Source: Anaerolineaceae bacterium
Lineage (GTDB): Bacteria; Chloroflexota; Anaerolineae; Anaerolineales; Anaerolineaceae
Assembly (NCBI GenBank): GCA_020845515.1
Contig: JADLFQ010000062.1
Coordinates: 1-64,000 of the forward strand
Reading direction: 5' to 3'
DNA length: 64,000 bases
Part shown: positions 1-64,000 of the stretch, one piece after another
How the letters are laid out: each line of letters opens with the position of its first letter
Position numbering within the stretch: the first letter of the stretch is position 1
Translations under genes and position numbers: made by a program
The notes under the pieces: model-generated
Seen by the model: only the letters and a program-made list of their open reading frames with translations
What the model was told of the DNA's origin: nothing
The model's database searches: none

Positions 1-1
1 G

Positions 2-292
2 GATATTGCGGCGATTGGGATGACCGGAGACCAGAGCCCGCTGGCGCCGGACAATGTGGTGACCTCGACGCTGCAAGCGCTTGGGCCGATCATCATCTCC
101 ATTGTCAAGGAAGTGCAGGAAGGGAAGTTTGTTCCCAACACAGTGCATTTGTATGGTTACGACACGGGTGCTTACGACCTGGCGCCGTTGAATAAGAGAT
201 GGGTAACGGACGAACAAGCCGCCAAGATTGCAGCGGTGGTGGCCGATATGAAGGCCGGCAAGATTAAATTGCCACACCTTACCGATAAATAA
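2..292 (+). CDS. BMP-family nucleoside-binding lipoprotein, C-terminal part (partial)
   Basis: Only the last 96 residues lie in the window; the reading frame is open from base 2 and stops at 290-292. The sequence DNVVTSTLQALGPII and the segment ending in KLPHLTDK resemble the C-terminal lobe of BMP/Med-type periplasmic binding proteins, which deliver nucleosides to an ABC importer. The ATPase and two permeases that follow (448-4081) support this, as does the complete paralogue at 54619-55644, which precedes the same gene set. The ATG at 20 is internal. The protein would normally be an exported lipoprotein, but the signal peptide lies outside the window. The family call is good; the transported substrate is inferred. 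Confidence 0.8.
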   Translation, partial: DIAAIGMTGDQSPLAPDNVVTSTLQALGPIIISIVKEVQEGKFVPNTVHLYGYDTGAYDLAPLNKRWVTDEQAAKIAAVVADMKAGKIKLPHLTDK

Positions 293-307
293 AATTTGTG
301 TTATAAA

Positions 308-343
308 CCCAATCCCGATGGGCGACAGTCCATCGGGATTGGG
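308..343 (+). terminator. Perfect 14-bp hairpin between binding protein and ATPase genes
   Basis: Bases 308-321 and 330-343 are perfect reverse complements around the 8-base loop GCGACAGT. No T-tract follows, so it is more likely a leaky terminator or a 3'-end stabilising stem than a strong terminator. Such a stem would let the binding protein be made in excess over the membrane components. A stem occupies the same position in the second cassette (55673-55698). Confidence 0.6.
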
Positions 344-447
344 AGAAATGGATTTGTTTCAGTAATCTATCCAAAACAGGCAAGAAGTTGCTGAAATCGG
401 GTGTTTTCGATTAAAAGCACTCGATTTTGCTGCGGGAGGGCGAAAAT

Positions 448-1989
448 TTGGAAAACACAATCCGGCTTGAAAATATTGTCAAGCATTTCCCCGGTGTGTG
501 TGCAAACGACCATATATCATTGACCATTAAAAAAGGCGAAGTTCACGCGTTGCTGGGTGAGAACGGCGCGGGTAAAACCACCTTAATGAATGTGTTGTAT
601 GGATTGCTATGCCCCGATTTTGGTCAAATTTTTCTGAATGGGGAAGCGGTTGAAATCCGTTCGCCGAAAGAGGCGATAGAGCACGGCATCGGGATGGTTC
701 ACCAACATTTTATGCTCATTCCTGTTTTTACGGTGACTGAGAATGTGGTTTTGGGGGAAGATATGCCGCGCGAACCGCTTCTGGATATCCAGCAAGCGGA
801 ACAGCGCGTGAAGGAAATCTCTCATACCTATGGGTTGGATGTGGACCCCAAGTCAAAGGTTTGGCATCTTTCTGTCGGCGCTCAACAGCGGGTGGAGATT
901 ATTAAGGCGTTGTATCGGAATGCCAAAATTTTGATTCTGGATGAGCCGACTGCTGTCCTAACGCCTTCTGAAGTAGATATTCTCTTTAAGGTACTCCGCA
1001 AGTTGGTTGAGGAAGGCTTGACGGTGATCTTCATCTCCCATAAGCTGCAAGAGGTTATGGAGATTTGCGACAGGGTAACAGTATTGCGCAACGGACGGGT
1101 GGTGGACACTGTAGAAACCAGTGAGACAAACCAATCCGAACTGGCGAGGATGATGGTCGGGCGGGAGGTGTTTTTACAATTTGATAAGGAGAAAATGACA
1201 GCAGGTGAGAAGGTGCTGGAAGTTAAGGGGGTGAGCGCCTTGAGTGATCGCGGGGTGGCCGCTTTGCAAAACATCTCACTGGACGTGCACTGCGGCGAGA
1301 TTGTTGGGATCGCAGGCGTAGATGGAAATGGCCAGTGCGAGCTGGTTGATGCGATTATGGGTCTGCGAAAGATTGATCGGGGAAGCATATTGATCAAAGG
1401 AAAGAAGATAAAAGAGAATAACACCCGTGAAATCATCCAGCGAGGGGTGTCTTGTATCCCGTTTGACCGGCATGCCGAAGGCCTTGTCAAAAGTTTCTCT
1501 TTAAGCGAAGTACTGATGCTCAAAGAATGGAACAACCTGCCATTTACGCGCCATTACCTGTTCGACTTTAATGCAATCCGCAGCTTTAGTGAGGGTATGG
1601 TCCGGGAATACGATATCCGCGCCCCGGGGATTGAAGTGAAAACAGGAAACCTGAGTGGGGGAAATCAGCAAAAAGTGGTACTTGCACGAGAGCTATCCCG
1701 AAAACCGGATTTAATTATCGCCGGTCAGCCTACGCGTGGTTTGGATGTTGGAGCAACCGAATATGTTCGTCAGCGATTGCTGGCAGAAAGGGCGCGCGGC
1801 GCAGGAATCTTATTGATTTCCACGGAGTTGGAAGAAATTCTCTCGATCAGCGACCGGTTGTTGGTGATTTATGAGGGGCAGATTATGGGAGAAATGTTCA
1901 CGGCGAATGCTGACCTTCACGATATCGGGCTGATGATGGCTGGGGTAAAGAGACAACCTGACGGCCAGATCAAAGAGATGCCTGTATAG
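448..1989 (+). CDS. Nucleoside ABC importer ATPase (two fused NBDs)
   Basis: The 513-residue protein has two ABC domains, as in the YufO/Mgl-type ATPases that power nucleoside or simple-sugar uptake. The first domain has a Walker A (GENGAGKT), a Q-loop region HQHFMLIPVF, a signature LSVGAQQR and a Walker B ending LDEPTAVLTP. The second has the degenerate P-loop GVDGNGQC usual for this group and the signature LSGGNQQK. I chose TTG at 448, because GGGAGGG at 434-440 lies 7 bases upstream; an in-frame TTG at 427 would put that ribosome site inside the gene. It follows the binding-protein gene and precedes two permeases. It is a clear paralogue of the ATPase at 55762. Confidence 0.9.
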   Translation: MENTIRLENIVKHFPGVCANDHISLTIKKGEVHALLGENGAGKTTLMNVLYGLLCPDFGQIFLNGEAVEIRSPKEAIEHGIGMVHQHFMLIPVFTVTENVVLGEDMPREPLLDIQQAEQRVKEISHTYGLDVDPKSKVWHLSVGAQQRVEIIKALYRNAKILILDEPTAVLTPSEVDILFKVLRKLVEEGLTVIFISHKLQEVMEICDRVTVLRNGRVVDTVETSETNQSELARMMVGREVFLQFDKEKMTAGEKVLEVKGVSALSDRGVAALQNISLDVHCGEIVGIAGVDGNGQCELVDAIMGLRKIDRGSILIKGKKIKENNTREIIQRGVSCIPFDRHAEGLVKSFSLSEVLMLKEWNNLPFTRHYLFDFNAIRSFSEGMVREYDIRAPGIEVKTGNLSGGNQQKVVLARELSRKPDLIIAGQPTRGLDVGATEYVRQRLLAERARGAGILLISTELEEILSISDRLLVIYEGQIMGEMFTANADLHDIGLMMAGVKRQPDGQIKEMPV

Positions 1990-2031
1990 TGGCTCAGAAA
2001 CTCAAATTGCTGTGGGGATAAGGTTGGAAAA

Positions 2032-3144
2032 ATGGCACAGAAAAACGGTGAAGCACTAACCGATTTAATGCAGTCTGAGCGGTTTTTACACCGCTTTGAG
2101 CGAATATTTTCGGTGGCAGTGCCCGTATTGGCGGTGATCGCGGGCCTGCTGACAGCCGGTGTTTTGATTGCTATTGTTGGCGCCAGTCCGCTGGAAGCCT
2201 ACAAGGCTTTGTTTCAAGGAGCATTTGGCAGCCCGTATGAGACAGCCACAAGTCTCAATCGCGCTATCCCCTTGATTCTGGCAGGCCTGGGTGTGACGGT
2301 TGCTTTTCGCTGCGGCTTATGGAATATTGGCGGTGAGGGGCAGATCTACATAGGCGGCATGTTTGCCTCTGCAGTCGGAATTTACCTTGTGGGTTTACCC
2401 CTTTGGATCCATTTGCCTTTGGCGCTGCTGGGCGGGTTTGTGGGCGGAGCGCTGTACGGTGGGTTTGCCGGATACCTTAAAGCCAAGCACGGGATCAACG
2501 AGATTATCACCACCATCATGATGAATTACATCGCCATCTATCTTGTCGGCATCATGGTGAAGGGCCCTATGCAAGAACCGCCCGGATATTTTCCTCAATC
2601 CCCCCAGATTCAGCCTGGCGCCATTTTGCCCATAATCTGGGAGGAAACACGCCTGCATGGCGGCCTTATCCTTGCACTGGCGCTGGCTTTGCTCTTCTAC
2701 GTGGTTTTGTGGAAGACGCCCTTCGGATATGAAATTCGGACAATTGGTTCCAATATCGGCGCAGCCCGACATGCCGGAATGAAAGTTGCCCGAGTTCAAA
2801 TTACTGCCATGTTGATTAGCGGCGGTTTGGCAGGGCTGGCGGGAGCTTCCGAAATATTGGGAGCGCAGTACCGCTTGAGGGATTTCTTCCTGCCGAATTA
2901 CGGATATGACTCGATTGCAGTGGCTCTACTGGGACAGTTAAACCCGATTGGCGTGGTGATCTCAGGCATTCTGTTTGGTGCATTGCGAGCCGGCGCCGGG
3001 ACGATGCAGCGAACGATTATGCTGCCCTCGAGTATGGTTTTTGTCGTTCAGGGTACGGTCATCTTATTTGTGGTTGGAACAGCGATCCTGGCTAATTTGC
3101 CAAAATACCTGGCGAAGAGAAGAGAGGCCGCTCATGGGAATTGA
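2032..3144 (+). CDS. Nucleoside ABC importer permease (YufP-like)
   Basis: This 370-residue polytopic membrane protein belongs to the branched-chain/ribose-type permease family. After a charged N-terminus it has a hydrophobic segment (about residues 25-45), then the family hallmarks FRCGLWNIGGEGQIYIGG, a GINEIITTIMMNYIA segment and GGLAGLAGASE near residue 265. It forms the transmembrane path with the product of the next gene, driven by the ATPase encoded upstream. Its last 11 bases overlap the next gene, which suggests translational coupling. It matches the permease at 57323-58585 in order and motif content, so the two cassettes are duplicates of one system. Substrate specificity is inferred from the family. 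Confidence 0.88.
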   Translation: MAQKNGEALTDLMQSERFLHRFERIFSVAVPVLAVIAGLLTAGVLIAIVGASPLEAYKALFQGAFGSPYETATSLNRAIPLILAGLGVTVAFRCGLWNIGGEGQIYIGGMFASAVGIYLVGLPLWIHLPLALLGGFVGGALYGGFAGYLKAKHGINEIITTIMMNYIAIYLVGIMVKGPMQEPPGYFPQSPQIQPGAILPIIWEETRLHGGLILALALALLFYVVLWKTPFGYEIRTIGSNIGAARHAGMKVARVQITAMLISGGLAGLAGASEILGAQYRLRDFFLPNYGYDSIAVALLGQLNPIGVVISGILFGALRAGAGTMQRTIMLPSSMVFVVQGTVILFVVGTAILANLPKYLAKRREAAHGN

Positions 3145-4081
3145 AGTCTTTTTAGGGCTATTCACCGTTGAATTTTTCTATGCAACCATCCGTATGGCAA
3201 GCCCGATTGCACTGGCTGCTTTGGGTGAAGTGTACGTAGAAAAAGCTGGTATTCTCAACCTTGGAATTGAAGCAACAATGCTGATGGGGGCTTTTTTTGG
3301 CGTTTTAGGATCTGCATTAAGCGGAAGCGCATTCGTAGGAGTTTTGACTGCGATGGCGGCAGGGATGCTGACAGGTCTGCTGTTTGGGTTCCTGGTGATT
3401 ACGATGCGCGCCAACCAAATTGTAACCGGCGCGGCGTTGAATATCGCCGCACTGGGTATGACGAGTTTCCTCTCACGCATCATTTTCGGTGTCCGTCTGT
3501 TGCCGGTTCAGGTGCAGGGGATTAAACCGTTACCAATCCCTTTTCTGAAAGATATCCCTGGTTTGGGGAAAATCCTGTTTGAACAGACGCCGTTGGTTTA
3601 TTTCACTTACTTCATGGTCATTGTCATGACTTATGCCCTCTATCGCACGACCTGGGGGTTGAAGATCCGTTCTGTCGGGGAGCATCCGCGCGCGGCGGAA
3701 ACGCTGGGAATCAGCGTCATCCGCTGGCGTTACGGCTGCGTCTTATTGGGTGGAGCGCTTGGCGGGATTGCCGGATCAATACTTTCCCTGGCTCAGCTCT
3801 CCACTTTTGTGGACAATATGATTGCCGGACGCGGGTTTATCGCGCTCGCGGCGGTTATTTTTGGGCGCTGGAACCCACTTGGTGCAGCAGCCGCAGCGTT
3901 GGTATTCGGTGCAGCAGATGCCATGCAAATGCGCGTGCAAGCCTTTAGCTTAAATCTTCCCAGCGACTTTTTGTTGATGCTGCCTTATCTGATTACATTG
4001 ATCGGGGTGATCATCTTCCGCGGCAGGGCGGCTGCTCCGGTTGCGCTGACGAAACCCTACGAAAAAGAAGCGACGGCTTAA
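3134..4081 (+). CDS. Nucleoside ABC importer permease (YufQ-like)
   Basis: The 315-residue integral membrane permease pairs with the product of the gene just upstream. Family marks include PIALAALGEVYVEKAGILNLGIEA near the N-terminus, RSVGEHPRAAETLGISV around residue 200 and GRGFIALAAVIFG near residue 235. The ATG at 3134 is preceded by AGAGAGG and overlaps the end of the first permease gene by 11 bases; longer in-frame extensions reading into that gene are rejected. Its stop codon shares the palindrome TTAA (4078-4081) with the stop of the convergent dehydrogenase gene, so the two genes abut with no spacer and no room for a conventional terminator. Confidence 0.87.
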   Translation: MGIEVFLGLFTVEFFYATIRMASPIALAALGEVYVEKAGILNLGIEATMLMGAFFGVLGSALSGSAFVGVLTAMAAGMLTGLLFGFLVITMRANQIVTGAALNIAALGMTSFLSRIIFGVRLLPVQVQGIKPLPIPFLKDIPGLGKILFEQTPLVYFTYFMVIVMTYALYRTTWGLKIRSVGEHPRAAETLGISVIRWRYGCVLLGGALGGIAGSILSLAQLSTFVDNMIAGRGFIALAAVIFGRWNPLGAAAAALVFGAADAMQMRVQAFSLNLPSDFLLMLPYLITLIGVIIFRGRAAAPVALTKPYEKEATA

Positions 4082-5352
4082 GCTTTATTTGCATAACGCC
4101 TGACCCGCATGGCGGCGGTGAGGGCGTGCGCCTCCATTCGCTCGATCAGGCATTGGCGTTCGGTTACCTGTCCAATTTCTCGGCTTGCCTCCGGGGTCAT
4201 CTTTTGATAGGTGACGGTTTTTAAGAATTTACCCACCCAAACGCCGCCCGTATAGCGCGCGGCGCGGCCGGTGGGCAGGATATGATTTGTGCCAATGCTC
4301 TTATCGCCGTAAGCTACGGTGGTCTCCTCACCGATAAACAGTGAGCCGTAGTTGCACAGTTTTTGGGCGTAATATTCGAGGTCTTGAACGTGAATTTCAA
4401 GATGTTCCGGGGCATAGTCGTCGCTGATGGCAATGGCTTCGGCGGCATCGCTGGCGATGTAGACGCGCCCATTATTTGCCCAGGAGATCGCGGCAACATC
4501 GCGGGTTGGCAGCACAGTCAACTGTTTTTCCACCTCGGCAATCGTCTTTCGCCCAAAGGCTTCGCTCAAACATACCAGAGCAATGCCGCTGTTTGGGTCG
4601 TGCTCCGCTTGCCCCAACAAATCGCAGGCGACAAGAGCAGGGTCGGCGCTGTCATCCGCGATGACCAGAATCTCAGTAGGACCGGCAAGAAGGTCAATAC
4701 CGCAGCGTCCGTAGAGCTGGCGTTTGGCTTCGACTACATATTGATTGCCTGCGCCGCAAATCATGTCCACAGGCTCGAAAACCCCCATACCAAAAGCCAT
4801 CATCGCGAGCGCCTGTACACCACCTAGAATAAAGATGCGGTCAGCGCCGGCTTTATGCATGGCGTTGATGGTTGCGGGATAGTACCCTTCCCCTTTTACC
4901 GGTGGTGTAAAAGCAAGCACCTCTTTTACGCCTGCCACCCTGGCAGGGATGATGCTCATTTGTGCTGAGCCAAACATGGGGTAGCGTCCGCCGGGGATAT
5001 AACTGCCCACCGAATGTACAGGGATATGCTTGTGCCCCAGGATCACACCGGGGCGGATTTCCACCTCAACCGGCTGGAGCGTGGCGAATTGTGCCTGGGC
5101 AAACATGCGCACATTTGTCTGGCAGAAATCTGTATCCTCGATAATCTGAGAGTCTACCCGGGAAACGGCTTCTTCGATTTGTGCGGATGTCAACTCAAAG
5201 TCGGGCGGGTTCCAGTTGTCGAAGCGTTGGCTGTATTTGCGAACGGCATCCAAACCGTTCTTTTCAAGATCGTTGAGCAGTTCAGAAATAAGGCGGGTTG
5301 TCTCAGGGTCGCTTTCAAACAGCCGGTGCCCTCCTTCTTTTAATATCTTCAT
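4078..5352 (-). CDS. HisD-family zinc NAD-dependent alcohol dehydrogenase (histidinol dehydrogenase or HpsN-like paralogue)
   Basis: The 424-residue protein carries all HisD catalytic features: zinc ligands and bases corresponding to Gln248, His251, Asp350 and His409, the Glu316-His317 pair in APEHLEIHV, and His357 in GTNHILPT. HisD oxidises an amino alcohol to an acid in two NAD steps. Several stretches (GHKHIPVHSVGSYIPGG, GDKSIGTNHILPT, RYTGGVWVGKFLKT) look to me more like the catabolic paralogues typified by sulfopropanediol dehydrogenase HpsN than biosynthetic HisD, which normally has GDYASGPNH at this site. No other his gene is nearby; its neighbour is a nucleoside importer on the other strand. 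A GAGGAGGAG ribosome site precedes the ATG. The family is certain and the substrate is open. Confidence 0.85.
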   Translation of the reverse strand: MKILKEGGHRLFESDPETTRLISELLNDLEKNGLDAVRKYSQRFDNWNPPDFELTSAQIEEAVSRVDSQIIEDTDFCQTNVRMFAQAQFATLQPVEVEIRPGVILGHKHIPVHSVGSYIPGGRYPMFGSAQMSIIPARVAGVKEVLAFTPPVKGEGYYPATINAMHKAGADRIFILGGVQALAMMAFGMGVFEPVDMICGAGNQYVVEAKRQLYGRCGIDLLAGPTEILVIADDSADPALVACDLLGQAEHDPNSGIALVCLSEAFGRKTIAEVEKQLTVLPTRDVAAISWANNGRVYIASDAAEAIAISDDYAPEHLEIHVQDLEYYAQKLCNYGSLFIGEETTVAYGDKSIGTNHILPTGRAARYTGGVWVGKFLKTVTYQKMTPEASREIGQVTERQCLIERMEAHALTAAMRVRRYANKA

Positions 5353-5579
5353 AAACTCCTCCTCTCATTTCTATTGGGTTGTACTGCGGAATGATCTGTT
5401 CAGGAAAAAGGGTACGGCATAAAAAATCTGGCGGTTGTGTTATGCGGTTGCTTTCCAAAACATTATACCTGACAGCGAGGATGGGCTGGTTTTTTCTCTG
5501 TTCCCGATGGGCATCTGCGTGTACAATACGATCAGTTCTTTGTATTTCGCGAAAATTGATTTGACCGGAGGTAAGTACG

Positions 5580-8102
5580 TTGAGCTCAAACACCCAGTCC
5601 CCATACTTTTACATTGGCAAGGAATATGACCCTGCCCAGGGAAAGGCTTCTGCTGAACGCGTGTTGTATGATCCGGCAGACCTGACCACACACGGTTTTG
5701 TAACTGGCATGACGGGCTCAGGCAAGACTGGCCTTTGTATCGGCATTTTGGAAGAGGCGGCTTTGCAGGGCATTCCGGCGATCATCATTGACCCCAAAGG
5801 TGACCTGACCAACCTGGTGCTGCATTTTCCTGAGCTTGCCGTGCAAGACTTTGCGCCCTGGATTGATCCTGAGGCCGCGCGCCGGGAAGGAAAGACCATT
5901 GAGGAAATGGCAGAAGCAGCCGCGCAAAGCTGGCAGAAAGGATTGGCGGATGCAGGTTTGGGGCGGGAAGAACTGCTGGCGCTCAATAAGTCAGTGGATT
6001 ACGCAATTTATACTCCCGGATCCACATCGGGCATCGCGGTGAATATCCTCTCCTCCTTTGCTTCGCCGGGGCTGGCTTGGGAGGAAAACCGCGAAGTACT
6101 GCGGGAGAAAATTGCGAGTACTGTAACCGCACTGCTTGGCCTGGTGGGAATGACTGACATTGACCCCTTACGGTCACGCGAGCATATTCTGCTTTCCAAC
6201 CTGGTGGAATCTTCCTGGGGTGCAGGTAAATCTCTCAATTTAAATGAGCTTATTCTTCAAGTGCAAACACCGCCATTTGAACGGTTGGGTGCTTTCCCTT
6301 TAAATAACTTTTTCCCGGAAAAAGATCGGTTCCAGTTAGCTGTATTGCTCAACAATTTTCTTGCTTCTCCTTCTTTTCAGGTCTGGCAGGAAGGTCAGGC
6401 CTTGGATATTGCCGCGTTGTTGCACACGCCTGAGGGTAAGCCCCGCCATAGTATTTTCTATCTTGCTCATCTGGATGACAGCGAGCGTATGTTTTTTGTA
6501 ACGTTGTTGTTTGCAGCAATCGAAACCTGGATGCGCGGCCAGCGCGGCAGCAGCGGTTTGCGCGCGCTGGTGTACTTTGATGAAATTATGGGTTACCTGC
6601 CGCCGGTTCAAAATCCACCTTCCCGCACCATTATGCTGCGGATGTTGAAACAAGCGCGCGCTTTTGGTGTGGGGTTGTTACTGGCCACCCAAAACCCTGT
6701 TGATCTGGATTACAAAGCACTTTCAAATGCCGGTACATGGATGATCGGCAGGCTGCAAACTGAACAGGACCGGGACCGGCTTTTGGAAGGACTGCTTAGC
6801 GCGGATTCGACCATAGACCGTGGCAAGGTTAAGGAGTTATTTAACAAACTGAGCAAACGAGTCTTTTTGCTTCACAACGTGCATGACAAGAACAGTCCAA
6901 GGCTCTTTCAGACGCGCTTTGTGCTTAACTATCTGGCGGGACCAATGACACGAGTGCAAATTCCGGCATTGAATGAGCTTGCCGGTGCTGGAAAAACCTT
7001 TTCTCCATCTCCATCTCAAGAGACAGTTGTTCGCGGGGTGCCGGCTTCTTCTCAGGCGCCCACCACTCCGCCGTCAACGACCGTGGCTTTCGCAAGAGCG
7101 GATACCAGCACAGAAGAATTAACGATGACGCCGCCGGGTATACCGGCCGGGATTAACGAGTTTTATCTGCCGGCTGCTTATGGGGTCAAAGAAGCGATGG
7201 ACGCGGCAGGATTGACCCTCAGTGGAGCGCCGAACGCGGAAGCAATCGTGTATCGTCCGGCATTGCTCGCGCAGTCCGAATCGCGTTACATCAACCGCCG
7301 CTACAACCTTGATTACAGCAGCCAGGTCGCTGCACTTGTTGACAGGAAACCAAGCGGGTTGATACGCTGGGAGGAATTTGGCCGGCCTCCCTTTGTTTTG
7401 TCTTCATTACAAAGCCATCCCATGCCACAGGCGAAGTTCTCTCAAGCGCCTGATTGGCTGACCGACAACCGGCGATTAAAGGAGATTGAGAAGGATTTTA
7501 TGGAATGGGTATACCGCAGCGGCACCATTCAGTTGCGTGCAAATGAAACCCTGAAGGTGTACGGCAACCCGGGGTTGTCTCAAGCGGATTTCCGCGAGAT
7601 GTGCAGCAGAGCCGCGCGTCAGGGAATGGAAGCCGAACAAGCCAAACTGGATTCCACCTACCGTAAAAAGATTGCCAGCCTGGAAAAGAAAATTGACCGC
7701 CAGAAACTTGAAGTGGATGAGCAGAAAGGGCAACTGGACAACCGGCGCGTGGAAGAACTGGCGCGGGGTGGGGAACTGCTGTTAAGCTTGTTCGGAGGAC
7801 GGAAGAAAAGTATTTCGTCCTCCATCTCCAAGCGGCGGATGACCTCTAAAGCCAAAAGCGATTATGAACAGAAAGCAAAGGATTTGGAGAATCTGGAAAA
7901 GGATTATAAGGAACTGGAAAAAGATTATCAAGATGAGTTAAAAAGCCTGCAAGAAGCCTGGGAAGGGAAAGCAGATGATATCAGCGAGATTTCATTGACG
8001 CCACTGCAAAAAGATATTCACCTGGATCTGTTTGGTGTGGCCTGGCGGCCCTATTACCTGGTAAGAACCGGCAGTGCTTTACAAGAGGTTCCGGCTTTTT
8101 AG
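5580..8102 (+). CDS. HerA/DUF853-type helicase-like ATPase
   Basis: The 840-residue protein resembles the DUF853/DUF87 group of FtsK/HerA-superfamily ATPases. The P-loop GMTGSGKTGL lies near residues 39-48, followed by IIDPKGDLTN. A Walker B-like ALVYFDEIMGYLPP sits near residue 330 and an ATQNPVDLDYKALSNAGTW segment near residue 370. Residues 650-790 are strongly charged and heptad-like, indicating a long coiled coil. The start is a TTG preceded by GGAGG with 8-base spacing. No NurA nuclease gene accompanies it, so it need not be a DNA-end resection enzyme. It is convergent with recR. Enzyme class is well supported; the cellular role is unknown. Confidence 0.83.
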   Translation: MSSNTQSPYFYIGKEYDPAQGKASAERVLYDPADLTTHGFVTGMTGSGKTGLCIGILEEAALQGIPAIIIDPKGDLTNLVLHFPELAVQDFAPWIDPEAARREGKTIEEMAEAAAQSWQKGLADAGLGREELLALNKSVDYAIYTPGSTSGIAVNILSSFASPGLAWEENREVLREKIASTVTALLGLVGMTDIDPLRSREHILLSNLVESSWGAGKSLNLNELILQVQTPPFERLGAFPLNNFFPEKDRFQLAVLLNNFLASPSFQVWQEGQALDIAALLHTPEGKPRHSIFYLAHLDDSERMFFVTLLFAAIETWMRGQRGSSGLRALVYFDEIMGYLPPVQNPPSRTIMLRMLKQARAFGVGLLLATQNPVDLDYKALSNAGTWMIGRLQTEQDRDRLLEGLLSADSTIDRGKVKELFNKLSKRVFLLHNVHDKNSPRLFQTRFVLNYLAGPMTRVQIPALNELAGAGKTFSPSPSQETVVRGVPASSQAPTTPPSTTVAFARADTSTEELTMTPPGIPAGINEFYLPAAYGVKEAMDAAGLTLSGAPNAEAIVYRPALLAQSESRYINRRYNLDYSSQVAALVDRKPSGLIRWEEFGRPPFVLSSLQSHPMPQAKFSQAPDWLTDNRRLKEIEKDFMEWVYRSGTIQLRANETLKVYGNPGLSQADFREMCSRAARQGMEAEQAKLDSTYRKKIASLEKKIDRQKLEVDEQKGQLDNRRVEELARGGELLLSLFGGRKKSISSSISKRRMTSKAKSDYEQKAKDLENLEKDYKELEKDYQDELKSLQEAWEGKADDISEISLTPLQKDIHLDLFGVAWRPYYLVRTGSALQEVPAF

Positions 8103-8138
8103 CAGCTTGATCAGGTAAATTATTTTGATCTAAAGAAT

Positions 8139-8747
8139 TTAAATGATTTCCTGCCGGCCTGCCAGTGCCCGCAGGATGGTGTTTTGGTCGGCGTACTCCA
8201 GGTCGCCCCCTACGGGTAGACCGCGCGCCAGCCGGGTGACCCGTACCCCGTAGGACGAGACTTGCTGACGGATGTACAAGGCGGTGGCATCGCCTTCCAT
8301 GCTGGGGTTGGTTGCCACGATCACTTCACGGATATCCCCTTTTCTCACCCGCTCCACCAAAGAGGCGAGCTTGAGGTCTTCCGGGCCGATTCCTTCAATC
8401 GGTGAAAGCACGCCATGCAAGACGTGATAGCGACCGTTGAAGCCGCCGGTTTGCTCGATCATGAGTACGTCTAACGGTTCCTCCACAATACACAGGCTGT
8501 CCTGATCACGGTGTGGGTTGGCGCAGATATCGCAGGTTTCCTGGTGAGCGAGGGTGATATTGAAACAAACCGGGCACATGCCGGTGGTGTTTTTGAGTGC
8601 CAGTAGCGCCTGTGCCAGATTTTGAGAGAGGTCATCGGGAGCGCGCAAGAGAAAAAATGCCAGGCGCGAGGCGGTTTTTGGGCCAATGCCTGGCAGGCGT
8701 TCAAAAGACTGAATTAAATTGGAGATAGGTTCGGGTAAAACAGTCAT
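8139..8747 (-). CDS. recR: Recombination protein RecR
   Basis: RecR acts with RecO/RecF to load RecA at gaps. The 202-residue protein has the usual length and order: an N-terminal helix-hairpin-helix region (FERLPGIGPKTASRLAFFLL), a four-cysteine zinc motif (CPVC...CDIC around residues 57-73), then a Toprim domain with IVEEPLDVLMIEQTG, and a C-terminal RGLPVGGDLEYAD. It is the last gene of a minus-strand run with dnaX and ybaB, an order widely conserved in bacteria. Only 9 bases separate it from ybaB. Confidence 0.97.
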   Translation of the reverse strand: MTVLPEPISNLIQSFERLPGIGPKTASRLAFFLLRAPDDLSQNLAQALLALKNTTGMCPVCFNITLAHQETCDICANPHRDQDSLCIVEEPLDVLMIEQTGGFNGRYHVLHGVLSPIEGIGPEDLKLASLVERVRKGDIREVIVATNPSMEGDATALYIRQQVSSYGVRVTRLARGLPVGGDLEYADQNTILRALAGRQEII

Positions 8748-8756
8748 AGGTGCGGC

Positions 8757-9101
8757 TTACAACCCCATTCCCGGCAGGCCGCCTGCGAGCGGGCCTAAAC
8801 GATCGGCTGCCAATTGGCGCGATTTATCGAGGGCGAGGTTGACTGCGGCGAGGATCAAATCCTGCAGCATTTCTGCATCTGCGTCCTTTAAAAGATCAGG
8901 GTTGATGATTACTGATGTGCAACGCTGGTCGCCGGTCATGGTAACTTTTACGGCGCCGCCGCCGGCGCTCTCGGTTACAGTCTCTTCTGCCAGGTGCGCT
9001 TGGGTGGTTTCAAACTGCTCTTGCAATGCTTTTAGTTGTGCCATCATTCCGCCGCCGCCCCCGCTTTTGCCTCCCATGGGCCTGTTAAAACCTTTTGCCA
9101 T
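8757..9101 (-). CDS. ybaB: YbaB/EbfC-family nucleoid-associated protein
   Basis: This small DNA-binding dimer of 114 residues is normally encoded between dnaX and recR, as here. The N-terminal Gly/Met-rich tail is followed by a helix (MMAQLKALQEQFETTQAHLAE) and the family segment GGAVKVTMTGDQRCTSVIINPDLL. The C-terminal half has the usual amphipathic helix around LILAAVNLALDKSRQLA. A GGAGGTACTC-type ribosome site precedes the ATG. Function in this organism is inferred from the family: nucleoid organisation and possibly support of recombination. Confidence 0.95.
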   Translation of the reverse strand: MAKGFNRPMGGKSGGGGGMMAQLKALQEQFETTQAHLAEETVTESAGGGAVKVTMTGDQRCTSVIINPDLLKDADAEMLQDLILAAVNLALDKSRQLAADRLGPLAGGLPGMGL

Positions 9102-9129
9102 TTGAGTACCTCCTGCGATATCTCAAGAA

Positions 9130-10770
9130 TTATTCTTTTTGAACGATCTGACCGCCCAGGTTAAGTGCAGTGCCGACCATGCCGTCGCTGTCCACTTCCA
9201 GGTTGTCCAGGTCAAAATTAGTTTTATTGTTTACGACGCAAATCAGCCGAATTTCTTTTGCTGTTGCGGCGGCGATCTGTTGGCAGACCAGTTCGAGATT
9301 TTCTCGAATTTCCATTTTTGATTTAAGTACTTCGGTTGCGAACCCCAAGATGAGAGCACCGTTTTTGATTCCCAAGGGTCGGGAGGAATTTAGCAGGGCT
9401 TCGGTGGACATGCTGCGCTGCTTGACACCAGCCCGGATGCGCTTCCAATGTTGGCGCACCTCAGCCAGGGACAGGTCGCCATCAGCGGTTGTTTTGGGTC
9501 GGGGGGGAGCTTCAACAGCGTCGCTTGTCTGTACAGGGGGTGCGGTTTTCTCCAGCGAATCTTCTTTGTGGGAAGATGACGCTTGTTTTTGGCTGGCCTC
9601 CTCTAAAGACCGGGCGGACGGCGACGCAGTGGGAGAGGGCGCCCGATGCGGAGCCTGTGGTTTGGGTTGGAGCGTGATGTCTGTTGCCGCCCTTGGAGGG
9701 ATCATTGCCTGGGCAAAGGCCAGTTCCAATGGCAACCCTGGCTGCCAGGTGCTGCGGATTTCGCCCGCAGCGGCGTTGAACAAGCGGATGGTTTCAAGCA
9801 GGGAGGCGGGTTCAAATTGTGAAGCTTGTTGAGCCAACTGCGCCCGCACCTCAGGCGTGGCTTCTACCTGCTCCGAATGGTTGAGTTGAATAAGCAGCAG
9901 GCTGCGCAAATACTCTACAACTTGACGGGCAAACTGGCGGGGGTCACTCCCACTGTCGAGCGCCTGGTGGATACAGGTTAGTCCATTCGCAGTCTGCTTT
10001 GTGAGGATACTGTTCACCAAACTGATCACAGCCTGGCTGGTGGCTGTTCCCAGTATCGTTTGAGCGGTATGAAGCGTGATTTTCTCTCCTGTTGAAGCAA
10101 GTTGGTCAAGCAGGGAAATGGCATCGCGCATCGAACCGGTTGCCTGGCGCGCGATCAAGAGCAATGCGTCCGGTTCGATCTCGAGTTTTTCCTGTTTGCA
10201 CAGGGCGGTGAGATGAGAGACGATTTCATTGACAGGGATGCGCCGGAATTCGTGCCGCTGGCAGCGCGAAAGTACGGTTGCAGGAATTTTGTGCACCTCG
10301 GTTGTAGCGAGGATAAAGATTGCATGAGGGGGAGGTTCTTCGAGGGTTTTTAGAAGAGCATTAAACGCTGCGGTGGATAGCATGTGAACTTCATCAATGA
10401 TATACACTTTACAGCGGCCCTGGGTGGGAGAGAAATTGATTTTATCCCGCAGGCTGCGCACATCCTCCACGCTGGTATTAGAAGCAGCATCAATTTCAAT
10501 GAGGTCAAGAAAACGTCCCTGGTTGACAGCCTGACAATGCTCACAGCGGTCACAGGGGCGGGTGCTTAGATTGCCATCCAGGCAATTAATCGCCTTCGCG
10601 AGCAGGCGTGCGGTCGTTGTTTTGCCAGTGCCGCGTGGCCCGGCAAAAAGATAAGCATGGCCCACCCGTTCTGTCCTGACTGCATTTTGCAGTGTACGGA
10701 TGACGTGCTCCTGCCCAATAACTTCATCCCAGAGCTGGGGTCGCCATTTACGATAAAGCGCTTGTGTCAT
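9130..10770 (-). CDS. dnaX: DNA polymerase III gamma/tau subunit
   Basis: DnaX is the clamp-loader ATPase that loads the sliding clamp and links polymerases in the replisome. The 546-residue protein shows a P-loop (GPRGTGKT, residues 44-51), a zinc module of Cys62, Cys72, Cys75 and Cys78, a Walker B IIDEVHMLS, and the sensor-1 region ILATTEVHKIPATVLSRCQRHEF. A Pro/Ser/Ala-rich linker (about residues 365-430) leads to a tau-type C-terminal domain. I saw no A-rich slippery heptamer of the E. coli type on the coding strand, so a programmed short gamma form is not evident. It follows a lamin-tail-domain gene by 13 bases and precedes ybaB. Confidence 0.97.
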   Translation of the reverse strand: MTQALYRKWRPQLWDEVIGQEHVIRTLQNAVRTERVGHAYLFAGPRGTGKTTTARLLAKAINCLDGNLSTRPCDRCEHCQAVNQGRFLDLIEIDAASNTSVEDVRSLRDKINFSPTQGRCKVYIIDEVHMLSTAAFNALLKTLEEPPPHAIFILATTEVHKIPATVLSRCQRHEFRRIPVNEIVSHLTALCKQEKLEIEPDALLLIARQATGSMRDAISLLDQLASTGEKITLHTAQTILGTATSQAVISLVNSILTKQTANGLTCIHQALDSGSDPRQFARQVVEYLRSLLLIQLNHSEQVEATPEVRAQLAQQASQFEPASLLETIRLFNAAAGEIRSTWQPGLPLELAFAQAMIPPRAATDITLQPKPQAPHRAPSPTASPSARSLEEASQKQASSSHKEDSLEKTAPPVQTSDAVEAPPRPKTTADGDLSLAEVRQHWKRIRAGVKQRSMSTEALLNSSRPLGIKNGALILGFATEVLKSKMEIRENLELVCQQIAAATAKEIRLICVVNNKTNFDLDNLEVDSDGMVGTALNLGGQIVQKE

Positions 10771-10783
10771 TTTTTGCTGCTCT

Positions 10784-11269
10784 TCACCGGATCAGGTATT
10801 TCGCTCTCAGCGTTCCTTCAGGATCACGCAGTGAGACGGTTTCGCCAATTCTCCACACCGGTCGATTCAACTTCCAATACAGGGCGGTGGGTGCATTTAT
10901 CCCGGGGCGGGTAAAAACATCAATGCTTCCTTCCACAAAGTTGAGCTGTGGGAAGACAAAAGAATTTCCGTCCTCATCTTCCAATTTCCAGCCGGTTATC
11001 CACAGGTCGCCGGATTGAACACGAACCAAGCGCACCATTTCGCTTTCCGTAATGCCAACGCCGAATACATTTTCTATCTCGATCAGCGGCTGGGCGGCGG
11101 GAGGCAGGGTGACCCTGGCGATGGAAGTGGCTGCGATAGGGAGCTGCTCGAGTGCCGGAATATCGGTTTGATGCGTCAGATCCCAGATCCATAACACCAG
11201 TAAGGTTGTTATAGCAGAGACGAGGATATTCAAGAGGATATAAGGAAACAGGCGTCTTCCGGCTCTCAT
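10784..11269 (-). CDS. Membrane-anchored lamin-tail-domain protein
   Basis: The 161-residue protein starts with a short basic tail and one membrane segment (PYILLNILVSAITTLLVLWIW, about residues 9-29), then an extracytoplasmic beta-sandwich. The latter fits the lamin-tail (LTD) pattern: a GxGITESEMVRLVR strand, GWKLEDEDGNSFVFPQLNF, DVFTRPGIN, LYWKLNRPVW and a GETVSLRDPEG strand. LTD domains are immunoglobulin-like folds often found on exported bacterial proteins. I chose ATG at 11269; an upstream in-frame extension to 11389 would overlap the divergent NYN gene. It is the first gene of the dnaX-ybaB-recR run, an unexpected partner. Fold assignment is good and function unknown. Confidence 0.75.
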   Translation of the reverse strand: MRAGRRLFPYILLNILVSAITTLLVLWIWDLTHQTDIPALEQLPIAATSIARVTLPPAAQPLIEIENVFGVGITESEMVRLVRVQSGDLWITGWKLEDEDGNSFVFPQLNFVEGSIDVFTRPGINAPTALYWKLNRPVWRIGETVSLRDPEGTLRAKYLIR

Positions 11270-11342
11270 TGCAACTCTGGTTGAATCATAGCATATTTCT
11301 CCGGTAAAATGGAAGCAATCACAGTGGGAGAAGGGAGAAGAT

Positions 11343-11813
11343 TTGGCATATTTAATTGACGGCCATAACTTAATTCCAAAAATGGACATTGGGTTGGGTG
11401 ACCCGGATGATGAAGAGAAGTTGTTGAAATGGCTGGAGGAGTTCAGTCGCGTACGTCAAAGGAAGGTGGAGGTGTTCTTTGATGGGGCGCCGGCAGGCTT
11501 TGCGAATACCCGCAAGCGGGGCAGGGTGCTGGCGCACTTCATCCGGCAAGGAAAAATAGCGGATGATGCTATCCTTTCCCGGCTGCGCAAGCTAGGAAAA
11601 GATGCGCAGAACTGGACGGTGGTATCCTCCGATTCCCGCGTTCAGAGTGAAGCCCGCAACATGCATGCGAAAGTTATTTCGTCCGAGGAGTTTGCAGACT
11701 TGCTTGCACAGAATGCCCTCCCAACCCCGCGCAGAAGGGAAACAGAAACCAGCACTGAGAACATAGAAGAATGGCTGCGTTTATTTGGAGGAAGCAACCA
11801 AAAAAACTCTTAA
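11343..11813 (+). CDS. YacP/Rae1-like NYN-domain endoribonuclease
   Basis: This 156-residue PIN-like NYN domain protein opens with YLIDGHNLIPKMD, containing the first catalytic Asp. VEVFFDGAPAGF carries a further acidic residue, and ADDAILSRL plus TVVSSDSRV hold the remaining acidic cluster that would bind Mg2+. In Bacillus the related YacP/Rae1 cleaves mRNA on the ribosome; that role here is inference. Start is TTG at 11343 after a GGGAGAAGGGAGAAG purine tract. The first 47 bases of upstream DNA are shared with the divergent lamin-tail gene. Confidence 0.8.
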   Translation: MAYLIDGHNLIPKMDIGLGDPDDEEKLLKWLEEFSRVRQRKVEVFFDGAPAGFANTRKRGRVLAHFIRQGKIADDAILSRLRKLGKDAQNWTVVSSDSRVQSEARNMHAKVISSEEFADLLAQNALPTPRRRETETSTENIEEWLRLFGGSNQKNS

Positions 11814-11857
11814 TTAGTTTTAATGTAAATTAGATCAATTTAGTGTAATATACATAT

Positions 11858-12012
11858 AAGACACCTCCTTTACTGGTATTTAGCGGTGTCGGATGCCGGA
11901 AGAACTCATAGGCACGTCCCCCCCGTGTTTATGAAACTCCAAAAGAGTGAACCGGTGGTATTCCCTCCCTGAAGATCACCAGACATAGATACCATGTCTG
12001 GTGATCGTTTTA
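11858..12012 (+). ncRNA. Candidate structured RNA in a convergent gap
   Basis: The gap between the NYN gene and kbl holds dense pairing potential and no ORF. Hairpin 1 pairs 11860-11865 with 11885-11890. A rod pairs GCCGG (11895-11899) with CCGGT (11952-11956) and encloses a 10-bp hairpin 11907-11916/11924-11933 with loop TCCCCCC. A small CTC/GAG hairpin follows. The 3' end is a 13-bp terminator (11974-12006). The entire 7-base terminator loop AGATACC is complementary to GGTATTT (11875-11881) in the loop of hairpin 1, a possible kissing interaction. A TAATAT at 11846-11851 could be a -10 element. I do not recognise a known family; strand is favoured by the T-rich end. Confidence 0.45.
11974..12010 (+). 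terminator. 13-bp intrinsic terminator, probably bidirectional
   Basis: Bases 11974-11986 and 11994-12006 are perfect reverse complements around the 7-base loop AGATACC, followed by GTTTTATAG. It lies between convergent genes (NYN RNase and kbl) and could stop transcription from both sides. Confidence 0.75.
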
Positions 12013-12047
12013 TAGAGAAGATCCAGGGGATAAGCCCAACCCGATTT

Positions 12048-13232
12048 TCAGGAAATGACCCCAAGCTTTTTGCCAATCGCGGCGAAGGTGTTTAAACCTT
12101 TTTCTAAATCTTCGCGGCTGTGGGCAGCGGAAATCATCACACGAATGCGCGCTTTGCCTTTGGGCACGGTTGGATATCCGAGCGACATGGCAAAAACACC
12201 GGCGTCGAAAAGCTCCCGGCTGAACTGTTGCGCTAAAGGTGCTTCACCGAGCATGACCGGGGTGATTGGAGTTGCGCTTTGGCCGGTGTCAAATCCCAGG
12301 CGTTTCATCTCCGATTTGAAAAATCCCGCATTTTCCCAAAGACGATCCACCAGTTCTGTGGAATTTTCTAATAAGTCTATGGCCACAAGGCAGGCCATGA
12401 CATCGGGCGGGGTGGCGGCAGAGGAGAACAAAAAAGGGCGCCCGCGCTGGCGCAGCCAATCAATAATGGCCGCTTTACCTGCGACCGCGCCGCCAACAAC
12501 GCCGAAAGCCTTTGAGAAGGTACCTACTTCGATATCCACCTTTCCGTGCAGGTTGAAATGATCTACAATGCCGCGCCCGCCCTTGCCAACCACACCTTCG
12601 CCGTGCGCGTCATCCACCATTAAAAGGACATTGTGCGCTTCGGTAATCTCATGAATTTTATCCAAGGGTGCAAGATCCCCATCCATGCTGAATACGCCAT
12701 CTGTTACCACCAACCCCCGGCGGTAATTGCCCAGATTTTCCTGGATTTTCTTTTGCAGATCGGCCGGATCAGCGTGAGAAAAACGAATAATTGTTGCGCC
12801 GGAAAGCCGCGATGCATCAATAATGCTGGCATGGTTGAGTTCATCGGAAAAAATGACATCCTCTTTGCCAACAAGCGCCGGCAGCGAAGCCAGGTTGGCG
12901 GCGAATCCGGATTGAAAGGTGAGAGCACTTTCCACGCCTTTGAACTTTGCCAGGCGCTGTTCCAGCTCCAAGTGAATATCCATCGTCCCTGCGATTGAAC
13001 GCACTGCGCCGGGACCGACGCCATAGCGATCTATGGCTTCTTTGGCTGCTTGCACCATGCGGGGGTGGTTTGCCAGCCCAAGATAGTTGTTGGAGCAAAA
13101 ATTAAGTACTTTCTTTCCATCCACGATCAGCCATGCACCTTGGGGAGAGCTGAGGGTGCGGATGCGGTTATATAAACCGGACTGCCGGAGGGCATCCAGT
13201 TCCGCTTGTATCCAATCCAGACGATTTGACAT
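12048..13232 (-). CDS. kbl: Glycine C-acetyltransferase (2-amino-3-ketobutyrate CoA ligase)
   Basis: The 394-residue protein is a PLP-dependent alpha-oxoamine synthase. Kbl cleaves 2-amino-3-ketobutyrate with CoA to glycine and acetyl-CoA in threonine breakdown. Visible marks are [47 protein letters not shown], the Asp-His pair in MVDDAHGEG, the PLP lysine in [13 protein letters not shown], and the C-terminal [19 protein letters not shown]. The length and the [18 protein letters not shown] entry suit Kbl better than 8-amino-7-oxononanoate synthase BioF, though these relatives are hard to separate by eye. No threonine dehydrogenase gene lies alongside. It follows the XPB-like gene by 57 bases. 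Confidence 0.88.
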
Positions 13233-13289
13233 ATGAACCTCGCAGATGATTTGGGGTATGGTGAGTTGCAGGGGGATCTTCCTAAAGGA

Positions 13290-14912
13290 TTATACTCTTT
13301 TTCCAATTATAAGACTGCTGTCACTCAGATAGCCGAGCTCGGCTAAAGCTTTGCGAACGGTTTCTTCGCTTCCGGGTCTCAAGAGCGCTGTTGTGGGATT
13401 CAGGGTTTCCAGAAGAGCGTGGCTGGCTTTTGTTTTTCGGAGGGCTTCAAGGATATCGGGCGAGGCAACCCGTAACAGAACGGCTGGTTGGAGCCCAACT
13501 TGAGAGCCGAATTTGCCCCATCGTTCTACGGCTTGAAGAAGAGCAGGGGGAAGCGGACGGGCGGAGGCGCGCTGAAGCAGTTTGACCAAATGCGCGGCGA
13601 GAAGCCCTTGCTGCTGCGCCTGCTCCAATGAGCCTGGGGTGATGCGATAGAAATAGAATTCGCCGGATTCCTTTTCCCACTCGCAGAACCTGGCGATCTG
13701 GTAGCGCAGGGCACGGGGCGTAAGGGTAGATAATTTGAGCCGATGGCTGGGGAGTATTTCGACTGTCCCGCGTTCCTGTAACAGGGCAGGCGCTTTGCCC
13801 GCCAGCAGGAAATCTGCCCAGGGAGAGAGACGAAAGGCTAAAGGAGCAGAATCCTTCTCTTCACAGGCAAGTTCCGTGATGCCCAGCCAGACGGAGGGCC
13901 CTGTCAAAAAGTAACGCAATAACGCGCCTTCCACTTCCCCCCAACTGGATAGACCTCGCAGAAAGGCATCGCTGCCTCTTTTGCGGATAAACCAGGAATC
14001 GTAATTTCCGGCAGGGCGCTGGAAATCCGTATGCTGTTCACGGATGGCCGTGATGAAGGTGGTAATATTCCACCAAACCCCTTTTGGGAGCCTGGTTATA
14101 AATCCGATGATGGCCTGGCGGGTATGGCGCGGGGCATTTCGCCAATCCCCTTCAAATACTAAACCGGGCGTCAGGAGCAGCTCATTGACCATATCGCTGT
14201 TTTGCCATGCAGTTACCAGTCCGGCAAGCGCTTTGCCGCGAGGTGTTTCCAAGAATTGCCGGGTAGGTTCAGGATATACGCCTCCATCCGGGTGGAGTAA
14301 CCCGGCAGCCGTTAGAACTGCCTGCAGAAAGCCTGCTTTCTCATTCTCATACAGCCTGCCGGTGCGGCGGGCTGCCAGGAAGGTACAGGCATCATCGAGG
14401 ATATGGTCTGAAACTGGAAGAGCATGACGGGTTTCACCGGGCGAGGCCGGCCTGCCTAGCGGGGCGGGCTCTTTCGAGGGCAGAGGGCCGAGCAATTCCA
14501 GCAGATCCTCCGGAATATAGGCATGTTCTTGTGGTTCGGAAGGAAAGTCCAGGAAGGCTGTGCCTATTAATCCCCGATACCACAATACCTCTGCGGGTGA
14601 GATGGGGTTTCTCTGTGGGTGCTCGCGGTCGCGCCGGGCGGCCCCGAAGGTTCGAACATCTCCAAAGCGGCGGCTGAACGCTGCCCAGAGGAGGCGACCT
14701 TCATGCTCCAGCAATGCATGCAGGGCTGCAGCGGCGCCGTCCGGCAGGGCAGCGACAATTTGTGCTGCCAGATCAGCATCCAGCATTGCACTGGTCAAGC
14801 GGGGGAGCGCGCTATAGGTATCCGGGGCGTTCAACTCAATCCCCCAGGCTTCTGCAATAATTCTTAAGAAACCGAGGTCGTGACCCTGGAGGGTGTGGAA
14901 GAGATCGGGCAT
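13290..14912 (-). CDS. XPB/Ssl2 N-terminal-like (Helicase_C_3) protein
   Basis: The 540-residue protein has no helicase motifs. Its C-terminal 200 residues resemble the XPB/Ssl2 N-terminal 'helicase conserved C-terminal 3' domain that occurs without a helicase in Actinobacteria and Chloroflexi. Visible cues are the strand VEILPSHRLKLSTLTPRAL, FYRITPGSLEQAQQQGL, RASARPLPPALLQAVERWG and VLLRVASPDILEAL. The N-terminal half carries repeated LP-rich helices (MLDADLAAQIVAALPDG, ALLEHEGRLLWAAF) suggestive of winged-helix units. A DNA-binding or repair-associated role is plausible but unproved. It is upstream of kbl on the same strand, 57 bases apart. Confidence 0.6.
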   Translation of the reverse strand: MPDLFHTLQGHDLGFLRIIAEAWGIELNAPDTYSALPRLTSAMLDADLAAQIVAALPDGAAAALHALLEHEGRLLWAAFSRRFGDVRTFGAARRDREHPQRNPISPAEVLWYRGLIGTAFLDFPSEPQEHAYIPEDLLELLGPLPSKEPAPLGRPASPGETRHALPVSDHILDDACTFLAARRTGRLYENEKAGFLQAVLTAAGLLHPDGGVYPEPTRQFLETPRGKALAGLVTAWQNSDMVNELLLTPGLVFEGDWRNAPRHTRQAIIGFITRLPKGVWWNITTFITAIREQHTDFQRPAGNYDSWFIRKRGSDAFLRGLSSWGEVEGALLRYFLTGPSVWLGITELACEEKDSAPLAFRLSPWADFLLAGKAPALLQERGTVEILPSHRLKLSTLTPRALRYQIARFCEWEKESGEFYFYRITPGSLEQAQQQGLLAAHLVKLLQRASARPLPPALLQAVERWGKFGSQVGLQPAVLLRVASPDILEALRKTKASHALLETLNPTTALLRPGSEETVRKALAELGYLSDSSLIIGKRV

Positions 14913-15029
14913 AAGAAGTTTACCAGCTTATTTTCTTCATTATACCAAGATGGCGTAGAGGGAGTCTTATAGTGATTGTAGAGTGGTTTTACTGAATCGA
15001 ATTGTAAGGCATCCCTAAGGATGTTGCGA

Positions 15030-15058
15030 TTGACGCTCTCTGAGCTTGCCTGTATAAT
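15030..15058 (+). promoter_or_regulatory. Sigma70-like promoter of the PATAN-GTPase operon
   Basis: TTGACG (15030-15035) and a perfect TATAAT (15053-15058) are separated by exactly 17 bases. Transcription would start near 15065, about 30 bases before the ATG at 15096. Confidence 0.8.
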
Positions 15059-15095
15059 TTTTTGAGGTAACAAATTCCCGTTTCAGAGGCAGAAT

Positions 15096-15908
15096 ATGGC
15101 GCTAAGAGGCAATCTGCGCGATTTTACAGTTACACAGTTATTGAACCTGGTAAGCCTTGCCCAGAAGACGGGAACGCTGGTGATTGAAGGCCCTGGTGAA
15201 GTCGCGAGGGTGGCCTTCCGCGAGGGCAAACTGGTACACGCCCAATTGGGAGAAGAAGTTGGCCTGGCGACGGTTTTACAACGGACGAATAGAATTACGG
15301 TTAACCAGTACCGTATTTTACAAAATCGAGCCAGTGGGATGAGCGACAAGGAATTGGGCCTGCTGCTGATCAACGCGGGGTACCTGTCTCAGAATGATAT
15401 TTTCAACAGTCTACAGCAGTATTCCATTGAGATCATCCGGCGGCTCTTCTCATGGGTGGAAGGGCTCTTTCGTTTCGAGACTGGGGAACTGCCATCGGAA
15501 GATAGGATTCCCATTCGGATTGATCTGGAAAACCTGATTGTTGAGGGGTCACGGCAATTAAAGGAATGGGAGCAACTTCAAGAGGAAATTCCAAGCCTGG
15601 ACATGGCTTTGAAGTTCTCGGAAAGACCGGGGACAAATATCCGCAATATGAATCTCAGCGTCGAGGAATGGCGGGTGGTTTCTTACGTCAATCCCAAAAA
15701 TACAATGCGACAAATCGCCAAGGCAACCAAGATGAATGACCTGGAAATCCGCCGGGTGGTCTACAGTCTGCTGCAGGCGGGTCTGGTGGAGATCATACGG
15801 CAGAGCGGCAGCCCAGTTGTTTTGACCAGCCGGATATTCCCAACGCAAGACCGGCAGGAACAACGCTCCTTGGTGAATCGCCTGATTGACCGGATTAAAT
15901 CAATTTGA
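15096..15908 (+). CDS. DUF4388/PATAN-domain protein
   Basis: The 270-residue protein begins with the PATAN (DUF4388) pattern: MALRGNLRDFTVTQLLNLV, QKTGTLVIEG and the beta strand VARVAFREGKLVHAQLG. A GLLLINAGYLSQNDI segment and a region rich in FSWVEGLFRFETGELP follow. The C-terminal third (VSYVNPKNTMRQIAKATKMNDLEIRRVVYSLLQAGLVEI) looks like a winged helix. PATAN proteins act in phototaxis, gliding and polarity signalling in other phyla, often next to small GTPases. Here an Mgl-like GTPase gene follows by 28 bases, which supports a shared pathway. It is the first gene of an operon reaching 19189 under a strong promoter. Function is inferred. Confidence 0.8.
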   Translation: MALRGNLRDFTVTQLLNLVSLAQKTGTLVIEGPGEVARVAFREGKLVHAQLGEEVGLATVLQRTNRITVNQYRILQNRASGMSDKELGLLLINAGYLSQNDIFNSLQQYSIEIIRRLFSWVEGLFRFETGELPSEDRIPIRIDLENLIVEGSRQLKEWEQLQEEIPSLDMALKFSERPGTNIRNMNLSVEEWRVVSYVNPKNTMRQIAKATKMNDLEIRRVVYSLLQAGLVEIIRQSGSPVVLTSRIFPTQDRQEQRSLVNRLIDRIKSI

Positions 15909-15936
15909 GTTTATCTTCTTTTTAAGGGAAGCGTGT

Positions 15937-16491
15937 ATGCAGACGGTTAAAATCGTGGTAACAGGCCCTTTCAATTCCGGTAAGACTGCTTTTATTCGGT
16001 CAGTTAGTGAAATTGATGTTGTCTCGACGGAGCGAAAGATCTCCTCTGAAGAGGAAAAAGTGAAGGATGCCACCACCGTGGCAATGGATTTTGGCCGGAT
16101 CACCGTGGATAATGACCTGGTATTGTATTTATTTGGCACGCCGGGACAAAGGCGCTTTGACTTCATGTGGGAAATCCTTTCAGAGGGGATGTTAGGTTTT
16201 ATCGTGATGGTAGACAGCACCCGCCCGGAAACATTTCGCGAGGCGCGCAATATTTTGGAAACCTTCCGCGCATACGCACCAACCCCTTATGTGGTGGCGG
16301 CGAACAAACAAGACAGCAAAGACGCCTGGGAATTGGATGACATGCGGGTGGCGCTTCGGCTGGACCCGCACATTAAATTCCTGCCCTGTATTGCGGTCAA
16401 AAAGGAGCCGGTAAAAAAAGTTCTCTTGGAGTTGTTGTATAGCATACTTGCTGAAATGGAGGAGGCCGGGCCTGAGAGGGGCCAGCCTTAA
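15937..16491 (+). CDS. Small Ras-like (MglA-type) GTPase
   Basis: The 184-residue single-domain GTPase shows G1 GPFNSGKT (residues 10-17), a G3 region LFGTPGQRRFDFMWE where Gln replaces the usual order of DxxG as in MglA/SRPRB-like bacterial GTPases, and G4 ANKQDSKD. Such proteins switch between GTP and GDP states to set polarity or assemble signalling complexes; MglA needs a Roadblock partner, which I do not see nearby. The ATG at 15937 follows AAGGGAAGCG; an upstream in-frame start at 15886 overlaps the PATAN gene and is rejected. The next gene begins 9 bases downstream. Confidence 0.85.
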   Translation: MQTVKIVVTGPFNSGKTAFIRSVSEIDVVSTERKISSEEEKVKDATTVAMDFGRITVDNDLVLYLFGTPGQRRFDFMWEILSEGMLGFIVMVDSTRPETFREARNILETFRAYAPTPYVVAANKQDSKDAWELDDMRVALRLDPHIKFLPCIAVKKEPVKKVLLELLYSILAEMEEAGPERGQP

Positions 16492-16500
16492 AACGTCTGC

Positions 16501-17289
16501 GTGTCCTCAATTACCACCGACCAAGGGATTGTACATTACGAGGTATATGGCAAAGGGCGGCCGGTTATTTTGCTGCACGGCTGGTTGGGTTCGTGGGGTT
16601 TGTGGCAGGAAACCATGACTTTTCTAGGGCAGTACTACCGCACCTATGCTTTGGATTTTTGGGGTTTTGGAGAATCGGGGAAGAAACGCAGCACGTATGC
16701 GGTTCAAGATTTTGTGGCTCTGGTGAACCAGTTTATGGACCAGCTTGGTATTATGGAAGCGCCTTTGGTAGGGCATAGCATGGGCGGAACAGTCAGTCTT
16801 GCGACGGCGATGCGCCACCCCGATCGTGCCTCCAAGGCGGTGATCATCGGTTCTCCGGTTACCGGCTCTTCGTTGGCAATACCTCTTAAGATGGCTGGCA
16901 AGCGCTTCATTGCACATGTTATTTTTAACCAGATGGGGTTGTTCCGGTGGGGCATGCGGTTTGCCTCCCCGTTTATTTGCAAAGACCCGCGCTTTCCGGA
17001 TATGATGGATCGAGATTTGTCTAAAACAACGCTGGAATCTTTTTTGATCAGCATTGCGAGCTTGCGTCAAACCGATCTGCGCCCCCACTTGAGCGAACTC
17101 AATATACCGGTGATGGGGATGTTCGGCAACCGGGATAATATTGTCAGCCCGAAGCAGTGGAAAGCCTTGAAAGAGCAACTTCCCCGGGCGCGCATTGAAC
17201 GATACAAAAATGCCGGTCATTTCATCATGTTGGACGAACCCCGGCATTTTATGCTCACTTTGAAAGAATTTTTGGATACGGCTGTGTAA
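16501..17289 (+). CDS. Alpha/beta-hydrolase with intact catalytic triad
   Basis: The 262-residue alpha/beta-fold hydrolase has an oxyanion region LLHGWLGSWGLW, nucleophile elbow GHSMGG with Ser93, an acid in MFGNRDNIVSP and a His in KNAGHFIMLDEP. It therefore looks catalytically competent, as an esterase or lipase of unknown substrate. Start is GTG at 16501, 9 bases after the GTPase stop. It has a close paralogue of almost equal length at 27555-28346, which has lost the nucleophile. It lies inside a signalling operon, so a regulated hydrolysis step or a scaffold role is possible. Confidence 0.87.
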   Translation: MSSITTDQGIVHYEVYGKGRPVILLHGWLGSWGLWQETMTFLGQYYRTYALDFWGFGESGKKRSTYAVQDFVALVNQFMDQLGIMEAPLVGHSMGGTVSLATAMRHPDRASKAVIIGSPVTGSSLAIPLKMAGKRFIAHVIFNQMGLFRWGMRFASPFICKDPRFPDMMDRDLSKTTLESFLISIASLRQTDLRPHLSELNIPVMGMFGNRDNIVSPKQWKALKEQLPRARIERYKNAGHFIMLDEPRHFMLTLKEFLDTAV

Positions 17290-17293
17290 AACG

Positions 17294-17908
17294 ATGATGA
17301 AATCAGATTGCGATCCAGTTAACAATCTTTATCGGGCGATGATTGAGGGGGTGAGCGAAATCATTGGCACGGCGGGCATGACCGCCGTGGAAAACAGCCG
17401 CGCCTCCCAAGAAGAAAAACTTCCACCTGAAGCTGCAAAAGAACAGCCCATTGACCAACTGGTTTCGTGGATGGCTGCGCTGGAGCAGGTTTTTGGTGTG
17501 CGTGCCGGCGAGGGAATTGCACTTCGCGGCGGAAGAAACTCTTTTCTCTATTTGACGCGGACCACAGAACTGGGGACGACGTTTTCAGCCATGATGAAAA
17601 GGTTGCTGCCAGCCTCGGCACGCATTAAAAACGGGTTGGAAATTCTTGCGGGGAGTGTTGCTCAGGAAACCGGCTTGGAAGTGGAGGTGATAGAAAAGGC
17701 CGAGCATTGGAACTGGCAGATGCCTGATTGTTTTAGCGCTTCGAGCAGCGGAGGGCAAAATGTTGCCCGCTATTTTTTGATTGGCTTGCTGGAAGAATTT
17801 ACCGCCTGGGTGAGCGGGGGGCGGCATTTTAACATCAGCGAGGGGGAAGGCGGCTCTGCTGGCGCGGGAGTCTGCCTGATCCAGATCAACAAGCAGCCAA
17901 TGGATTAA
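17294..17908 (+). CDS. V4R (4-vinyl reductase) domain protein
   Basis: The 204-residue protein ends in the pattern of V4R domains, small-molecule binding modules found in XylR-type regulators and bacteriochlorophyll enzymes. Cues are WQMPDCFSASSSG, a helix RYFLIGLLEEFTAWVSGG, the strand HFNISEGEGG and the terminal GAGVCLIQIN. One of the usual domain cysteines (DC) remains, while the terminal Cys-rich site is reduced. The N-terminal half (PIDQLVSWMAALEQVFGVRAGEGIALRGGRNSF) matches the typical entry helix and loop. It sits 4 bases after the hydrolase gene, so it is probably the ligand sensor of the operon; this is inferred. Confidence 0.6.
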   Translation: MMKSDCDPVNNLYRAMIEGVSEIIGTAGMTAVENSRASQEEKLPPEAAKEQPIDQLVSWMAALEQVFGVRAGEGIALRGGRNSFLYLTRTTELGTTFSAMMKRLLPASARIKNGLEILAGSVAQETGLEVEVIEKAEHWNWQMPDCFSASSSGGQNVARYFLIGLLEEFTAWVSGGRHFNISEGEGGSAGAGVCLIQINKQPMD

Positions 17909-17911
17909 AAG

Positions 17912-19189
17912 ATGCTGAAGGTTATTCTTCCTTCTTATCGTTCTATAGCGCCTTTCAATGAAACTGCCAGAGATTTGCGCATTCAAAACAAACCTTTGTG
18001 GTTGTACCAGCGCGATGTGCTGCTGCCCTATACCGAGCGGGAGATAGAACTGCCGATTGGATCGCCGCTTCCGCAAACACGGGAAGCCTGCCTGGTATAC
18101 CGTGACAATCTGGTATTTGACGCGCCGTTTTTTGATGCTTTCATTCGGGAAGCCCGCCGGAAAAAAGTGGCTTCGCGCGCTGCATTTTCCATCGCGGATC
18201 CCGCCTTTCGTGAACATTGTCTGCCGCTTTCCGCCTCATACACACCGGCAGGCGATATTTACCTGGCGGATATGTGGTACTACCCGCATGGGCCGCAGTC
18301 CGATGTAGAGCCTTTGGTTGTGGATATGCAGGCGCGCGAAATTGGTTATTACCATATTCCAACCTATATGGCGGTTGAATCGGGCGACCTGGTATATCAG
18401 GTGCCGCTGCGCAGTATGATCGCTATTGACACCTGGGTGCATGTTTTTATCGCCGATATGGTTTTTGGGCTGTTTGGCCGCGGAGCGCGCTTTGAAGAGC
18501 GATTAAAGAAAGATCCGATCTTTAAGATTGGAATCTTGGCCCAGGCGCTCTATGAGGGCAAACAAGTACTGGAATGCTCAAAGGTGGTCAGCATAGGGAA
18601 GGGATGCGTGATAGACCCTACTGCAGTTATTCATGGCCCGACTACCATCGGAGATCACGTTACGATTGGTGCTGGGGCGGTGATTGAAAACTGTATCATT
18701 GGAGATAACGTCAATATTTCTCAAGGGTGTGAATTGATGCTCTCAGTGGTGGGCGACGGTACCTTTCTGCCATTTCGGGCGTCTTTGTTTATGACAACGA
18801 TTATGGACAACAGCATGGTTGCGCAAAATACCTGCCTGCAAATGTCCGTTGTTGGGCGCAATTCCTTTATTGGCGCAGGCAATACGTTTACCGACTTCAA
18901 CTTACTTTCCGCACCGCTCAGGGCGCGCGATGCCGCTGGTGAGCTGAGGATGTCCAACCGGCCGGTTTTGGGTGGGTGTGTCGGCCATAACTGCAGAATT
19001 GGGTCGGGTATGATCATTTATCCCTCCCGGATGATTGAATCGGATGTGATCCTGGTGGCTTCTGAGAAGCGGCGGGTGATTATGCATGATGTGTCATACG
19101 AAGAAAGCGACCATCATACTCTCTCGATCTCCGAGAAGCCCCCCCGCCTCTACCCTCGCCCCGGAGAGAGAATTACTGAGAGTTGGTAG
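17912..19189 (+). CDS. GlmU-like left-handed beta-helix protein
   Basis: The 425-residue protein has a C-terminal hexapeptide-repeat left-handed beta-helix (about residues 220-360): VSIGKGCVIDPTAVIHGPTT, IGDHVTIGAGAVIENCIIGD, NVNISQG, then VVGRNSFIGAGNTF and GHNCRIGSGMIIYPS. The N-terminal 210 residues look like a degenerate nucleotidyltransferase-type fold (VYRDNLVFDAPFFDAF, PLVVDMQAREIGYYHIP), without clear nucleotide-binding motifs. Such proteins act as acetyl- or nucleotidyltransferases, or as scaffolds. It is the last gene of the PATAN operon, 3 bases after the V4R gene. Transfer activity is unproved. Confidence 0.6.
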   Translation: MLKVILPSYRSIAPFNETARDLRIQNKPLWLYQRDVLLPYTEREIELPIGSPLPQTREACLVYRDNLVFDAPFFDAFIREARRKKVASRAAFSIADPAFREHCLPLSASYTPAGDIYLADMWYYPHGPQSDVEPLVVDMQAREIGYYHIPTYMAVESGDLVYQVPLRSMIAIDTWVHVFIADMVFGLFGRGARFEERLKKDPIFKIGILAQALYEGKQVLECSKVVSIGKGCVIDPTAVIHGPTTIGDHVTIGAGAVIENCIIGDNVNISQGCELMLSVVGDGTFLPFRASLFMTTIMDNSMVAQNTCLQMSVVGRNSFIGAGNTFTDFNLLSAPLRARDAAGELRMSNRPVLGGCVGHNCRIGSGMIIYPSRMIESDVILVASEKRRVIMHDVSYEESDHHTLSISEKPPRLYPRPGERITESW

Positions 19190-19257
19190 TTATTGTCAGA
19201 TGGGTCACTTTCACGTATGATTAAACAAGCGTTTGATTAAGAAAAAAGAGAACCTGT

Positions 19258-19285
19258 TTGTTCTGCGAACAGCAGTTGATATGCT
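19258..19285 (+). promoter_or_regulatory. Possible promoter with overlapping inverted repeat
   Basis: The palindrome TGTTCTGCGAACA (19259-19271) overlaps TTGTTC (19258-19263), which is 16 bases before TATGCT (19280-19285). This could be an operator on the -35 region of the response-regulator gene at 19315. The match to consensus is weak. Confidence 0.3.
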
Positions 19286-19314
19286 TATTTTTAGGATGAT
19301 GTGGGGAGGCTTTT

Positions 19315-20205
19315 ATGGCGATTGCGCGTCTTTTGATTGTGGAAGATGATTTTGATATCTCCAACATGCTACAGATTTATTTTTCAAGCCAGGGATTTGA
19401 AGTTGATGTCGCTTCGCGCGGACGGCAGGCATTGGAGAAAACACGCCAGGGTTTGCCGAACGTGATCATTCTGGATATTATGCTGCCGGATATTGATGGG
19501 TATGAAGTTTGCCGCACCTTGCGAACGAACACACGCACCAGCCATATCCCGGTGATTTTTCTGACTCAAAAGGATGAACGCAGCGACAAATTGCAAGGGC
19601 TGGAATTGGGCGCGGATAATTACATCACCAAGCCTTTTGACATTGAAGAATTGAAATTGTATGTACAAAATGCAATTTCCCGTTCGGAGCGCGAGAGCCT
19701 TACTGATCCACAATCCGGCCTGCCTGCCGGGCGGCTGATTGAAGACCAACTGCGAAAAATGATCCGGCAAAAGGGCTGGGCTTTTATGGATATTCGGATC
19801 AACGGTTTTGAGGCTTTTAAAGATGTGTACGGGTTTATTGCCGGAACAAATGTTCTGCGGTTTACTGCCATCGTACTTGGGGAGGTTGTGGACGAAATGG
19901 GCGGGCCGGAAGACTTTATTGGGCACGCCGGCGGAGATAATTTTGTCTTGATCGTACAGGAAGCCAACGAAGAAAACCTCAAGCGGCGTTTGAAAGAGAG
20001 ATTTAAGGAAGAGGTGTTGACACACTATAACTTCATGGACCGCCAGCAGGGCTATTTACATACACCGGATGAAAATGGCGGAATGCGAAAGAATCCGCTG
20101 ATGTCGCTGGCAATTGGGATGGTTACGCCGACTATGCATACTTTTTCAGATATCCGCGAGATAACGGAACTGGCTGCGGAAGCGCGCCGCCAGGACGCAG
20201 GGTAA
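19315..20205 (+). CDS. Response regulator with degenerate GGDEF domain
   Basis: The 296-residue protein has an N-terminal receiver domain with acidic pocket EDD (residues 10-12), phosphoacceptor Asp54 in IILDIMLPD, Thr in IFLTQKDER and Lys in ITKPFD. A C-terminal domain resembles GGDEF diguanylate cyclases (DPQSGLPAGRLIEDQL, MDIRINGFEAFKDVYG), but the signature reads GGDNF (residues 206-210) instead of GGDEF, replacing the catalytic Glu position. It is therefore unlikely to make c-di-GMP and may instead bind nucleotide. It precedes the giant kinase by 22 bases and is probably its output or a co-regulator. Confidence 0.85.
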   Translation: MAIARLLIVEDDFDISNMLQIYFSSQGFEVDVASRGRQALEKTRQGLPNVIILDIMLPDIDGYEVCRTLRTNTRTSHIPVIFLTQKDERSDKLQGLELGADNYITKPFDIEELKLYVQNAISRSERESLTDPQSGLPAGRLIEDQLRKMIRQKGWAFMDIRINGFEAFKDVYGFIAGTNVLRFTAIVLGEVVDEMGGPEDFIGHAGGDNFVLIVQEANEENLKRRLKERFKEEVLTHYNFMDRQQGYLHTPDENGGMRKNPLMSLAIGMVTPTMHTFSDIREITELAAEARRQDAG

Positions 20206-20227
20206 AGCAAGAAAGATCGAGCTCATC

Positions 20228-23200
20228 ATGACCATTGGCCCTTTCGGCTTGGGAAGCGCTTTGATACTCTTGGCGTTGCTCCTTCTGGGAGGAGCATGGG
20301 AGCTGACGCGCAGGATTGCCGCCCCGCGCGCGGCGAGACGCGCGCCGCTGATGGGGCAAATTGAAAGCGCGGCAGGCCCGCATGAGGCACTTTTAGTGGT
20401 TCAACAGGGGGGGCACCTGATGAGCATGAACAGTACCGCATGCGCTTTCTTTCACGTGCCGGAGAATGAAACCCCCAACCTGGAACAGTTGGCAAGAAGA
20501 ATCAGGCCGGGGGATGCATTTCTGGGCTTATGTGCTGCGGAAGGGCAGGGCCGTTTTTACCTGGATGGGCGGCCTGTGGAAGGCAAATCTTACCGTATTG
20601 CCAGTGAAACTGGTTTCGTGTATCTGGTTCTTTTGAATCTGGCAGAAGAGGGGGACTCTTCTGAGACGCTGGGTGCTTTAAAAAGCCGCGAGATATTGCA
20701 AACGTTTACTCGATTTACCCAGGAGATTGCAGCCAGCCTTGATCTGGAATCAACCTTGCAGTCCATTCTTGATAATTTTGAAAGCCTGATTCTCGCGGAT
20801 TTTATTGAAATCACCCTGTGGGAGCCAGCCTCTGAACGGCTTGTTCCATACCGCTTCCTGCCGAATGCGGCGCTCGAGCGCAAGTTGGAGCCGGCAGGGG
20901 ACGGCTACACTCTGGAAGAAGGATATGCCGGCTTTATTGCCCGTGAACGAAAGCCGCTATTGATACCCAATGTTCTGGAATTCACGGCAGTTCAGTCGGC
21001 ATTTGATCGGGTATCCATACCGATACGTTCTTTCCTGGGTGTCCCTTTGCTGGTAGGACAGGAATTGATCGGAACGCTTGAGCTTGGCTCGTTGGTTACA
21101 GGAGCGTATCAAGCGAGCGACCTCGAACTGGTCAATTTAATCTCCGGTCAGGCGGCTATTGCCATTCATAATGCCAGGCTGTACAGCGACGAGCAACGCC
21201 GGACAGTTGAACTTGCTGGTCTGGCACAGTTAGCTCAAGCAGTTGGAACCGCAACAGACTCGCAGGGTTTGTATACCCGGCTGGTTGACAGTATTGTGCC
21301 GCTTGTGAATGCTGAAGTGGTGGGTTTTTTGTTGTTCCAGGAAAGCCAGCGTTCACTGGTGGGGCGGACACCTTTCTACGGCTTGCCAATGCAGTTCGTG
21401 GAACTTTATCACGTCAATATCACACCCGGCAGCCAGGCAGAGGAGTTGATCACTGCACAGCAATTGATCGTCTCTCAGAATGCGGCGGAAGATCCATACT
21501 GGGAGACGTTAGGCCTGGCTTATTTGGCGCAAGCTGCCAGTATGCGCGAGAGCGTTCTGGCTCCTTTGACGGCAGGCGGCAGAATGCTGGGATATTTACA
21601 GGTTTCAAACCACCGGGGGAGCAGCACCCCCTTTAACGAAGAAGAGATCAGATTGTTGACGATTGTCGCGAATCAGGCTGCTCCAATCATCGAAAACTTT
21701 ACCTTGATCACGCAAACCCGAATGCGCGCCCAACGTGCTGAAGCCTTGCGCCGGATCGCCAGCCTTGCTTCTTCGGCGGCCACACTGGACGAGGTGCTGC
21801 AATTTTCGTTACAAGAAATGGCGCACTTGTTAAAAGCAGATGTGGCTGCATCTTTTCTTGTTGACCACTCCCGTATTTCTCTTCAAATTCATTCACCCTC
21901 GCTTTTTGGCAAAGCAGATTTTCCCTCAGAGCAGACTGTCAGCCTGCTGGTGGATGATCCTCAGTACCCTTTTACTGCTGCGGGCAGCCAACATAACCTC
22001 TTGCTGGAGTACAGGAACTCCGGCAAACCTGTCATCCCTTTTTACCAACAGATTATGGCAGAATGGGGGTTGGAATCGGTTTTGATGGTTCCTCTTATCG
22101 TGCGGGATAATGGGATTGGGGAGATTTGGATTGCAAGTCATTCACCAAGTTTTTTTGATCAGAACGATCTTCAAATACTCTCCACAGCGGCTGGTCAGTT
22201 GGCTGGTGTGGTGGAGCGCTCCTATTTGCTCGGGCAGACTGATGAAAAGCTGCGGCGGCGGGTGGATCAGCTTACCGCGTTAACACGCATCAGCCGGGAA
22301 CTTTCCGCCTCGCTCAATCTTGATTCTCTCCTCCAGCTTGTTTATGACGAAGCGATTAGAACTACACGGGCGGACTGCGGTTCTATCGTATTATTCGATT
22401 TGAACCGCCCGGCGGAGGAAGCGCCGCGCATCCGCTATCTGGTGGGCGAACATAGCGCTTTGGAACTCTCATCTTTTGAACTGGAGATACTGGAGAAGGG
22501 AGAGCCTTTTTTATGCGTTGATGTGTCTGGTCTGGAGGCGCCGCTCCCACATAAAGGTGTGGCTGGCTTGATGATTGTGCCAGTTCATTATCAGGAGCAG
22601 CGTGCAGGCCTGATTTTACTGCATACAAAAACGCCCGATAAGTTTGACCTTTCTTCCCTGGAGATTGCTCAATCTTTGGCAGCACAAGCAACGGTTGCAT
22701 TTGGAAATGCCATCCAGTATGAACAGCAAACCCTGCGAAATGAGTTGCTAAGGCGGGAAGTGGACACGTTGGGGGAACTCTTTAAGGTTTTCGGTGAACT
22801 AAGACAAGATCATTCCCTGGAAGAAGCGCTTCAAGTGATTGCACAGGCGATTCAGCAAGCGACACTCTTCCGTACGGTGGTAATTAGCACTTACGATGAA
22901 GAAACAGGTTCCCTGCGGCGGATGGTTTGCCTGGGCCTTTCTGAAGAAATTTGGCGAGAAATGTGCGCGCACCCACCGCAGTGGAACAGTATTTCCCAAG
23001 CCTTCGAAGAGCGCTTTAAGGTGGGAGGAGTTTATTTTATTCCGGCTGACCATCTTTCGGTGATTCCCTACGACGTTCAAACCTTTGTGGTGCTTGACCC
23101 TGTTGAGGCGCCGCCGCCGGAATTATGGAATCCGGATGATTTGTTGCTGGTGCCGCTGTTTAATGCAGACCAGAAACCCTTAGGGTTAATCAGCGTGGAT

Positions 23201-26200
23201 GCACCGGTAACCGGGAAGAGACCGGACCAACCCGTTTTTGAAGCGTTGGATCTTTTTGCCTTGCAGACAGGCCTTGTAATTGACAATCACCGGCAAATAG
23301 GTTCGATGATGCACCGCTTGCAATCCGCAGAGAGCGGCGCGGGGCGACTTGAGCAGTCCATCGCCGATATCCGGCAAAGCCAGCCGATGCTTTTGCGTAA
23401 AGACCTTGAACAGACCGTTACCATTCACCGTCTGCAAGGTCTTTTGGAACGGATGCGTTCGAGCATGGATATTGCAGTTTTAGCCGGACAACAGGCAGAT
23501 ATGGATCAGATCTTATTCACTGTTGCCAGCGAAATCCTGGAAAGATTTGATCTTAAAACTGCCCTATTAGCAGAGACGTCCGCATCAGGGCCGCATCTCT
23601 TTAAAGTAATTGGAAATGTTCCCTCCGGCGCCAACCTGGATGCGCTTTTTGGCCAACATAACCCGCTGAGGCAAGTAATTCAAGGAAAAGAACTGCTGCT
23701 GGCCGCCACGCTGGATAAATTTCCGGAATGGAAAAATAACTCTTTGCTAAGTGCGCTGGGAGCGCGCTCTTATCTTGGACTCCCGCTTGTGCTTGGAGAG
23801 GAGCGGCTGGTTGGCATTCTGGCGGTTGGAAACATACCCTTACCTGCATTTACTGTGGAAGATGAACAGGTATTAAACCGGCTAAGCGTACTGGTTGGGG
23901 TGGCGCTGCAAAATCTTGAACTGCTCAACCGCATGCGCAGCCGCGTGCAGGAACTCGATCTTTTAATTTCCTTCAGCCGCCGGCTTGCCGGTTTAGACCC
24001 CGATGGAATTCTAAACATTCTCCTGGAAACGCTTTTGCAGGCTATCCCGGAGGCGAGCGCTGGGTGGGTGAGTTTGTGGAATGGCAACGCGGCATGCCTG
24101 GAAGTCCAGACTGCTTCAGGCTATCAGGACAACCCCAGCCTGATAGGAATCCAGCTTTGCCAGGAAGAGGAAGCCAAAGCAGTTGCTTTGCCTTTGCGCG
24201 TGTTTTCCAGTGGCCGGCCGGTACGCGTTGCCGAGATCCAATTCGCGCGTGATTACGTCTTATCGCCGGAGGATTTGCTTTTATATCGCCAGGCAACTGG
24301 AGGAAAATTGCCGGTTTCCAGCTTGATCATTCCTCTTCGCCTGGGGGAGAGAATACTGGGTGTAACTGTTTTGGATAATTTCTTTCGGAGCGCAGCTTTC
24401 TATGAACAGAGTGAACTGCTGGCACAATCTCTGATACAGCAAGCTGCACTGGCTCTGGAGAACGCGCGTTTGGTTTATTCCACCGAACAACGCGCCTCTC
24501 AACTTCAGGCGCTCACCCGTGTGGCGGGGACGATCACCTCGAATTTGCGCAGTGATAAACTGGTGGAGTCCTTGTTAAATGAACTTAAATCGGTTCTACC
24601 CTATGAGACGGCAACATTATGGCTGCGCAGAGAGGAACGCCTGACAATTGCGGCTGTCAGCGGTTTTGAAGATAAAGAAACGCGCGTGGGAATTTCCCTC
24701 AACATTGAAGACAGCCCGCTTTTTCAGGAGATGATCACAACTGGCCTGCCGATTGACATTGCCGATGTTCGTAATGACGACAGGTTCCCTGCGGCAGGCC
24801 ACCACGATTGCCTTTCCTGGCTGGCTGTACCACTGATTACGAAGGCCGAACTCATGGGTGTCCTGGCATTGGAGAAGTTGGAGGCGAAGTTTTACACCAA
24901 TGAGCATATCCAACTGGCTGCCACATTTGCCGGACAAGCGGCAATATCACTGGAGAATGCACGTTTGTTTGAAGAAAGTAACCGCCGGACGGCAGAGCTT
25001 GATCAGCGCTCCCAACGCCTGGCGTTGCTTAATCGCTTCTCAAGTGCGGTGGGCAGCACGTTGGATGTAGACCAGGTGCTCAAACTGGCTGTTCAACAAT
25101 TGCAGCAGGCTCTGAATTGTTCGCGGGCGGCGATGATTTTATTAAATGAAAATGCGGAAGCAGCGGTATATGCGGAAAGACCGCCTACAGGGCAGATGCT
25201 TCCAATCGTATTACCTTTTTCTCCACTTTTGGAGCGGCTGCGGGAAACGCAAGGGATTTTCAGTATCACCGATGTGAGGACTGAGCCTGACCTTGTAACT
25301 CTAATGGGCGATTATTTTGAAACGCGGCAGACGGTTTCCGTTTTATTTGTGCCGCTGATCGCTGGGGCGGCGCTGATCGGTTGGACTTGTTTGCAAACAG
25401 AAACACCCCACCATTTTTCCCTTTCCGAAATTGAATTGGCGCGCACAATTAGCAATCAGACTGCTATTGCGGTGCAAAACGCGCGGCTGTATGCCGAAAC
25501 CCGATCATTGACAACCGATTTGGAGAAAAGAGTATCAGAACGCACACTTGAACTTCGCCGGGAGCATCAGAATACGGATGCACTGCTTCGAATTATCACG
25601 GAATTATCAGCCAGCTTGGATATGGATCAGGTACTCAGCCGGACATTGGGGGTCTTGGATGAAACGCTTGGCGCAGAACAAGGCCTGATACTGGCACACG
25701 ACAACCCGCGCGTGTATCGTTCCGGTTTTTCGCTTGGAGAAGCTGAGGAAGCTGAACTGGAAAGCCTTGCCAGGAATATTTCTGAGCGTGTAACCCAGAG
25801 CAAAAGCACAGTGGTGGTGAGTGATTTAGCCAATGATGGGGGTGGGTGTTTTGAAGTTATTAAGAACCCGGCATATCTGAGTGTGCTTGCAGCGCCGCTC
25901 ATTGTGGGAGAGGAAATACTGGGCGCCTTGCTTTTGCTCCACCGGAAAAGAGCGGCATTTCTGCCAGAGCAGGTGGGGGTTATTGAGGCCGCTGCCAAGC
26001 AGATTAGTGTAGCCCTGAAGAATGCTGAGCTGTTCAGCCTGATTCGTGACCAGTCCGAAAATTTGGGGGTGTTGTTCCGAGAGCAGGAACTAGAAGCCAA
26101 CCGGTCGCGTGGTATCCTGGAAGCTGTTGCGGACGGTGTGCTGGTAACTGATTCGGATGTGAAGATTACCTTGTTCAACGCTTCAGTAGAGCGCATTTTG

Positions 26201-27172
26201 AGGTTGCGGGCGAACGAAGTAATTGGAGAATCCTTGGAGCAACTTGATACTTTATTCGGGAAAACGAATAGCACCTGGCTGAGTACGATCCAACGCTGGT
26301 CGGAAGATCCCTCAACTTGCGAGCCGGGTGAGGTTTATGCCGAGCAGGTTGAATTAGAAAGCGGTACGATCCTGGCAATCCGGTTGGCGCCGGTGGTGTT
26401 GCGTTCTATATTTATGGGGACGGTTTCAATCTTTCGCGATATTACCCGCGAAGTACAGATAGACCGTATGAAAGCGGAGTTTATTGCGAATGTCAGCCAT
26501 GAGCTGCGCACACCGATGACCTCCATTAAGGGGTATGTTGATGTGATGCTGATGGGCGCCTCAGGGGAATTGAGCAGCCAACAAAAGCGATTTCTTAATA
26601 TTATTAAGACCAACACCGAGCGTCTGGGTATCCTGGTGAATGATTTGCTGGATGTCTCCCGGATTGACTCCGGACGGCTTAGTCTTAGTATTGCTCCTGT
26701 TCGAATTCCTGAATTAGCAGCAGAAGTTGTTGCTGATATCTCCCGGCGTTCTCGTGAAGAAAATAGAGAGATTCAGATCTCGATTGATGCCCAGCCGGAT
26801 TTGCCGCCTGTTTTTGCGGATGCAGACCGGGTGCGTCAGATTCTGGATAATCTGATTCGCAATTCTTATTACTACACCCCGGAAGGGGGGCGGGTGGCCG
26901 TGGAAATCGGCATGTTGGATCATGAACTTCGTATAGATATTGCTGATTCGGGAATTGGGATCGCGCCGAAAGATCAGCGCCGCATTTTTGAGCGGTTCTT
27001 CCGCGGCAACGACCCGCTGGTATTGGCAACAGCAGGAAATGGCCTCGGATTGGCGCTTTCAAAAACGTTGGTGGAAATGCACGGCGGAAGAATTTGGTTT
27101 GAGAGCAGCGGCGCAACAGGAGAAGGAGCAACGTTTTCCTTTACCCTGCCGTTAGATTCGCCGAAGGAATAG
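20228..27172 (+). CDS. Giant hybrid-less sensor histidine kinase with ten GAF domains
   Basis: The 2314-residue protein begins with one hydrophobic segment (about residues 5-25). GAF-like repeats recur with a shared pattern (L..I...L.A.L.LD..L at entry, QAAIAIHNARLY at exit) and I count ten: roughly 150-318, 325-495, 507-668, 682-835, 850-1028, 1080-1238, 1243-1415, 1425-1585, 1598-1758 and 1784-1940. A PAS domain (GVLVTDSDVKITLFNASVERIL, about 1964-2070) follows. HisKA has the phosphoacceptor His2091 in SHELRTPM, and HATPase_c has the N-box DNLIRNSYYY, DSGIGIAPKDQRRIF and GNGLGLALSKTLVEMHGG. Upstream and downstream response regulators flank it. The ligand set is unknown. Confidence 0.9.
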   Translation: MTIGPFGLGSALILLALLLLGGAWELTRRIAAPRAARRAPLMGQIESAAGPHEALLVVQQGGHLMSMNSTACAFFHVPENETPNLEQLARRIRPGDAFLGLCAAEGQGRFYLDGRPVEGKSYRIASETGFVYLVLLNLAEEGDSSETLGALKSREILQTFTRFTQEIAASLDLESTLQSILDNFESLILADFIEITLWEPASERLVPYRFLPNAALERKLEPAGDGYTLEEGYAGFIARERKPLLIPNVLEFTAVQSAFDRVSIPIRSFLGVPLLVGQELIGTLELGSLVTGAYQASDLELVNLISGQAAIAIHNARLYSDEQRRTVELAGLAQLAQAVGTATDSQGLYTRLVDSIVPLVNAEVVGFLLFQESQRSLVGRTPFYGLPMQFVELYHVNITPGSQAEELITAQQLIVSQNAAEDPYWETLGLAYLAQAASMRESVLAPLTAGGRMLGYLQVSNHRGSSTPFNEEEIRLLTIVANQAAPIIENFTLITQTRMRAQRAEALRRIASLASSAATLDEVLQFSLQEMAHLLKADVAASFLVDHSRISLQIHSPSLFGKADFPSEQTVSLLVDDPQYPFTAAGSQHNLLLEYRNSGKPVIPFYQQIMAEWGLESVLMVPLIVRDNGIGEIWIASHSPSFFDQNDLQILSTAAGQLAGVVERSYLLGQTDEKLRRRVDQLTALTRISRELSASLNLDSLLQLVYDEAIRTTRADCGSIVLFDLNRPAEEAPRIRYLVGEHSALELSSFELEILEKGEPFLCVDVSGLEAPLPHKGVAGLMIVPVHYQEQRAGLILLHTKTPDKFDLSSLEIAQSLAAQATVAFGNAIQYEQQTLRNELLRREVDTLGELFKVFGELRQDHSLEEALQVIAQAIQQATLFRTVVISTYDEETGSLRRMVCLGLSEEIWREMCAHPPQWNSISQAFEERFKVGGVYFIPADHLSVIPYDVQTFVVLDPVEAPPPELWNPDDLLLVPLFNADQKPLGLISVDAPVTGKRPDQPVFEALDLFALQTGLVIDNHRQIGSMMHRLQSAESGAGRLEQSIADIRQSQPMLLRKDLEQTVTIHRLQGLLERMRSSMDIAVLAGQQADMDQILFTVASEILERFDLKTALLAETSASGPHLFKVIGNVPSGANLDALFGQHNPLRQVIQGKELLLAATLDKFPEWKNNSLLSALGARSYLGLPLVLGEERLVGILAVGNIPLPAFTVEDEQVLNRLSVLVGVALQNLELLNRMRSRVQELDLLISFSRRLAGLDPDGILNILLETLLQAIPEASAGWVSLWNGNAACLEVQTASGYQDNPSLIGIQLCQEEEAKAVALPLRVFSSGRPVRVAEIQFARDYVLSPEDLLLYRQATGGKLPVSSLIIPLRLGERILGVTVLDNFFRSAAFYEQSELLAQSLIQQAALALENARLVYSTEQRASQLQALTRVAGTITSNLRSDKLVESLLNELKSVLPYETATLWLRREERLTIAAVSGFEDKETRVGISLNIEDSPLFQEMITTGLPIDIADVRNDDRFPAAGHHDCLSWLAVPLITKAELMGVLALEKLEAKFYTNEHIQLAATFAGQAAISLENARLFEESNRRTAELDQRSQRLALLNRFSSAVGSTLDVDQVLKLAVQQLQQALNCSRAAMILLNENAEAAVYAERPPTGQMLPIVLPFSPLLERLRETQGIFSITDVRTEPDLVTLMGDYFETRQTVSVLFVPLIAGAALIGWTCLQTETPHHFSLSEIELARTISNQTAIAVQNARLYAETRSLTTDLEKRVSERTLELRREHQNTDALLRIITELSASLDMDQVLSRTLGVLDETLGAEQGLILAHDNPRVYRSGFSLGEAEEAELESLARNISERVTQSKSTVVVSDLANDGGGCFEVIKNPAYLSVLAAPLIVGEEILGALLLLHRKRAAFLPEQVGVIEAAAKQISVALKNAELFSLIRDQSENLGVLFREQELEANRSRGILEAVADGVLVTDSDVKITLFNASVERILRLRANEVIGESLEQLDTLFGKTNSTWLSTIQRWSEDPSTCEPGEVYAEQVELESGTILAIRLAPVVLRSIFMGTVSIFRDITREVQIDRMKAEFIANVSHELRTPMTSIKGYVDVMLMGASGELSSQQKRFLNIIKTNTERLGILVNDLLDVSRIDSGRLSLSIAPVRIPELAAEVVADISRRSREENREIQISIDAQPDLPPVFADADRVRQILDNLIRNSYYYTPEGGRVAVEIGMLDHELRIDIADSGIGIAPKDQRRIFERFFRGNDPLVLATAGNGLGLALSKTLVEMHGGRIWFESSGATGEGATFSFTLPLDSPKE

Positions 27173-27176
27173 GTGC

Positions 27177-27554
27177 ATGGCAAAAATATTGATTGCAGAA
27201 GATGAACCGGATATTCGAGATTTGGTGGCTTTCACTTTGCGTTTTGCAGGGCATGAAGTTGTGGCCGTAACCAATGGTATGGAAGCACTGCTTTCCACAT
27301 CTGAAGAAATGCCCGATTTGGTTGTTTTGGATGTGCGCATGCCGCAAATGACCGGGTATGAAGCCTGCCGCCGGATCAAAGCTGACCCGGCGACCAGGGA
27401 TATTCCGGTCATCTTTCTTTCTGCAAAAGGCCAGGAAAGCGAGATCAACGAAGGGCTGGCGGCAGGAGCATACGATTACTTGTTAAAACCGTTTGGGCCG
27501 GATGAACTTGCCCAGCGGATCGGTGAACTGCTGCGGGAATTTGGAAAAAGTTAA
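27177..27554 (+). CDS. Single-domain response regulator (CheY-like)
   Basis: The 125-residue receiver domain has the acidic pair EDE (residues 8-10), phosphoacceptor Asp52 in VVLDVRMP, Ser in FLSAKGQE and Lys in LLKPFGPDE. It carries no output domain. Its ATG lies 4 bases after the kinase stop, so it is very likely phosphorylated by the giant kinase and acts as a diffusible output or phosphate sink. The next gene starts directly at the base after its stop codon, indicating coupled expression. Confidence 0.93.
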   Translation: MAKILIAEDEPDIRDLVAFTLRFAGHEVVAVTNGMEALLSTSEEMPDLVVLDVRMPQMTGYEACRRIKADPATRDIPVIFLSAKGQESEINEGLAAGAYDYLLKPFGPDELAQRIGELLREFGKS

Positions 27555-28346
27555 ATGAGTGTCATTGTTCTTAGGCCAGGGATTATACATTATGAAGTCC
27601 TGGGGCGCGGCCGCCCGGTAATTTTTCTGCATGGGTGGGTGGGCTCGTGGCGGTATTGGATGTCCACCTTGCAAGCTGCTTCTACAACCTACCGGGCTTA
27701 CGCACTGGATCTATGGGGGTTTGGTGAAAGCGCAAAAAATCCCCAGCAGTATGGCTTGGACCAGCAGGCAGCGCTCTTGGATAGTTTTCTCAATGAAGTG
27801 GGGATTGGCCGGGTGGCGCTGGTTGGCCATGGTTTGGGAGCACTGGTTGCCTTATCGTTTTCGCTGCAGCATCCGGAAATTGTAGACCGTGCGATGGCGA
27901 TTTCCTGCCCTGTGGGGGAGGGCGCGATTGCCCCCCGTTTTCGTACGAGCGACCTGACTGCATTAGCCGATTGGCTGATGCCCGGCGACGCTGCACTGAC
28001 TGAATCATCCCGCCTCGATGCAATCAAGGCAGATATTGCAGCGCTGCATACATCCTTGGGCGATCTGCCTGCTGCGACAATAAAGCATATTTGGGAGCGA
28101 TCTTCGCTGGCGTGTTTGTGGGTGCACGGGAAAAATGACCCTGTTATTTCGGCACCTTCCGTGGAAATGCTTAACAAACTACCTGAACATGCCCACGCTA
28201 TTCTTCTTGAAGAATCGGGACATTTCCCGATGCTGGAGGAATCCAGTAAATTCAACCGCTTGTTGATGGATTTCTTGAATCTTTCATCGGGGGAGAGCCC
28301 GCGCCAGCTTCAACTCAAAGAGGAATGGAAACGCCGGGTGCGGTGA
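27555..28346 (+). CDS. Alpha/beta-hydrolase pseudoenzyme (nucleophile Ser93 replaced by Gly)
   Basis: The 263-residue protein aligns end to end with the hydrolase at 16501: both start with GI(V/I)HYEV-G-GRPVI-LHGW, share YALD(F/L)WGFGES, and keep an Asp (HGKNDPVISAP) and a His (ESGHFPMLEE). The elbow, however, reads GHGLG, so residue 93 is Gly where the paralogue has Ser93 (codon GGT at 27834-27841 region). A serine hydrolase mechanism is thus ruled out unless another residue substitutes. It likely binds a ligand or partner. It follows the single-domain regulator without a gap. Fold is clear; function is unknown. Confidence 0.85.
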   Translation: MSVIVLRPGIIHYEVLGRGRPVIFLHGWVGSWRYWMSTLQAASTTYRAYALDLWGFGESAKNPQQYGLDQQAALLDSFLNEVGIGRVALVGHGLGALVALSFSLQHPEIVDRAMAISCPVGEGAIAPRFRTSDLTALADWLMPGDAALTESSRLDAIKADIAALHTSLGDLPAATIKHIWERSSLACLWVHGKNDPVISAPSVEMLNKLPEHAHAILLEESGHFPMLEESSKFNRLLMDFLNLSSGESPRQLQLKEEWKRRVR

Positions 28347-28492
28347 GCGCGGATAAAGCTGCCCGCGTAACAGGAAAAGGTATCGCAGACACTCATTTTC
28401 TGTAGGTACTGTTTTGAGAGTTCTGACCTTTCCTTATTACGCTCGTAAAATATCTTCCTTAATAACTGTGTTTCTATCATCTATCGGAACTG

Positions 28493-28521
28493 TTGACAAA
28501 CCGCTTCCTTTCCCCTATACT
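28493..28521 (+). promoter_or_regulatory. Consensus sigma70-like promoter of the thiamine operon
   Basis: TTGACA (28493-28498) and TATACT (28516-28521) are separated by 17 bases. Transcription would begin near 28528, just before the TPP riboswitch. Confidence 0.88.
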
Positions 28522-28524
28522 TCA

Positions 28525-28628
28525 ATTACAACTTACGGGGAGCCTGGTTGCCAGGCTGAGAGGAGGATGCAAATCCTCGACCCGCATCACCTGATCCGGA
28601 TAATGCCGGCGGAGGGAAGAATTAACGG
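28525..28628 (+). promoter_or_regulatory. TPP riboswitch (THI element)
   Basis: The leader carries the THI-box landmarks: ACGGGGAGCC, GGCTGAGA, GACCCGCATCACCTGATCCGG, then ATAATGCCGGCGGAGGGA (28601-28617). It senses thiamine pyrophosphate and controls a thiamine pyrophosphokinase and a thiamine importer. The 3' end of the aptamer (CCGGCGGAGGG, 28606-28616) can pair with CCCTCCCCGG (28643-28652), the left arm of the downstream terminator, forming an antiterminator when TPP is low. Confidence 0.95.
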
Positions 28629-28640
28629 ACACCTGCTTTT

Positions 28641-28667
28641 TACCCTCCCCGGTGGAGGGTATTTTTT
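28641..28667 (+). terminator. Riboswitch terminator overlapping the thiN start region
   Basis: TACCCTCC (28641-28648) pairs with GGAGGGTA (28654-28661) over the loop CCGGT, followed by TTTTTT (28662-28667). The GGAGGG in its right arm is also the only ribosome site for the ATG at 28668, so the same stem blocks both elongation and initiation when TPP is bound. Confidence 0.9.
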
Positions 28668-29321
28668 ATGGCGCAGCATCGAGCGCTTGTGTTTGCAAAC
28701 GGAGAAATAGAAAGCTATACTGCCATCCGACAGTTGATCGAACCGGCAGATATGCTTGTGGCAGTGGATGGCGGCTTACGGCATTTGGAAAAATTGGGCG
28801 TTCAACCGCATTTGCTGGTGGGCGATCTGGATTCTGCTGACGCGGACGCGGTTGGAGCTTTACAAGCCAAGGGGGTGAAAATTCTGCGCTTTTCTCCGGA
28901 GAAGAATGAGACAGATCTGGAACTGGCACTGCAAACCCCGGAAGTTGGAGGCGCACGCCAAGTCCTCCTGCTGGCTGCACTGGGTGGAAGGATGGATCAT
29001 GCGCTGGCGAATATCCTGCTGCTGACCCGCCCCGATTTGTTGGAAAAAGACATCCACCTTGAGGATGGCCTTACCAAAGCCTTTTTTATTCAGTCTCTTG
29101 GTGTTATTCATGGAGAGCCCGGAGATATCGTTTCTTTATTGCCGTTTAACGGGCCGGTAGAGGGCGTGTTGACACAAGGGCTGAAATACCCGCTGGACGA
29201 AGAAACTTTATGTGCCGGTCAGGCGCGCGGGATCAGTAACGTTCTCCTTGAGGGACGTGCGGTCATACGTATCCGGCGCGGACTGCTTTTCTGTGTCCAC
29301 ACCCGTAAGAAGAAGCTTTAA
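28668..29321 (+). CDS. thiN: Thiamine pyrophosphokinase
   Basis: The 217-residue enzyme transfers pyrophosphate from ATP to thiamine, giving TPP. Family marks are ADMLVAVDGGLRHLEKLG, the metal motif LLVGDLDSAD, the substrate site ETDLELAL, and a hydrophobic C-terminal domain ending with GISNVLLEGRAVIRIRRGLL. It is the first gene after the TPP riboswitch and starts immediately after the terminator T-tract. Its placement ahead of the thiBPQ importer implies that imported thiamine is activated directly. Confidence 0.95.
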   Translation: MAQHRALVFANGEIESYTAIRQLIEPADMLVAVDGGLRHLEKLGVQPHLLVGDLDSADADAVGALQAKGVKILRFSPEKNETDLELALQTPEVGGARQVLLLAALGGRMDHALANILLLTRPDLLEKDIHLEDGLTKAFFIQSLGVIHGEPGDIVSLLPFNGPVEGVLTQGLKYPLDEETLCAGQARGISNVLLEGRAVIRIRRGLLFCVHTRKKKL

Positions 29322-29347
29322 GTACAATGAGTTATGGAAGGTGTGAA

Positions 29348-30475
29348 ATGAATTTGAAGAATAAAACCCTGGCAGGTCTGATCCTGACCGCCCTGATGTT
29401 GGCAGCTTGCAGCCCGGCGCCCTCCCAGCCAACCTCCGAGGTTTCCCCCCCGATCGTCCCCTCCATCATGGAAAGCAAAGTTACACCTCCAGTGGAGAAT
29501 AAACTGCGAACTTTGACGGTAATGACACACGATTCATTTGCGGTCAGCGAAGAAGTCGTCGCGGAGTTCGAACGCCAAAATAACGTCAAGGTGAATTTCC
29601 TGCTTGGCGGCGATGCGGGCTCATCACTGAACCGTGCGGTGCTGACCAAAGCCTCCCCGTTGGCAGATGTCTTTTATGGCATTGATAATACCTTTTTGTC
29701 ACGCGCCTTGCGCGAGGATATCTTTGAAGCGTATGCGTCCCCCGTTCTTAAGGACATCCCCGATGTCTTCAAGCTGGATGCAGAAAACCGTGCGCTGCCG
29801 GTGGACTTTGGTGATGTGTGTATCAATTATGATAAAGCGTACTTTAAAGAAAAAGGGCTGGCAGTACCCCAAAGCCTGCAAGACCTGGTCAAACCGGAAT
29901 ATAAAGGTTTACTGGTTACCGAGAATCCGGCTGTCTCATCCCCGGGACTGGCTTTTCTCTTGGCGACAGTGGCTGATTCTGGCGCTGATGCTTACCTGGA
30001 TTTCTGGAAAGCCATGCGAGAGAATGGTGTAGTCGTGGTAAATGATTGGTCAACTGCATACTATACAAATTTTAGCGGCTCCTCAGGGAAAGGACAGCAG
30101 CCCATGGTGGTTTCTTATAGTAGCAGCCCGGTTGCCGAATTAATCTTTGCCAGTGAACCCCTCACCGAACCGCCAACCGCTTCGATCACCGGAAAGAATA
30201 CCTGTTTCCGTCAGGTGGAATTTGTCGGGATACTTAAAGGAACTGCCCAGCGGGCACTGGCGGAAAAATGGGTGGACTTCATGTTGAGCGTCCCCTTCCA
30301 GGAGGATCTGCCGCTGCAAATGTTCGTCTATCCCGTCAACAGCCAGGCAAAACTGCCCGAAGAGTTTGTCCGCTTCGCACAAATTTCTGAAGAGCCTGCC
30401 ATGCTCTCTGTTGATGTAATTGACAAGAACCGAGAGCAGTGGATCAATGCATGGGATGAGGTCACACTACGTTGA
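29348..30475 (+). CDS. thiB: Thiamine ABC importer substrate-binding lipoprotein
   Basis: This 375-residue lipoprotein has a signal peptide and lipobox LAAC with Cys21. The mature protein is of the ThiB/iron-type periplasmic binding family: LTVMTHDSFAVSEEVVAEFERQ, AGSSLNRAVLTKASPLADV, GIDNTFLSRAL, and AYYTNFSGSSGKGQQPMVVSY. The start was set at ATG 29348 with a GGAAGG ribosome site; an in-frame TTG-type extension at 29327 is rejected. It captures thiamine or its phosphate esters for the permease encoded next, whose ATG overlaps its TGA by one base (TGATG). It is controlled by the upstream riboswitch. Confidence 0.92.
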   Translation: MNLKNKTLAGLILTALMLAACSPAPSQPTSEVSPPIVPSIMESKVTPPVENKLRTLTVMTHDSFAVSEEVVAEFERQNNVKVNFLLGGDAGSSLNRAVLTKASPLADVFYGIDNTFLSRALREDIFEAYASPVLKDIPDVFKLDAENRALPVDFGDVCINYDKAYFKEKGLAVPQSLQDLVKPEYKGLLVTENPAVSSPGLAFLLATVADSGADAYLDFWKAMRENGVVVVNDWSTAYYTNFSGSSGKGQQPMVVSYSSSPVAELIFASEPLTEPPTASITGKNTCFRQVEFVGILKGTAQRALAEKWVDFMLSVPFQEDLPLQMFVYPVNSQAKLPEEFVRFAQISEEPAMLSVDVIDKNREQWINAWDEVTLR

Positions 30476-32169
30476 TGAGGCGCCAGAACGGAGAGAGCAG
30501 CGCACCACAGACGAACACCGCCGCACCCCGGCTGCCTCTCTGGCTGTGGGCTGCGCCTTTGGCATTTCTGGCACTATTTTTCTTTTATCCGCTCTCTGCT
30601 GTACTGCGCCTGGCGGGTGAGACGGCTCTGACGGCTGGGCTGGAGAGAATCGCATGGCCGCGAGTAGGAGGGGCGCTGTGGTTCACCTTTTGGCAGGCTT
30701 CTCTTTCCACGCTGCTCACCCTGCTGGTTGGGCTGCCGGCGGCTTTTGTGCTTGCACGTTACCGCTTTCGCGGCAAACGGATCCTGAGCGCTTTACTGGC
30801 AATCCCTTTCATCCTCCCCACTGTGGTTACAGCGGCGGGTTTCAACGCCTTGCTGGGACCAAATGGATGGATCAATGCCCTTGTGATAAGAGCCTTCGAC
30901 CTGGCGTCTCCGCCGGTTGTTATTATTAATACGCTTTCTGCTATTTTACTGGCGCATATCTTTTACAATACCAGTGTTGTCATTCGGGTGGTGGGCAGCT
31001 CCTGGGAGCAGTTGGATTACCGGCTTGAACAGGCGGCTCGCTCACTGGGTGCCTCCGGCGGACGTGCGTTTCTGGAAGTGACTTTGCCGTTATTGCGCCC
31101 GGCGATTTTGGCGGCTGCGTTGCTGGTATTTTTATTTGACTTTACGAGCTTTGGTGTGATCTTGCTATTGGGGGGGCCGCGCTTTACCACGTTGGAGGTG
31201 GAAATTTACCTTCAAACAATGCAATTTCTTAACCTGCCATTGGCGGGGCTGCTGTCAATGCTGCAATTGGCGTGCACCTTGTCAATCACCGCGCTGTACC
31301 TGCGGCTCAACCGCCGCCAACCGGTTTCGCTCTCACCACGCGTCTCGCTTGGGGGTTTGTGGACGGCTACCACCGCCCGTCAGCGTATGTTGGTCGGAGG
31401 GGTGATGTTGGGGGTGGGGGCTTTACTGTTAAAGCCGCTGACGGCGCTGGTACTGCGATCCGTACTGACAACCTCGCCAACCGAGAGCTTTGGATTAACG
31501 TTGGATTATTATCGGGAACTTTTTGTCAACCGGCGGCAGACATTTTTCTATGTTCCACCGATCCTGGCGCTGCGCAATTCGTTGATATACGGCGCGGTAA
31601 CGGTGATGATCTCGTTAGGGCTGGGTTTGCTGACGGCGTTTGCGCTCAACCGGCGCGGCCGGTTCGAGCGGGTGATGGAGGCAGTCTTGATGCTGCCACT
31701 AGGAACCTCTGCGGTAACGTTGGGGCTGGGGTTCCTGGTGGTATTCAGCCGGCCTCCGGTAGATTTGCGTTCCGCGCCCTGGCTAATCCCGGCTGCGCAT
31801 AGCCTTGTTGCGCTGCCCTTTGTCGTTCGCACTATACAACCCGTGCTAACATCCATTCCTCCGGTATTGCGAGAAGCAGCAGCAGTTCTGGGCGCTTCGC
31901 CGTGGCGCGTTCGCCGTGAGATTGATTTGCCGATTGCAGCCAGGGCTGCTCTGGCGGGGGCTGTTTTTGCTTTTACCATCTCCTTGGGGGAATTTGGTGC
32001 AACCTCTTTCCTGGCACGACCGGAATACCCAACCCTGCCGGTTGCTATCTTTCGGTTTCTTTCACAGCCCGGAGGACTCAACTACGGTCAAGCGATGGCC
32101 ATGGCAACGCTTTTAATGGCAATCTGTGGTTTAAGCGTTCTCTTAATTGAAAATATCGAGATCGGGTAG
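30475..32169 (+). CDS. thiP: Thiamine ABC importer permease
   Basis: This 564-residue membrane protein is a duplicated iron/thiamine-type permease, each half with a characteristic EAA loop (LEQAARSLGASGGRAFLEVTLP near residue 185; LREAAAVLGASPWRVRREIDLP near residue 465). Twelve or so membrane segments are visible. It forms the channel with ThiQ as motor. The ATG at 30475 overlaps the thiB TGA by one base. Length is close to ThiP of other bacteria. Confidence 0.92.
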   Translation: MRRQNGESSAPQTNTAAPRLPLWLWAAPLAFLALFFFYPLSAVLRLAGETALTAGLERIAWPRVGGALWFTFWQASLSTLLTLLVGLPAAFVLARYRFRGKRILSALLAIPFILPTVVTAAGFNALLGPNGWINALVIRAFDLASPPVVIINTLSAILLAHIFYNTSVVIRVVGSSWEQLDYRLEQAARSLGASGGRAFLEVTLPLLRPAILAAALLVFLFDFTSFGVILLLGGPRFTTLEVEIYLQTMQFLNLPLAGLLSMLQLACTLSITALYLRLNRRQPVSLSPRVSLGGLWTATTARQRMLVGGVMLGVGALLLKPLTALVLRSVLTTSPTESFGLTLDYYRELFVNRRQTFFYVPPILALRNSLIYGAVTVMISLGLGLLTAFALNRRGRFERVMEAVLMLPLGTSAVTLGLGFLVVFSRPPVDLRSAPWLIPAAHSLVALPFVVRTIQPVLTSIPPVLREAAAVLGASPWRVRREIDLPIAARAALAGAVFAFTISLGEFGATSFLARPEYPTLPVAIFRFLSQPGGLNYGQAMAMATLLMAICGLSVLLIENIEIG

Positions 32170-32180
32170 GAGCACAAGAC

Positions 32181-33230
32181 ATGCTGGAGGTACGGGAAAT
32201 CGTTAAAGCCTATGAAAGCCAACCCCTATTGCGCGGCATTTCTTTTTCGGTTTCGATGGGGGAGACGGTTTGCCTGTTGGGAGCCTCGGGCAGCGGTAAA
32301 AGTACATTGCTGCGCATTATTGCGGGGTTGGAACAGCCGGATGACGGGCAGGTTTTGTGGCAGGGGGAAGACCTGGCGGCAATTCCTGTGCATCGCAGGC
32401 AATTTGGACTCGTCTTTCAAGATTATGCTCTGTTCCCTCACCGCAGCGTTGCCGAAAATATTTCTTTTGGATTGCGGATGCAAGGGCTGGCGCGTGAAGT
32501 TATTCAGGAGCGCGTTGCTGCTGCCCTGGAGCAGGTGAATATGAAATCCTTTGCCGCGCGGCGGGTAACCGACCTCTCTGGGGGGGAGCAGCAACGCGTC
32601 GCGCTGGCGCGGGCGCTTGCGCCGCGCCCGAAATTGCTGATGTTTGATGAACCGCTGGGGGCACTGGATAAGGCGCTGCGGACACAGTTGTTGGATGAGT
32701 TAAGGAAGTTGTTACAAAACAGTGAAATTCCGGCCATTTACGTTACGCATGATCAAGAGGAAGCTTTTGCCATTGCAGACCGCCTTGTTCTGCTGCACGA
32801 GGGTTGTGTGGAGCAAGAAGGCCCTCCACCGGAGGTGTATGCGCGCCCGACCTCGCCATGGGCTGCCCGTTTTTTGGGGTTTATCAATCTGCTTCCCGGC
32901 AAAGTTGTGAGCAGCAATCCGCTGCGCGTTGAAACCGCGCTGGGGTGCTGGTGGGCGGGAAATTCGACGATGTGTCATATCCCGGCAGAAAAGCCGGTTA
33001 CTTTACTGCTTAAACCTTATGGGGCGCTGCCTGTGACAGACCGGAGTGGGCATAATTTACTGGAAGGGGTTGTGCAGAGTGTGCTCTTCCGTGGAGAAGG
33101 GTTCCGGGTGGATGTTTTGGTGCAGGGCCAGGAATTTCAGTTTGTTCTCAACCAGTACTTTGCAGTAGGGCAAACTCTCGTCTTGAAGGTAGCTCCCGAG
33201 GCGGTATTGTGCCTGGGAGAAGGGAACTGA
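32181..33230 (+). CDS. thiQ: Thiamine ABC importer ATPase
   Basis: This 349-residue ATPase has Walker A GASGSGKST, Q-loop FQDYALFPH, signature LSGGEQQR, Walker B LLMFDEPLGALDKAL and H-loop TYVTHDQEEA-like segment IYVTHDQEEAFAIAD. The C-terminal 110 residues (FLGFINLLPGKVVSS, ... LVLKVAPEAVLCL) form a TOBE-like regulatory domain. The family is shared with iron and polyamine importers, but the riboswitch and thiN-thiB-thiP context makes thiamine the likely substrate. It starts 11 bases after thiP. Confidence 0.9.
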   Translation: MLEVREIVKAYESQPLLRGISFSVSMGETVCLLGASGSGKSTLLRIIAGLEQPDDGQVLWQGEDLAAIPVHRRQFGLVFQDYALFPHRSVAENISFGLRMQGLAREVIQERVAAALEQVNMKSFAARRVTDLSGGEQQRVALARALAPRPKLLMFDEPLGALDKALRTQLLDELRKLLQNSEIPAIYVTHDQEEAFAIADRLVLLHEGCVEQEGPPPEVYARPTSPWAARFLGFINLLPGKVVSSNPLRVETALGCWWAGNSTMCHIPAEKPVTLLLKPYGALPVTDRSGHNLLEGVVQSVLFRGEGFRVDVLVQGQEFQFVLNQYFAVGQTLVLKVAPEAVLCLGEGN

Positions 33231-33232
33231 TA

Positions 33233-33751
33233 ATGCACGCGGCGCAAAATGTCCTTGTGATAAAAAAAGACCAAGCCGGAGAAGAGACCTGGCGGTATTC
33301 GGGCACTGTGTTGTTGCGACGGGAGAATGGAGTTTTGCTTTCGGCGCGTTTTAACCGCGAAGATTTGCTTTTCCATGGCATTTTATTCGCACAGGATGAT
33401 TTATTTATTGAAGCTTACTTTAACGATCGTTGGTATAACATTTTTGAAATTTATGACAAAAGGACGAATGCTCTAAAAGGATGGTATTGCAATATAGCCT
33501 GCCCGGCTGAATTTTCGGACGGGCGCATTGCTTATACTGACCTGGCTTTGGATTTGCTGGTTTATCCTGATGGAAGACAACTTGTTTTAGATGAGGATGA
33601 ATTTACGGCCTTATCCTTAACGCCACGAGCGCAGCAACAGGCGTTGGCTGCGCTCGCAGAACTTCAAAAATTGTTTTTGCCGCCGGTTCGCTTCCGCCTG
33701 CAGGAAGACGGGGCCGGACTTTTTAAACCAGCGGATTCAGGCTCAGGCTAA
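33233..33751 (+). CDS. DUF402 (nucleotide-phosphatase-like) protein in the thiamine operon
   Basis: The 172-residue protein fits the DUF402 fold: WRYSGTVLLRRENGVLLSARF, an aromatic-rich strand region WYNIFEIYDKRTNALKGWYCNIACP, the acidic strand IAYTDLALDLLVYPDGRQLVLDEDEF, and a C-terminal helix. Members such as FomD and the nucleoside tri-/diphosphatase group hydrolyse phosphoanhydrides using an acidic metal site, here DLALDLLVYPDG and DEDEF. It starts 2 bases after thiQ, at ATG 33233 behind GAAGGGAA. Its association with thiamine genes suggests a thiamine phosphate or diphosphate phosphatase; this is inference. It ends 9 bases inside the convergent gene. Confidence 0.75.
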   Translation: MHAAQNVLVIKKDQAGEETWRYSGTVLLRRENGVLLSARFNREDLLFHGILFAQDDLFIEAYFNDRWYNIFEIYDKRTNALKGWYCNIACPAEFSDGRIAYTDLALDLLVYPDGRQLVLDEDEFTALSLTPRAQQQALAALAELQKLFLPPVRFRLQEDGAGLFKPADSGSG

Positions 33752-34021
33752 CAGAGTCAGGTAGGGCGCGAAATAAGAAAAATCATCGAGGTCAAATTGA
33801 AAATCGGTATCTATCGCCCCGTTTTGAGATGCCCAGTAATAGGCGAAGCCAAGCAGCAAACAGCAGCAGCATAGAAGCAAAAGGATGATAACGATAATCA
33901 ACCAGGTCTTTTTCTTTTTGGGTGGTTCGCCTACAGTATCCGGGTTAAACTTGCGTGGTTCAATTGGTGGGGTAGGGGGTGTTGCCATTACAGTTTGGTT
34001 GTTTGATTGGTCGAAGCTCAT
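33743..34021 (-). CDS. Small single-pass membrane protein
   Basis: This 92-residue protein has a Pro/Lys-rich cytoplasmic tail (TPPTPPIEPRKFNPDTVGEPPKKKK), one membrane segment (about residues 40-62) with four consecutive cysteines in LLLLCCCCLLLG, and an acidic exterior tail with aromatic residues. It is preceded by GGAGGTTATC, a good ribosome site. It lies with two other minus-strand membrane genes (34031, 34413). Its end overlaps the convergent DUF402 gene by 9 bases. No family recognised. Confidence 0.6.
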   Translation of the reverse strand: MSFDQSNNQTVMATPPTPPIEPRKFNPDTVGEPPKKKKTWLIIVIILLLLCCCCLLLGFAYYWASQNGAIDTDFQFDLDDFSYFAPYLTLLA

Positions 34022-34030
34022 GATAACCTC

Positions 34031-34390
34031 CTAAGGAATCATTGAAAAACTGGTGTTGATATCATTCATAAAGGGCATGCAGAGCAGCGGAGCGCTGATT
34101 GCACCTGCGAAGATTAAGGCGAACAGGCAAAGACCGACGAGGGTAATGGCAATATTGGTGTAGCCGAGAACCAACCCTGCGGTAGCCAGACCGTCTCCGG
34201 TTGCAATGCCGCCGGATTTGCGGATCTCTCCCTTTGCGAGATGACCAAAAATAACGGCCAGCAGCCCTCCCAAGCCAAAAATCCCCAGCCAGCCTGCGAT
34301 TCCGGAGATTAGACTGAGAATTGCCATGCTGCTGGTATGAACGACAGCAGGTGGAGGCGGTGAATAAGAATTTTCAGGATTATAGGTCAT
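34031..34390 (-). CDS. DUF4190 membrane protein
   Basis: This 119-residue protein has a Pro-rich N-terminus and two hydrophobic segments (MAILSLISGIAGWLGIFGLGGLLAVIFGHLA and LATAGLVLGYTNIAITLVGLCLFALIFAG). The G-H-x-A-K-GEIRKSGG-GATG/DGLATAGLVLGY pattern matches DUF4190. Its function is unknown. It lies 9 bases from the small Cys-rich protein gene and 22 from the DUF4126 gene on the same strand, so the three form an operon. Confidence 0.75.
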   Translation of the reverse strand: MTYNPENSYSPPPPAVVHTSSMAILSLISGIAGWLGIFGLGGLLAVIFGHLAKGEIRKSGGIATGDGLATAGLVLGYTNIAITLVGLCLFALIFAGAISAPLLCMPFMNDINTSFSMIP

Positions 34391-34412
34391 TTCCCCTCTT
34401 CGAATGAAATTT

Positions 34413-34988
34413 TTAGCGGGCAGGATTTTGAGATGCCCGCTTTGCGCGCCGGTAGAGGATGAAGACTAACCAGGAGGTCAGGATAATCAACATACAGGCG
34501 ACCACAATGGGTAGAACGATGGCTAAAAACGAGATCAGTGCTGAGACGACATCCTCCGCAATACTGACGGGTACATTGCCCGCCCCTGCGGTGGTGGCAG
34601 TAACCACCGGACGGACGGCGGCGGCCTTAACAGTATGTACACCGCCGGCGATAAGCAGGCCGAGCGCCAGCGAAAGTACGGGGTGCACCTCGGTAACCAC
34701 ATTTGCACTGGCCGCGAAAGCCACCGCTCCGGCTGCAGGGCGGATGAGAGTTTGAACAACATCGTTGATATGATTGACCGCAGGGGCCTTGTCGGCAAAA
34801 AACTCAATCAGCGCCAGGAAAAGAATGATGCCGATGATCCACCAACTTGTCAGCGTATCCCAGGGTGTTTTGAGGGTGAGCAGGTTGGTAAATTTTGCAA
34901 GCAGGGCGACAATGAGGAGCGGAATATAGGCGTTTAAACCTGCGCTTGCCGAAAGGCCAAAAGCTGTGAAAATTCCAAGCAGTTCCAT
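34413..34988 (-). CDS. DUF4126 integral membrane protein
   Basis: This 191-residue polytopic protein matches DUF4126: an initial helix GIFTAFGLSASAGLNAYIPLL, LALIEFFADKAPAVNHINDVVQTLIRPAAGAV, and a conserved GVHTVKAAAVRPVVTATTAG loop. It has four to five membrane segments. The function is unknown; the family often occurs near membrane-envelope genes. It is the middle gene of the four minus-strand membrane genes at 33743-35816. Confidence 0.8.
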   Translation of the reverse strand: MELLGIFTAFGLSASAGLNAYIPLLIVALLAKFTNLLTLKTPWDTLTSWWIIGIILFLALIEFFADKAPAVNHINDVVQTLIRPAAGAVAFAASANVVTEVHPVLSLALGLLIAGGVHTVKAAAVRPVVTATTAGAGNVPVSIAEDVVSALISFLAIVLPIVVACMLIILTSWLVFILYRRAKRASQNPAR

Positions 34989-35003
34989 ATAGATTCTCCT
35001 CCT

Positions 35004-35816
35004 CTAGCCGGAAAAGAAGCCGGCCCAGGTGCCCGTGAAGATATACCGGCCCAGATCCATTATACTAATTTGTAAGAGCGCGGTGGCAAAACCAGCCACC
35101 AAATATCCCGTTACCTGATTTAAATTTTGGAATACATTTTCTTTTTTAAGAACCAATATCCATACGATGGTATAAATCATTCCCAGCAGGATGACCACTG
35201 TTGCGGAACCGATGAGAGCAAGGGGGAAAAGCAGGAGAGGATTTTGTGAGAGAACAGCCAGGTCAATTCCTCCTGCCAGGAGCGCCAGAATTCCCATCTG
35301 CTTCCAGGAGTAGAGGATAGGTTTATCTTGCCAATCCTGCCACACAGTTTGGTTGAAGACGGGCGATAAAATGGCGGCCATGCCAATCCCCATACCGGTT
35401 CCTGTGATCAATCGCATCCAGTTTTCTGTTTTGTACAAAGGGCTAAAAAAGGGGTAGAACTGTAAGTAAGAATTCGAACCATCTACTGCAAAAGCCACGA
35501 AACAGATGCCCAAAAGCAGGGAAGTTTTGAGGTTGGGCATTCCCCCCCGGCGGCTACCCTGCATGGTATAGACCAGTCCGAGGAAGGCGCCGAGGTACAT
35601 CCCTGTACAGCGGGCGCACAGAGGGAGCTGCCGGTCCCCTAAAAAGAAAGAATGAGAGGCAATTCTGTGACAAATGGCATAGGCAATCGCATCGGCTTTG
35701 CCCAAAAGACCTGCGGGCGTGAAGGCAAGCCAGATTCCAAGAATTAGCCCGGCTGCGATGAAGGGCGTGGATCCCGGAAGCGAGAAACGGCTTTTAAACA
35801 ACTGAGAAATGTGCAT
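35004..35816 (-). CDS. DUF2085 integral membrane protein
   Basis: This 270-residue protein has seven or eight membrane segments and the DUF2085 signature AICHRIASHSFFLGDRQLPLCARCTGMYLGAF, whose His and Cys residues could bind metal or a cofactor. I placed the start at ATG 35816, because an excellent promoter ends 10 bases upstream; the longer frame beginning with TTG at 35855 would begin in that promoter. The predicted mRNA leader is about 3-5 bases, so translation is leaderless. Function is unknown. Confidence 0.8.
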   Translation of the reverse strand: MHISQLFKSRFSLPGSTPFIAAGLILGIWLAFTPAGLLGKADAIAYAICHRIASHSFFLGDRQLPLCARCTGMYLGAFLGLVYTMQGSRRGGMPNLKTSLLLGICFVAFAVDGSNSYLQFYPFFSPLYKTENWMRLITGTGMGIGMAAILSPVFNQTVWQDWQDKPILYSWKQMGILALLAGGIDLAVLSQNPLLLFPLALIGSATVVILLGMIYTIVWILVLKKENVFQNLNQVTGYLVAGFATALLQISIMDLGRYIFTGTWAGFFSG

Positions 35817-35826
35817 CGTAGGTTTG

Positions 35827-35855
35827 ATTATATGGATAAAACGTGTCTCCTGCAA
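35827..35855 (-). promoter_or_regulatory. Promoter giving a nearly leaderless mRNA
   Basis: On the minus strand TTGCAG (35850-35855), 17 bases, and perfect TATAAT (35827-35832) precede the ATG at 35816 by only 10 bases. Confidence 0.75.
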
Positions 35856-35904
35856 GGTATAATGTTCGGTAATCGTTAGCCTTATTTGTTATCTTATACG
35901 TAAA

Positions 35905-37080
35905 ATGATTAGACAAGTTTCTCTGCTTATAAAGGTTGGTGTTTTTCTAGCGCTCTTGAGTGGCTGTGCTGCAGGGGAAGCGGGAACATTGCCTGCGCTA
36001 ACGCAAACTGAGACAACCACCCCTGCCGCCGGTTTGACTGTGCCGGCTGCGCAGCTTGCCAGCGAGAGTGACCGCACCCCAACTCCTCCGGTGCGGCAGA
36101 TACTTTCGCAGATCAACCCTTTGACAGGCTTGCGAGTTGAAGATTCTGCCCAATTGGAACGCCGGCCGGTTATAGTGAAGATTCAGAACGCGCCGCGCGA
36201 TGACCGCCCACCATTTGGGTTATCCGGAGCAGATATTGTTTTCGAATATGCGATTGAGTTCGGTGACAGCCGTTTTGCGGCAATTTTCTATGGTCAGTTC
36301 CCCGATAAGGTGGGACCGATCCGTTCCGCGCGGCACGTGGATATTCACCTGGTTCGAGCTTATAAATCTATTCTGGTGTTTGGCGGCGCATATCAAGAAC
36401 TATTTGACTTGCTGCTGGAATCTGATTTTGGCAACCGGCTGGTGCGCGAGGGTCCTAATACAGCTCCGGCTTTGTTTCGCTATGATCCGGAAGGACGAAA
36501 CTACCTTCTGGCTGACCTGACCTTGTTGAATCCAATTCTAGAGAAATATTCCATTGACAATCAACCGCAATATTTGGAAGGGATGCGCTTTTCTGAGGTG
36601 CTCCCGTCAGGGGGGGAGGATGTTGCCCAGCTTGGCATTCGATTCTCGGGCGCGAGCTATAATGGCTGGGTATTTGATTCTTCGAGCGGCCTTTACAAAC
36701 GTTTTTCGGATGCTAAAAATGACCTCGGTGATAATGACCCCCAGTATCTTCCCCTGCTCGACCGGAACAGCGGCGAACAAATAACCGCCGCGAATGTTGT
36801 CGTACTCCAGGCTGTTTATTACCCGCTGATTAAGACAGCCACCTCTGAAGTATACGATATCCAGCTTATTGGCTCAGGAACTGCGTATGCAGCACGTGAC
36901 GGCAAGCTCTTTCCGGTAATATGGGAGCGTAAGGATGAGAGTAGTGTTGTCAGCCTTTTTGATAAACAAGGCAACCTCTTCCCTTTGAGACCGGGCAATA
37001 CCTGGTTTGAAATTCTCAGTGCCAACAGCCGCGTTGAGGAACTGGAGGGGGTTAGGCTGTTCAAGAACTGGCTGCCCTGA
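35905..37080 (+). CDS. DUF3048 lipoprotein
   Basis: This 391-residue exported lipoprotein has a signal peptide with lipobox LSGC (Cys21), a Thr/Pro/Ser-rich linker (about 30-65), and the DUF3048 (YerB-like) core: NPLTGLRVEDSAQLERRPVIVKIQN, GLSGADIVFEYAIEFGDSRFAAIFY, VGPIRSARHVDIHLV and the C-terminal GKLFPVIWERKDES. The family is exported, and its role is unclear. No ribosome site is visible upstream of ATG 35905; the start may be leaderless. It lies divergently from the DUF2085 gene. Confidence 0.8.
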   Translation: MIRQVSLLIKVGVFLALLSGCAAGEAGTLPALTQTETTTPAAGLTVPAAQLASESDRTPTPPVRQILSQINPLTGLRVEDSAQLERRPVIVKIQNAPRDDRPPFGLSGADIVFEYAIEFGDSRFAAIFYGQFPDKVGPIRSARHVDIHLVRAYKSILVFGGAYQELFDLLLESDFGNRLVREGPNTAPALFRYDPEGRNYLLADLTLLNPILEKYSIDNQPQYLEGMRFSEVLPSGGEDVAQLGIRFSGASYNGWVFDSSSGLYKRFSDAKNDLGDNDPQYLPLLDRNSGEQITAANVVVLQAVYYPLIKTATSEVYDIQLIGSGTAYAARDGKLFPVIWERKDESSVVSLFDKQGNLFPLRPGNTWFEILSANSRVEELEGVRLFKNWLP

Positions 37081-37198
37081 TACGCCAGTTTGTGAATTTG
37101 GCCTAAAAAGGCCGGCAAGGCTAATGAGGGGATTGGATGGGAGATTTTTGGCCAAGGTGCAATAACGATACCCTTTCAAACCCGTGAATACGCTTGGT

Positions 37199-37227
37199 TT
37201 GACATTCTTTCTCTGCACGACTAAAAT
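37199..37227 (+). promoter_or_regulatory. Consensus promoter of the coaE-cdaA-cdaR-der operon
   Basis: TTGACA (37199-37204), 17 bases, TAAAAT (37222-37227). Transcription would start near 37234, about 38 bases ahead of the GTG at 37272. Confidence 0.82.
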
Positions 37228-37271
37228 CAGAAAGTGAATTGCATGAAGAGCTATGATAAGGGATGGTCCTT

Positions 37272-38417
37272 GTGAGTAAATGGGCTGATAAATTTGTGAT
37301 CGGTCTTACCGGCAATATCGGCACAGGCAAAAGCGTGGTACGAAAAATGCTGGAACTTTTGGGCGCGTACGGAATTGACGCCGACGCGCTTGCACACCGC
37401 GCCATGGCGCAGGGCGCGCCCGGTTACCTGCCAATTGTTCAGACATTTGGGGAGTGGATTCTGAAGCCTGATCGAGAGATTGACCGGGCAAAACTTGGGC
37501 GGGTTGTATTCAACGATCCTGAGGCATTGCGCTGTTTGGAAGCCATTCTGCATCCTTTGGTAGGACAGGCTATTGACATGCTCGTAAAACGCGCCCGCCA
37601 AAAGGTGGTTGTTATTGAAGCGATTAAATTACTGGAAGCAGGGATGGGGCAGTGGTGTGACAGCTTGTGGGTAACCTATGCGCCTGAGGTTGTGCAGATG
37701 GAACGGTTGGTTAAGCGGCGGAATATGCAGGAGAATGAAGCCCGTCAGCGCATTGCGGCACAGCCCCCCCAGGAAGAAAAAATGGCGGCTGCCCAAGTTT
37801 TAATACGGAATGATGCTTCCTTTGTGGAAACATGGAAACAGGTCAGCGACAATTGGCGGCAGGTTGTAGGTTATCGTTCAATTGAACCGGCCACCTGGGT
37901 GGCGGAGGTTAAAAAACCGATTGGAGAAATCACCGTTTTGCGCGGAAAGCCCCAACATTCCACTGAGATTGCGGAGAAGATGAACCTGTACGGCAAACCG
38001 GGCGCCCCGCGCTTGAGTTCGGACGATATCATGGCAGCTTTTGGAGAGAAAGCTTTTCTGCTGATTCAGATTGGCTCCCAACTTGTGGGGCTAATTGGCT
38101 GGCAGGTGGAAAACCTTGTTGTCCGCACGTTTGACCTGATCATTGACCCCTTTGTACCCCCTGACCAGGCTTTACCGGTTCTGGTGAATGAGATGGAAAA
38201 AGCATCCAGGGAGCTTCAATGTGAAGCGTCGCTGGTATTTTTATCGGAGGAAGGGAGGCATCTGGAGCCCATATGGAAAAAACTGGGGTATGAAGCGCGC
38301 CTCCCTAAAGATTTAGGTGTACAAGCCTGGCAGGAAGCCGCGCAAGAATCTTTGAAGCCAGGAATGAAGTTGTATTTCAAACAACTGCGCATTGACCGGG
38401 TACTGCGTCCGATTTAG
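37272..38417 (+). CDS. coaE: Dephospho-CoA kinase fused to a GNAT-like domain
   Basis: The N-terminal ~200 residues are CoaE, the last enzyme of CoA synthesis, which phosphorylates dephospho-CoA. They show P-loop GNIGTGKS (residues 14-21), DADALAHRAM, the RAKLGRVVFNDPEALRCLEAILHPLV segment and RLVKRRNMQENEARQRIAAQ. The remaining ~180 residues look like a GNAT acyltransferase-type fold: EITVLRGKP, DIMAAFGEKAFLLIQIG, LVGLIGWQVENLVVRTFDLIIDPF and a C-terminal KKLGYEA. Typical CoaE has about 200 residues, so this is a fusion. GTG 37272 is preferred, because AAGGGATGG sits 9 bases upstream; ATG 37263 would overlap that ribosome site. First gene of the operon. Confidence 0.85.
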   Translation: MSKWADKFVIGLTGNIGTGKSVVRKMLELLGAYGIDADALAHRAMAQGAPGYLPIVQTFGEWILKPDREIDRAKLGRVVFNDPEALRCLEAILHPLVGQAIDMLVKRARQKVVVIEAIKLLEAGMGQWCDSLWVTYAPEVVQMERLVKRRNMQENEARQRIAAQPPQEEKMAAAQVLIRNDASFVETWKQVSDNWRQVVGYRSIEPATWVAEVKKPIGEITVLRGKPQHSTEIAEKMNLYGKPGAPRLSSDDIMAAFGEKAFLLIQIGSQLVGLIGWQVENLVVRTFDLIIDPFVPPDQALPVLVNEMEKASRELQCEASLVFLSEEGRHLEPIWKKLGYEARLPKDLGVQAWQEAAQESLKPGMKLYFKQLRIDRVLRPI

Positions 38418-38461
38418 AGCGCAGTACAATGGAGAGATTGCGGAAAAATAGGTGAACTGTA

Positions 38462-39346
38462 GTGCCTGACCTGTTGAGTGAATTGCTGTTCCTGTTTCAA
38501 CGCCTGAACTGGCTCAGCATCCTGGATATAACGCTGGTTACCCTCATCTTCTTCAGTGTGATGATGCTGGTGCGTGATACCCAGGCTATGACGCTTTTGC
38601 GCGGCATTATCTTACTGGTATTGGGCCTGACCCTGGTTACAAGCCTGGTCAATCTACCTGCTTTTTCGTGGCTGGTGCGCACTTCGATTCCGGCGCTGGT
38701 CTTTGCTATTCCGGTGATCTTTGCTCCAGAGATCCGGCGCGGTTTGGAGAAACTTGGGCGGGCTGGGTCGGAGCCGATCTTGCGGCGGCAGCCGGACCGG
38801 GAAGATCAGCTCCAGAAGGAAATCGTCAAAGCAGTTGTCAGCGCGTCTGCCCGTCTTTCTGCCCGGCAGCATGGCGCCTTAATTATCCTGCAGCGGCGGG
38901 ACAGTCTGGGAGACTATATTCGAACTGGTGTACGCCTGGATTCGGCGGTAACACCTGAGATGCTCTTGCAGATCTTCTATCCAAACACACCCCTGCATGA
39001 TGGTGCAGCCATCATCACACACGGGCGCATTGCTGCTGCTGCTGCTGTTATGCCTCTCTCTGCCAGCGGTATTCTGAACCGGACACCGGATCGCCAGATG
39101 GGCCTGCGGCACAGAGCAGCTTTGGGCATCTCGGAGGCAACAGATGCGGTGGCAATTGTGGTCTCCGAGGAAACAGGGTCCATTTCTGTCGCCCATAGTG
39201 GCCGGATGATCCGCAGACTGGATAGCGAGCGCCTGGAGAATATCCTGTTTGCTTTTTACCAGCCTTCTGAAAGGACTGGGGGGGCGGCAGGTTTATTCGA
39301 TTGGTTCAATCGTTGGGCTAAGATACGGCCGAAGCAGGAGGACTAG
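38462..39346 (+). CDS. cdaA: Diadenylate cyclase
   Basis: The 294-residue enzyme makes c-di-AMP from two ATP. Three N-terminal membrane helices (about residues 17-80) precede a DAC domain with DGAAIITHGRIAAA (Asp180) and the RHRAALGISEATDA motif. A C-terminal linker follows. CdaA is usually encoded with its regulator CdaR, as here, with no bases between the two genes. Start is GTG 38462 after AGGTGA. It follows the coaE fusion in the operon. Confidence 0.95.
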   Translation: MPDLLSELLFLFQRLNWLSILDITLVTLIFFSVMMLVRDTQAMTLLRGIILLVLGLTLVTSLVNLPAFSWLVRTSIPALVFAIPVIFAPEIRRGLEKLGRAGSEPILRRQPDREDQLQKEIVKAVVSASARLSARQHGALIILQRRDSLGDYIRTGVRLDSAVTPEMLLQIFYPNTPLHDGAAIITHGRIAAAAAVMPLSASGILNRTPDRQMGLRHRAALGISEATDAVAIVVSEETGSISVAHSGRMIRRLDSERLENILFAFYQPSERTGGAAGLFDWFNRWAKIRPKQED

Positions 39347-40645
39347 ATGTTGAAATGGTTGAGCAGCTTCGGCAAAAACTTGCCAAAATTAGGGCTTGCT
39401 TTCATCCTCGCGGTGGCTGTTTGGATCTCATCGGTTACTGCGGCAGATCCGGTTCGGGAGCGTATTTTTCCGCAGCCGGTAGTGATTGAATTTATCGGGC
39501 AGGATCCTGCTCTGATTAATATTATGGATGTTCCTGACCAGGTTTCTATCACATTGAACGCGCCGCAATCCATTTGGAATCGTTTGACTGCAGAGCAAAC
39601 GCCAATTCGGGCGGTGGTAGATCTTTCGGGTTTAACGGCCGGGGAGCATATCTTGCCAGTCCAAGTACAGGTAGGGATTCGCCCGGCTGAAGTGGTTTCT
39701 TTTACGCCAAAGAATGTTACCGTGGCTTTAGAACCCCTGGCAAGCCGCACATTCCCCATTCAGCTTGTGCAGCAGGGGGAGCCGGCAATCGGATTTCAGG
39801 CGGAACCTCCGCAAGTTAAGGAAAAAGAGGCTGTGGTCAGCGGGCCGGAATCGCTGGTCAACAGGGTGCAGGAGGTACGCGCGTTGCTTAACTATAACCG
39901 TGCCTCAGAAAACATTGATCGTCCCATCAACCTCCAGGTGCTTGATTCAAGCGGTGGTGTGGTGGAGGGGTTAAGTATAACCCCGGATCGCGTGACGGTT
40001 CAGGCGCAAATCACTCAACGCGGCGGATATCGCAACGTTGTCATCAAGGTTGTCTTGAACGGGGATATTAGCTCAGGGTATCGAGTGACCAATATCTCGG
40101 TTTATCCTCCTGCGGTAACGGTTTTCTCCTCGGACCCGCAATTGGTGAGCAACTTGCCAGGATACGTTGAAACGGCTTCGCTCGATCTGACGGGCGCCAA
40201 GGATGATCTGGATATGCGTCTGCCGCTTAACTTGCCGCCCGGTGTTTTCGTAGTAGGGGAACAAACGGTTGCCGTACAGGTGGGAATCGCAGCGATTGAA
40301 GGCAGCTTGACCTTAAATAATATGCAAGTGGAGGTGATCGGGTTGCAAGATGGGCTCAAAGCTGAGATTTCCCCCAAGACAGTAGATGTATTTCTCTCGG
40401 GGCCAATTCCGTTTTTAGATGCCCTCAATTCACAGAACGTACGCGTTATTCTCGATCTGAGCGGCCTGGCATCGGGAACGTATCAGCGTATTCCGGACGC
40501 ACAAACCGACAACCCGGATGTCACGGTTGAGTCTATTATTCCTGGTTCTGTTGAGGTTGTTATCAAGGGTACTCCCAAGACGGGAAAAACTCCCACAAAA
40601 ACTCCTACACCAGCACCTTCCAGCACGCTTTCACCGGTCCCGTGA
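39347..40645 (+). CDS. cdaR: YbbR-domain regulator of diadenylate cyclase (CdaR)
   Basis: The 432-residue protein has an N-terminal membrane anchor (GLAFILAVAVWISS) and three or four YbbR repeats outside the membrane, each with a pattern like LEPLASRTFPIQLVQQGEPA, and GLEVIGLQDGLKAEISP with VDVFLSGP. The C-terminus is Pro/Thr-rich. It binds and controls CdaA in Gram-positive bacteria; that role here is inferred from the gene pair. It starts directly after the cdaA stop codon. Confidence 0.9.
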   Translation: MLKWLSSFGKNLPKLGLAFILAVAVWISSVTAADPVRERIFPQPVVIEFIGQDPALINIMDVPDQVSITLNAPQSIWNRLTAEQTPIRAVVDLSGLTAGEHILPVQVQVGIRPAEVVSFTPKNVTVALEPLASRTFPIQLVQQGEPAIGFQAEPPQVKEKEAVVSGPESLVNRVQEVRALLNYNRASENIDRPINLQVLDSSGGVVEGLSITPDRVTVQAQITQRGGYRNVVIKVVLNGDISSGYRVTNISVYPPAVTVFSSDPQLVSNLPGYVETASLDLTGAKDDLDMRLPLNLPPGVFVVGEQTVAVQVGIAAIEGSLTLNNMQVEVIGLQDGLKAEISPKTVDVFLSGPIPFLDALNSQNVRVILDLSGLASGTYQRIPDAQTDNPDVTVESIIPGSVEVVIKGTPKTGKTPTKTPTPAPSSTLSPVP

Positions 40646-40657
40646 GGAAAAAATAGA

Positions 40658-42028
40658 ATGAGGAAAGCAGTTATCGCCCTGGTAGGGCGGCCAAATGTTG
40701 GGAAGAGTACACTCTTCAACCGGTTGGTTGGCGAGCCGATGGCAATTGTTGATGATATTCCGGGGACGACTCGTGACCGGCTTTTGGGGCAATCTGAATG
40801 GGCAGGTGTAGTTTTTGATGTTATTGATACGGGGGGGATTGATCCTTCTACTGGAGGGAAAGATCCACTCTCCATTGGCTCTGCCGAATATATCAAGCAA
40901 ATCCGTGTCCAGGCCGAGGTTGCCATTCAGGAGGCGGATGTGGTGCTCTTTATTGTGGATGCGGTTTCGGGCGTCACCCCCGCAGACCACGAGGTGGGCG
41001 AACTGCTGCGGCGCAAGCAGAAAGTAGTGGATGGGGAGGCGAAGCCGCCGGTGCTGCTCGTGGTAAACAAGGCTGACAGCGCCGCGCTCCGGACGAACGC
41101 AGCCCAGTTCTACGAGTTGGGTGTTGGTGACCCGCACCCTATTTCGGCCATCCATGGCACCGGCACAGGTGATATGTTGGACGTATTAATCGCTATGTTC
41201 CCCCCTGTGGAAGAGGAGGAGGAGGATAGTTCTGTAAAAATTGCTTTGGTTGGAAAGCCAAATGTGGGCAAATCGAGTTTGTTAAATCGCCTTTTGGGGG
41301 AAGAGCGGGCGATTGTCAGCCCGATTGCCGGCACAACCCGCGATGCAACGGATACGCATTTGCAATATGGTGATATCCCGATCACGTTAATTGATACGGC
41401 AGGCATCCGGCGGCGGGGGCGTATCTTGCCGGGTGTTGAAAGGTATAGTGTGATCCGGTCAATGAGAGCCATTGAGAGAGCGGATGTGGCGTTGCTGCTG
41501 ATTGACGCTGAAACAGGGATTACCGCGCAAGACACTCATATTGCCGGGTTTATCCTTGAGGCTTGGAAAAGTGCCGTAGTACTGGTGAATAAGTGGGATG
41601 CTATTGAGAAAGATACCTATACAATCAACCAATATACGGAGAAGATTCGGCGGGAACTGAACTTTATGGATTATGTTCCGATCCTCTTTATCTCGGCCCT
41701 CAGCGGGCAACGTGTTGATCAGGTGCTGCCTTTAGCACTTCAAGTGCAAGAAGAGAGATTGGCGCGCATTACTACGTCATCCTTCAACCAGATTTTGCAA
41801 GATGCCCAGGACACTCATGCGGCTACATCAAAATCCGGCCGTTCTTTGCGCATTTACTATGGCAACCAAGTGCGCAGTGATCCACCGACTTTTATGCTGC
41901 ATGTCAATGACCCCAAGCTGGCGCATTTTTCTTATTTGCGGTTCATTGAAAACGCGATCCGCAAGCGCTACCCCTTTTTGGGAACGCCCATTCGATTGGT
42001 GTTAAAACCGCGCCGGGAGCCTCGCTAG
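40658..42028 (+). CDS. der: Ribosome-assembly GTPase Der/EngA
   Basis: The 456-residue protein has the two tandem GTPase domains unique to Der: first P-loop GRPNVGKST with switch DIPGTTRDR, second GKPNVGKSS with IAGTTRDATDT, each followed by NKxD-type motifs (VVNKADSA, VLVNKWDAIE). A KH-like C-terminal domain follows (SGRSLRIYYGNQVRSDPPTFMLHVNDP). It helps assemble the 50S subunit. It follows cdaR by 12 bases. Confidence 0.97.
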   Translation: MRKAVIALVGRPNVGKSTLFNRLVGEPMAIVDDIPGTTRDRLLGQSEWAGVVFDVIDTGGIDPSTGGKDPLSIGSAEYIKQIRVQAEVAIQEADVVLFIVDAVSGVTPADHEVGELLRRKQKVVDGEAKPPVLLVVNKADSAALRTNAAQFYELGVGDPHPISAIHGTGTGDMLDVLIAMFPPVEEEEEDSSVKIALVGKPNVGKSSLLNRLLGEERAIVSPIAGTTRDATDTHLQYGDIPITLIDTAGIRRRGRILPGVERYSVIRSMRAIERADVALLLIDAETGITAQDTHIAGFILEAWKSAVVLVNKWDAIEKDTYTINQYTEKIRRELNFMDYVPILFISALSGQRVDQVLPLALQVQEERLARITTSSFNQILQDAQDTHAATSKSGRSLRIYYGNQVRSDPPTFMLHVNDPKLAHFSYLRFIENAIRKRYPFLGTPIRLVLKPRREPR

Positions 42029-42031
42029 GTT

Positions 42032-42685
42032 TTGCCCTTGTCCATGATGCTATCCGGCTTTATAATGTCAACAATGGCAAATTTGAGTCCAACCGGTATG
42101 GAGCAATCAGAACCGCTGCCCTCTGCCTCTCCTGCTGCCCGCCAGACGCGTTCAACGGCATGGCGATTTTTTTTGGAAACGTTTCAAACCATACTGCTGG
42201 CATTGGTTTTGTATTTCTTGATTGATACGGTCATCGCCAGGGTACGGGTTGAAAATGTGAGTATGAGACCAACGCTGCAACCGGGCCAGTATGTGCTGGT
42301 AAACAAACTGGCTTACCGCTTGGGGAACGTGCAGCATGGCGATATTATTGTATTTCACTACCCGCCTAACCCTTCAGAGGACTATATCAAGCGGGTGATC
42401 GGTTTACCCGGTGAGTTGGTTCAGATCCGGGATGGTAAAATATTTGTGAATGATCAAGAAATTCTTGAACGATATGCTGCCTCACCCCCGGGCTATGACG
42501 GCGATTGGCCTGTACCGCAAGACGCGCTGTTTGTCCTGGGCGATAACCGCAACCAATCTTCTGACTCCCATGCGTGGGGGTTTGTACCACTTTCAAACAT
42601 TGTGGGGCGGGCACTGGCGATTTACTGGCCGCTGGGTGACATAAAGCTGTTGACACAACCATTTACTGTGAAAGCTGCAAATTGA
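42032..42685 (+). CDS. lepB: Signal peptidase I
   Basis: The 217-residue membrane protease cleaves signal peptides. It has one membrane segment (TILLALVLYFLIDTVIA) followed by catalytic Ser77 in VENVSMRPTL, Lys120 in EDYIKRVIGLPGE, and the boxes GDIIVFHYPPNP and VLGDNRNQSSDSHAWG. The start is uncertain: TTG 42032 is used because it follows the der stop by 3 bases, but ATG codons at 42044, 42065 or 42098 are equally possible, since no ribosome site is decisive and the tail is not conserved. It ends overlapping the following gene region. Confidence 0.93.
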   Translation: MPLSMMLSGFIMSTMANLSPTGMEQSEPLPSASPAARQTRSTAWRFFLETFQTILLALVLYFLIDTVIARVRVENVSMRPTLQPGQYVLVNKLAYRLGNVQHGDIIVFHYPPNPSEDYIKRVIGLPGELVQIRDGKIFVNDQEILERYAASPPGYDGDWPVPQDALFVLGDNRNQSSDSHAWGFVPLSNIVGRALAIYWPLGDIKLLTQPFTVKAAN

Positions 42686-42726
42686 GTATGAGACTGAACC
42701 CATCCCTTACAAAGCGGGTAGAAACC

Positions 42727-42993
42727 ATGACGACATGCCTGGAATGTCAGGCAGGTCAGATGCACCGTCATTATGTTACGTATTTTACATGGCTGGGGAA
42801 TGAACTGATTACAGTTCCGGATTTTCCATCCTGGGTGTGCGATGTTTGCGGACGGCGGGAGTACGATGCCCAGGCGCTCAACCGGTTGGTACTGCTGCTC
42901 AGCCCAAATGCTGGTAAACCTGCCAAGAAAAAGCGGATGCAGAATCCGGCGAGGCCACCCGCCAAGACGCAGCCTCCGAACCCTGACATCTAG
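42727..42993 (+). CDS. YgiT-type zinc-finger protein
   Basis: The 88-residue protein has two CxxC pairs (TCLECQAG and WVCDVCGRREY) as in YgiT-type zinc fingers of toxin-antitoxin antitoxins, with a Lys/Pro-rich tail. I start it at ATG 42727, next to the first Cys, with GGGTAG upstream; in-frame starts at 42682 and 42688 overlap lepB. No toxin gene adjoins it, so it may be a lone zinc-finger protein. A terminator follows. Confidence 0.65.
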   Translation: MTTCLECQAGQMHRHYVTYFTWLGNELITVPDFPSWVCDVCGRREYDAQALNRLVLLLSPNAGKPAKKKRMQNPARPPAKTQPPNPDI

Positions 42994-43001
42994 CAGATAT
43001 T

Positions 43002-43037
43002 AAAAGACCGCCAGATCCAAAGATAAGGCGGTCTTTT
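43002..43037 (+). terminator. Bidirectional intrinsic terminator
   Basis: AAAAGACCGCC (43002-43012) pairs with GGCGGTCTTTT (43027-43037) around a 14-base loop, with a T-tract on each strand. It separates the der-lepB operon from the convergent kinase gene. Confidence 0.9.
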
Positions 43038-43055
43038 TGCACCATTCAAACTGGT

Positions 43056-45242
43056 TCAGGGTTGCCAGGCTGGGTCGAGATCCCGACCGGGTTCTCCGGT
43101 AAGATTGGTCTGCAGCAGACCTGCAGCGGTCATGATGTAAACCTCCTCGTTTCCGTCGCGCTCGGAATTGAACGCAATCCATTGGGAATCCGGCGACCAG
43201 GCTGGCGATGACTCTGTGCTGGAATCCGCGGTAAGCAAGGTGGAATCTGCCCCGCGAGATTTGTAGTCGAGGGAATAGATCTGTTTGCTTTTTCCCTTGA
43301 CCTGTGTGTAGGCAATATGGGTGCCATCAGGAGACCACGCAGGATCAGCCACCTCCCCCAACCGGCCAAAGAACGTTGTGGGGTCATATTGCTGGGGGGT
43401 GGGGAAAGGGGTGGGATAAATATTCCCTACCCAGGAGTGCATGAAGAGATAGCGATGATCACGGGCATAAATCACATTCATTAACCAGTCCGTTTTAGGG
43501 GACCAAGTTGGGGAGTATTCCTCGAAATCGAGGCTGAGGCGGGTAATGTTTCCACCATCGGGCGCCATGAAATAGAGGGTGTGGACATCGGTGAACTTGC
43601 CCCGATTGGTAAAAGCGATAAACTTTCCATCCGGCGACCAGGCTGGATCAAAGTCGTCGCCTTTTTGGCGCGTGAGATTGACAGGCTGGCTGCCTTCCTG
43701 TGAGAGGTCCAGGAGGAAGATATCTTTCCCGGTGCCAGTGCCTCCATCAGAAACATACAATAATCGTTTTCCATCCGGCGACCAGGCTGGCTGAGTTTTA
43801 TCCGCGCCGTTAAAAGTGATCTGTTTGAATTCTTCCGCCACCGGTTTGCCGGATTCATTTAGGAATAATTTCACCGTCCAGATTTGCAGGATTTTGCCGT
43901 CAAACCGGTCACTGGCGTAGGCAAGAACTTTGTCGCCGCTGAGCGGCCGCAGAGCTGGCTGGGGCTGGAGAGTTTCGGTGGGAGGGAGTGCGGGAGTTAT
44001 TGTGGCGGCGGGCAGGGGTGTTTCGGTTGCGATGGGCTGTGGCGTTTCGGTTGGTGCGGTTGTTAAAACAACAGGGGGAAGTTGTTGTGTGGGGGACTGC
44101 TTCCCCCCCAACGTTCCGGAGGTCCAAAGTAAAGTAAAAACGACAATGGCGCCGACCCCTAGCAAAAGAATGCCCCCGCCGCCAGCCAGCACTGCAAACA
44201 TGCCCAGGGAGCGCTTTTTTGGAGGTGCGAGCGGTTGAGAGGGTGTGGGGCTGTGCCCTTGCATGGTCACCTGCGGGGGGGGCTGCGCCGGAGAAGTATA
44301 TTGTGAATAATTGAGGTATGGGGATGCAGAGTGCGAAGGCGGCTGGCTGGTCGGATAACCGGCGGCGGGTGAGGTTCGGGTGGCCGGCCCTGCATTGGCT
44401 GTAGGGCGGGAAGGCTCGGCGTGCATGGCAGCCTGGTAGTAGCGGTGGTCCTTGAGCGCTTTTTGAAAGTCCGCGACGTGCTCGAAACGGTCTTCAATAC
44501 GGACGGACATGGCTTTTTCGATTGCCCACTGAACGTAGGGTGGAACTTTGGGATTAAGCAGGTTTAGGGGGGTCAGCACCACCTGATTGAGCAGGCGCTG
44601 GACGCTGTCGGCGGGTTTTTGGTTGGTTAAGAGCATGTAAAGTGTGGCTGCAAGGGAATATTGATCGGAATACGGGCCGGTACGCGCTCCGCCATACTGT
44701 TCTGGAGGGGCGTATCCGGGTGTGTACCCTATCGCGCCGGTTGCGGTGGCTTGGGAGACATCAGCAGCTTTGGCAATTCCGAAATCTACGAGCATGACCG
44801 TCCCATCGGACATCAGTTTGAGGTTGCCCGGCTTAATATCCCGGTGGATTACGCTCGGTTTTTGTGTATGGAGATAGACAAGCGCAGAGCAGATTTCATC
44901 CGCCCATTTCAGCACTTTGTCAATAGGCTGGGCGCCGTCTCTCTGGAGCAGTGCGCCTAAATCATCCCCAGGGATATAATCCATTACCAGGTACTGGCTC
45001 TGGTCGAGGAGGAAATGATCAATGACACGCGGCAAATTGGGGTGCCTCAAGGCTGCCAGCAGGCGCGCTTCGCGCAGGAACTGAGTGGAGCTCTCCTTGC
45101 TGGGGTTAAGGTTGCATTTGACGGCGACTTCAGTTTCGAGTGAGGTATCATACGCCAGATAGACTGCCCCCATTCCTCCCTTGCCAAGTTGTCGGATGAT
45201 CTTGTAACGGCCGCGCAAAGTGGTTTCTGATGATAAGTCCAT
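43056..45242 (-). CDS. Membrane Ser/Thr protein kinase with TolB-like repeats
   Basis: The 728-residue PknB-like kinase has P-loop GKGGMGAVY (from residue 20), Lys42, catalytic HRDIKPGN (His133-Asn140) and DFG in LVDFGIAKAA. The kinase domain ends near residue 285. A Pro/Ser/Thr-rich linker, one membrane segment (about 350-375, FAVLAGGGGILLLGVGAIVVF) and a second T/P-rich linker lead to six WD40-like/TolB repeats (PAWSPDG pattern, from residue ~475 to the end). The repeats form a propeller outside the membrane, possibly a sensor. All kinase residues are intact. It is the only gene of its transcription unit. Confidence 0.92.
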   Translation of the reverse strand: MDLSSETTLRGRYKIIRQLGKGGMGAVYLAYDTSLETEVAVKCNLNPSKESSTQFLREARLLAALRHPNLPRVIDHFLLDQSQYLVMDYIPGDDLGALLQRDGAQPIDKVLKWADEICSALVYLHTQKPSVIHRDIKPGNLKLMSDGTVMLVDFGIAKAADVSQATATGAIGYTPGYAPPEQYGGARTGPYSDQYSLAATLYMLLTNQKPADSVQRLLNQVVLTPLNLLNPKVPPYVQWAIEKAMSVRIEDRFEHVADFQKALKDHRYYQAAMHAEPSRPTANAGPATRTSPAAGYPTSQPPSHSASPYLNYSQYTSPAQPPPQVTMQGHSPTPSQPLAPPKKRSLGMFAVLAGGGGILLLGVGAIVVFTLLWTSGTLGGKQSPTQQLPPVVLTTAPTETPQPIATETPLPAATITPALPPTETLQPQPALRPLSGDKVLAYASDRFDGKILQIWTVKLFLNESGKPVAEEFKQITFNGADKTQPAWSPDGKRLLYVSDGGTGTGKDIFLLDLSQEGSQPVNLTRQKGDDFDPAWSPDGKFIAFTNRGKFTDVHTLYFMAPDGGNITRLSLDFEEYSPTWSPKTDWLMNVIYARDHRYLFMHSWVGNIYPTPFPTPQQYDPTTFFGRLGEVADPAWSPDGTHIAYTQVKGKSKQIYSLDYKSRGADSTLLTADSSTESSPAWSPDSQWIAFNSERDGNEEVYIMTAAGLLQTNLTGEPGRDLDPAWQP

Positions 45243-45293
45243 AAGGATACTCCCTGCAGTAAACGAAACAATCTAAGGATTGAATCTGCTCTT

Positions 45294-45321
45294 ATTATAG
45301 TGCAGGCAAGGCTGAAAACAA
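45294..45321 (-). promoter_or_regulatory. Promoter of the Ser/Thr kinase gene
   Basis: Minus strand: TTGTTT (45316-45321), 16 bases, TATAAT (45294-45299), giving a leader of about 45 bases before the ATG at 45242. Confidence 0.6.
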
Positions 45322-45405
45322 CTGCAATGGCTTTAATAATTTATCTCCCGATCCTCTGCGGATGGCTCTGCATAGACCGTGTTATACTGATTTTGAAGGA
45401 TGGAA

Positions 45406-45448
45406 CAAGGGATTATTTAAAGTAAAAAAATTTAAAATAAGTCCCTTG
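45406..45448 (+). repeat. AT-rich long hairpin before the patatin gene
   Basis: CAAGGGATTATTT (45406-45418) plus AAA pairs with TTT-A-AAATAA-G-TCCCTTG (45431-45448) with single-base bulges, forming about 16 bp around an A-rich loop. It lies 35 bases upstream of the ATG at 45484, so it belongs to the probable 5' leader. Role unknown. Confidence 0.5.
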
Positions 45449-45483
45449 GGCAGGTTATAGGCTGGAAATTTCGCGAGGACAGC

Positions 45484-46392
45484 ATGAAAAGGAAACTTGC
45501 GTTTGTTTTGAGCGGAGGCGGGTCGCGCGGCGCCTTGCAGGTTGGGGGGCTGCGGGCGCTGTTGGAGGCTGGGTTTCAACCCTGTTTGGTAACCGGCACG
45601 TCAATCGGCGCGGTTAACGCGGCTTTTTTATCCGTAAATGGTTTCGATCTTGATGGAATCCAAAAGCTGGAAGAAGCCTGGAGAGCCTCCACCACGCAAG
45701 ATTTTCTGCCTGCGAACCTTTGGCGGCAGATTATGCAGGTTTTCTTCCGCCGTTCACGGGGGGGTTCGCAGCGGCGTATCCGAGATTTTGCAATTGGGCA
45801 CGGTCTGACGCCCGATTTGCGCTTCAAAGATATCGCAGATGTGAGACTATTTATTGTCGCGTCCGACCTGAACTCGAACAGCCCGGTGATTTTTGGTGAA
45901 GACCCCGAAGAATATGTTTTGGAAAGTATGATGGCTTCCATCGCGCTTCCGCCCTGGGTGTTTCCTGTAGAAAAAGAGGGACGCTACCTGGTGGATGGCG
46001 GCGCAGTCAGCAACTTGCCGGTGGAAGCCGCGTTGCAGCAAGGCGCAGAAGAAATTATTGCCCTTGATCTATTCAACCCATATGAAGTGGGCAGTACTGA
46101 AAGAGGCTTACGCCCCTTTTTATGGAAATTGAATCTGACTGTTGAGAACCGGCAAAACCAGTTGGAAATGGAACTGGCTGAAGCGCGCGGCGTACCGGTT
46201 CACCACATTTCCCTGACGATGGAAGAGGCGATCTCCTTTTGGGATTTTCGTCATTCAGAAAAGATGATTGAACATGGTTACCGGGTAACGCGCGATGCCA
46301 TTGGAACGTGGGAATCTCCGAATACCGGCTTTAGTCAGCGGCGGTTCCCCTTACTTTCCAGACTGGAGCATTTGCTTCAGTTAAAAAAATAG
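45484..46392 (+). CDS. Patatin-like phospholipase
   Basis: The 302-residue protein has the patatin oxyanion hole LSGGGSRGALQVG, nucleophile Ser40 in VTGTSIGA and the catalytic Asp in DGGAVSNLPV near residue 170. It likely hydrolyses lipid acyl chains at the membrane. It is preceded by an AT-rich hairpin and GCGAGGACAGC. It is not clearly in an operon with the next gene; a 167-base gap with a GC hairpin follows. Confidence 0.9.
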   Translation: MKRKLAFVLSGGGSRGALQVGGLRALLEAGFQPCLVTGTSIGAVNAAFLSVNGFDLDGIQKLEEAWRASTTQDFLPANLWRQIMQVFFRRSRGGSQRRIRDFAIGHGLTPDLRFKDIADVRLFIVASDLNSNSPVIFGEDPEEYVLESMMASIALPPWVFPVEKEGRYLVDGGAVSNLPVEAALQQGAEEIIALDLFNPYEVGSTERGLRPFLWKLNLTVENRQNQLEMELAEARGVPVHHISLTMEEAISFWDFRHSEKMIEHGYRVTRDAIGTWESPNTGFSQRRFPLLSRLEHLLQLKK

Positions 46393-46479
46393 GTATATTC
46401 AGACCGAAGCCCCGGCACTTTTTTGAAACTTGCTTATGGAACTCCTTCTGGTAAACTTGAGGGATGTGGAAAATTTACA

Positions 46480-46500
46480 GGCGCTCTTCCCGGGAGCGCC
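46480..46500 (+). terminator. GC-rich hairpin after the patatin gene
   Basis: GGCGCTC (46480-46486) pairs with GAGCGCC (46494-46500), with two extra GU pairs around a CCC loop. No T-tract follows; it may be a weak terminator or leader structure of the next gene. Confidence 0.4.
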
Positions 46501-46559
46501 TTAAAGAAAGCTAAAATTTATCTGTTTTCAACTTTATTTTTTATATCAGGCAAACTTTT

Positions 46560-47282
46560 ATGATGGATAATTCTGAACGCTCTTATCGTTATTTGGACCG
46601 TGTGATGGCACTGTTTGTTACCGTATTAATCGTCAGCAACATCGCTTCTTCCGCAAAAATTGTGGACTGGGGCATCTCGTTTTTGGGAGTGCGCCTCTCT
46701 TTTGATGCGGGCACGCTGCTATTTCCAATCAGTTCTGTCTTTGGAGATGTCTTAACCGAGGTATACGGTTACCGGCGTTCCCGCCGGGTAATCTGGACGG
46801 GGTTTGCCTGCCTGGCGTTGAGCGCGGCGGTCTTTTGGGCGGTACGCTTGCTGCCCGGCGAAGCAAACTGGCAGATCTATGCTGGGGATAGCGCCTACCT
46901 GGCGATTCTGGGTGGAATGAGTAGCGGCGGTATTGTCCTGGCAAGCCTGGCGGCCTATTGGGCAGGGGAATTTAGCAACTCTGTAATTCTGGCAAAAATG
47001 AAAGTGTGGACGGGAGGGCGCTGGTTATGGAGCCGTACGATTGGAAGCACCCTGGTTGGGGAAGGAATTGATACGCTGATCTTTTTGCTGGTTGCCAGCG
47101 TGACAGGCGTTTTCCCGTGGGAGATCTTTGTCAGTCTGGCGGTGACCAATTACTTGTTTAAAGTAGGGATTGAAATCTTGATGACGCCGGTGACCTACCG
47201 GGTGGTCTCTGCCCTTAAGAAAGCTGAAAAAGAGGACTACTACGATACCGGAACGAATTTCAATCCTTTTAATATCGTTTGA
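46560..47282 (+). CDS. Queuosine-precursor-type membrane transporter (VUT/YhhQ family)
   Basis: The 240-residue protein has six membrane segments and the family landmarks ALFVTVLIVSNIASSAKIV, FPISSVFGDVLTEVYGYRRSRRVIW, WLWSRTIGSTLVGEGIDTLIFLLV and the C-terminal YLFKVGIEILMTPVTYRVV. YhhQ of E. coli imports queuosine precursors; the ligand here is inferred. No preQ1 riboswitch was found in the 167 bases upstream. A terminator follows. Confidence 0.85.
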   Translation: MMDNSERSYRYLDRVMALFVTVLIVSNIASSAKIVDWGISFLGVRLSFDAGTLLFPISSVFGDVLTEVYGYRRSRRVIWTGFACLALSAAVFWAVRLLPGEANWQIYAGDSAYLAILGGMSSGGIVLASLAAYWAGEFSNSVILAKMKVWTGGRWLWSRTIGSTLVGEGIDTLIFLLVASVTGVFPWEIFVSLAVTNYLFKVGIEILMTPVTYRVVSALKKAEKEDYYDTGTNFNPFNIV

Positions 47283-47320
47283 TCGTTGTGGAGAATGCAG
47301 AGAGCTGCTCCAGTAAATAG

Positions 47321-47351
47321 AACAGGGCTGGTTTTTGCCAGCCCTGTTTTC
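47321..47351 (+). terminator. Bidirectional terminator between transporter and groEL
   Basis: AACAGGGCTGG (47321-47331) pairs with CCAGCCCTGTT (47338-47348) around TTTTTG, followed by TTT. It serves convergent genes. Confidence 0.85.
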
Positions 47352-47367
47352 CTTAAGGAAGATTGGT

Positions 47368-48999
47368 TTAGTATTCCGGCATGGGAGGAACGGCCGGGGC
47401 TTTGTCCTTTTCAGGAAGATCGGTGATCAGCGCTTCGGTGGTCAGGATCATGGCTGCAATTGAGGCTGCGTTTTCAAGCGCGCCGCGGGTGACCTTGGCG
47501 GGATCAATCACACCGCCTTTGACCATGTCAATGTACTCATCGCGGATGACATCGTAGCCGACTTTGGTGTTCTTTTCGCGTTTTTGAGTCTGGCGGATAT
47601 TTTCGATGATGACGGAACCCTCTTTACCGGCATTTTCGGCAATCCGGCGAGTGGGAACCTCGAGCGATTTGCGAACGATATTGACGCCGATTTGCTCGTC
47701 ATCGTTTTCCATCTTGACGTTTTCGAGTGAGGAAACTGCATTGATCAGCGCGACACCGCCGCCAGGGACGATGCCCTCTTCAACGGCTGCGCGGGTGGCT
47801 GAAAGCGCATCTTCCACGCGGTGTTTCTTTTCTTTTAACTCGGTCTCGGTTGCAGCGCCAACACGGATGATGGCGACACCGCCGGAAAGTTTTGCAAGCC
47901 GTTCTTGCAGTTTTTCGCGGTCATAATCACTGGTGGTCTTGTCAATTTCGACGCGGATCTGTTCGATGCGGCCTCTAATTTCAGCTTCCTGGCCTTTGCC
48001 GCCGATGATGGTGGTGTTGTCTTTATCGGAGACAACTTTCTCGGCGCGGCCGAGGTCGGCAACGGTGGTGGTTTCCAGCTTGCGGCCGGTCTCTTCTGAG
48101 ATAACCTGTGCACCGGTCAGAATGGCGATATCCCCGAGCATCGCTTTGCGGCGGTCGCCGAAGCCTGGAGCTTTGACGGCCAGCACGTTCAACATGCCGC
48201 GCAGCTTGTTCAATACCATGGTTGCCAGCGCTTCGCCGTCAACATCTTCTGCGATAATGACGAGCTCACGCTTGCCGCTCTGTACCAGTTTTTCGAGCAG
48301 GGGAACAATATCCGCAGCAGCCGAGATTTTCTTATCGTATACCAGAATATAGGGTTCGCTAATGACCGATTCCATGTGGTCAGAGTCGGTAATGAAATAG
48401 GGGGAGATATAGCCACGATCGAACTGCATACCCTCTACGTATTCGGTTTCGAATTCCAAACCTTTGGATTCTTCAACGGTGATGACGCCGTCTTTGCCCA
48501 CTTTGTCCATCACTTCGGCAATCAGATCGCCAATAGTGCGGTCTTGGGCGGAGATGGTGGCAACGTTGGCAATGTCTTCTTTTGTGCTGATGGAAATGGA
48601 CTGACCTTTGATCGCCTCGGAAACTGCCTTTGAAGCGGTTTCGATACCGCGTTTGAGCAGCATGGGGTTCGCGCCGGCGGAAAGGGTCTTCAGGCCTTCG
48701 CTGACCATGGCGTGCGCCAGAACGGTGGAAGTGGTGGTGCCGTCTCCGGCGATATCATTGGTTTTGGTGGCGGCTTCTTTCAGAAGCTGAGCGCCCATAT
48801 TCTGATAGGGATCTTCCAATTCAATTTCTTTTGCAACGGTGACACCATCGTGCGTGATGGTGGGGGAACCGAACTTGCGATCAACAGCGACATTGCGACC
48901 TTTGGGGCCAAGGGTGGTCGCGACTGCGTTTGCCACAACGTCTACCCCTGCTTTAAGCTGGCGTCGAGCGTCCTCTGCAAAAATAAGTTGCTTAGCCAT
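47368..48999 (-). CDS. groL: Chaperonin GroEL
   Basis: The 543-residue chaperonin has the ATP-site motifs [22 protein letters not shown] and [11 protein letters not shown], plus the apical segment [15 protein letters not shown]. The C-terminus PAVPPMPEY lacks the Gly-Gly-Met repeats of proteobacterial GroEL. It is the second gene after groES, 42 bases apart, under a CIRCE-controlled promoter. It refolds proteins with GroES in the cytoplasm. Confidence 0.98.
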
Positions 49000-49041
49000 A
49001 AGATAATTCTCCTTGATAATTTAATTTCTAATATAAATAAA

Positions 49042-49338
49042 TTATTCTTCGACGATTGCCAGAAGGTCGCTTTCGCGCAAAATCAGCAACTTCTTGTTGT
49101 CGACTTTAATTTCTGTACCGCCATATTTGGCAAATAAAACTGTGTTACCCACTGCGACATCCATCGGAATGCGCTTGCCGCTTTCGTCGCGGTCACCAGG
49201 GCCAACGGACAAGACGAGACCCTTCTGGGGTTTTTCTTTGGCTGTTTCGGGGAGAACAATACCGCCGGCAGTTACTTCTTCCTGCTCAATCGGCTCGACG
49301 ACCACACGGCCACCTAGGGGTTTGAGATTTAGAGACAT
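49042..49338 (-). CDS. groS: Co-chaperonin GroES
   Basis: The 98-residue co-chaperonin starts [16 protein letters not shown] and has the mobile-loop region [20 protein letters not shown] and [20 protein letters not shown] placed the start at ATG 49338, preceded by CAGGAGGAATCTGT; the longer frame to 49440 would include the CIRCE element. It forms the lid of the GroEL cage. First gene of the heat-shock operon. Confidence 0.98.
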
Positions 49339-49385
49339 ACAGATTCCTCCTGTTTCAAGGTTTGGATTTCCAGATTTATTCGTCT

Positions 49386-49412
49386 TTAGCACTCTCTTTG
49401 TGTGAGTGCTAA
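49386..49412 (-). promoter_or_regulatory. CIRCE operator (HrcA-binding site)
   Basis: A perfect TTAGCACTC-N9-GAGTGCTAA inverted repeat lies between the groES promoter and its ribosome site, the hallmark of HrcA repression. The hrcA gene is not in the window. Confidence 0.97.
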
Positions 49413-49422
49413 AGCGTACCGA

Positions 49423-49451
49423 ATAATACCCGGCTTTCAAATGGAAGTCAA
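49423..49451 (-). promoter_or_regulatory. groESL promoter
   Basis: Minus strand: TTGACT (49446-49451), 17 bases, TATTAT (49423-49428). Transcription would start at the edge of the CIRCE, consistent with repressor blocking. Confidence 0.85.
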
Positions 49452-49489
49452 GGGGATAAAAAGTTTCTTATATATTTCTGATATTGAAA

Positions 49490-50824
49490 TTATCGGGTGA
49501 AGCCAAAAGAAGCGCACACCTGTTCGCTGGCTTCGACGATCTGAATGATGGTGGGGTCGTTGGCGAAACCTGTGCGCACTTCACGCAAAACTTTCATAGC
49601 CTCTTCGCAATAGTTGTTCTTGTCTGCTGGACGATACATGCCTGCGAGTACAGAGCCATAAGTGAAGTAGTACACCACGGTGCTGCCTGAAAGCGGCAGG
49701 CCTTCAATGACAATTTCCGGGTCAGTCGTCGAGTCACAGCGACGTACTTCACAGCTTTCTTCGGCAGTGCAGCCTCTTACTGCACACTTCAAGGCAGGGA
49801 TTGCGCCTTCGTAATTGCGGGATTTAAAATAAATCACACCCAAGGAGCCGTAAACATCGGGGTTGGTGGGGTCGAACTTCAACCCCTTGCGCACATTTTG
49901 TGCAGCGGCGAAAAAGTCGCCGGTTTGCGAATAGGTTTTGCCAATGGCAAGATAGGGAATGGGGTCATTAATGCCAAGCTGTGCATTAATGCTGGCGGCT
50001 TTGACGAAGTATTCGAGTGCAATTTCATATTGTTTTAATTGGCGGTAATTGACGCCGAGGTTGAGGTAGAGAAAGGTCAGGTTGGGAGTAATGGCAATGG
50101 CACTTTTATACTCCTCAATAGCGGCGCCATAATCTCCCAGTGTTTCCATCACCAACCCATTGACACGATGAATATCCATGAGTGTGGGGTCGCGCTCAAC
50201 TGCCTGCCGGATATATTGTTCGGCTTGCAGATATTTTTGCTGGTCGAGCAATATTTCCGAGTAATAAGCCAGTGCGAGTGCATTTTGGTTGTCCAACTGG
50301 AGCGCCCGGACTGCGGCTTGTTCTGCCTCTGCCAGGTAAGCGTCTCGCTGGTCTCCGGCAATATTTGGATTGGAGAGCCAGTCGAGCACCATGGCGCGCA
50401 CGGCGTGGACGCTGCTGTCATCCGGGGCGAGCTCGACAGCCTGTTTGATGGATTCTTGTGCTTCCAGTAAACGGGTGCGTTTTTGGGTATCTGTGGTAAG
50501 GGATGCGGAGGAATACACCTGGATGCGCGCCAGCTCAGCTCGGATGGTGGCATTTTTCGGGTCAACTTCGGCGGCTTTGCGGTATGCTTCGATTGCTGCG
50601 GGCAAATTGCCGGCGACAAAATGTGTTTCCCCCTCACTGGTAAAAGATGCTGCCGAGCGGGTGGGAACAGGGGTAGCGGCAAAAGGCGATTGGATCTGAT
50701 CTTGTTTGACCGCGCGCAGTAAAAACAAGCTGAGGATGAGCAAGAAGAGCAGCCCAAGCACCCGGTAGGGGTTGGCGCTGGGGTTTTGCCGCCTGAAAGT
50801 TGGTTGCTTTCCAGTTAAATTCAT
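49490..50824 (-). CDS. Membrane-anchored TPR-repeat protein (downstream paralogue)
   Basis: The 444-residue protein has a short basic tail, one membrane segment (RVLGLLFLLILSLFLLRAV, about residues 21-39) and about eight TPR units, from ETHFVAGNLPAAIEAYRKAAEVDPKN on. A long C-terminal region ends in a Cys-rich stretch (CAVRGCTAEESCEVRRCD). Periplasmic or outside-facing scaffolding is likely. It is 12 bases downstream of a paralogue with the same build (50837-52156), suggesting duplication and co-expression. Confidence 0.85.
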   Translation of the reverse strand: MNLTGKQPTFRRQNPSANPYRVLGLLFLLILSLFLLRAVKQDQIQSPFAATPVPTRSAASFTSEGETHFVAGNLPAAIEAYRKAAEVDPKNATIRAELARIQVYSSASLTTDTQKRTRLLEAQESIKQAVELAPDDSSVHAVRAMVLDWLSNPNIAGDQRDAYLAEAEQAAVRALQLDNQNALALAYYSEILLDQQKYLQAEQYIRQAVERDPTLMDIHRVNGLVMETLGDYGAAIEEYKSAIAITPNLTFLYLNLGVNYRQLKQYEIALEYFVKAASINAQLGINDPIPYLAIGKTYSQTGDFFAAAQNVRKGLKFDPTNPDVYGSLGVIYFKSRNYEGAIPALKCAVRGCTAEESCEVRRCDSTTDPEIVIEGLPLSGSTVVYYFTYGSVLAGMYRPADKNNYCEEAMKVLREVRTGFANDPTIIQIVEASEQVCASFGFTR

Positions 50825-50836
50825 CTCAATTCCGGT

Positions 50837-52156
50837 TTAGGATTCTGGTGTTTCTGTGGAGACCGGCATGAGAATGGGGGGGGTTGGTGTGTCCGATGGC
50901 TCCGGTGTGCCTGTCAGATCATTGGGCGATAAGGTTGCAATGCTCCCGACAGATTCTTTGCAAATGTTGAGCATCTCTTCTGCGTTATAAACGGAAGTCT
51001 CGTCCTCGCGTACGGCTTGCAGGAGCATTTTGGAGACTTGTACAGCCTCATTGCACTCCTCCTGGCGTGCCAGCGCCAACCCATAGGTATAGTAATATTC
51101 AGCAACCCGTCCATAGTCCAGCGGCAAGCCTTTCACCTCCAAGTTATCTTTCGTTTTACCGCCCTGCACAGCCAGCCGTAGATTGGTAATTGCGTTGGGG
51201 TAGTCGCGATTGCGGTAATACATTGTTCCGAGGTTGCCATAGAGGAAGGCATCTTGCGGGGAGATGTTGATCGCTTGCTCGCCAAACTGGATGGCTTTGG
51301 CATACTCACCTACCGTTGCGTATGTGCGGGAAATATACGTTAAAGGCAATGGGTCGGAAGGGTTGAGCGCGTTGGCGCGGTTGAATTCTTCCACGGCGCG
51401 CTCGTACTGCTCGAGGGCACGATAGTTCCTGCCCAATGCCAGATGCAAATCGGCGATATTGGTATCAATGGCAATGGCAGCTTCAAACTGGCGGGCTGCT
51501 TCCTCGTAGTTGGAGGTTTGTTCAAGGACGATGCCGCGAGCGCGATGTGTTTCCATCAAATTTGGACCTAACTCTTCGGCCATGCGGGAGGCTTCAATGG
51601 CCTGGTTTAATGACCCCAGAGTATCTTCCCCCGCCTGAATCTGCAAGATGATCACCTCGGCCATATAGGCATAGGCGGCGGCATTGTTGGGGTCAACCTT
51701 TACTGCTTCTTTAAGAGAGCCCAGAGCTTCCAGGTAGTCCCCCGTGAAACCCATTGCCCAGCCGCGCAGGGCAAGTGCGATGGAATTGTTGGCGTTGAGG
51801 AGCAGGGCATTTTTTGCATTGATTGCAGCTTCCTGGTAGCTGCCAGTATAAATCTGTAAGCGCGCAAGAGCAACATAATTGGCTGGATTTTGCGGGTCTG
51901 CCTCAATGGCACTCTGATAGGCAGCAATGGCTGGCAGTATTTTCCCCTGCCTCAGCAAGCCCTCGGCGTCACTGATAAAAGATTCGGGGGCGCGGGTGGG
52001 TGTAGGTGTGGGGATAAAGAGCGGCGGTGTACTGGGAACCACAACTTGATTAACGTAAACAGCCGCGCCTACCAAAATTGCTAATAGGATGACACGCCAG
52101 GGATTGGATCGCTTACGCCGCTTGTTGTAACTCCAGCGGTTGCCTTTCAAGTACAT
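50837..52156 (-). CDS. Membrane-anchored TPR-repeat protein (upstream paralogue)
   Basis: The 439-residue protein has a basic N-terminus (KGNRWSYNKRRKRSN), one membrane segment (WRVILLAILVGAAVYVNQVVV) and at least eight TPR repeats, such as IAAYQSAIEADPQNPANYVALARL. The C-terminal tail is Pro/Thr-rich. It shares order, anchors and the GEYAKAIQFGEQAINISPQDAFLYGNLG region pattern with its downstream neighbour. The promoter gives almost no leader: TAAGAT ends 6 bases before the ATG, so the mRNA is leaderless. Confidence 0.87.
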   Translation of the reverse strand: MYLKGNRWSYNKRRKRSNPWRVILLAILVGAAVYVNQVVVPSTPPLFIPTPTPTRAPESFISDAEGLLRQGKILPAIAAYQSAIEADPQNPANYVALARLQIYTGSYQEAAINAKNALLLNANNSIALALRGWAMGFTGDYLEALGSLKEAVKVDPNNAAAYAYMAEVIILQIQAGEDTLGSLNQAIEASRMAEELGPNLMETHRARGIVLEQTSNYEEAARQFEAAIAIDTNIADLHLALGRNYRALEQYERAVEEFNRANALNPSDPLPLTYISRTYATVGEYAKAIQFGEQAINISPQDAFLYGNLGTMYYRNRDYPNAITNLRLAVQGGKTKDNLEVKGLPLDYGRVAEYYYTYGLALARQEECNEAVQVSKMLLQAVREDETSVYNAEEMLNICKESVGSIATLSPNDLTGTPEPSDTPTPPILMPVSTETPES

Positions 52157-52162
52157 AAATTG

Positions 52163-52191
52163 ATCTTACCATTTGATATAATCGTCCGCAA
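52163..52191 (-). promoter_or_regulatory. Promoter for leaderless TPR mRNA
   Basis: Minus strand: TTGCGG (52186-52191), 17 bases, TAAGAT (52163-52168), then CAATTT and the ATG at 52156. Confidence 0.65.
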
Positions 52192-52402
52192 GGTGGGGAG
52201 AGGGGCTCTAACCCAGCGTTAAGATGGCATTAAAACGACTATGCGGCTTATAAGGTACGGTTAACATCTCAAATTCAAGCCCTCATATTTTCGCCATGCC
52301 GGAACTAGGGTGAATTAAAAAGTGCATGTTTATTTTTCTTAAAAAAGATCTTGTCCCAGGATTGTGAACCCAAATAGCGGTGTGCTTTTTAAGGTTACAC
52401 AG

Positions 52403-52408
52403 TAGAAT
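52403..52408 (+). promoter_or_regulatory. Putative -10 element of a leaderless trmD mRNA
   Basis: TAGAAT lies 6 bases before the trmD ATG (52415). No ribosome site is present and the -35 region is weak (GTGTGC). A transcript starting near the A of ATG would be leaderless. Confidence 0.4.
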
Positions 52409-52414
52409 CGCTCT

Positions 52415-53173
52415 ATGCGATTTGATATTTTCACCCTTTTCCCTGAAGTATTCAAGCCCTATCTTGAGACAAGCATCCTATACCGCGCGATTCAAAGCAG
52501 CCTTTTACAGGTGGAATTACACAACATCCGTGATTGGACAACCGACCGCCATCATGTTACAGATGACGCACCCTACGGGGGGGGGGGCGGGATGGTGATG
52601 AAAGCGGAACCGGTCTTTAAGGCTGTGGAGGCAGTATTTGGATCACCCCCGGCTTCTCCTGTTATTTTGCTCACCCCGCAAGGGCGTGTATTAACCCAGG
52701 AGGTAGTGAAGGAATTGTCGTCCTTGCCGCGCTTAGGCCTGCTGTGCGGCCACTATGAAGGCGTGGATGAGCGTATCCGTGAGCATTTGGTGAGCGATGA
52801 GATTTCCATCGGGGACTATGTGCTGACAGGCGGTGAGCTGCCCGCGCTCATCCTGGTGGACGCGCTGACCCGGCTGATCCCTGGCGCCTTGGGCGACCCG
52901 GATGGAGCGCAGGACGATTCTCATGCCTCTGGCTTGCTGGAATATCCACACTATACCCGTCCGGCGGAGTTTCGAGGGTGGAGGGTGCCGGAGGTGTTGC
53001 TTTCGGGCAATCATGCGAGCATCACCCGCTGGCGGCGCAACCAGGCATTGGCGCGCACGCGGCAGCGCCGCCCGGATTTGCTGAAGCGCTTTCTGTTAAG
53101 CACTGCAGATCGTGAATTTTTGGAGAATCTGATAAAAGAATCAGATCCACTCGACGCGGAAGAAAGCAAATAA
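52415..53173 (+). CDS. trmD: tRNA (guanine-N1)-methyltransferase
   Basis: TrmD methylates G37 of tRNAs reading CNN codons, preventing frameshifts. The 252-residue knotted SPOUT enzyme shows [13 protein letters not shown], the [21 protein letters not shown] loop, [33 protein letters not shown] and [12 protein letters not shown]. An 11-G run at 52577-52587 encodes the loop glycines, an unusual slippage-prone site. It is alone here, not next to rpsP/rimM/rplS as in many bacteria. Start is ATG 52415, apparently leaderless. Confidence 0.97.
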
Positions 53174-53224
53174 GCGTTATCCGCTTCCATTTCGTCTAAA
53201 TATTTCATATTGGGCAGGGGAGAG

Positions 53225-54484
53225 ATGCAAACATTTAGTTACCGAAAAATATTTTTGCTCGGGTTTGGTTTTTTTGGGGTGAGCGTCATTTGGGCGACTT
53301 ACAACGCGTATGTCCCGTTGATGCTGGACGGCAAATTTGGTTTGACTGCATGGTGGGTTGGGGTATTCATGGTGCTGGACAACATCGCAGCTCTGTTGAT
53401 TCAACCGGCGGTGGGGGCGTGGTCAGACCGTTTGCAGACGCCAATGGGGCGGCGGCTGCCCTTTATTCTGGCCGGCGCACCGGTAGGGGCTGTGCTCTTT
53501 GGTTTTTTGCCGGTTATTTCGATCCTTCCATTGTTCGTTGTTTGCGCAATGGGACTGCTCATCAGCATGGCTTTTTGGCGAACGCCAGTAGTGGCACTAA
53601 TGCCTGACATCACCCCTTCTGCCTACCGATCACAAGCTAATGGGATTATCAATTTTATGGGTGGGTTAGGCTCCGTGATTTCCTTTGCCGTCGGTTCGAT
53701 GCTTTACGCCCGCAATCCCAACTATACCTTTTGGTTTGGTTCGGGGTTGGTGGTCGTCTCTTCCGCGCTTGTCCTTCTTTTTATTCGAGAACCAAAGGTA
53801 CTGGATGAAAAGGAACAGGAAAAACTTCCGGATATTTTGACAAGCATTTCGATGGTGTTTAAAGAAGAGGAAAAAAGTGCGGCGCGAATTTTGCTGGCGA
53901 TCTTCTTCTGGTTCCTGAGCTACAATGCCATTGAGGCATTTTTTACGCTTTACGGAGTCAATCACCTGGGGCTGGTGGAAGCCGATTCGGCTTTTCAACT
54001 GACATACATCTCCTTAGTTTTTTTGATCTTCGCGCTTCCCTCGGGATATATCGGCGCTCGTTTTGGCCGCCGCCGGACGATTATGACAGGGATTGTGGTG
54101 ATGGGCATCTCAATCTTAACTTTGTATTTTGTCCCGGCAGGTTTACTCTCTGCGAAAATCTCCCAAATCACAAAATCGGCCGGTTTGTATCCGCTCTCTT
54201 TGATCTTGATGATAGCAGGGTTTGCCTGGGCGCTGATTAATATCAACTCGCTTCCGATGGTGGTGGATATGACGGATGATGTGCGCATTGGTACGTATAC
54301 CGGCCTGTACTATTTCGCTTCTACGTTGGCGGCGATTGCGGGGCCTGTGTTGTTTGGGGGGGTTGTTGGCCTTTCGAGCAATAACTACAACCTGATGATG
54401 CTGTTGAGTCCTATTTTTCTTATTCTGGCGTGGGTGATGATGCTGGGGGTACGGCGGGGCGAGGTTAAGAAACGGATAGGGTAA
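53225..54484 (+). CDS. MFS sugar-type symporter (SLC45/GPH-like)
   Basis: The 419-residue transporter has about twelve membrane segments. The loop GAWSDRLQTPMGRRLPFILAG and later GARFGRRRTIMTG are MFS signatures, and the first resembles sucrose-type SLC45 carriers. The motifs NIAALLIQPAVG and FAWALININSLPMVVDMTDD fit the same group. Start is ATG 53225 behind AGGGGAGAG; upstream in-frame starts are rejected. The substrate is probably a sugar or nucleoside; this is not decided by sequence alone. Confidence 0.82.
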   Translation: MQTFSYRKIFLLGFGFFGVSVIWATYNAYVPLMLDGKFGLTAWWVGVFMVLDNIAALLIQPAVGAWSDRLQTPMGRRLPFILAGAPVGAVLFGFLPVISILPLFVVCAMGLLISMAFWRTPVVALMPDITPSAYRSQANGIINFMGGLGSVISFAVGSMLYARNPNYTFWFGSGLVVVSSALVLLFIREPKVLDEKEQEKLPDILTSISMVFKEEEKSAARILLAIFFWFLSYNAIEAFFTLYGVNHLGLVEADSAFQLTYISLVFLIFALPSGYIGARFGRRRTIMTGIVVMGISILTLYFVPAGLLSAKISQITKSAGLYPLSLILMIAGFAWALININSLPMVVDMTDDVRIGTYTGLYYFASTLAAIAGPVLFGGVVGLSSNNYNLMMLLSPIFLILAWVMMLGVRRGEVKKRIG

Positions 54485-54512
54485 ATCATGTATTTAACAG
54501 GCAAAATCTCAC

Positions 54513-54541
54513 TTGCTTTGCCCCTTTGTTTGGTTTATACT
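54513..54541 (+). promoter_or_regulatory. Promoter of the second nucleoside cassette
   Basis: TTGCTT (54513-54518), 17 bases, TATACT (54536-54541). The leader before ATG 54619 is about 70 bases with a possible short G/C hairpin. Confidence 0.7.
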
Positions 54542-54618
54542 CTAAAAGAAACCGGGGTGGAAAATCAAGAAGAAATGCCCCCAACCTATTCTCTCATTCT
54601 CAATATGGAGGAGTAAGA

Positions 54619-55644
54619 ATGTCGAAAAAAATTTATGTTGTACTGGCTGTCATCCTTTTGGCAGCCATGGTTTTGAGCGCCTGCAAACCAGCAGCGCCCG
54701 CCGCAGAAACTAAAATGAAGGTTTGCGAAGTCACCGACACCGGTGGTGTTGATGACCGCTCCTTCAATGCGACCGCTTGGGAAGGCGCCCTGATGGCTCA
54801 AAAGGACCTTGGTTTTGAAGCCAAATATCTTGAATCTCAGCAACAAACAGATTACGAGAAGAATATCAATGCGTTTATCGAAGAAAAATGCGATCTGATC
54901 GTTACGGTGGGTTACTTGCTGGGTGATGCCACCAAGGCGGCCGCTGAAAAGAATCCCAATCAGAAGTTCGCCATCGTTGACTATGGGTACGATCCTGTCA
55001 TTCCCAATGTTCTGGCGCTGACCTTCCAAACTGATCAGGCTGCATTCCTGGCTGGTTATGTCGCGGCTGCCTCAACCAAGACAGGTAAAGTCGGTACGTT
55101 CGGCGGCATCCAGATCCCGACTGTGACCATCTTCATGGATGGTTTGGTGCGAGGCGTTCAATACTATAACGAAAAGAATGGCACAAAAGTTGAAGTATTG
55201 GGATGGGATGTTGATAAAAAGACCGGTTTGTTCACCGGAAACTTTGAAAGCACCGACGATGGCCGCAAGATGGGCGAAACGCTGATGGATGAAGGCGCTG
55301 ATATCATCATGCCGGTTGCAGGTCCTGTTGGCCTTGGTGCAGCTGCTGCTGTTAAAGAGCGCGGCAACGCCTGGATTATCGGCGTAGACACAGATTGGAC
55401 TGTCAGCGCTCCCGATTACAAGGATATCATCCTGACTTCGGTTGTAAAGAAGATCGAGACTGCCGTGTTCACCGCCGCAAAACAGGTGCAGGATGGAACT
55501 TTCAAGGGCGGCTTCTATTCCGGCGTACTGTCGGATAACGGAGTTGGCTTGCCTGATACAACCGTATGGGATGACAAGCTCAAGGGTGAAGTAGAAGCCC
55601 TCCAGAAGGGAATCATTGACGGCAGCATCAAGGTTGCCCCTTAA
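54619..55644 (+). CDS. BMP-family nucleoside-binding lipoprotein
   Basis: The 341-residue lipoprotein has a signal peptide and lipobox LSAC (Cys22). The mature part matches BMP/PnrA binders: VCEVTDTGGVDDRSFNATAWEGA, CDLIVTVGYLLGDAT, VLALTFQTDQAAFLAGYVAA and IIMPVAGPVGLGAAAAVKERG. It captures nucleosides outside the membrane for the ABC importer encoded downstream. Start is ATG 54619 after GGAGGAG. A terminator-like hairpin follows, which may set a higher expression level than for the membrane parts. Confidence 0.92.
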   Translation: MSKKIYVVLAVILLAAMVLSACKPAAPAAETKMKVCEVTDTGGVDDRSFNATAWEGALMAQKDLGFEAKYLESQQQTDYEKNINAFIEEKCDLIVTVGYLLGDATKAAAEKNPNQKFAIVDYGYDPVIPNVLALTFQTDQAAFLAGYVAAASTKTGKVGTFGGIQIPTVTIFMDGLVRGVQYYNEKNGTKVEVLGWDVDKKTGLFTGNFESTDDGRKMGETLMDEGADIIMPVAGPVGLGAAAAVKERGNAWIIGVDTDWTVSAPDYKDIILTSVVKKIETAVFTAAKQVQDGTFKGGFYSGVLSDNGVGLPDTTVWDDKLKGEVEALQKGIIDGSIKVAP

Positions 55645-55672
55645 GCTTCAAAGTTTTCCCCCGAATTCAGAT

Positions 55673-55698
55673 AAAGCCGGCGCTGGTGCGCCGGCTTT
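55673..55698 (+). terminator. Attenuator hairpin between binding protein and ATPase
   Basis: AAAGCCGGCGC (55673-55683) pairs with GCGCCGGCTTT (55688-55698) over loop TGGT, followed by TATAC. It parallels the stem at 308-343 in the first cassette. Confidence 0.8.
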
Positions 55699-55761
55699 TA
55701 TACAATCGGGCTATGGTACAATGAAAGGGCGTGGAGACAGAGACCTCCGAGGGAGAAACCA

Positions 55762-57312
55762 ATGACGCCTGTTCTGGAATTAAGAGGGATTACAAAACAG
55801 TTTCCAGGTGTACTTGCAAATGACCATATTGATTTAAAGCTTGAACAGGGGGAAATCCATGCGCTGCTAGGGGAAAACGGCGCTGGAAAAACCACATTGA
55901 TGAACATCCTGTACGGGTTGTACCAGCCGGATGAAGGCGATATCCTCGTGCGGGGAGAGAAGATAGAGGTGCACTCCCCCAGCGACGCGATTGCTGCAGG
56001 GGTTGGTATGGTACACCAGCATTTTATGTTGATCCCGGTTTTTACCGTAACGGAAAATGTAATGCTGGGCGCGGAAGTTTTGCGCCCCGGCGGATTTTTG
56101 GACCGTCAAAAAGCGGCGGCCCGTATCAATGAGATTTCCGAGCAGTACCGATTGGCGGTTGACCCTCATAGTATGATCAAAGACTTGCCGGTCGGGGTAC
56201 AACAGCGGGTCGAAATAATAAAACTTCTCTACCGTGAAGCGGATATCCTTATTTTTGATGAGCCAACGGCGGTGCTGACGCCGCAAGAAGCCGATGAACT
56301 CTTTAAGATTATGCGGTCTTTGACCGATCAGGGAAAGACGATTATCTTTATCACGCACAAGCTGCGCGAGGTTTTAGCCGTTGCTGATCATATTACTGTT
56401 ATCCGGCGAGGTACAGTAATTGGGACGGTTGTACCTGCTGAAGCTGACCAAAGTTCACTAGCTTCCATGATGGTTGGGCGGGAGGTGGATCTTGAGCTGG
56501 AAAGAAGCCCGCTGAACGCGGATGAGGTCGTCCTGGAGGTTGAAAATCTCATTATGGCGGATGACCGTCACCAGGTTGCCGTGGAGGGGGTTTCTTTTGA
56601 GGTACGGGCAGGCGAAATCCTCGGAATTGCGGGAGTGCAAGGCAACGGCCAGACGGAGTTGATCGAAGCAGTGACGGGCTTGCGGCAACCGCTGGGGGGG
56701 ATAATTCGACTGTTGGGGCAGGATATTGCCGGAGCTCCGCCGCGTGTGGTGACCGAACTGGGGTCCGCCCATATTCCGGAAGACCGGCAGCGCGACGGCC
56801 TGGTTTTATCTTTTCCGGTGATGGACAACCTGATTCTGGCGCAGTATTATCTGGAGCCCTTTGCGCACGGCAAGGTGATTGACTGGCAAAAAGCACTGGA
56901 AGTTTCTGATCAATTGATCGAGAAGTTTGATATCCGCACACCAAATGCTTTGACCGAGGTTGACTCTCTTTCCGGAGGAAATCAGCAGAAGGTCATCGTG
57001 GCACGCGAGCTTTCCCGCCCGATCAAACTGCTTGTCGCTTCACAGCCCACACGCGGCTTGGATGTCGGTTCTATTGAGTACATTCATCGCCAGATTTTGA
57101 AAGGCAGAGATGATGGCGTGGCGGTTCTTCTGGCTTCCACAGAGCTTGATGAAATCCTCCAGCTTTCTGACCGGATCGCGGTGATGTACCGCGGCCGCAT
57201 TGTGGCGGTAGTTCCCTCCAAAGAGGCGACCAAAGAGAATATCGGCCTCTTAATGGCGGGGGTTTCGCCGGAAAATATTTTGACAGGTGCATCCGACTTG
57301 CCAGCATCTTAG
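55762..57312 (+). CDS. Nucleoside ABC importer ATPase (second cassette)
   Basis: The 516-residue double ABC ATPase has first-domain P-loop GENGAGKT, signature LPVGVQQR and Walker B LIFDEPTAVLTP, and second-domain GVQGNGQTEL with LSGGNQQK. It powers nucleoside import with the two permeases following. It is a paralogue of the ATPase at 448 (shared HQHFMLIPVFTVTENV). Start is ATG 55762 behind GGGAG. Confidence 0.92.
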   Translation: MTPVLELRGITKQFPGVLANDHIDLKLEQGEIHALLGENGAGKTTLMNILYGLYQPDEGDILVRGEKIEVHSPSDAIAAGVGMVHQHFMLIPVFTVTENVMLGAEVLRPGGFLDRQKAAARINEISEQYRLAVDPHSMIKDLPVGVQQRVEIIKLLYREADILIFDEPTAVLTPQEADELFKIMRSLTDQGKTIIFITHKLREVLAVADHITVIRRGTVIGTVVPAEADQSSLASMMVGREVDLELERSPLNADEVVLEVENLIMADDRHQVAVEGVSFEVRAGEILGIAGVQGNGQTELIEAVTGLRQPLGGIIRLLGQDIAGAPPRVVTELGSAHIPEDRQRDGLVLSFPVMDNLILAQYYLEPFAHGKVIDWQKALEVSDQLIEKFDIRTPNALTEVDSLSGGNQQKVIVARELSRPIKLLVASQPTRGLDVGSIEYIHRQILKGRDDGVAVLLASTELDEILQLSDRIAVMYRGRIVAVVPSKEATKENIGLLMAGVSPENILTGASDLPAS

Positions 57313-57322
57313 CGGGGTTTCT

Positions 57323-58585
57323 TTGGACGAAAAAACATCTAAAAAACAAGACGCCGGAAAAATTTTCCTGGAGGAAGTAACCAGCCCGCCACCCGACCAA
57401 CGGGGTTTGAAGCGCTTTGGGCGTATTTTGCTGATCCCGGTCCTGGCAGTTTTTACAGGCCTGGTGATTGGCGGAATTTTCATCGCCCTCACCAGCGAAA
57501 ATATCTATGAGGCTTTCGGACGATCGTTTGGAGCAGGCCTGATCGAAGCCTTGCAAACTGTGGGGGAAGCGTATGTGGCGCTTTTCACCGGGGCATTTGG
57601 CAGCCCGGTGCGGATAATTACGGCACTGCAATCCGGTGATGGGTTGGAAATCCGCCGGGCGTTCAACCCGATCTTGGAAAGCCTGGTGACTTCCACACCC
57701 TATATTTTTGCAGGACTTTCCGTCGCGCTGGGTTTCCGTGCCGGAGTGTTCAATATCGGAGCGGAAGGACAGATCTTCATGGGTGCGGCTGCGGCAACTT
57801 TTGCGGGGTATGCGTTGAAAGGACTGCCGGGGATTATTCATATCCCGCTGGCGCTGCTGGCTGGCGCAGTGGGTGGAGGAATTTGGGGGCTTATTCCAGG
57901 ATGGTTAAAAGCGAAAACGGGCGGGCATGAGGTTATTAACACAATTATGATGAACTATATTGCCTTCCGTTTGAGTGATTGGTTGTTGACGGGACCAATG
58001 AAACGCCCCGACTCTTTTAGCCCCGTCAGCCCGATGATTGAACAAAGTGCAATGCTGCCGCGCTTCTTTGACGACCCTATCCGATTCCATCTGGGGTTTT
58101 TTGTTGCGCTTGGGGTTGCCTGGCTGGTGTGGTGGTTTATGTTCAAAACGACGTGGGGTTTTGAACTGCGGACGGTGGGTGCGAATCCGTTTGCAAGTCG
58201 TTACGCAGGGATGAATGTGGCACGCAATACAATTTTGGCAATGACACTGGCAGGCGCGCTGGCGGGGCTGGCTGGCGCAAACGAGGTGTTGGGCGTCAAT
58301 CACTATCTGGCAATGGCTTTTTCTTCGGGGTATGGTTTTGATAGTATTGCCCTGGCGCTGCTTGGCAACAGCCACCCTCTGGGTGTTGTCCTGGCATCGC
58401 TTTTGTTTGGCACATTACGCAACGGCGCTACGCCTATGCAGGTTTCGCTTGGGATCCCGAACGATATCATCATGGTGTTACAGGCAATCATCCTAATGTT
58501 CATTGCCGCTCCGGCAATTATTCGAACGATTTACCGGTTGAAGAAACCAACAAAAGAACAACCCGTCGCCAACTTTAAGATGTAG
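57323..58585 (+). CDS. Nucleoside ABC importer permease A (second cassette)
   Basis: The 420-residue permease has a cytoplasmic tail, a first membrane helix (LLIPVLAVFTGLVIGGIFIAL), then GFRAGVFNIGAEGQIFMGAAA and GGHEVINTIMMNYIA as in the paralogue at 2032. The reading frame extends upstream to GTG 57287, inside the ATPase gene, but that start lacks a ribosome site; TTG 57323 follows GCGGGG. It pairs with the permease at 58600. Confidence 0.87.
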   Translation: MDEKTSKKQDAGKIFLEEVTSPPPDQRGLKRFGRILLIPVLAVFTGLVIGGIFIALTSENIYEAFGRSFGAGLIEALQTVGEAYVALFTGAFGSPVRIITALQSGDGLEIRRAFNPILESLVTSTPYIFAGLSVALGFRAGVFNIGAEGQIFMGAAAATFAGYALKGLPGIIHIPLALLAGAVGGGIWGLIPGWLKAKTGGHEVINTIMMNYIAFRLSDWLLTGPMKRPDSFSPVSPMIEQSAMLPRFFDDPIRFHLGFFVALGVAWLVWWFMFKTTWGFELRTVGANPFASRYAGMNVARNTILAMTLAGALAGLAGANEVLGVNHYLAMAFSSGYGFDSIALALLGNSHPLGVVLASLLFGTLRNGATPMQVSLGIPNDIIMVLQAIILMFIAAPAIIRTIYRLKKPTKEQPVANFKM

Positions 58586-58599
58586 CAGGGGTAGGACTT

Positions 58600-59862
58600 A
58601 TGGCAACGCAAACTTTTCACAAAAAAATTGAGACGGTTTCACCAACCCGAGAGCGCGTCATGGGGTTGGTTTTTCTCACGCTGGCTTTCTGTATTTTCTT
58701 TTTCTTTTCACGCGACACTGCTGCGGGCCAGATGACCAAGTTTGAATTAACGCCCGGCGGATTGGCAACTGTTCTGCCGGCCTGGGTTTTGCCGACCATG
58801 AGCACGCTCAATATCCTGGCGATCTTCGCAGCAGTTTTGGGTGGGGTACAGCTCGCGCGAGGGTTCAAGCACTATACGAATTGGGTACTGGCGCTGGTGG
58901 TTGCGTTTTTTGTCTTTGGTTTTTTGGTTTGGGCGGCGGCGGGTAAGTCTCTCAATATCGGCGGTTTGTTGGCCACCACCTTGTCCAAATCAGTGCCGAT
59001 TACGCTGGGGGCGCTTTCGGGCATCTTGGGCGAGCGCGCCGGGATTATCAACATCGCCATTGAGGGGATGATGCTGACCGGTGCGATGGTTGGAACACTG
59101 GTCGGCAGCCTGACTAACAGTTGGCTTGGACTCGTGGGGGCTACCCTCACAGGCGGACTGATGGGGTTGCTGCTGGGGGTGCTTTCCATTAAGTATAAGG
59201 CCAACCAGATCATTGCTGGAACGGTGATCAACATCCTGGCAACCGGGTTGACTTCTTATATCTCCGCGAAGTTTATGCAGCGGTATATGGAGATTAACAA
59301 CCCGCAAATCTTCAAATCTTTTCCGATTCCCGGTTTGGCAGACATCCCTTTCCTCGGACAGATCTTGTTCAATAACAACCTTTTTGTATATGCGCTCTTT
59401 CTCTTTTTAATCCTGTTGCAGTTGGGTTTGTTCTATACCCGTTGGGGTTTGCGAATGCGGGCGGTTGGGGAACACCCCAAAGCGGCTGATACGCTTGGGA
59501 TTAATGTAATTCGCACGCGCTACTTTTCTGTAATGTTGGGCGGGATGATGGCGGGCTTTGGCGGCGCCTATTTTACGCTGGGTTCGGTAGGGCGCTTTGA
59601 TGAAATGATGACGGCAGGGCGTGGTTTCATTGGGCTGGCGGCGATGATCTTTGGAAACTGGATGCCTTTTGGCGCGTTTGGAGCAGGGCTGTTGTTTGGG
59701 TTTGCCGATTCGCTGGCTTCGCGCCTTGCCATTTTGCAGATTGATATTCCCTCCCAGTTTTTGTTAATGGCTCCATACGTGGCGACTATGATTGTGTTGG
59801 CAGGGGTGGTAGGACGCGGTCAGGCACCCGCCTCTGAAGGTATCCCGTACGAAAAGGAATAA
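58600..59862 (+). CDS. Nucleoside ABC importer permease B (second cassette)
   Basis: The 420-residue permease has an N-terminal extension with three additional membrane helices (to about residue 115) compared with the 315-residue paralogue at 3134. It then shares KSVPITLGALSGILGERAGIINIAIEG and MRAVGEHPKAADTLGINVIRTRY, plus GRGFIGLAAMIFG. ATG 58600 follows a GGGGTAGGA ribosome site, 14 bases after permease A. Last gene of the cassette. Confidence 0.9.
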   Translation: MATQTFHKKIETVSPTRERVMGLVFLTLAFCIFFFFSRDTAAGQMTKFELTPGGLATVLPAWVLPTMSTLNILAIFAAVLGGVQLARGFKHYTNWVLALVVAFFVFGFLVWAAAGKSLNIGGLLATTLSKSVPITLGALSGILGERAGIINIAIEGMMLTGAMVGTLVGSLTNSWLGLVGATLTGGLMGLLLGVLSIKYKANQIIAGTVINILATGLTSYISAKFMQRYMEINNPQIFKSFPIPGLADIPFLGQILFNNNLFVYALFLFLILLQLGLFYTRWGLRMRAVGEHPKAADTLGINVIRTRYFSVMLGGMMAGFGGAYFTLGSVGRFDEMMTAGRGFIGLAAMIFGNWMPFGAFGAGLLFGFADSLASRLAILQIDIPSQFLLMAPYVATMIVLAGVVGRGQAPASEGIPYEKE

Positions 59863-60213
59863 GAACTTTTTACTATCCAAGCAAACCGGGTTGATGAAGC
59901 CTTAAGCTTCTAAACCTTCCCGACAAAGATTTAGCAATCATTCACCTCTCCGACAGCAATGCCCGTACGGCTTGCGGTGGATACACCCTCCCTCTGGCAA
60001 CGCTGCTTTCAGTGATCTTACTGGCAAGCGCGGTGGTTTTAGTTGCACTGCGCACAGCTAAAATGTTCCGGAACCAAACCTTGTTGCCTGGTTAACCCTC
60101 CACATTAAAATTGTTTTCAAGGCGATGGCTGGTAGGGTATAATTCCGAGGGTCGGAAAGAGCAGACTGGCAAAACAACAGGGATTCTCCAGTCTGCAGGA
60201 GAAAGGCATTAAA
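59863..60213 (+). other. Gap with a possible hydrophobic ORF remnant and a promoter
   Basis: The 351 bases between the nucleoside cassette and the lipoprotein gene hold no recognised gene. A frame ending at the TAA at about 60092 encodes a hydrophobic stretch (TLPLATLLSVILLASAVVL) with no ATG, GTG or TTG start, so it may be a gene remnant. A TATAAT at 60138-60143 is a likely -10. A 9-bp stem (60161-60169 with 60188-60196) lies just ahead of the AGGAGAAAGG ribosome site for 60214. Confidence 0.4.
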
Positions 60214-61353
60214 ATGAAAACCCCTAAAAGATGGATAACATTCCTGGCGGTGGCTGCTTGGCTGCTTCTCCAATCCTGCGCTCCGGACGTACCAACAGCG
60301 GCAGCGCTTTCCCAGGAAGATCAATTGAACACCTCGGTTGCTGGAACAGTAGCCGTGTTGGAAACCAGAGTGGCCGGATTGGAACAGAGTGCCACTGCTG
60401 TTCCCTCCTCTACAAAACCGCCCACAGCCACACCCACACTTGCAACCCAAACGACTGCCAACCTGACCGCGCAACCTAAAAACTCCGGCGCAGGCTGTCT
60501 GGATATGATGTCTTTTCTGGGAGATATCACTATTCCTGATAATGTGAGCATTCCTCCAGGAACGGTCTTTCGTAAGACCTGGGCCGTCAAAAATACCGGT
60601 TATTGCAAGTGGGACAAGAACTATTCCATTGTGTTTTCCGGGGGAGACCAGTTGGGCGGGGCGGCTTCCACACCGCTAATGCAAGATGGGTTCGTCCTGC
60701 CGGGACAAATTGCACTCGTCACGGTTGAATTGGTGGCTCCTGATACGGCGGGTGATCGCTCCTATACCGGTTTTTGGAAGCTGCGCAATCCCAGTGGGGC
60801 GACCTTTGGGTGGGGCGACGATGGCAGCCGCTCGTTTTATGTAACCTTTCAGGCACGGAACACCTTTAGCTTTATAGATAATATGTGCAGTGCCGTCTGG
60901 AGCAACAACGACGGACTGATGTACTGTCCCTCCGCCGGTAAAGGCCCGGACGGTTATTTCAAGCAAGAGAAAGCACCTCCGTTGGAAAACGGTCTGACGG
61001 GCAGTTATGCCTTGGTTATGGTACCTCCTCAGCGTGAAAATGGCTTTATTCGGGCAAAGTTTGCACCGATCAAAGTGCCCGGCAATAGCTATCTCCGTGG
61101 TCTTATCGGTTGCGGTTACGGCGAGGAGACCTGCAACTTCAAGGCAACGATTTCCGCCAGCGTGCCGGGAGGCGAAGACCAAGTGTTGGCAGTTTGGACG
61201 GAGACTTACGACGGTCTTAATGCAGAAATTGGTGTGCAGCTCAACCGCTATGGGTTGGTGGGCCAGCAGGTAAGTTTTATGCTTGAAATTGAGACCAACG
61301 GCGGCGCGCAAGGAGATGTGGCCATCTGGCAAGACATCTACTTGGGGGAATGA
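60214..61353 (+). CDS. NBR1-Ig-like-domain lipoprotein (upstream copy)
   Basis: The 379-residue exported lipoprotein has a signal peptide with lipobox LQSC (Cys22) and a T/S/P-rich linker (about 55-90). A next-to-BRCA1 Ig-like domain follows (about 95-210): IPPGTVFRKTWAVKNTGYCKW, FSGGDQLGG, PGQIALVTVELVAPDTAG and FWKLRNPSGATFGWGDDG. The C-terminal 165 residues (NTFSFIDNMCSAVWSNNDG..) are shared with the paralogue at 62830. NBR1-Ig domains bind proteins; here the C-terminal domain is of unknown type. It is separated from the next gene by a strong terminator. Confidence 0.85.
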   Translation: MKTPKRWITFLAVAAWLLLQSCAPDVPTAAALSQEDQLNTSVAGTVAVLETRVAGLEQSATAVPSSTKPPTATPTLATQTTANLTAQPKNSGAGCLDMMSFLGDITIPDNVSIPPGTVFRKTWAVKNTGYCKWDKNYSIVFSGGDQLGGAASTPLMQDGFVLPGQIALVTVELVAPDTAGDRSYTGFWKLRNPSGATFGWGDDGSRSFYVTFQARNTFSFIDNMCSAVWSNNDGLMYCPSAGKGPDGYFKQEKAPPLENGLTGSYALVMVPPQRENGFIRAKFAPIKVPGNSYLRGLIGCGYGEETCNFKATISASVPGGEDQVLAVWTETYDGLNAEIGVQLNRYGLVGQQVSFMLEIETNGGAQGDVAIWQDIYLGE

Positions 61354-61418
61354 AACCGGATTGTGGAAGCCTCGAAAGTTGATACCCGGCAAGTCTGTTA
61401 AAACACACGGTATACTAT

Positions 61419-61458
61419 AATCATCCTGTGGAACCTGGATTCCACAGGATGATTTTTT
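61419..61458 (+). terminator. 15-bp terminator just upstream of the amidohydrolase
   Basis: AATCATCCTGTGGAA (61419-61433) and its exact complement (61440-61454) surround loop CCTGGA and are followed by TTTT. A TATACTATAAT lies at 61411-61421, so the -10 region overlaps the left arm. Confidence 0.9.
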
Positions 61459-61471
61459 ATAAGGAGAAAAT

Positions 61472-62830
61472 ATGGCCGAACCGTTTGCACAGCCTGGGAC
61501 CTGCGACCTTATTCTGGAAGATTGCAGTTATGTGGTTTTACCGGATATGAGTGTGGCTGAAGGGATGTCTATCGCAGTTGATGGTCAGCGAATCGTTGCC
61601 ATGGGATCTGCTGCGGAAATCGGGCAAAAATATACAGCCAGGACAACGCTGAACGGCAATGGCAAGCTGGCGATGCCGGGAATGATTGATGCGCATACAC
61701 ACACGGCGCACCAACTGCTGCGCTCAGCGGTTGTGGATGAACCTCCCGTGGTGTGGCTGCGCATTTTGGCGCCTTTTGAAGAGCGACTGACGGATGACAG
61801 CCTCTACCATAGCGCCCGCCTGGGCTGCCTGCAAATGGCAAAAGCAGGTATTACGGGATTTTGCGATCTGGGGACGATGGATTCTGCACCGATTGCCCGC
61901 GCGAGTATTGAAAGTGGTATGCGGGCGGTGATTGCACGGCGCAGTAGTGACGCCGGTGAGGACACGAACCCCAAATCTTTTTTAGACTGCCCTGAAGTAG
62001 TCGTTAAGAAAACAGAAGCGTTTTATAAGGAATATCACGGCGCTGGCAACGGGCGAATCTCGGTTACCTTTTCGATCACGAGCATTCCGAATACGAGCCC
62101 GGCGTTGGCTGAAACCATCGGCGCGGCAGCCAGGCAGTACAATACGATCATCCCCACCCACTTGGGCGAGGATGATGTTGAAATTCTCTACTGCCTGAAC
62201 AATTTTGGCGTTAGACCGGTTGAGTTTCTGGCTAAATACGGAGCGTTGGGGCCCAATCTGTATGCTGGTCATGCTGTCAAGTTGTCCGAACGCGATATTA
62301 AGATGCTGTCAGACTACGGTGCGAAGGCTGTGCATTGCCCGTGGATCAACCTGACCGAAATGGGTTTTGCGAGGACGCCCAGCTTGCTCAACTGGGGGGT
62401 GCCGGTGGGTTTGGGAACGGATGGCGCAAAATGGGCGGACATTGATTTGTTTATGATGATGCGTCTGTTGAAAAGCAGTGTGATGGCTTTCCATGGCATT
62501 CCCACTGTGGACCCGCTCATTCTACCCATCCCTGAAGTGATCAAGATGCCTACCATCGGCAGCGCGCAGGCCTTGCAGCTTGATGAAGAGGTAGGTTCTC
62601 TGGAAGTCGGGAAGAAGGCCGATATTACGCTGCTCAACTGGCATGAGCCACATTTTTACCCCAGCCAGAAAGTGCTCCCTGCGATTGTGCTTACAGCGTG
62701 CGCGCGGGATGTTAATGATGTGGTGATTGACGGCCAATGGGTGGTCAAGGACCGGAAACACCAGCTCCTGGATGAGGAAGAAGTGATGGCGGCGGCGCAG
62801 AAGCAGCTAAAAAGCATCATGGCGGCCTAA
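61472..62830 (+). CDS. Amidohydrolase, SAH/5'-methylthioadenosine- or guanine-deaminase type
   Basis: The 452-residue TIM-barrel amidohydrolase has metal motif DAHTHTAH (His75, His77), THLGEDD, GHAVKLSERDI, CPWINLTEMGFARTPSLLNWG and the metal Asp in GTDGAKWADIDLFMMM. This group deaminates adenine- or guanine-type nucleosides and bases, or chlorotriazines. Context of two nucleoside importers supports a purine salvage role; the exact substrate is undecided. AAGGAG lies 8 bases before ATG 61472. It overlaps the next gene by one base. Confidence 0.88.
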   Translation: MAEPFAQPGTCDLILEDCSYVVLPDMSVAEGMSIAVDGQRIVAMGSAAEIGQKYTARTTLNGNGKLAMPGMIDAHTHTAHQLLRSAVVDEPPVVWLRILAPFEERLTDDSLYHSARLGCLQMAKAGITGFCDLGTMDSAPIARASIESGMRAVIARRSSDAGEDTNPKSFLDCPEVVVKKTEAFYKEYHGAGNGRISVTFSITSIPNTSPALAETIGAAARQYNTIIPTHLGEDDVEILYCLNNFGVRPVEFLAKYGALGPNLYAGHAVKLSERDIKMLSDYGAKAVHCPWINLTEMGFARTPSLLNWGVPVGLGTDGAKWADIDLFMMMRLLKSSVMAFHGIPTVDPLILPIPEVIKMPTIGSAQALQLDEEVGSLEVGKKADITLLNWHEPHFYPSQKVLPAIVLTACARDVNDVVIDGQWVVKDRKHQLLDEEEVMAAAQKQLKSIMAA

Positions 62831-63942
62831 TGAAACAAGCTGTTTCCTGGCTGCTGGTTATAATTCTGTCCGCGGGCTGTAACCTGCCGCGCTCCTCTCC
62901 GACGGTTGAGGGCAGCCGGGAGACAAGCACAGCTTTGGCACGCACCCTGGCGGCAGTACAGACCCAACTCGCTGCAGGAGAATCGCCGAACATTTCCGGG
63001 ATAGGAACAATACAGCCGACACAGCCCGGCCACCCACCGACTATACCACCCTTTGTCACCCTCACCCCCGGCCCCACCCGGCCGGCGGCTTGTGAGCGCG
63101 CGGCGCTGGTGCGAGAAATTAACATCCCCGCCGGGTCCATCCTTCCGCCCGGTTCGCGTTTTACCAAGACATGGGAGTTGCTGAACAAGGGTTCGTGCGC
63201 GTGGAATTCCGGATTTAGTTTTGAATTCTCCGGCGATGGCCAGGCGATGGGGAGTGCATCTGTGCCGCTGTTGAGCGGCGGCGAAATTTTACCTGGGCAA
63301 AAAGGGCGCGTTTCGCTTTCCTTGCAAGTGCCTTGGAATACAGGAAGCTATCAGGGGAGTTGGAAACTGCGCAGCCCGAACGGTGTGTTGTTCGGGGTGG
63401 GAAGTGATGGGCAAATTCCTCTAACCGTGCATATTCAGGCGGAGAATACCTATTCTTTTGCCGATCATTTGTGCAGTGCACGTTGGCAGAACGCTGCGGA
63501 CTCGTTGGAATGCCCGATGCAAGAGGGAGATTCGCGCGGTTTTGCCATCCGATCAACTGCGCCTGAATTTGAAACCGGCAGTGTGGATGATGAGGCCGCA
63601 TTGGTGATGTCGCCGCAAAATATTCCGAACGGGCAAATTTCTGCCAGCTTTGAGCCAGTACAGGTTCCAGCCGGAAGCCATTTCCGCACGATCATTGGAT
63701 GTTACAGCGGATACCCGGCTTGTAATGTGGAAATGATACTTTCATATATCTTGGAAGGGGGGACGGAACAAAGATTGGCTGCGTGGTTTGAGCGGTACGA
63801 CGAATCGGTCACCCAGGTGGAGATTGATCTTGATACTTATGGGCTGACAGGGAAGGCGGTTTCCTTCCAGTTCAAAGTGCGCGCGCTGGAAGGCGGCGTT
63901 GACCAGAGGGTGATTTGGCTCTCGCCGCGGCTTGCTCCGTGA
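62830..63942 (+). CDS. NBR1-Ig-like-domain lipoprotein (downstream copy)
   Basis: The 370-residue lipoprotein has a lipobox SAGC (Cys17), a Thr/Pro-rich linker (to about 80) and NBR1-Ig core: IPAGSILPPGSRFTKTWELLN, CAWNSGFSFEFSGDG, PGQKGRVSLSLQVPWNTG and SWKLRSPNGVLFGVGSDG. Its C-terminal domain begins NTYSFADHLCSARWQ, parallel to NTFSFIDNMCSAVWS in the other copy. Its ATG overlaps the deaminase TAA by one base (TAATG), so it is translated from the same message. It is a diverged duplicate of the lipoprotein at 60214. Confidence 0.85.
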   Translation: MKQAVSWLLVIILSAGCNLPRSSPTVEGSRETSTALARTLAAVQTQLAAGESPNISGIGTIQPTQPGHPPTIPPFVTLTPGPTRPAACERAALVREINIPAGSILPPGSRFTKTWELLNKGSCAWNSGFSFEFSGDGQAMGSASVPLLSGGEILPGQKGRVSLSLQVPWNTGSYQGSWKLRSPNGVLFGVGSDGQIPLTVHIQAENTYSFADHLCSARWQNAADSLECPMQEGDSRGFAIRSTAPEFETGSVDDEAALVMSPQNIPNGQISASFEPVQVPAGSHFRTIIGCYSGYPACNVEMILSYILEGGTEQRLAAWFERYDESVTQVEIDLDTYGLTGKAVSFQFKVRALEGGVDQRVIWLSPRLAP

Positions 63943-64000
63943 TCTTTATTCAGTACGGGGAGCGCTGGATTCTCTCCCCTGACACTGGATTGCGGTTTTG

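Follow-up and report, generated by a model that had tools for sequence, protein, structure and literature searches.

We propose that a gene cluster in an Anaerolineaceae genome belongs to one co-inherited signalling system of the Chloroflexota, which probably combines a ligand-controlled MglA/MglB-type switch with a phosphorelay and a small unit of acyl or ester chemistry. We favour this reading with reasonable, though far from complete, confidence, while the function and ligand of the system are matters of inference only. An earlier note on the same DNA had suggested a single pathway in which ligand sensing feeds both a GTPase switch and a phosphorelay. The co-inheritance of the two halves of the locus supports the idea of one system, although that reading had missed a tenth gene and a Roadblock protein. 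To our knowledge, the inputs and outputs of prokaryotic Ras-like GTPases are mostly not known. The present set, co-inherited across the class, ties such a GTPase to a kinase arm, a protein of predicted V4R fold and a small chemistry unit, and it is present in the cultured species Levilinea saccharolytica, Ornatilinea apprima, Bellilinea caldifistulae, Thermanaerothrix daxensis and Anaerolinea thermolimosa.

Gene content of the locus

The window (the whole stretch of 64,000 nucleotides that was analysed) is part of contig C62 of a 2.95-Mb genome that is 85% complete. The nine genes of the locus fall into one run at 15096-19189 and a second at 19315-28346, and our open reading frame check reproduced the coordinates and gaps given for them in the earlier note. 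The features are as follows.

15030..15058, + strand: promoter-like site 5' of the PATAN gene, TTGACG-17-TATAAT, 11/12 matches
15096..15908, + strand: PATAN/DUF4388 protein, 270 aa, with a winged-helix-like C-terminal part (Pfam)
15937..16491, + strand: MglA-family small GTPase (Pfam Ras/Arf/ATP_bind_1); frame open from TTG 15886
16501..17289, + strand: HYD1, alpha/beta hydrolase with intact triad (Pfam; residue alignment)
17294..17908, + strand: V4R-type protein, cysteine motif mostly gone in the window copy (alignment; predicted fold)
17912..19189, + strand: LbH, left-handed beta-helix protein (Pfam hexapeptide); N-terminal domain nucleotidyltransferase-like, without the usual glycine-rich signature
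19190..19314, + strand: gap at the position of AAR in most relatives, with a weaker promoter-like site at 19193-19221
19315..20205, + strand: RR/GGDEF, receiver with degenerate GGDEF domain (GGDNF) (Pfam, the GGDEF match being weak)
20228..27172, + strand: giant GAF-repeat and PAS histidine kinase, 2314 aa (Pfam GAF, PAS, HisKA, HATPase)
27177..27554, + strand: single-domain receiver (Pfam, 105.8 bits)
27555..28346, + strand: HYD2, alpha/beta hydrolase-fold protein without nucleophile (GHGLGA) (Pfam; alignment)

Pfam agrees with the domain calls made earlier for eight of the proteins, while the V4R-like protein of the window had no Pfam match. The kinase described as having ten GAF domains does contain GAF repeats, but Pfam gives nine stretches above threshold. 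The PATAN protein matches DUF4388 at 95.7 bits, with weak helix-turn-helix matches at residues 199-237, and for the GTPase, ATG 15937 is a more probable start codon than TTG 15886. No close NCBIfam equivalog was found among the nine window proteins.

The nine genes do not make up the complete set. In most relatives, about 1.1 kb of additional sequence lies between LbH and RR/GGDEF and encodes AAR, an acyl-ACP-reductase-like protein of 360 aa. AAR resembles the reductase domain of PigE and cyanobacterial acyl-ACP reductase in its best matches (in the PDB, 4ppm and 6jzq), in a catalytic-type cysteine that is invariant (67/67) and in a conserved nucleotide-binding glycine motif. It differs from them in falling under the NCBIfam equivalog cut-offs (123.6 bits against TIGR04058, long-chain acyl-ACP reductase, for which the equivalog score is 449.7 bits) and in having no fused aminotransferase.

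In the window, the AAR position is taken by a gap of 125 bp, and no AAR was found elsewhere in the window genome, at its 85% completeness. Across 150 class genomes, with kinship ignored, LbH and AAR occurred together in 46, LbH alone in 5, AAR alone in none and neither in 99. On the LbH tree, AAR was gained or lost 16 times; no fewer than 10 of these changes, which were mostly losses, fall on supported branches. Since AAR fragments are still recognisable in the gap of four relatives (L110, L121, L128 and L143), we consider the loss to be recent and repeated.

Conservation of gene order and co-inheritance of the two runs

Loci were compared over 20 kb around LbH orthologues in genomes of the class. 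The order PATAN-GTPase-HYD1-V4R-LbH-[AAR]-RR/GGDEF-GAF kinase-RR-HYD2 recurs, whole or in part, in more than 100 Chloroflexota loci, which settles in the affirmative the check on gene-order conservation across Anaerolineae that had been proposed earlier; one or two extra receivers often lie 3' of the kinase in these loci. About 50 of the 150 class genomes had a full LbH orthologue, at 45-68% identity. A wider LbH scan, in which each species was represented by one genome, yielded 422 relatives, of which the best 80 were all from Chloroflexota, mostly named Anaerolineae, and in these 80 the gene order matches the window as far as the contigs extend. The distribution is nevertheless patchy, LbH being absent from 7 of the 9 other genomes sampled in the same family. 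The class that hosts the locus consists mostly of filamentous bacteria.

The promoter-like site 5' of PATAN is aligned and conserved in most relatives. Of 98 loci, 68-72% have a near-consensus promoter at this position, compared with 0-3% for shuffled sequence (68% against 0% at the level of 11/12 matches), and such a promoter is almost never present 5' of GTPase, HYD1, LbH or HYD2. Because the gene order recurs in relatives and this promoter is conserved, we conclude that the cluster is not a product of chance.

The two runs might instead be independent neighbouring operons, one for the GTPase and acyl chemistry and the other an ordinary two-component system, kept close by vertical descent. 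They are indeed apart in families f12 and f21 and at locus L084, and LbH is carried with the RR/GGDEF-kinase run in other Chloroflexota classes, PATAN and GTPase not being adjacent to it there. In addition, the 125-bp gap of the window holds the weak second promoter-like site. However, the runs are contiguous in most relatives and are retained together in at least 20 family-level groups. Taking LbH and RR/GGDEF as markers of the two runs, both were found in 50 of the 150 class genomes, one alone in 1 genome each and neither in 98 (kinship ignored), so that the markers go together in 50 of the 52 genomes with either. The unlinked cases are included in this count, f12 and f21 retaining both runs, each as its own block. 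As for the two exceptions, the RR/GGDEF gene is split in two pieces in the genome with LbH only (G127), and the genome with RR/GGDEF only (G109) is 73% complete.

Moreover, LbH is common to both arrangements: it adjoins the PATAN-GTPase run in f12 and the RR/GGDEF-kinase run in the other classes, and since its partner run differs in this way, it bridges the two. Where AAR is present, the LbH-AAR and AAR-RR/GGDEF gaps have medians of 3 and 12 bp, again at odds with two separate operons. On this evidence we regard independent operons as unlikely and keep to the reading of one system, as the earlier note had it; this reading also withstands the refuting condition set out there, unrelated placement of the genes or runs that are never inherited together. 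In AAR-less loci the runs lie 13-565 bp apart and could be transcribed separately. For these loci, a strong second promoter 5' of RR/GGDEF was considered and rejected; the case for it is weak, because just 12% of their RR/GGDEF upstream regions reach a 10/12 match.

The GTPase switch and its predicted V4R partner

The GTPase had been called MglA-type, which was right in kind. Its P-loop, GTPGQ and NKQD motifs are invariant in 103-106 relatives (GTPGQ in G3 in 106/106), and an ETT/DTT-type stretch is conserved in G2, with TT in 103-104 of 104; its PDB relatives include MglA (3t12, 4e-6). MglA Groups 2-5 are defined by the GTPGQ motif and have Thr where Group 1 has the intrinsic Arg in G2; some Group 1 and Group 5 genes lie near PATAN genes, and Group 5 has been reported in Chloroflexi (PMC4316618). 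By GTPGQ, the G2 Thr and a co-inherited Roadblock partner, the window GTPase is assigned to the MglA family, Groups 2-5, which it also resembles in its adjacent PATAN gene. Unlike the GTPases of those groups, it is encoded together with V4R, hydrolase, LbH, AAR and GAF kinase genes in a long operon that is conserved, and in contrast to those with MglB partners, its Roadblock protein is mostly encoded elsewhere.

This Roadblock/MglB-type protein (PF03259), which a GTPase of this kind would be expected to have as its regulator, had escaped the first reading. Among the 150 class genomes, again with kinship ignored, GTPase and Roadblock were both present in 68, singly in 2 and 1 and both absent in 79; the corresponding figures for GTPase and PATAN, orthologues of which occur in 70 of the genomes, are 68, 2, 2 and 78. 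The Roadblock gene usually lies away from the locus, and none was found in the window locus. It is nevertheless inside the locus in L168, adjoins the GTPase gene in L152 and L157, and stands between GTPase and HYD1 in genomes G013 and G049. At L115, a Roadblock-V4R-RR/GGDEF cassette is directly upstream of PATAN; the window genome has one cassette of this type, on contig C23.

Genomes devoid of LbH retain a PATAN-GTPase-V4R core, some with Roadblock, and plasmid pTB1 of Thermus brockianus carries a DUF4388-GTPase-protoglobin-roadblock-protoglobin-EAL cluster. For these reasons, PATAN, GTPase, Roadblock and a ligand-binding protein appear to form an ancestral module. The plasmid cluster shares with our system the PATAN-GTPase-Roadblock core and adjoining ligand-sensor proteins; it has protoglobin sensors and a c-di-GMP enzyme, whereas here we find V4R and a pseudo-GGDEF/kinase arm. 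No V4R match was found on plasmids.

The V4R-like binding protein proposed in the earlier note holds as regards its fold, although the window copy is degenerate. Its AlphaFold model (pLDDT 90) has H-NOX (Z 12.7), TRAPPC3 (11.2) and Bet3 (11.1) as its nearest folds, the TRAPPC3/Bet3 match spanning about 140 residues; Z alone cannot separate these sister folds, and the protein is thus predicted to have an H-NOX/TRAPPC3/V4R-type fold. Among relatives, those at L152 and L154 exceed the curated Pfam V4R cut-off and that at L106 falls slightly under it; the V4R profile gave no match against PDB sequences. Most relatives have five cysteines, each kept in 61-76 of 89. The window protein, 19-36% identical to aligned relatives, has lost most of this metal-type cluster. 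An association between cysteine integrity and the presence of AAR (Fisher p 6.5e-4) was dropped as evidence, because only about 1 informative pair remains after tree correction.

Binding of hydrophobic ligands has been proposed for V4R domains (PMC2253512). A study of Asgard TRAPPC3/V4R and Roadblock proteins, which also covered small GTPases, found that the genes are generally not in operons there (PMC10933270), whereas here V4R and a small GTPase are linked by gene order, a genetic link that we regard as solid for this locus. This invites comparison with the eukaryotic TRAPP-Rab arrangement: in a bacterial counterpart, the V4R/TRAPPC3-fold protein and Roadblock would jointly control the Ras-like GTPase, and an acyl-derived ligand made at the locus by AAR, HYD1 and LbH would be read by HYD2 and the GAF kinase. 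We put this forward as a speculative and rather improbable extension of the one-system reading.

In cyanobacteria, pilus motors are the targets of PATAN receivers (PMC7690835), and MglA/MglB have a role in polarity (PMC4316618). The locus might therefore control polarity or type IV pili, as PATAN and MglA proteins do in cyanobacteria and Myxococcus, and the window genome does have two ATPase genes, assigned at the level of the T2SSE family. Nonetheless, both genes are far from the locus, which itself contains no pilus or motor gene, and we hold such a role to be quite unlikely.

Hydrolases, kinase arm and a possible mechanism

The 'paired hydrolases' of the first description are instead one intact enzyme and one paralogue without nucleophile. 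HYD1 is an active-looking hydrolase, its triad being intact in relatives (Ser 109/109 aligned, Asp and His 110/110). In HYD2, the nucleophile position is Gly in the window and non-Ser in 51 of 58 sequences (G43 D3 A3 T2), while Asp is kept in 52/54 and His in 53/54. At 31% identity to HYD1 and in a separate clade, HYD2 is best described, from these alignments, as an ancient paralogue of HYD1 whose catalytic serine is gone. Together they would make a clear natural pair of active and dead hydrolases within a signalling operon.

The model of LbH is confident only at residues 1-145 and poor beyond; within this N-terminal part, Foldseek returned GMPPA/GMPPB, ST0452 and RmlA at 1e-5 to 1e-3, in line with a sugar-nucleotidyltransferase-like fold, the usual signature of which is absent from the alignment. 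An active diguanylate cyclase could be ruled out for RR/GGDEF, where the fourth GGDEF residue is N in 72, D in 24, others in 6 and E in none of 102 relatives. Its receiver keeps the phospho-acceptor Asp in 104/104. In the lone receiver, the Asp and Lys motifs are conserved, and in the kinase, which has its PAS domain at residues 1958-2075 of 2314, the H box and the N/G boxes are conserved in most relatives. Several parts of the system may thus be binding proteins derived from enzymes.

In the mechanism we envisage, the Roadblock protein would set the nucleotide state of the GTPase, the V4R protein would provide a hydrophobic-ligand input to this switch and PATAN would serve as adaptor or effector. 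The kinase would sense through its GAF/PAS domains, perhaps with HYD2 as a ligand-binding pseudo-hydrolase, and phosphorylate the lone receiver and the receiver/pseudo-GGDEF protein, both of which would feed the same GTPase switch. HYD1, LbH and AAR would make, modify or destroy an acyl- or ester-type molecule. Against the one-system reading, the kinase and its receivers could act on other targets.

The emphasis may also be reversed, with AAR, LbH and HYD1 building or tailoring an acyl-derived envelope lipid or aldehyde in a mainly biosynthetic operon, and the regulators only timing or placing it. The resemblance of AAR to reductases, with its catalytic-type cysteine, the invariant HYD1 triad and the LbH fold would fit such an operon. 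On the other hand, AAR was lost repeatedly while all regulators were retained, LbH and HYD2 have the appearance of enzymes that have degenerated, and the sensory parts account for most of the coding length. We therefore find a biosynthetic operon improbable and maintain signalling as the main role of the locus.

The earlier note knew of no described system with this exact set. Our searches of open-licence papers likewise found no description of the whole gene set, but the PATAN-MglA/MglB gene link was already on record (PMC4316618, citing Makarova 2006). In the actinobacterial conservon/AGPS (CvnA-D), a histidine kinase, Roadblock and a GTPGQ-type GTPase form one set, with accessory GAF proteins in some cases (PMC13343842, PMC4316618). 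The present system couples the same three kinds of protein and has GAF modules; unlike the conservon, it has two receivers, and its kinase is a giant GAF-repeat protein. Membership of the conservon was rejected, since none of the nine proteins has a CvnC-type Pfam domain and the window locus has no Roadblock gene.

In RsbQ-PAS bipartite modules, an alpha/beta hydrolase gene lies beside that of a sensor, which can be a histidine kinase (PMC3183031), much as HYD2 adjoins the kinase region here. The hydrolase gene of those modules is immediately upstream and PAS is most N-terminal, whereas HYD2 is downstream and PAS is not N-terminal; HYD2 was also rejected as an RsbQ-type hydrolase on account of its missing nucleophile. 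Finally, DUF4388, GTPase, hydrolase and beta-helix genes of Anaerolinea thermolimosa (GAP05454-GAP05458) have been recorded near a nitrite reductase gene (PMC8756737, appendix), as genomic context only and not as a system.

Loss and relatives of the acyl-ACP-reductase-like gene

We found remnants of the acyl-ACP-reductase-like gene (AAR) in the gap between the beta-helix (LbH) and RR/GGDEF genes of loci L110, L121, L128 and L143, which indicates that AAR loss is ongoing and affects the same spot. A second AAR-like family, 35-43% identical to the locus AAR, was observed in the class genomes; since it lies inside open frames of ~500-900 aa, it is probably fused to another domain.

Further copies and related clusters

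In the Levilinea saccharolytica assembly the whole locus appears twice, as inverted copies on the same contig (NZ_LGCM01000042.1; L072 and L073). Their identity is complete over at least 17 kb, and they may reflect either a true duplication or an assembly artefact.

The window's own genome (G000) holds a second cassette (L162, contig C23:1-1463) encoding a Roadblock protein, a V4R protein whose cysteine motif is mostly kept and an RR/GGDEF-kind receiver truncated at the contig end.

In Thermus brockianus pTB1 (L175), the order DUF4388-GTPase-protoglobin-protoglobin-like-roadblock-protoglobin-EAL combines the PATAN-GTPase-Roadblock core with heme-sensor-type proteins.

Surroundings of the locus

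Upstream of the locus, the window contains:

within 12048-14912, minus strand, a 2-amino-3-ketobutyrate ligase-like gene and a gene for a 540-aa protein of unknown kind

The upstream position of both is also kept in closer relatives. Two further features were recorded:

28634-28661, hairpin with a T run, immediately 5' of a thiamine-pyrophosphokinase-like gene at 28668
60214-61353 and 62830-63942, two similar-looking lipoprotein-type genes

The hairpin is possibly a terminator or a leader element. An amidohydrolase-like gene lies between the lipoprotein-type look-alikes.
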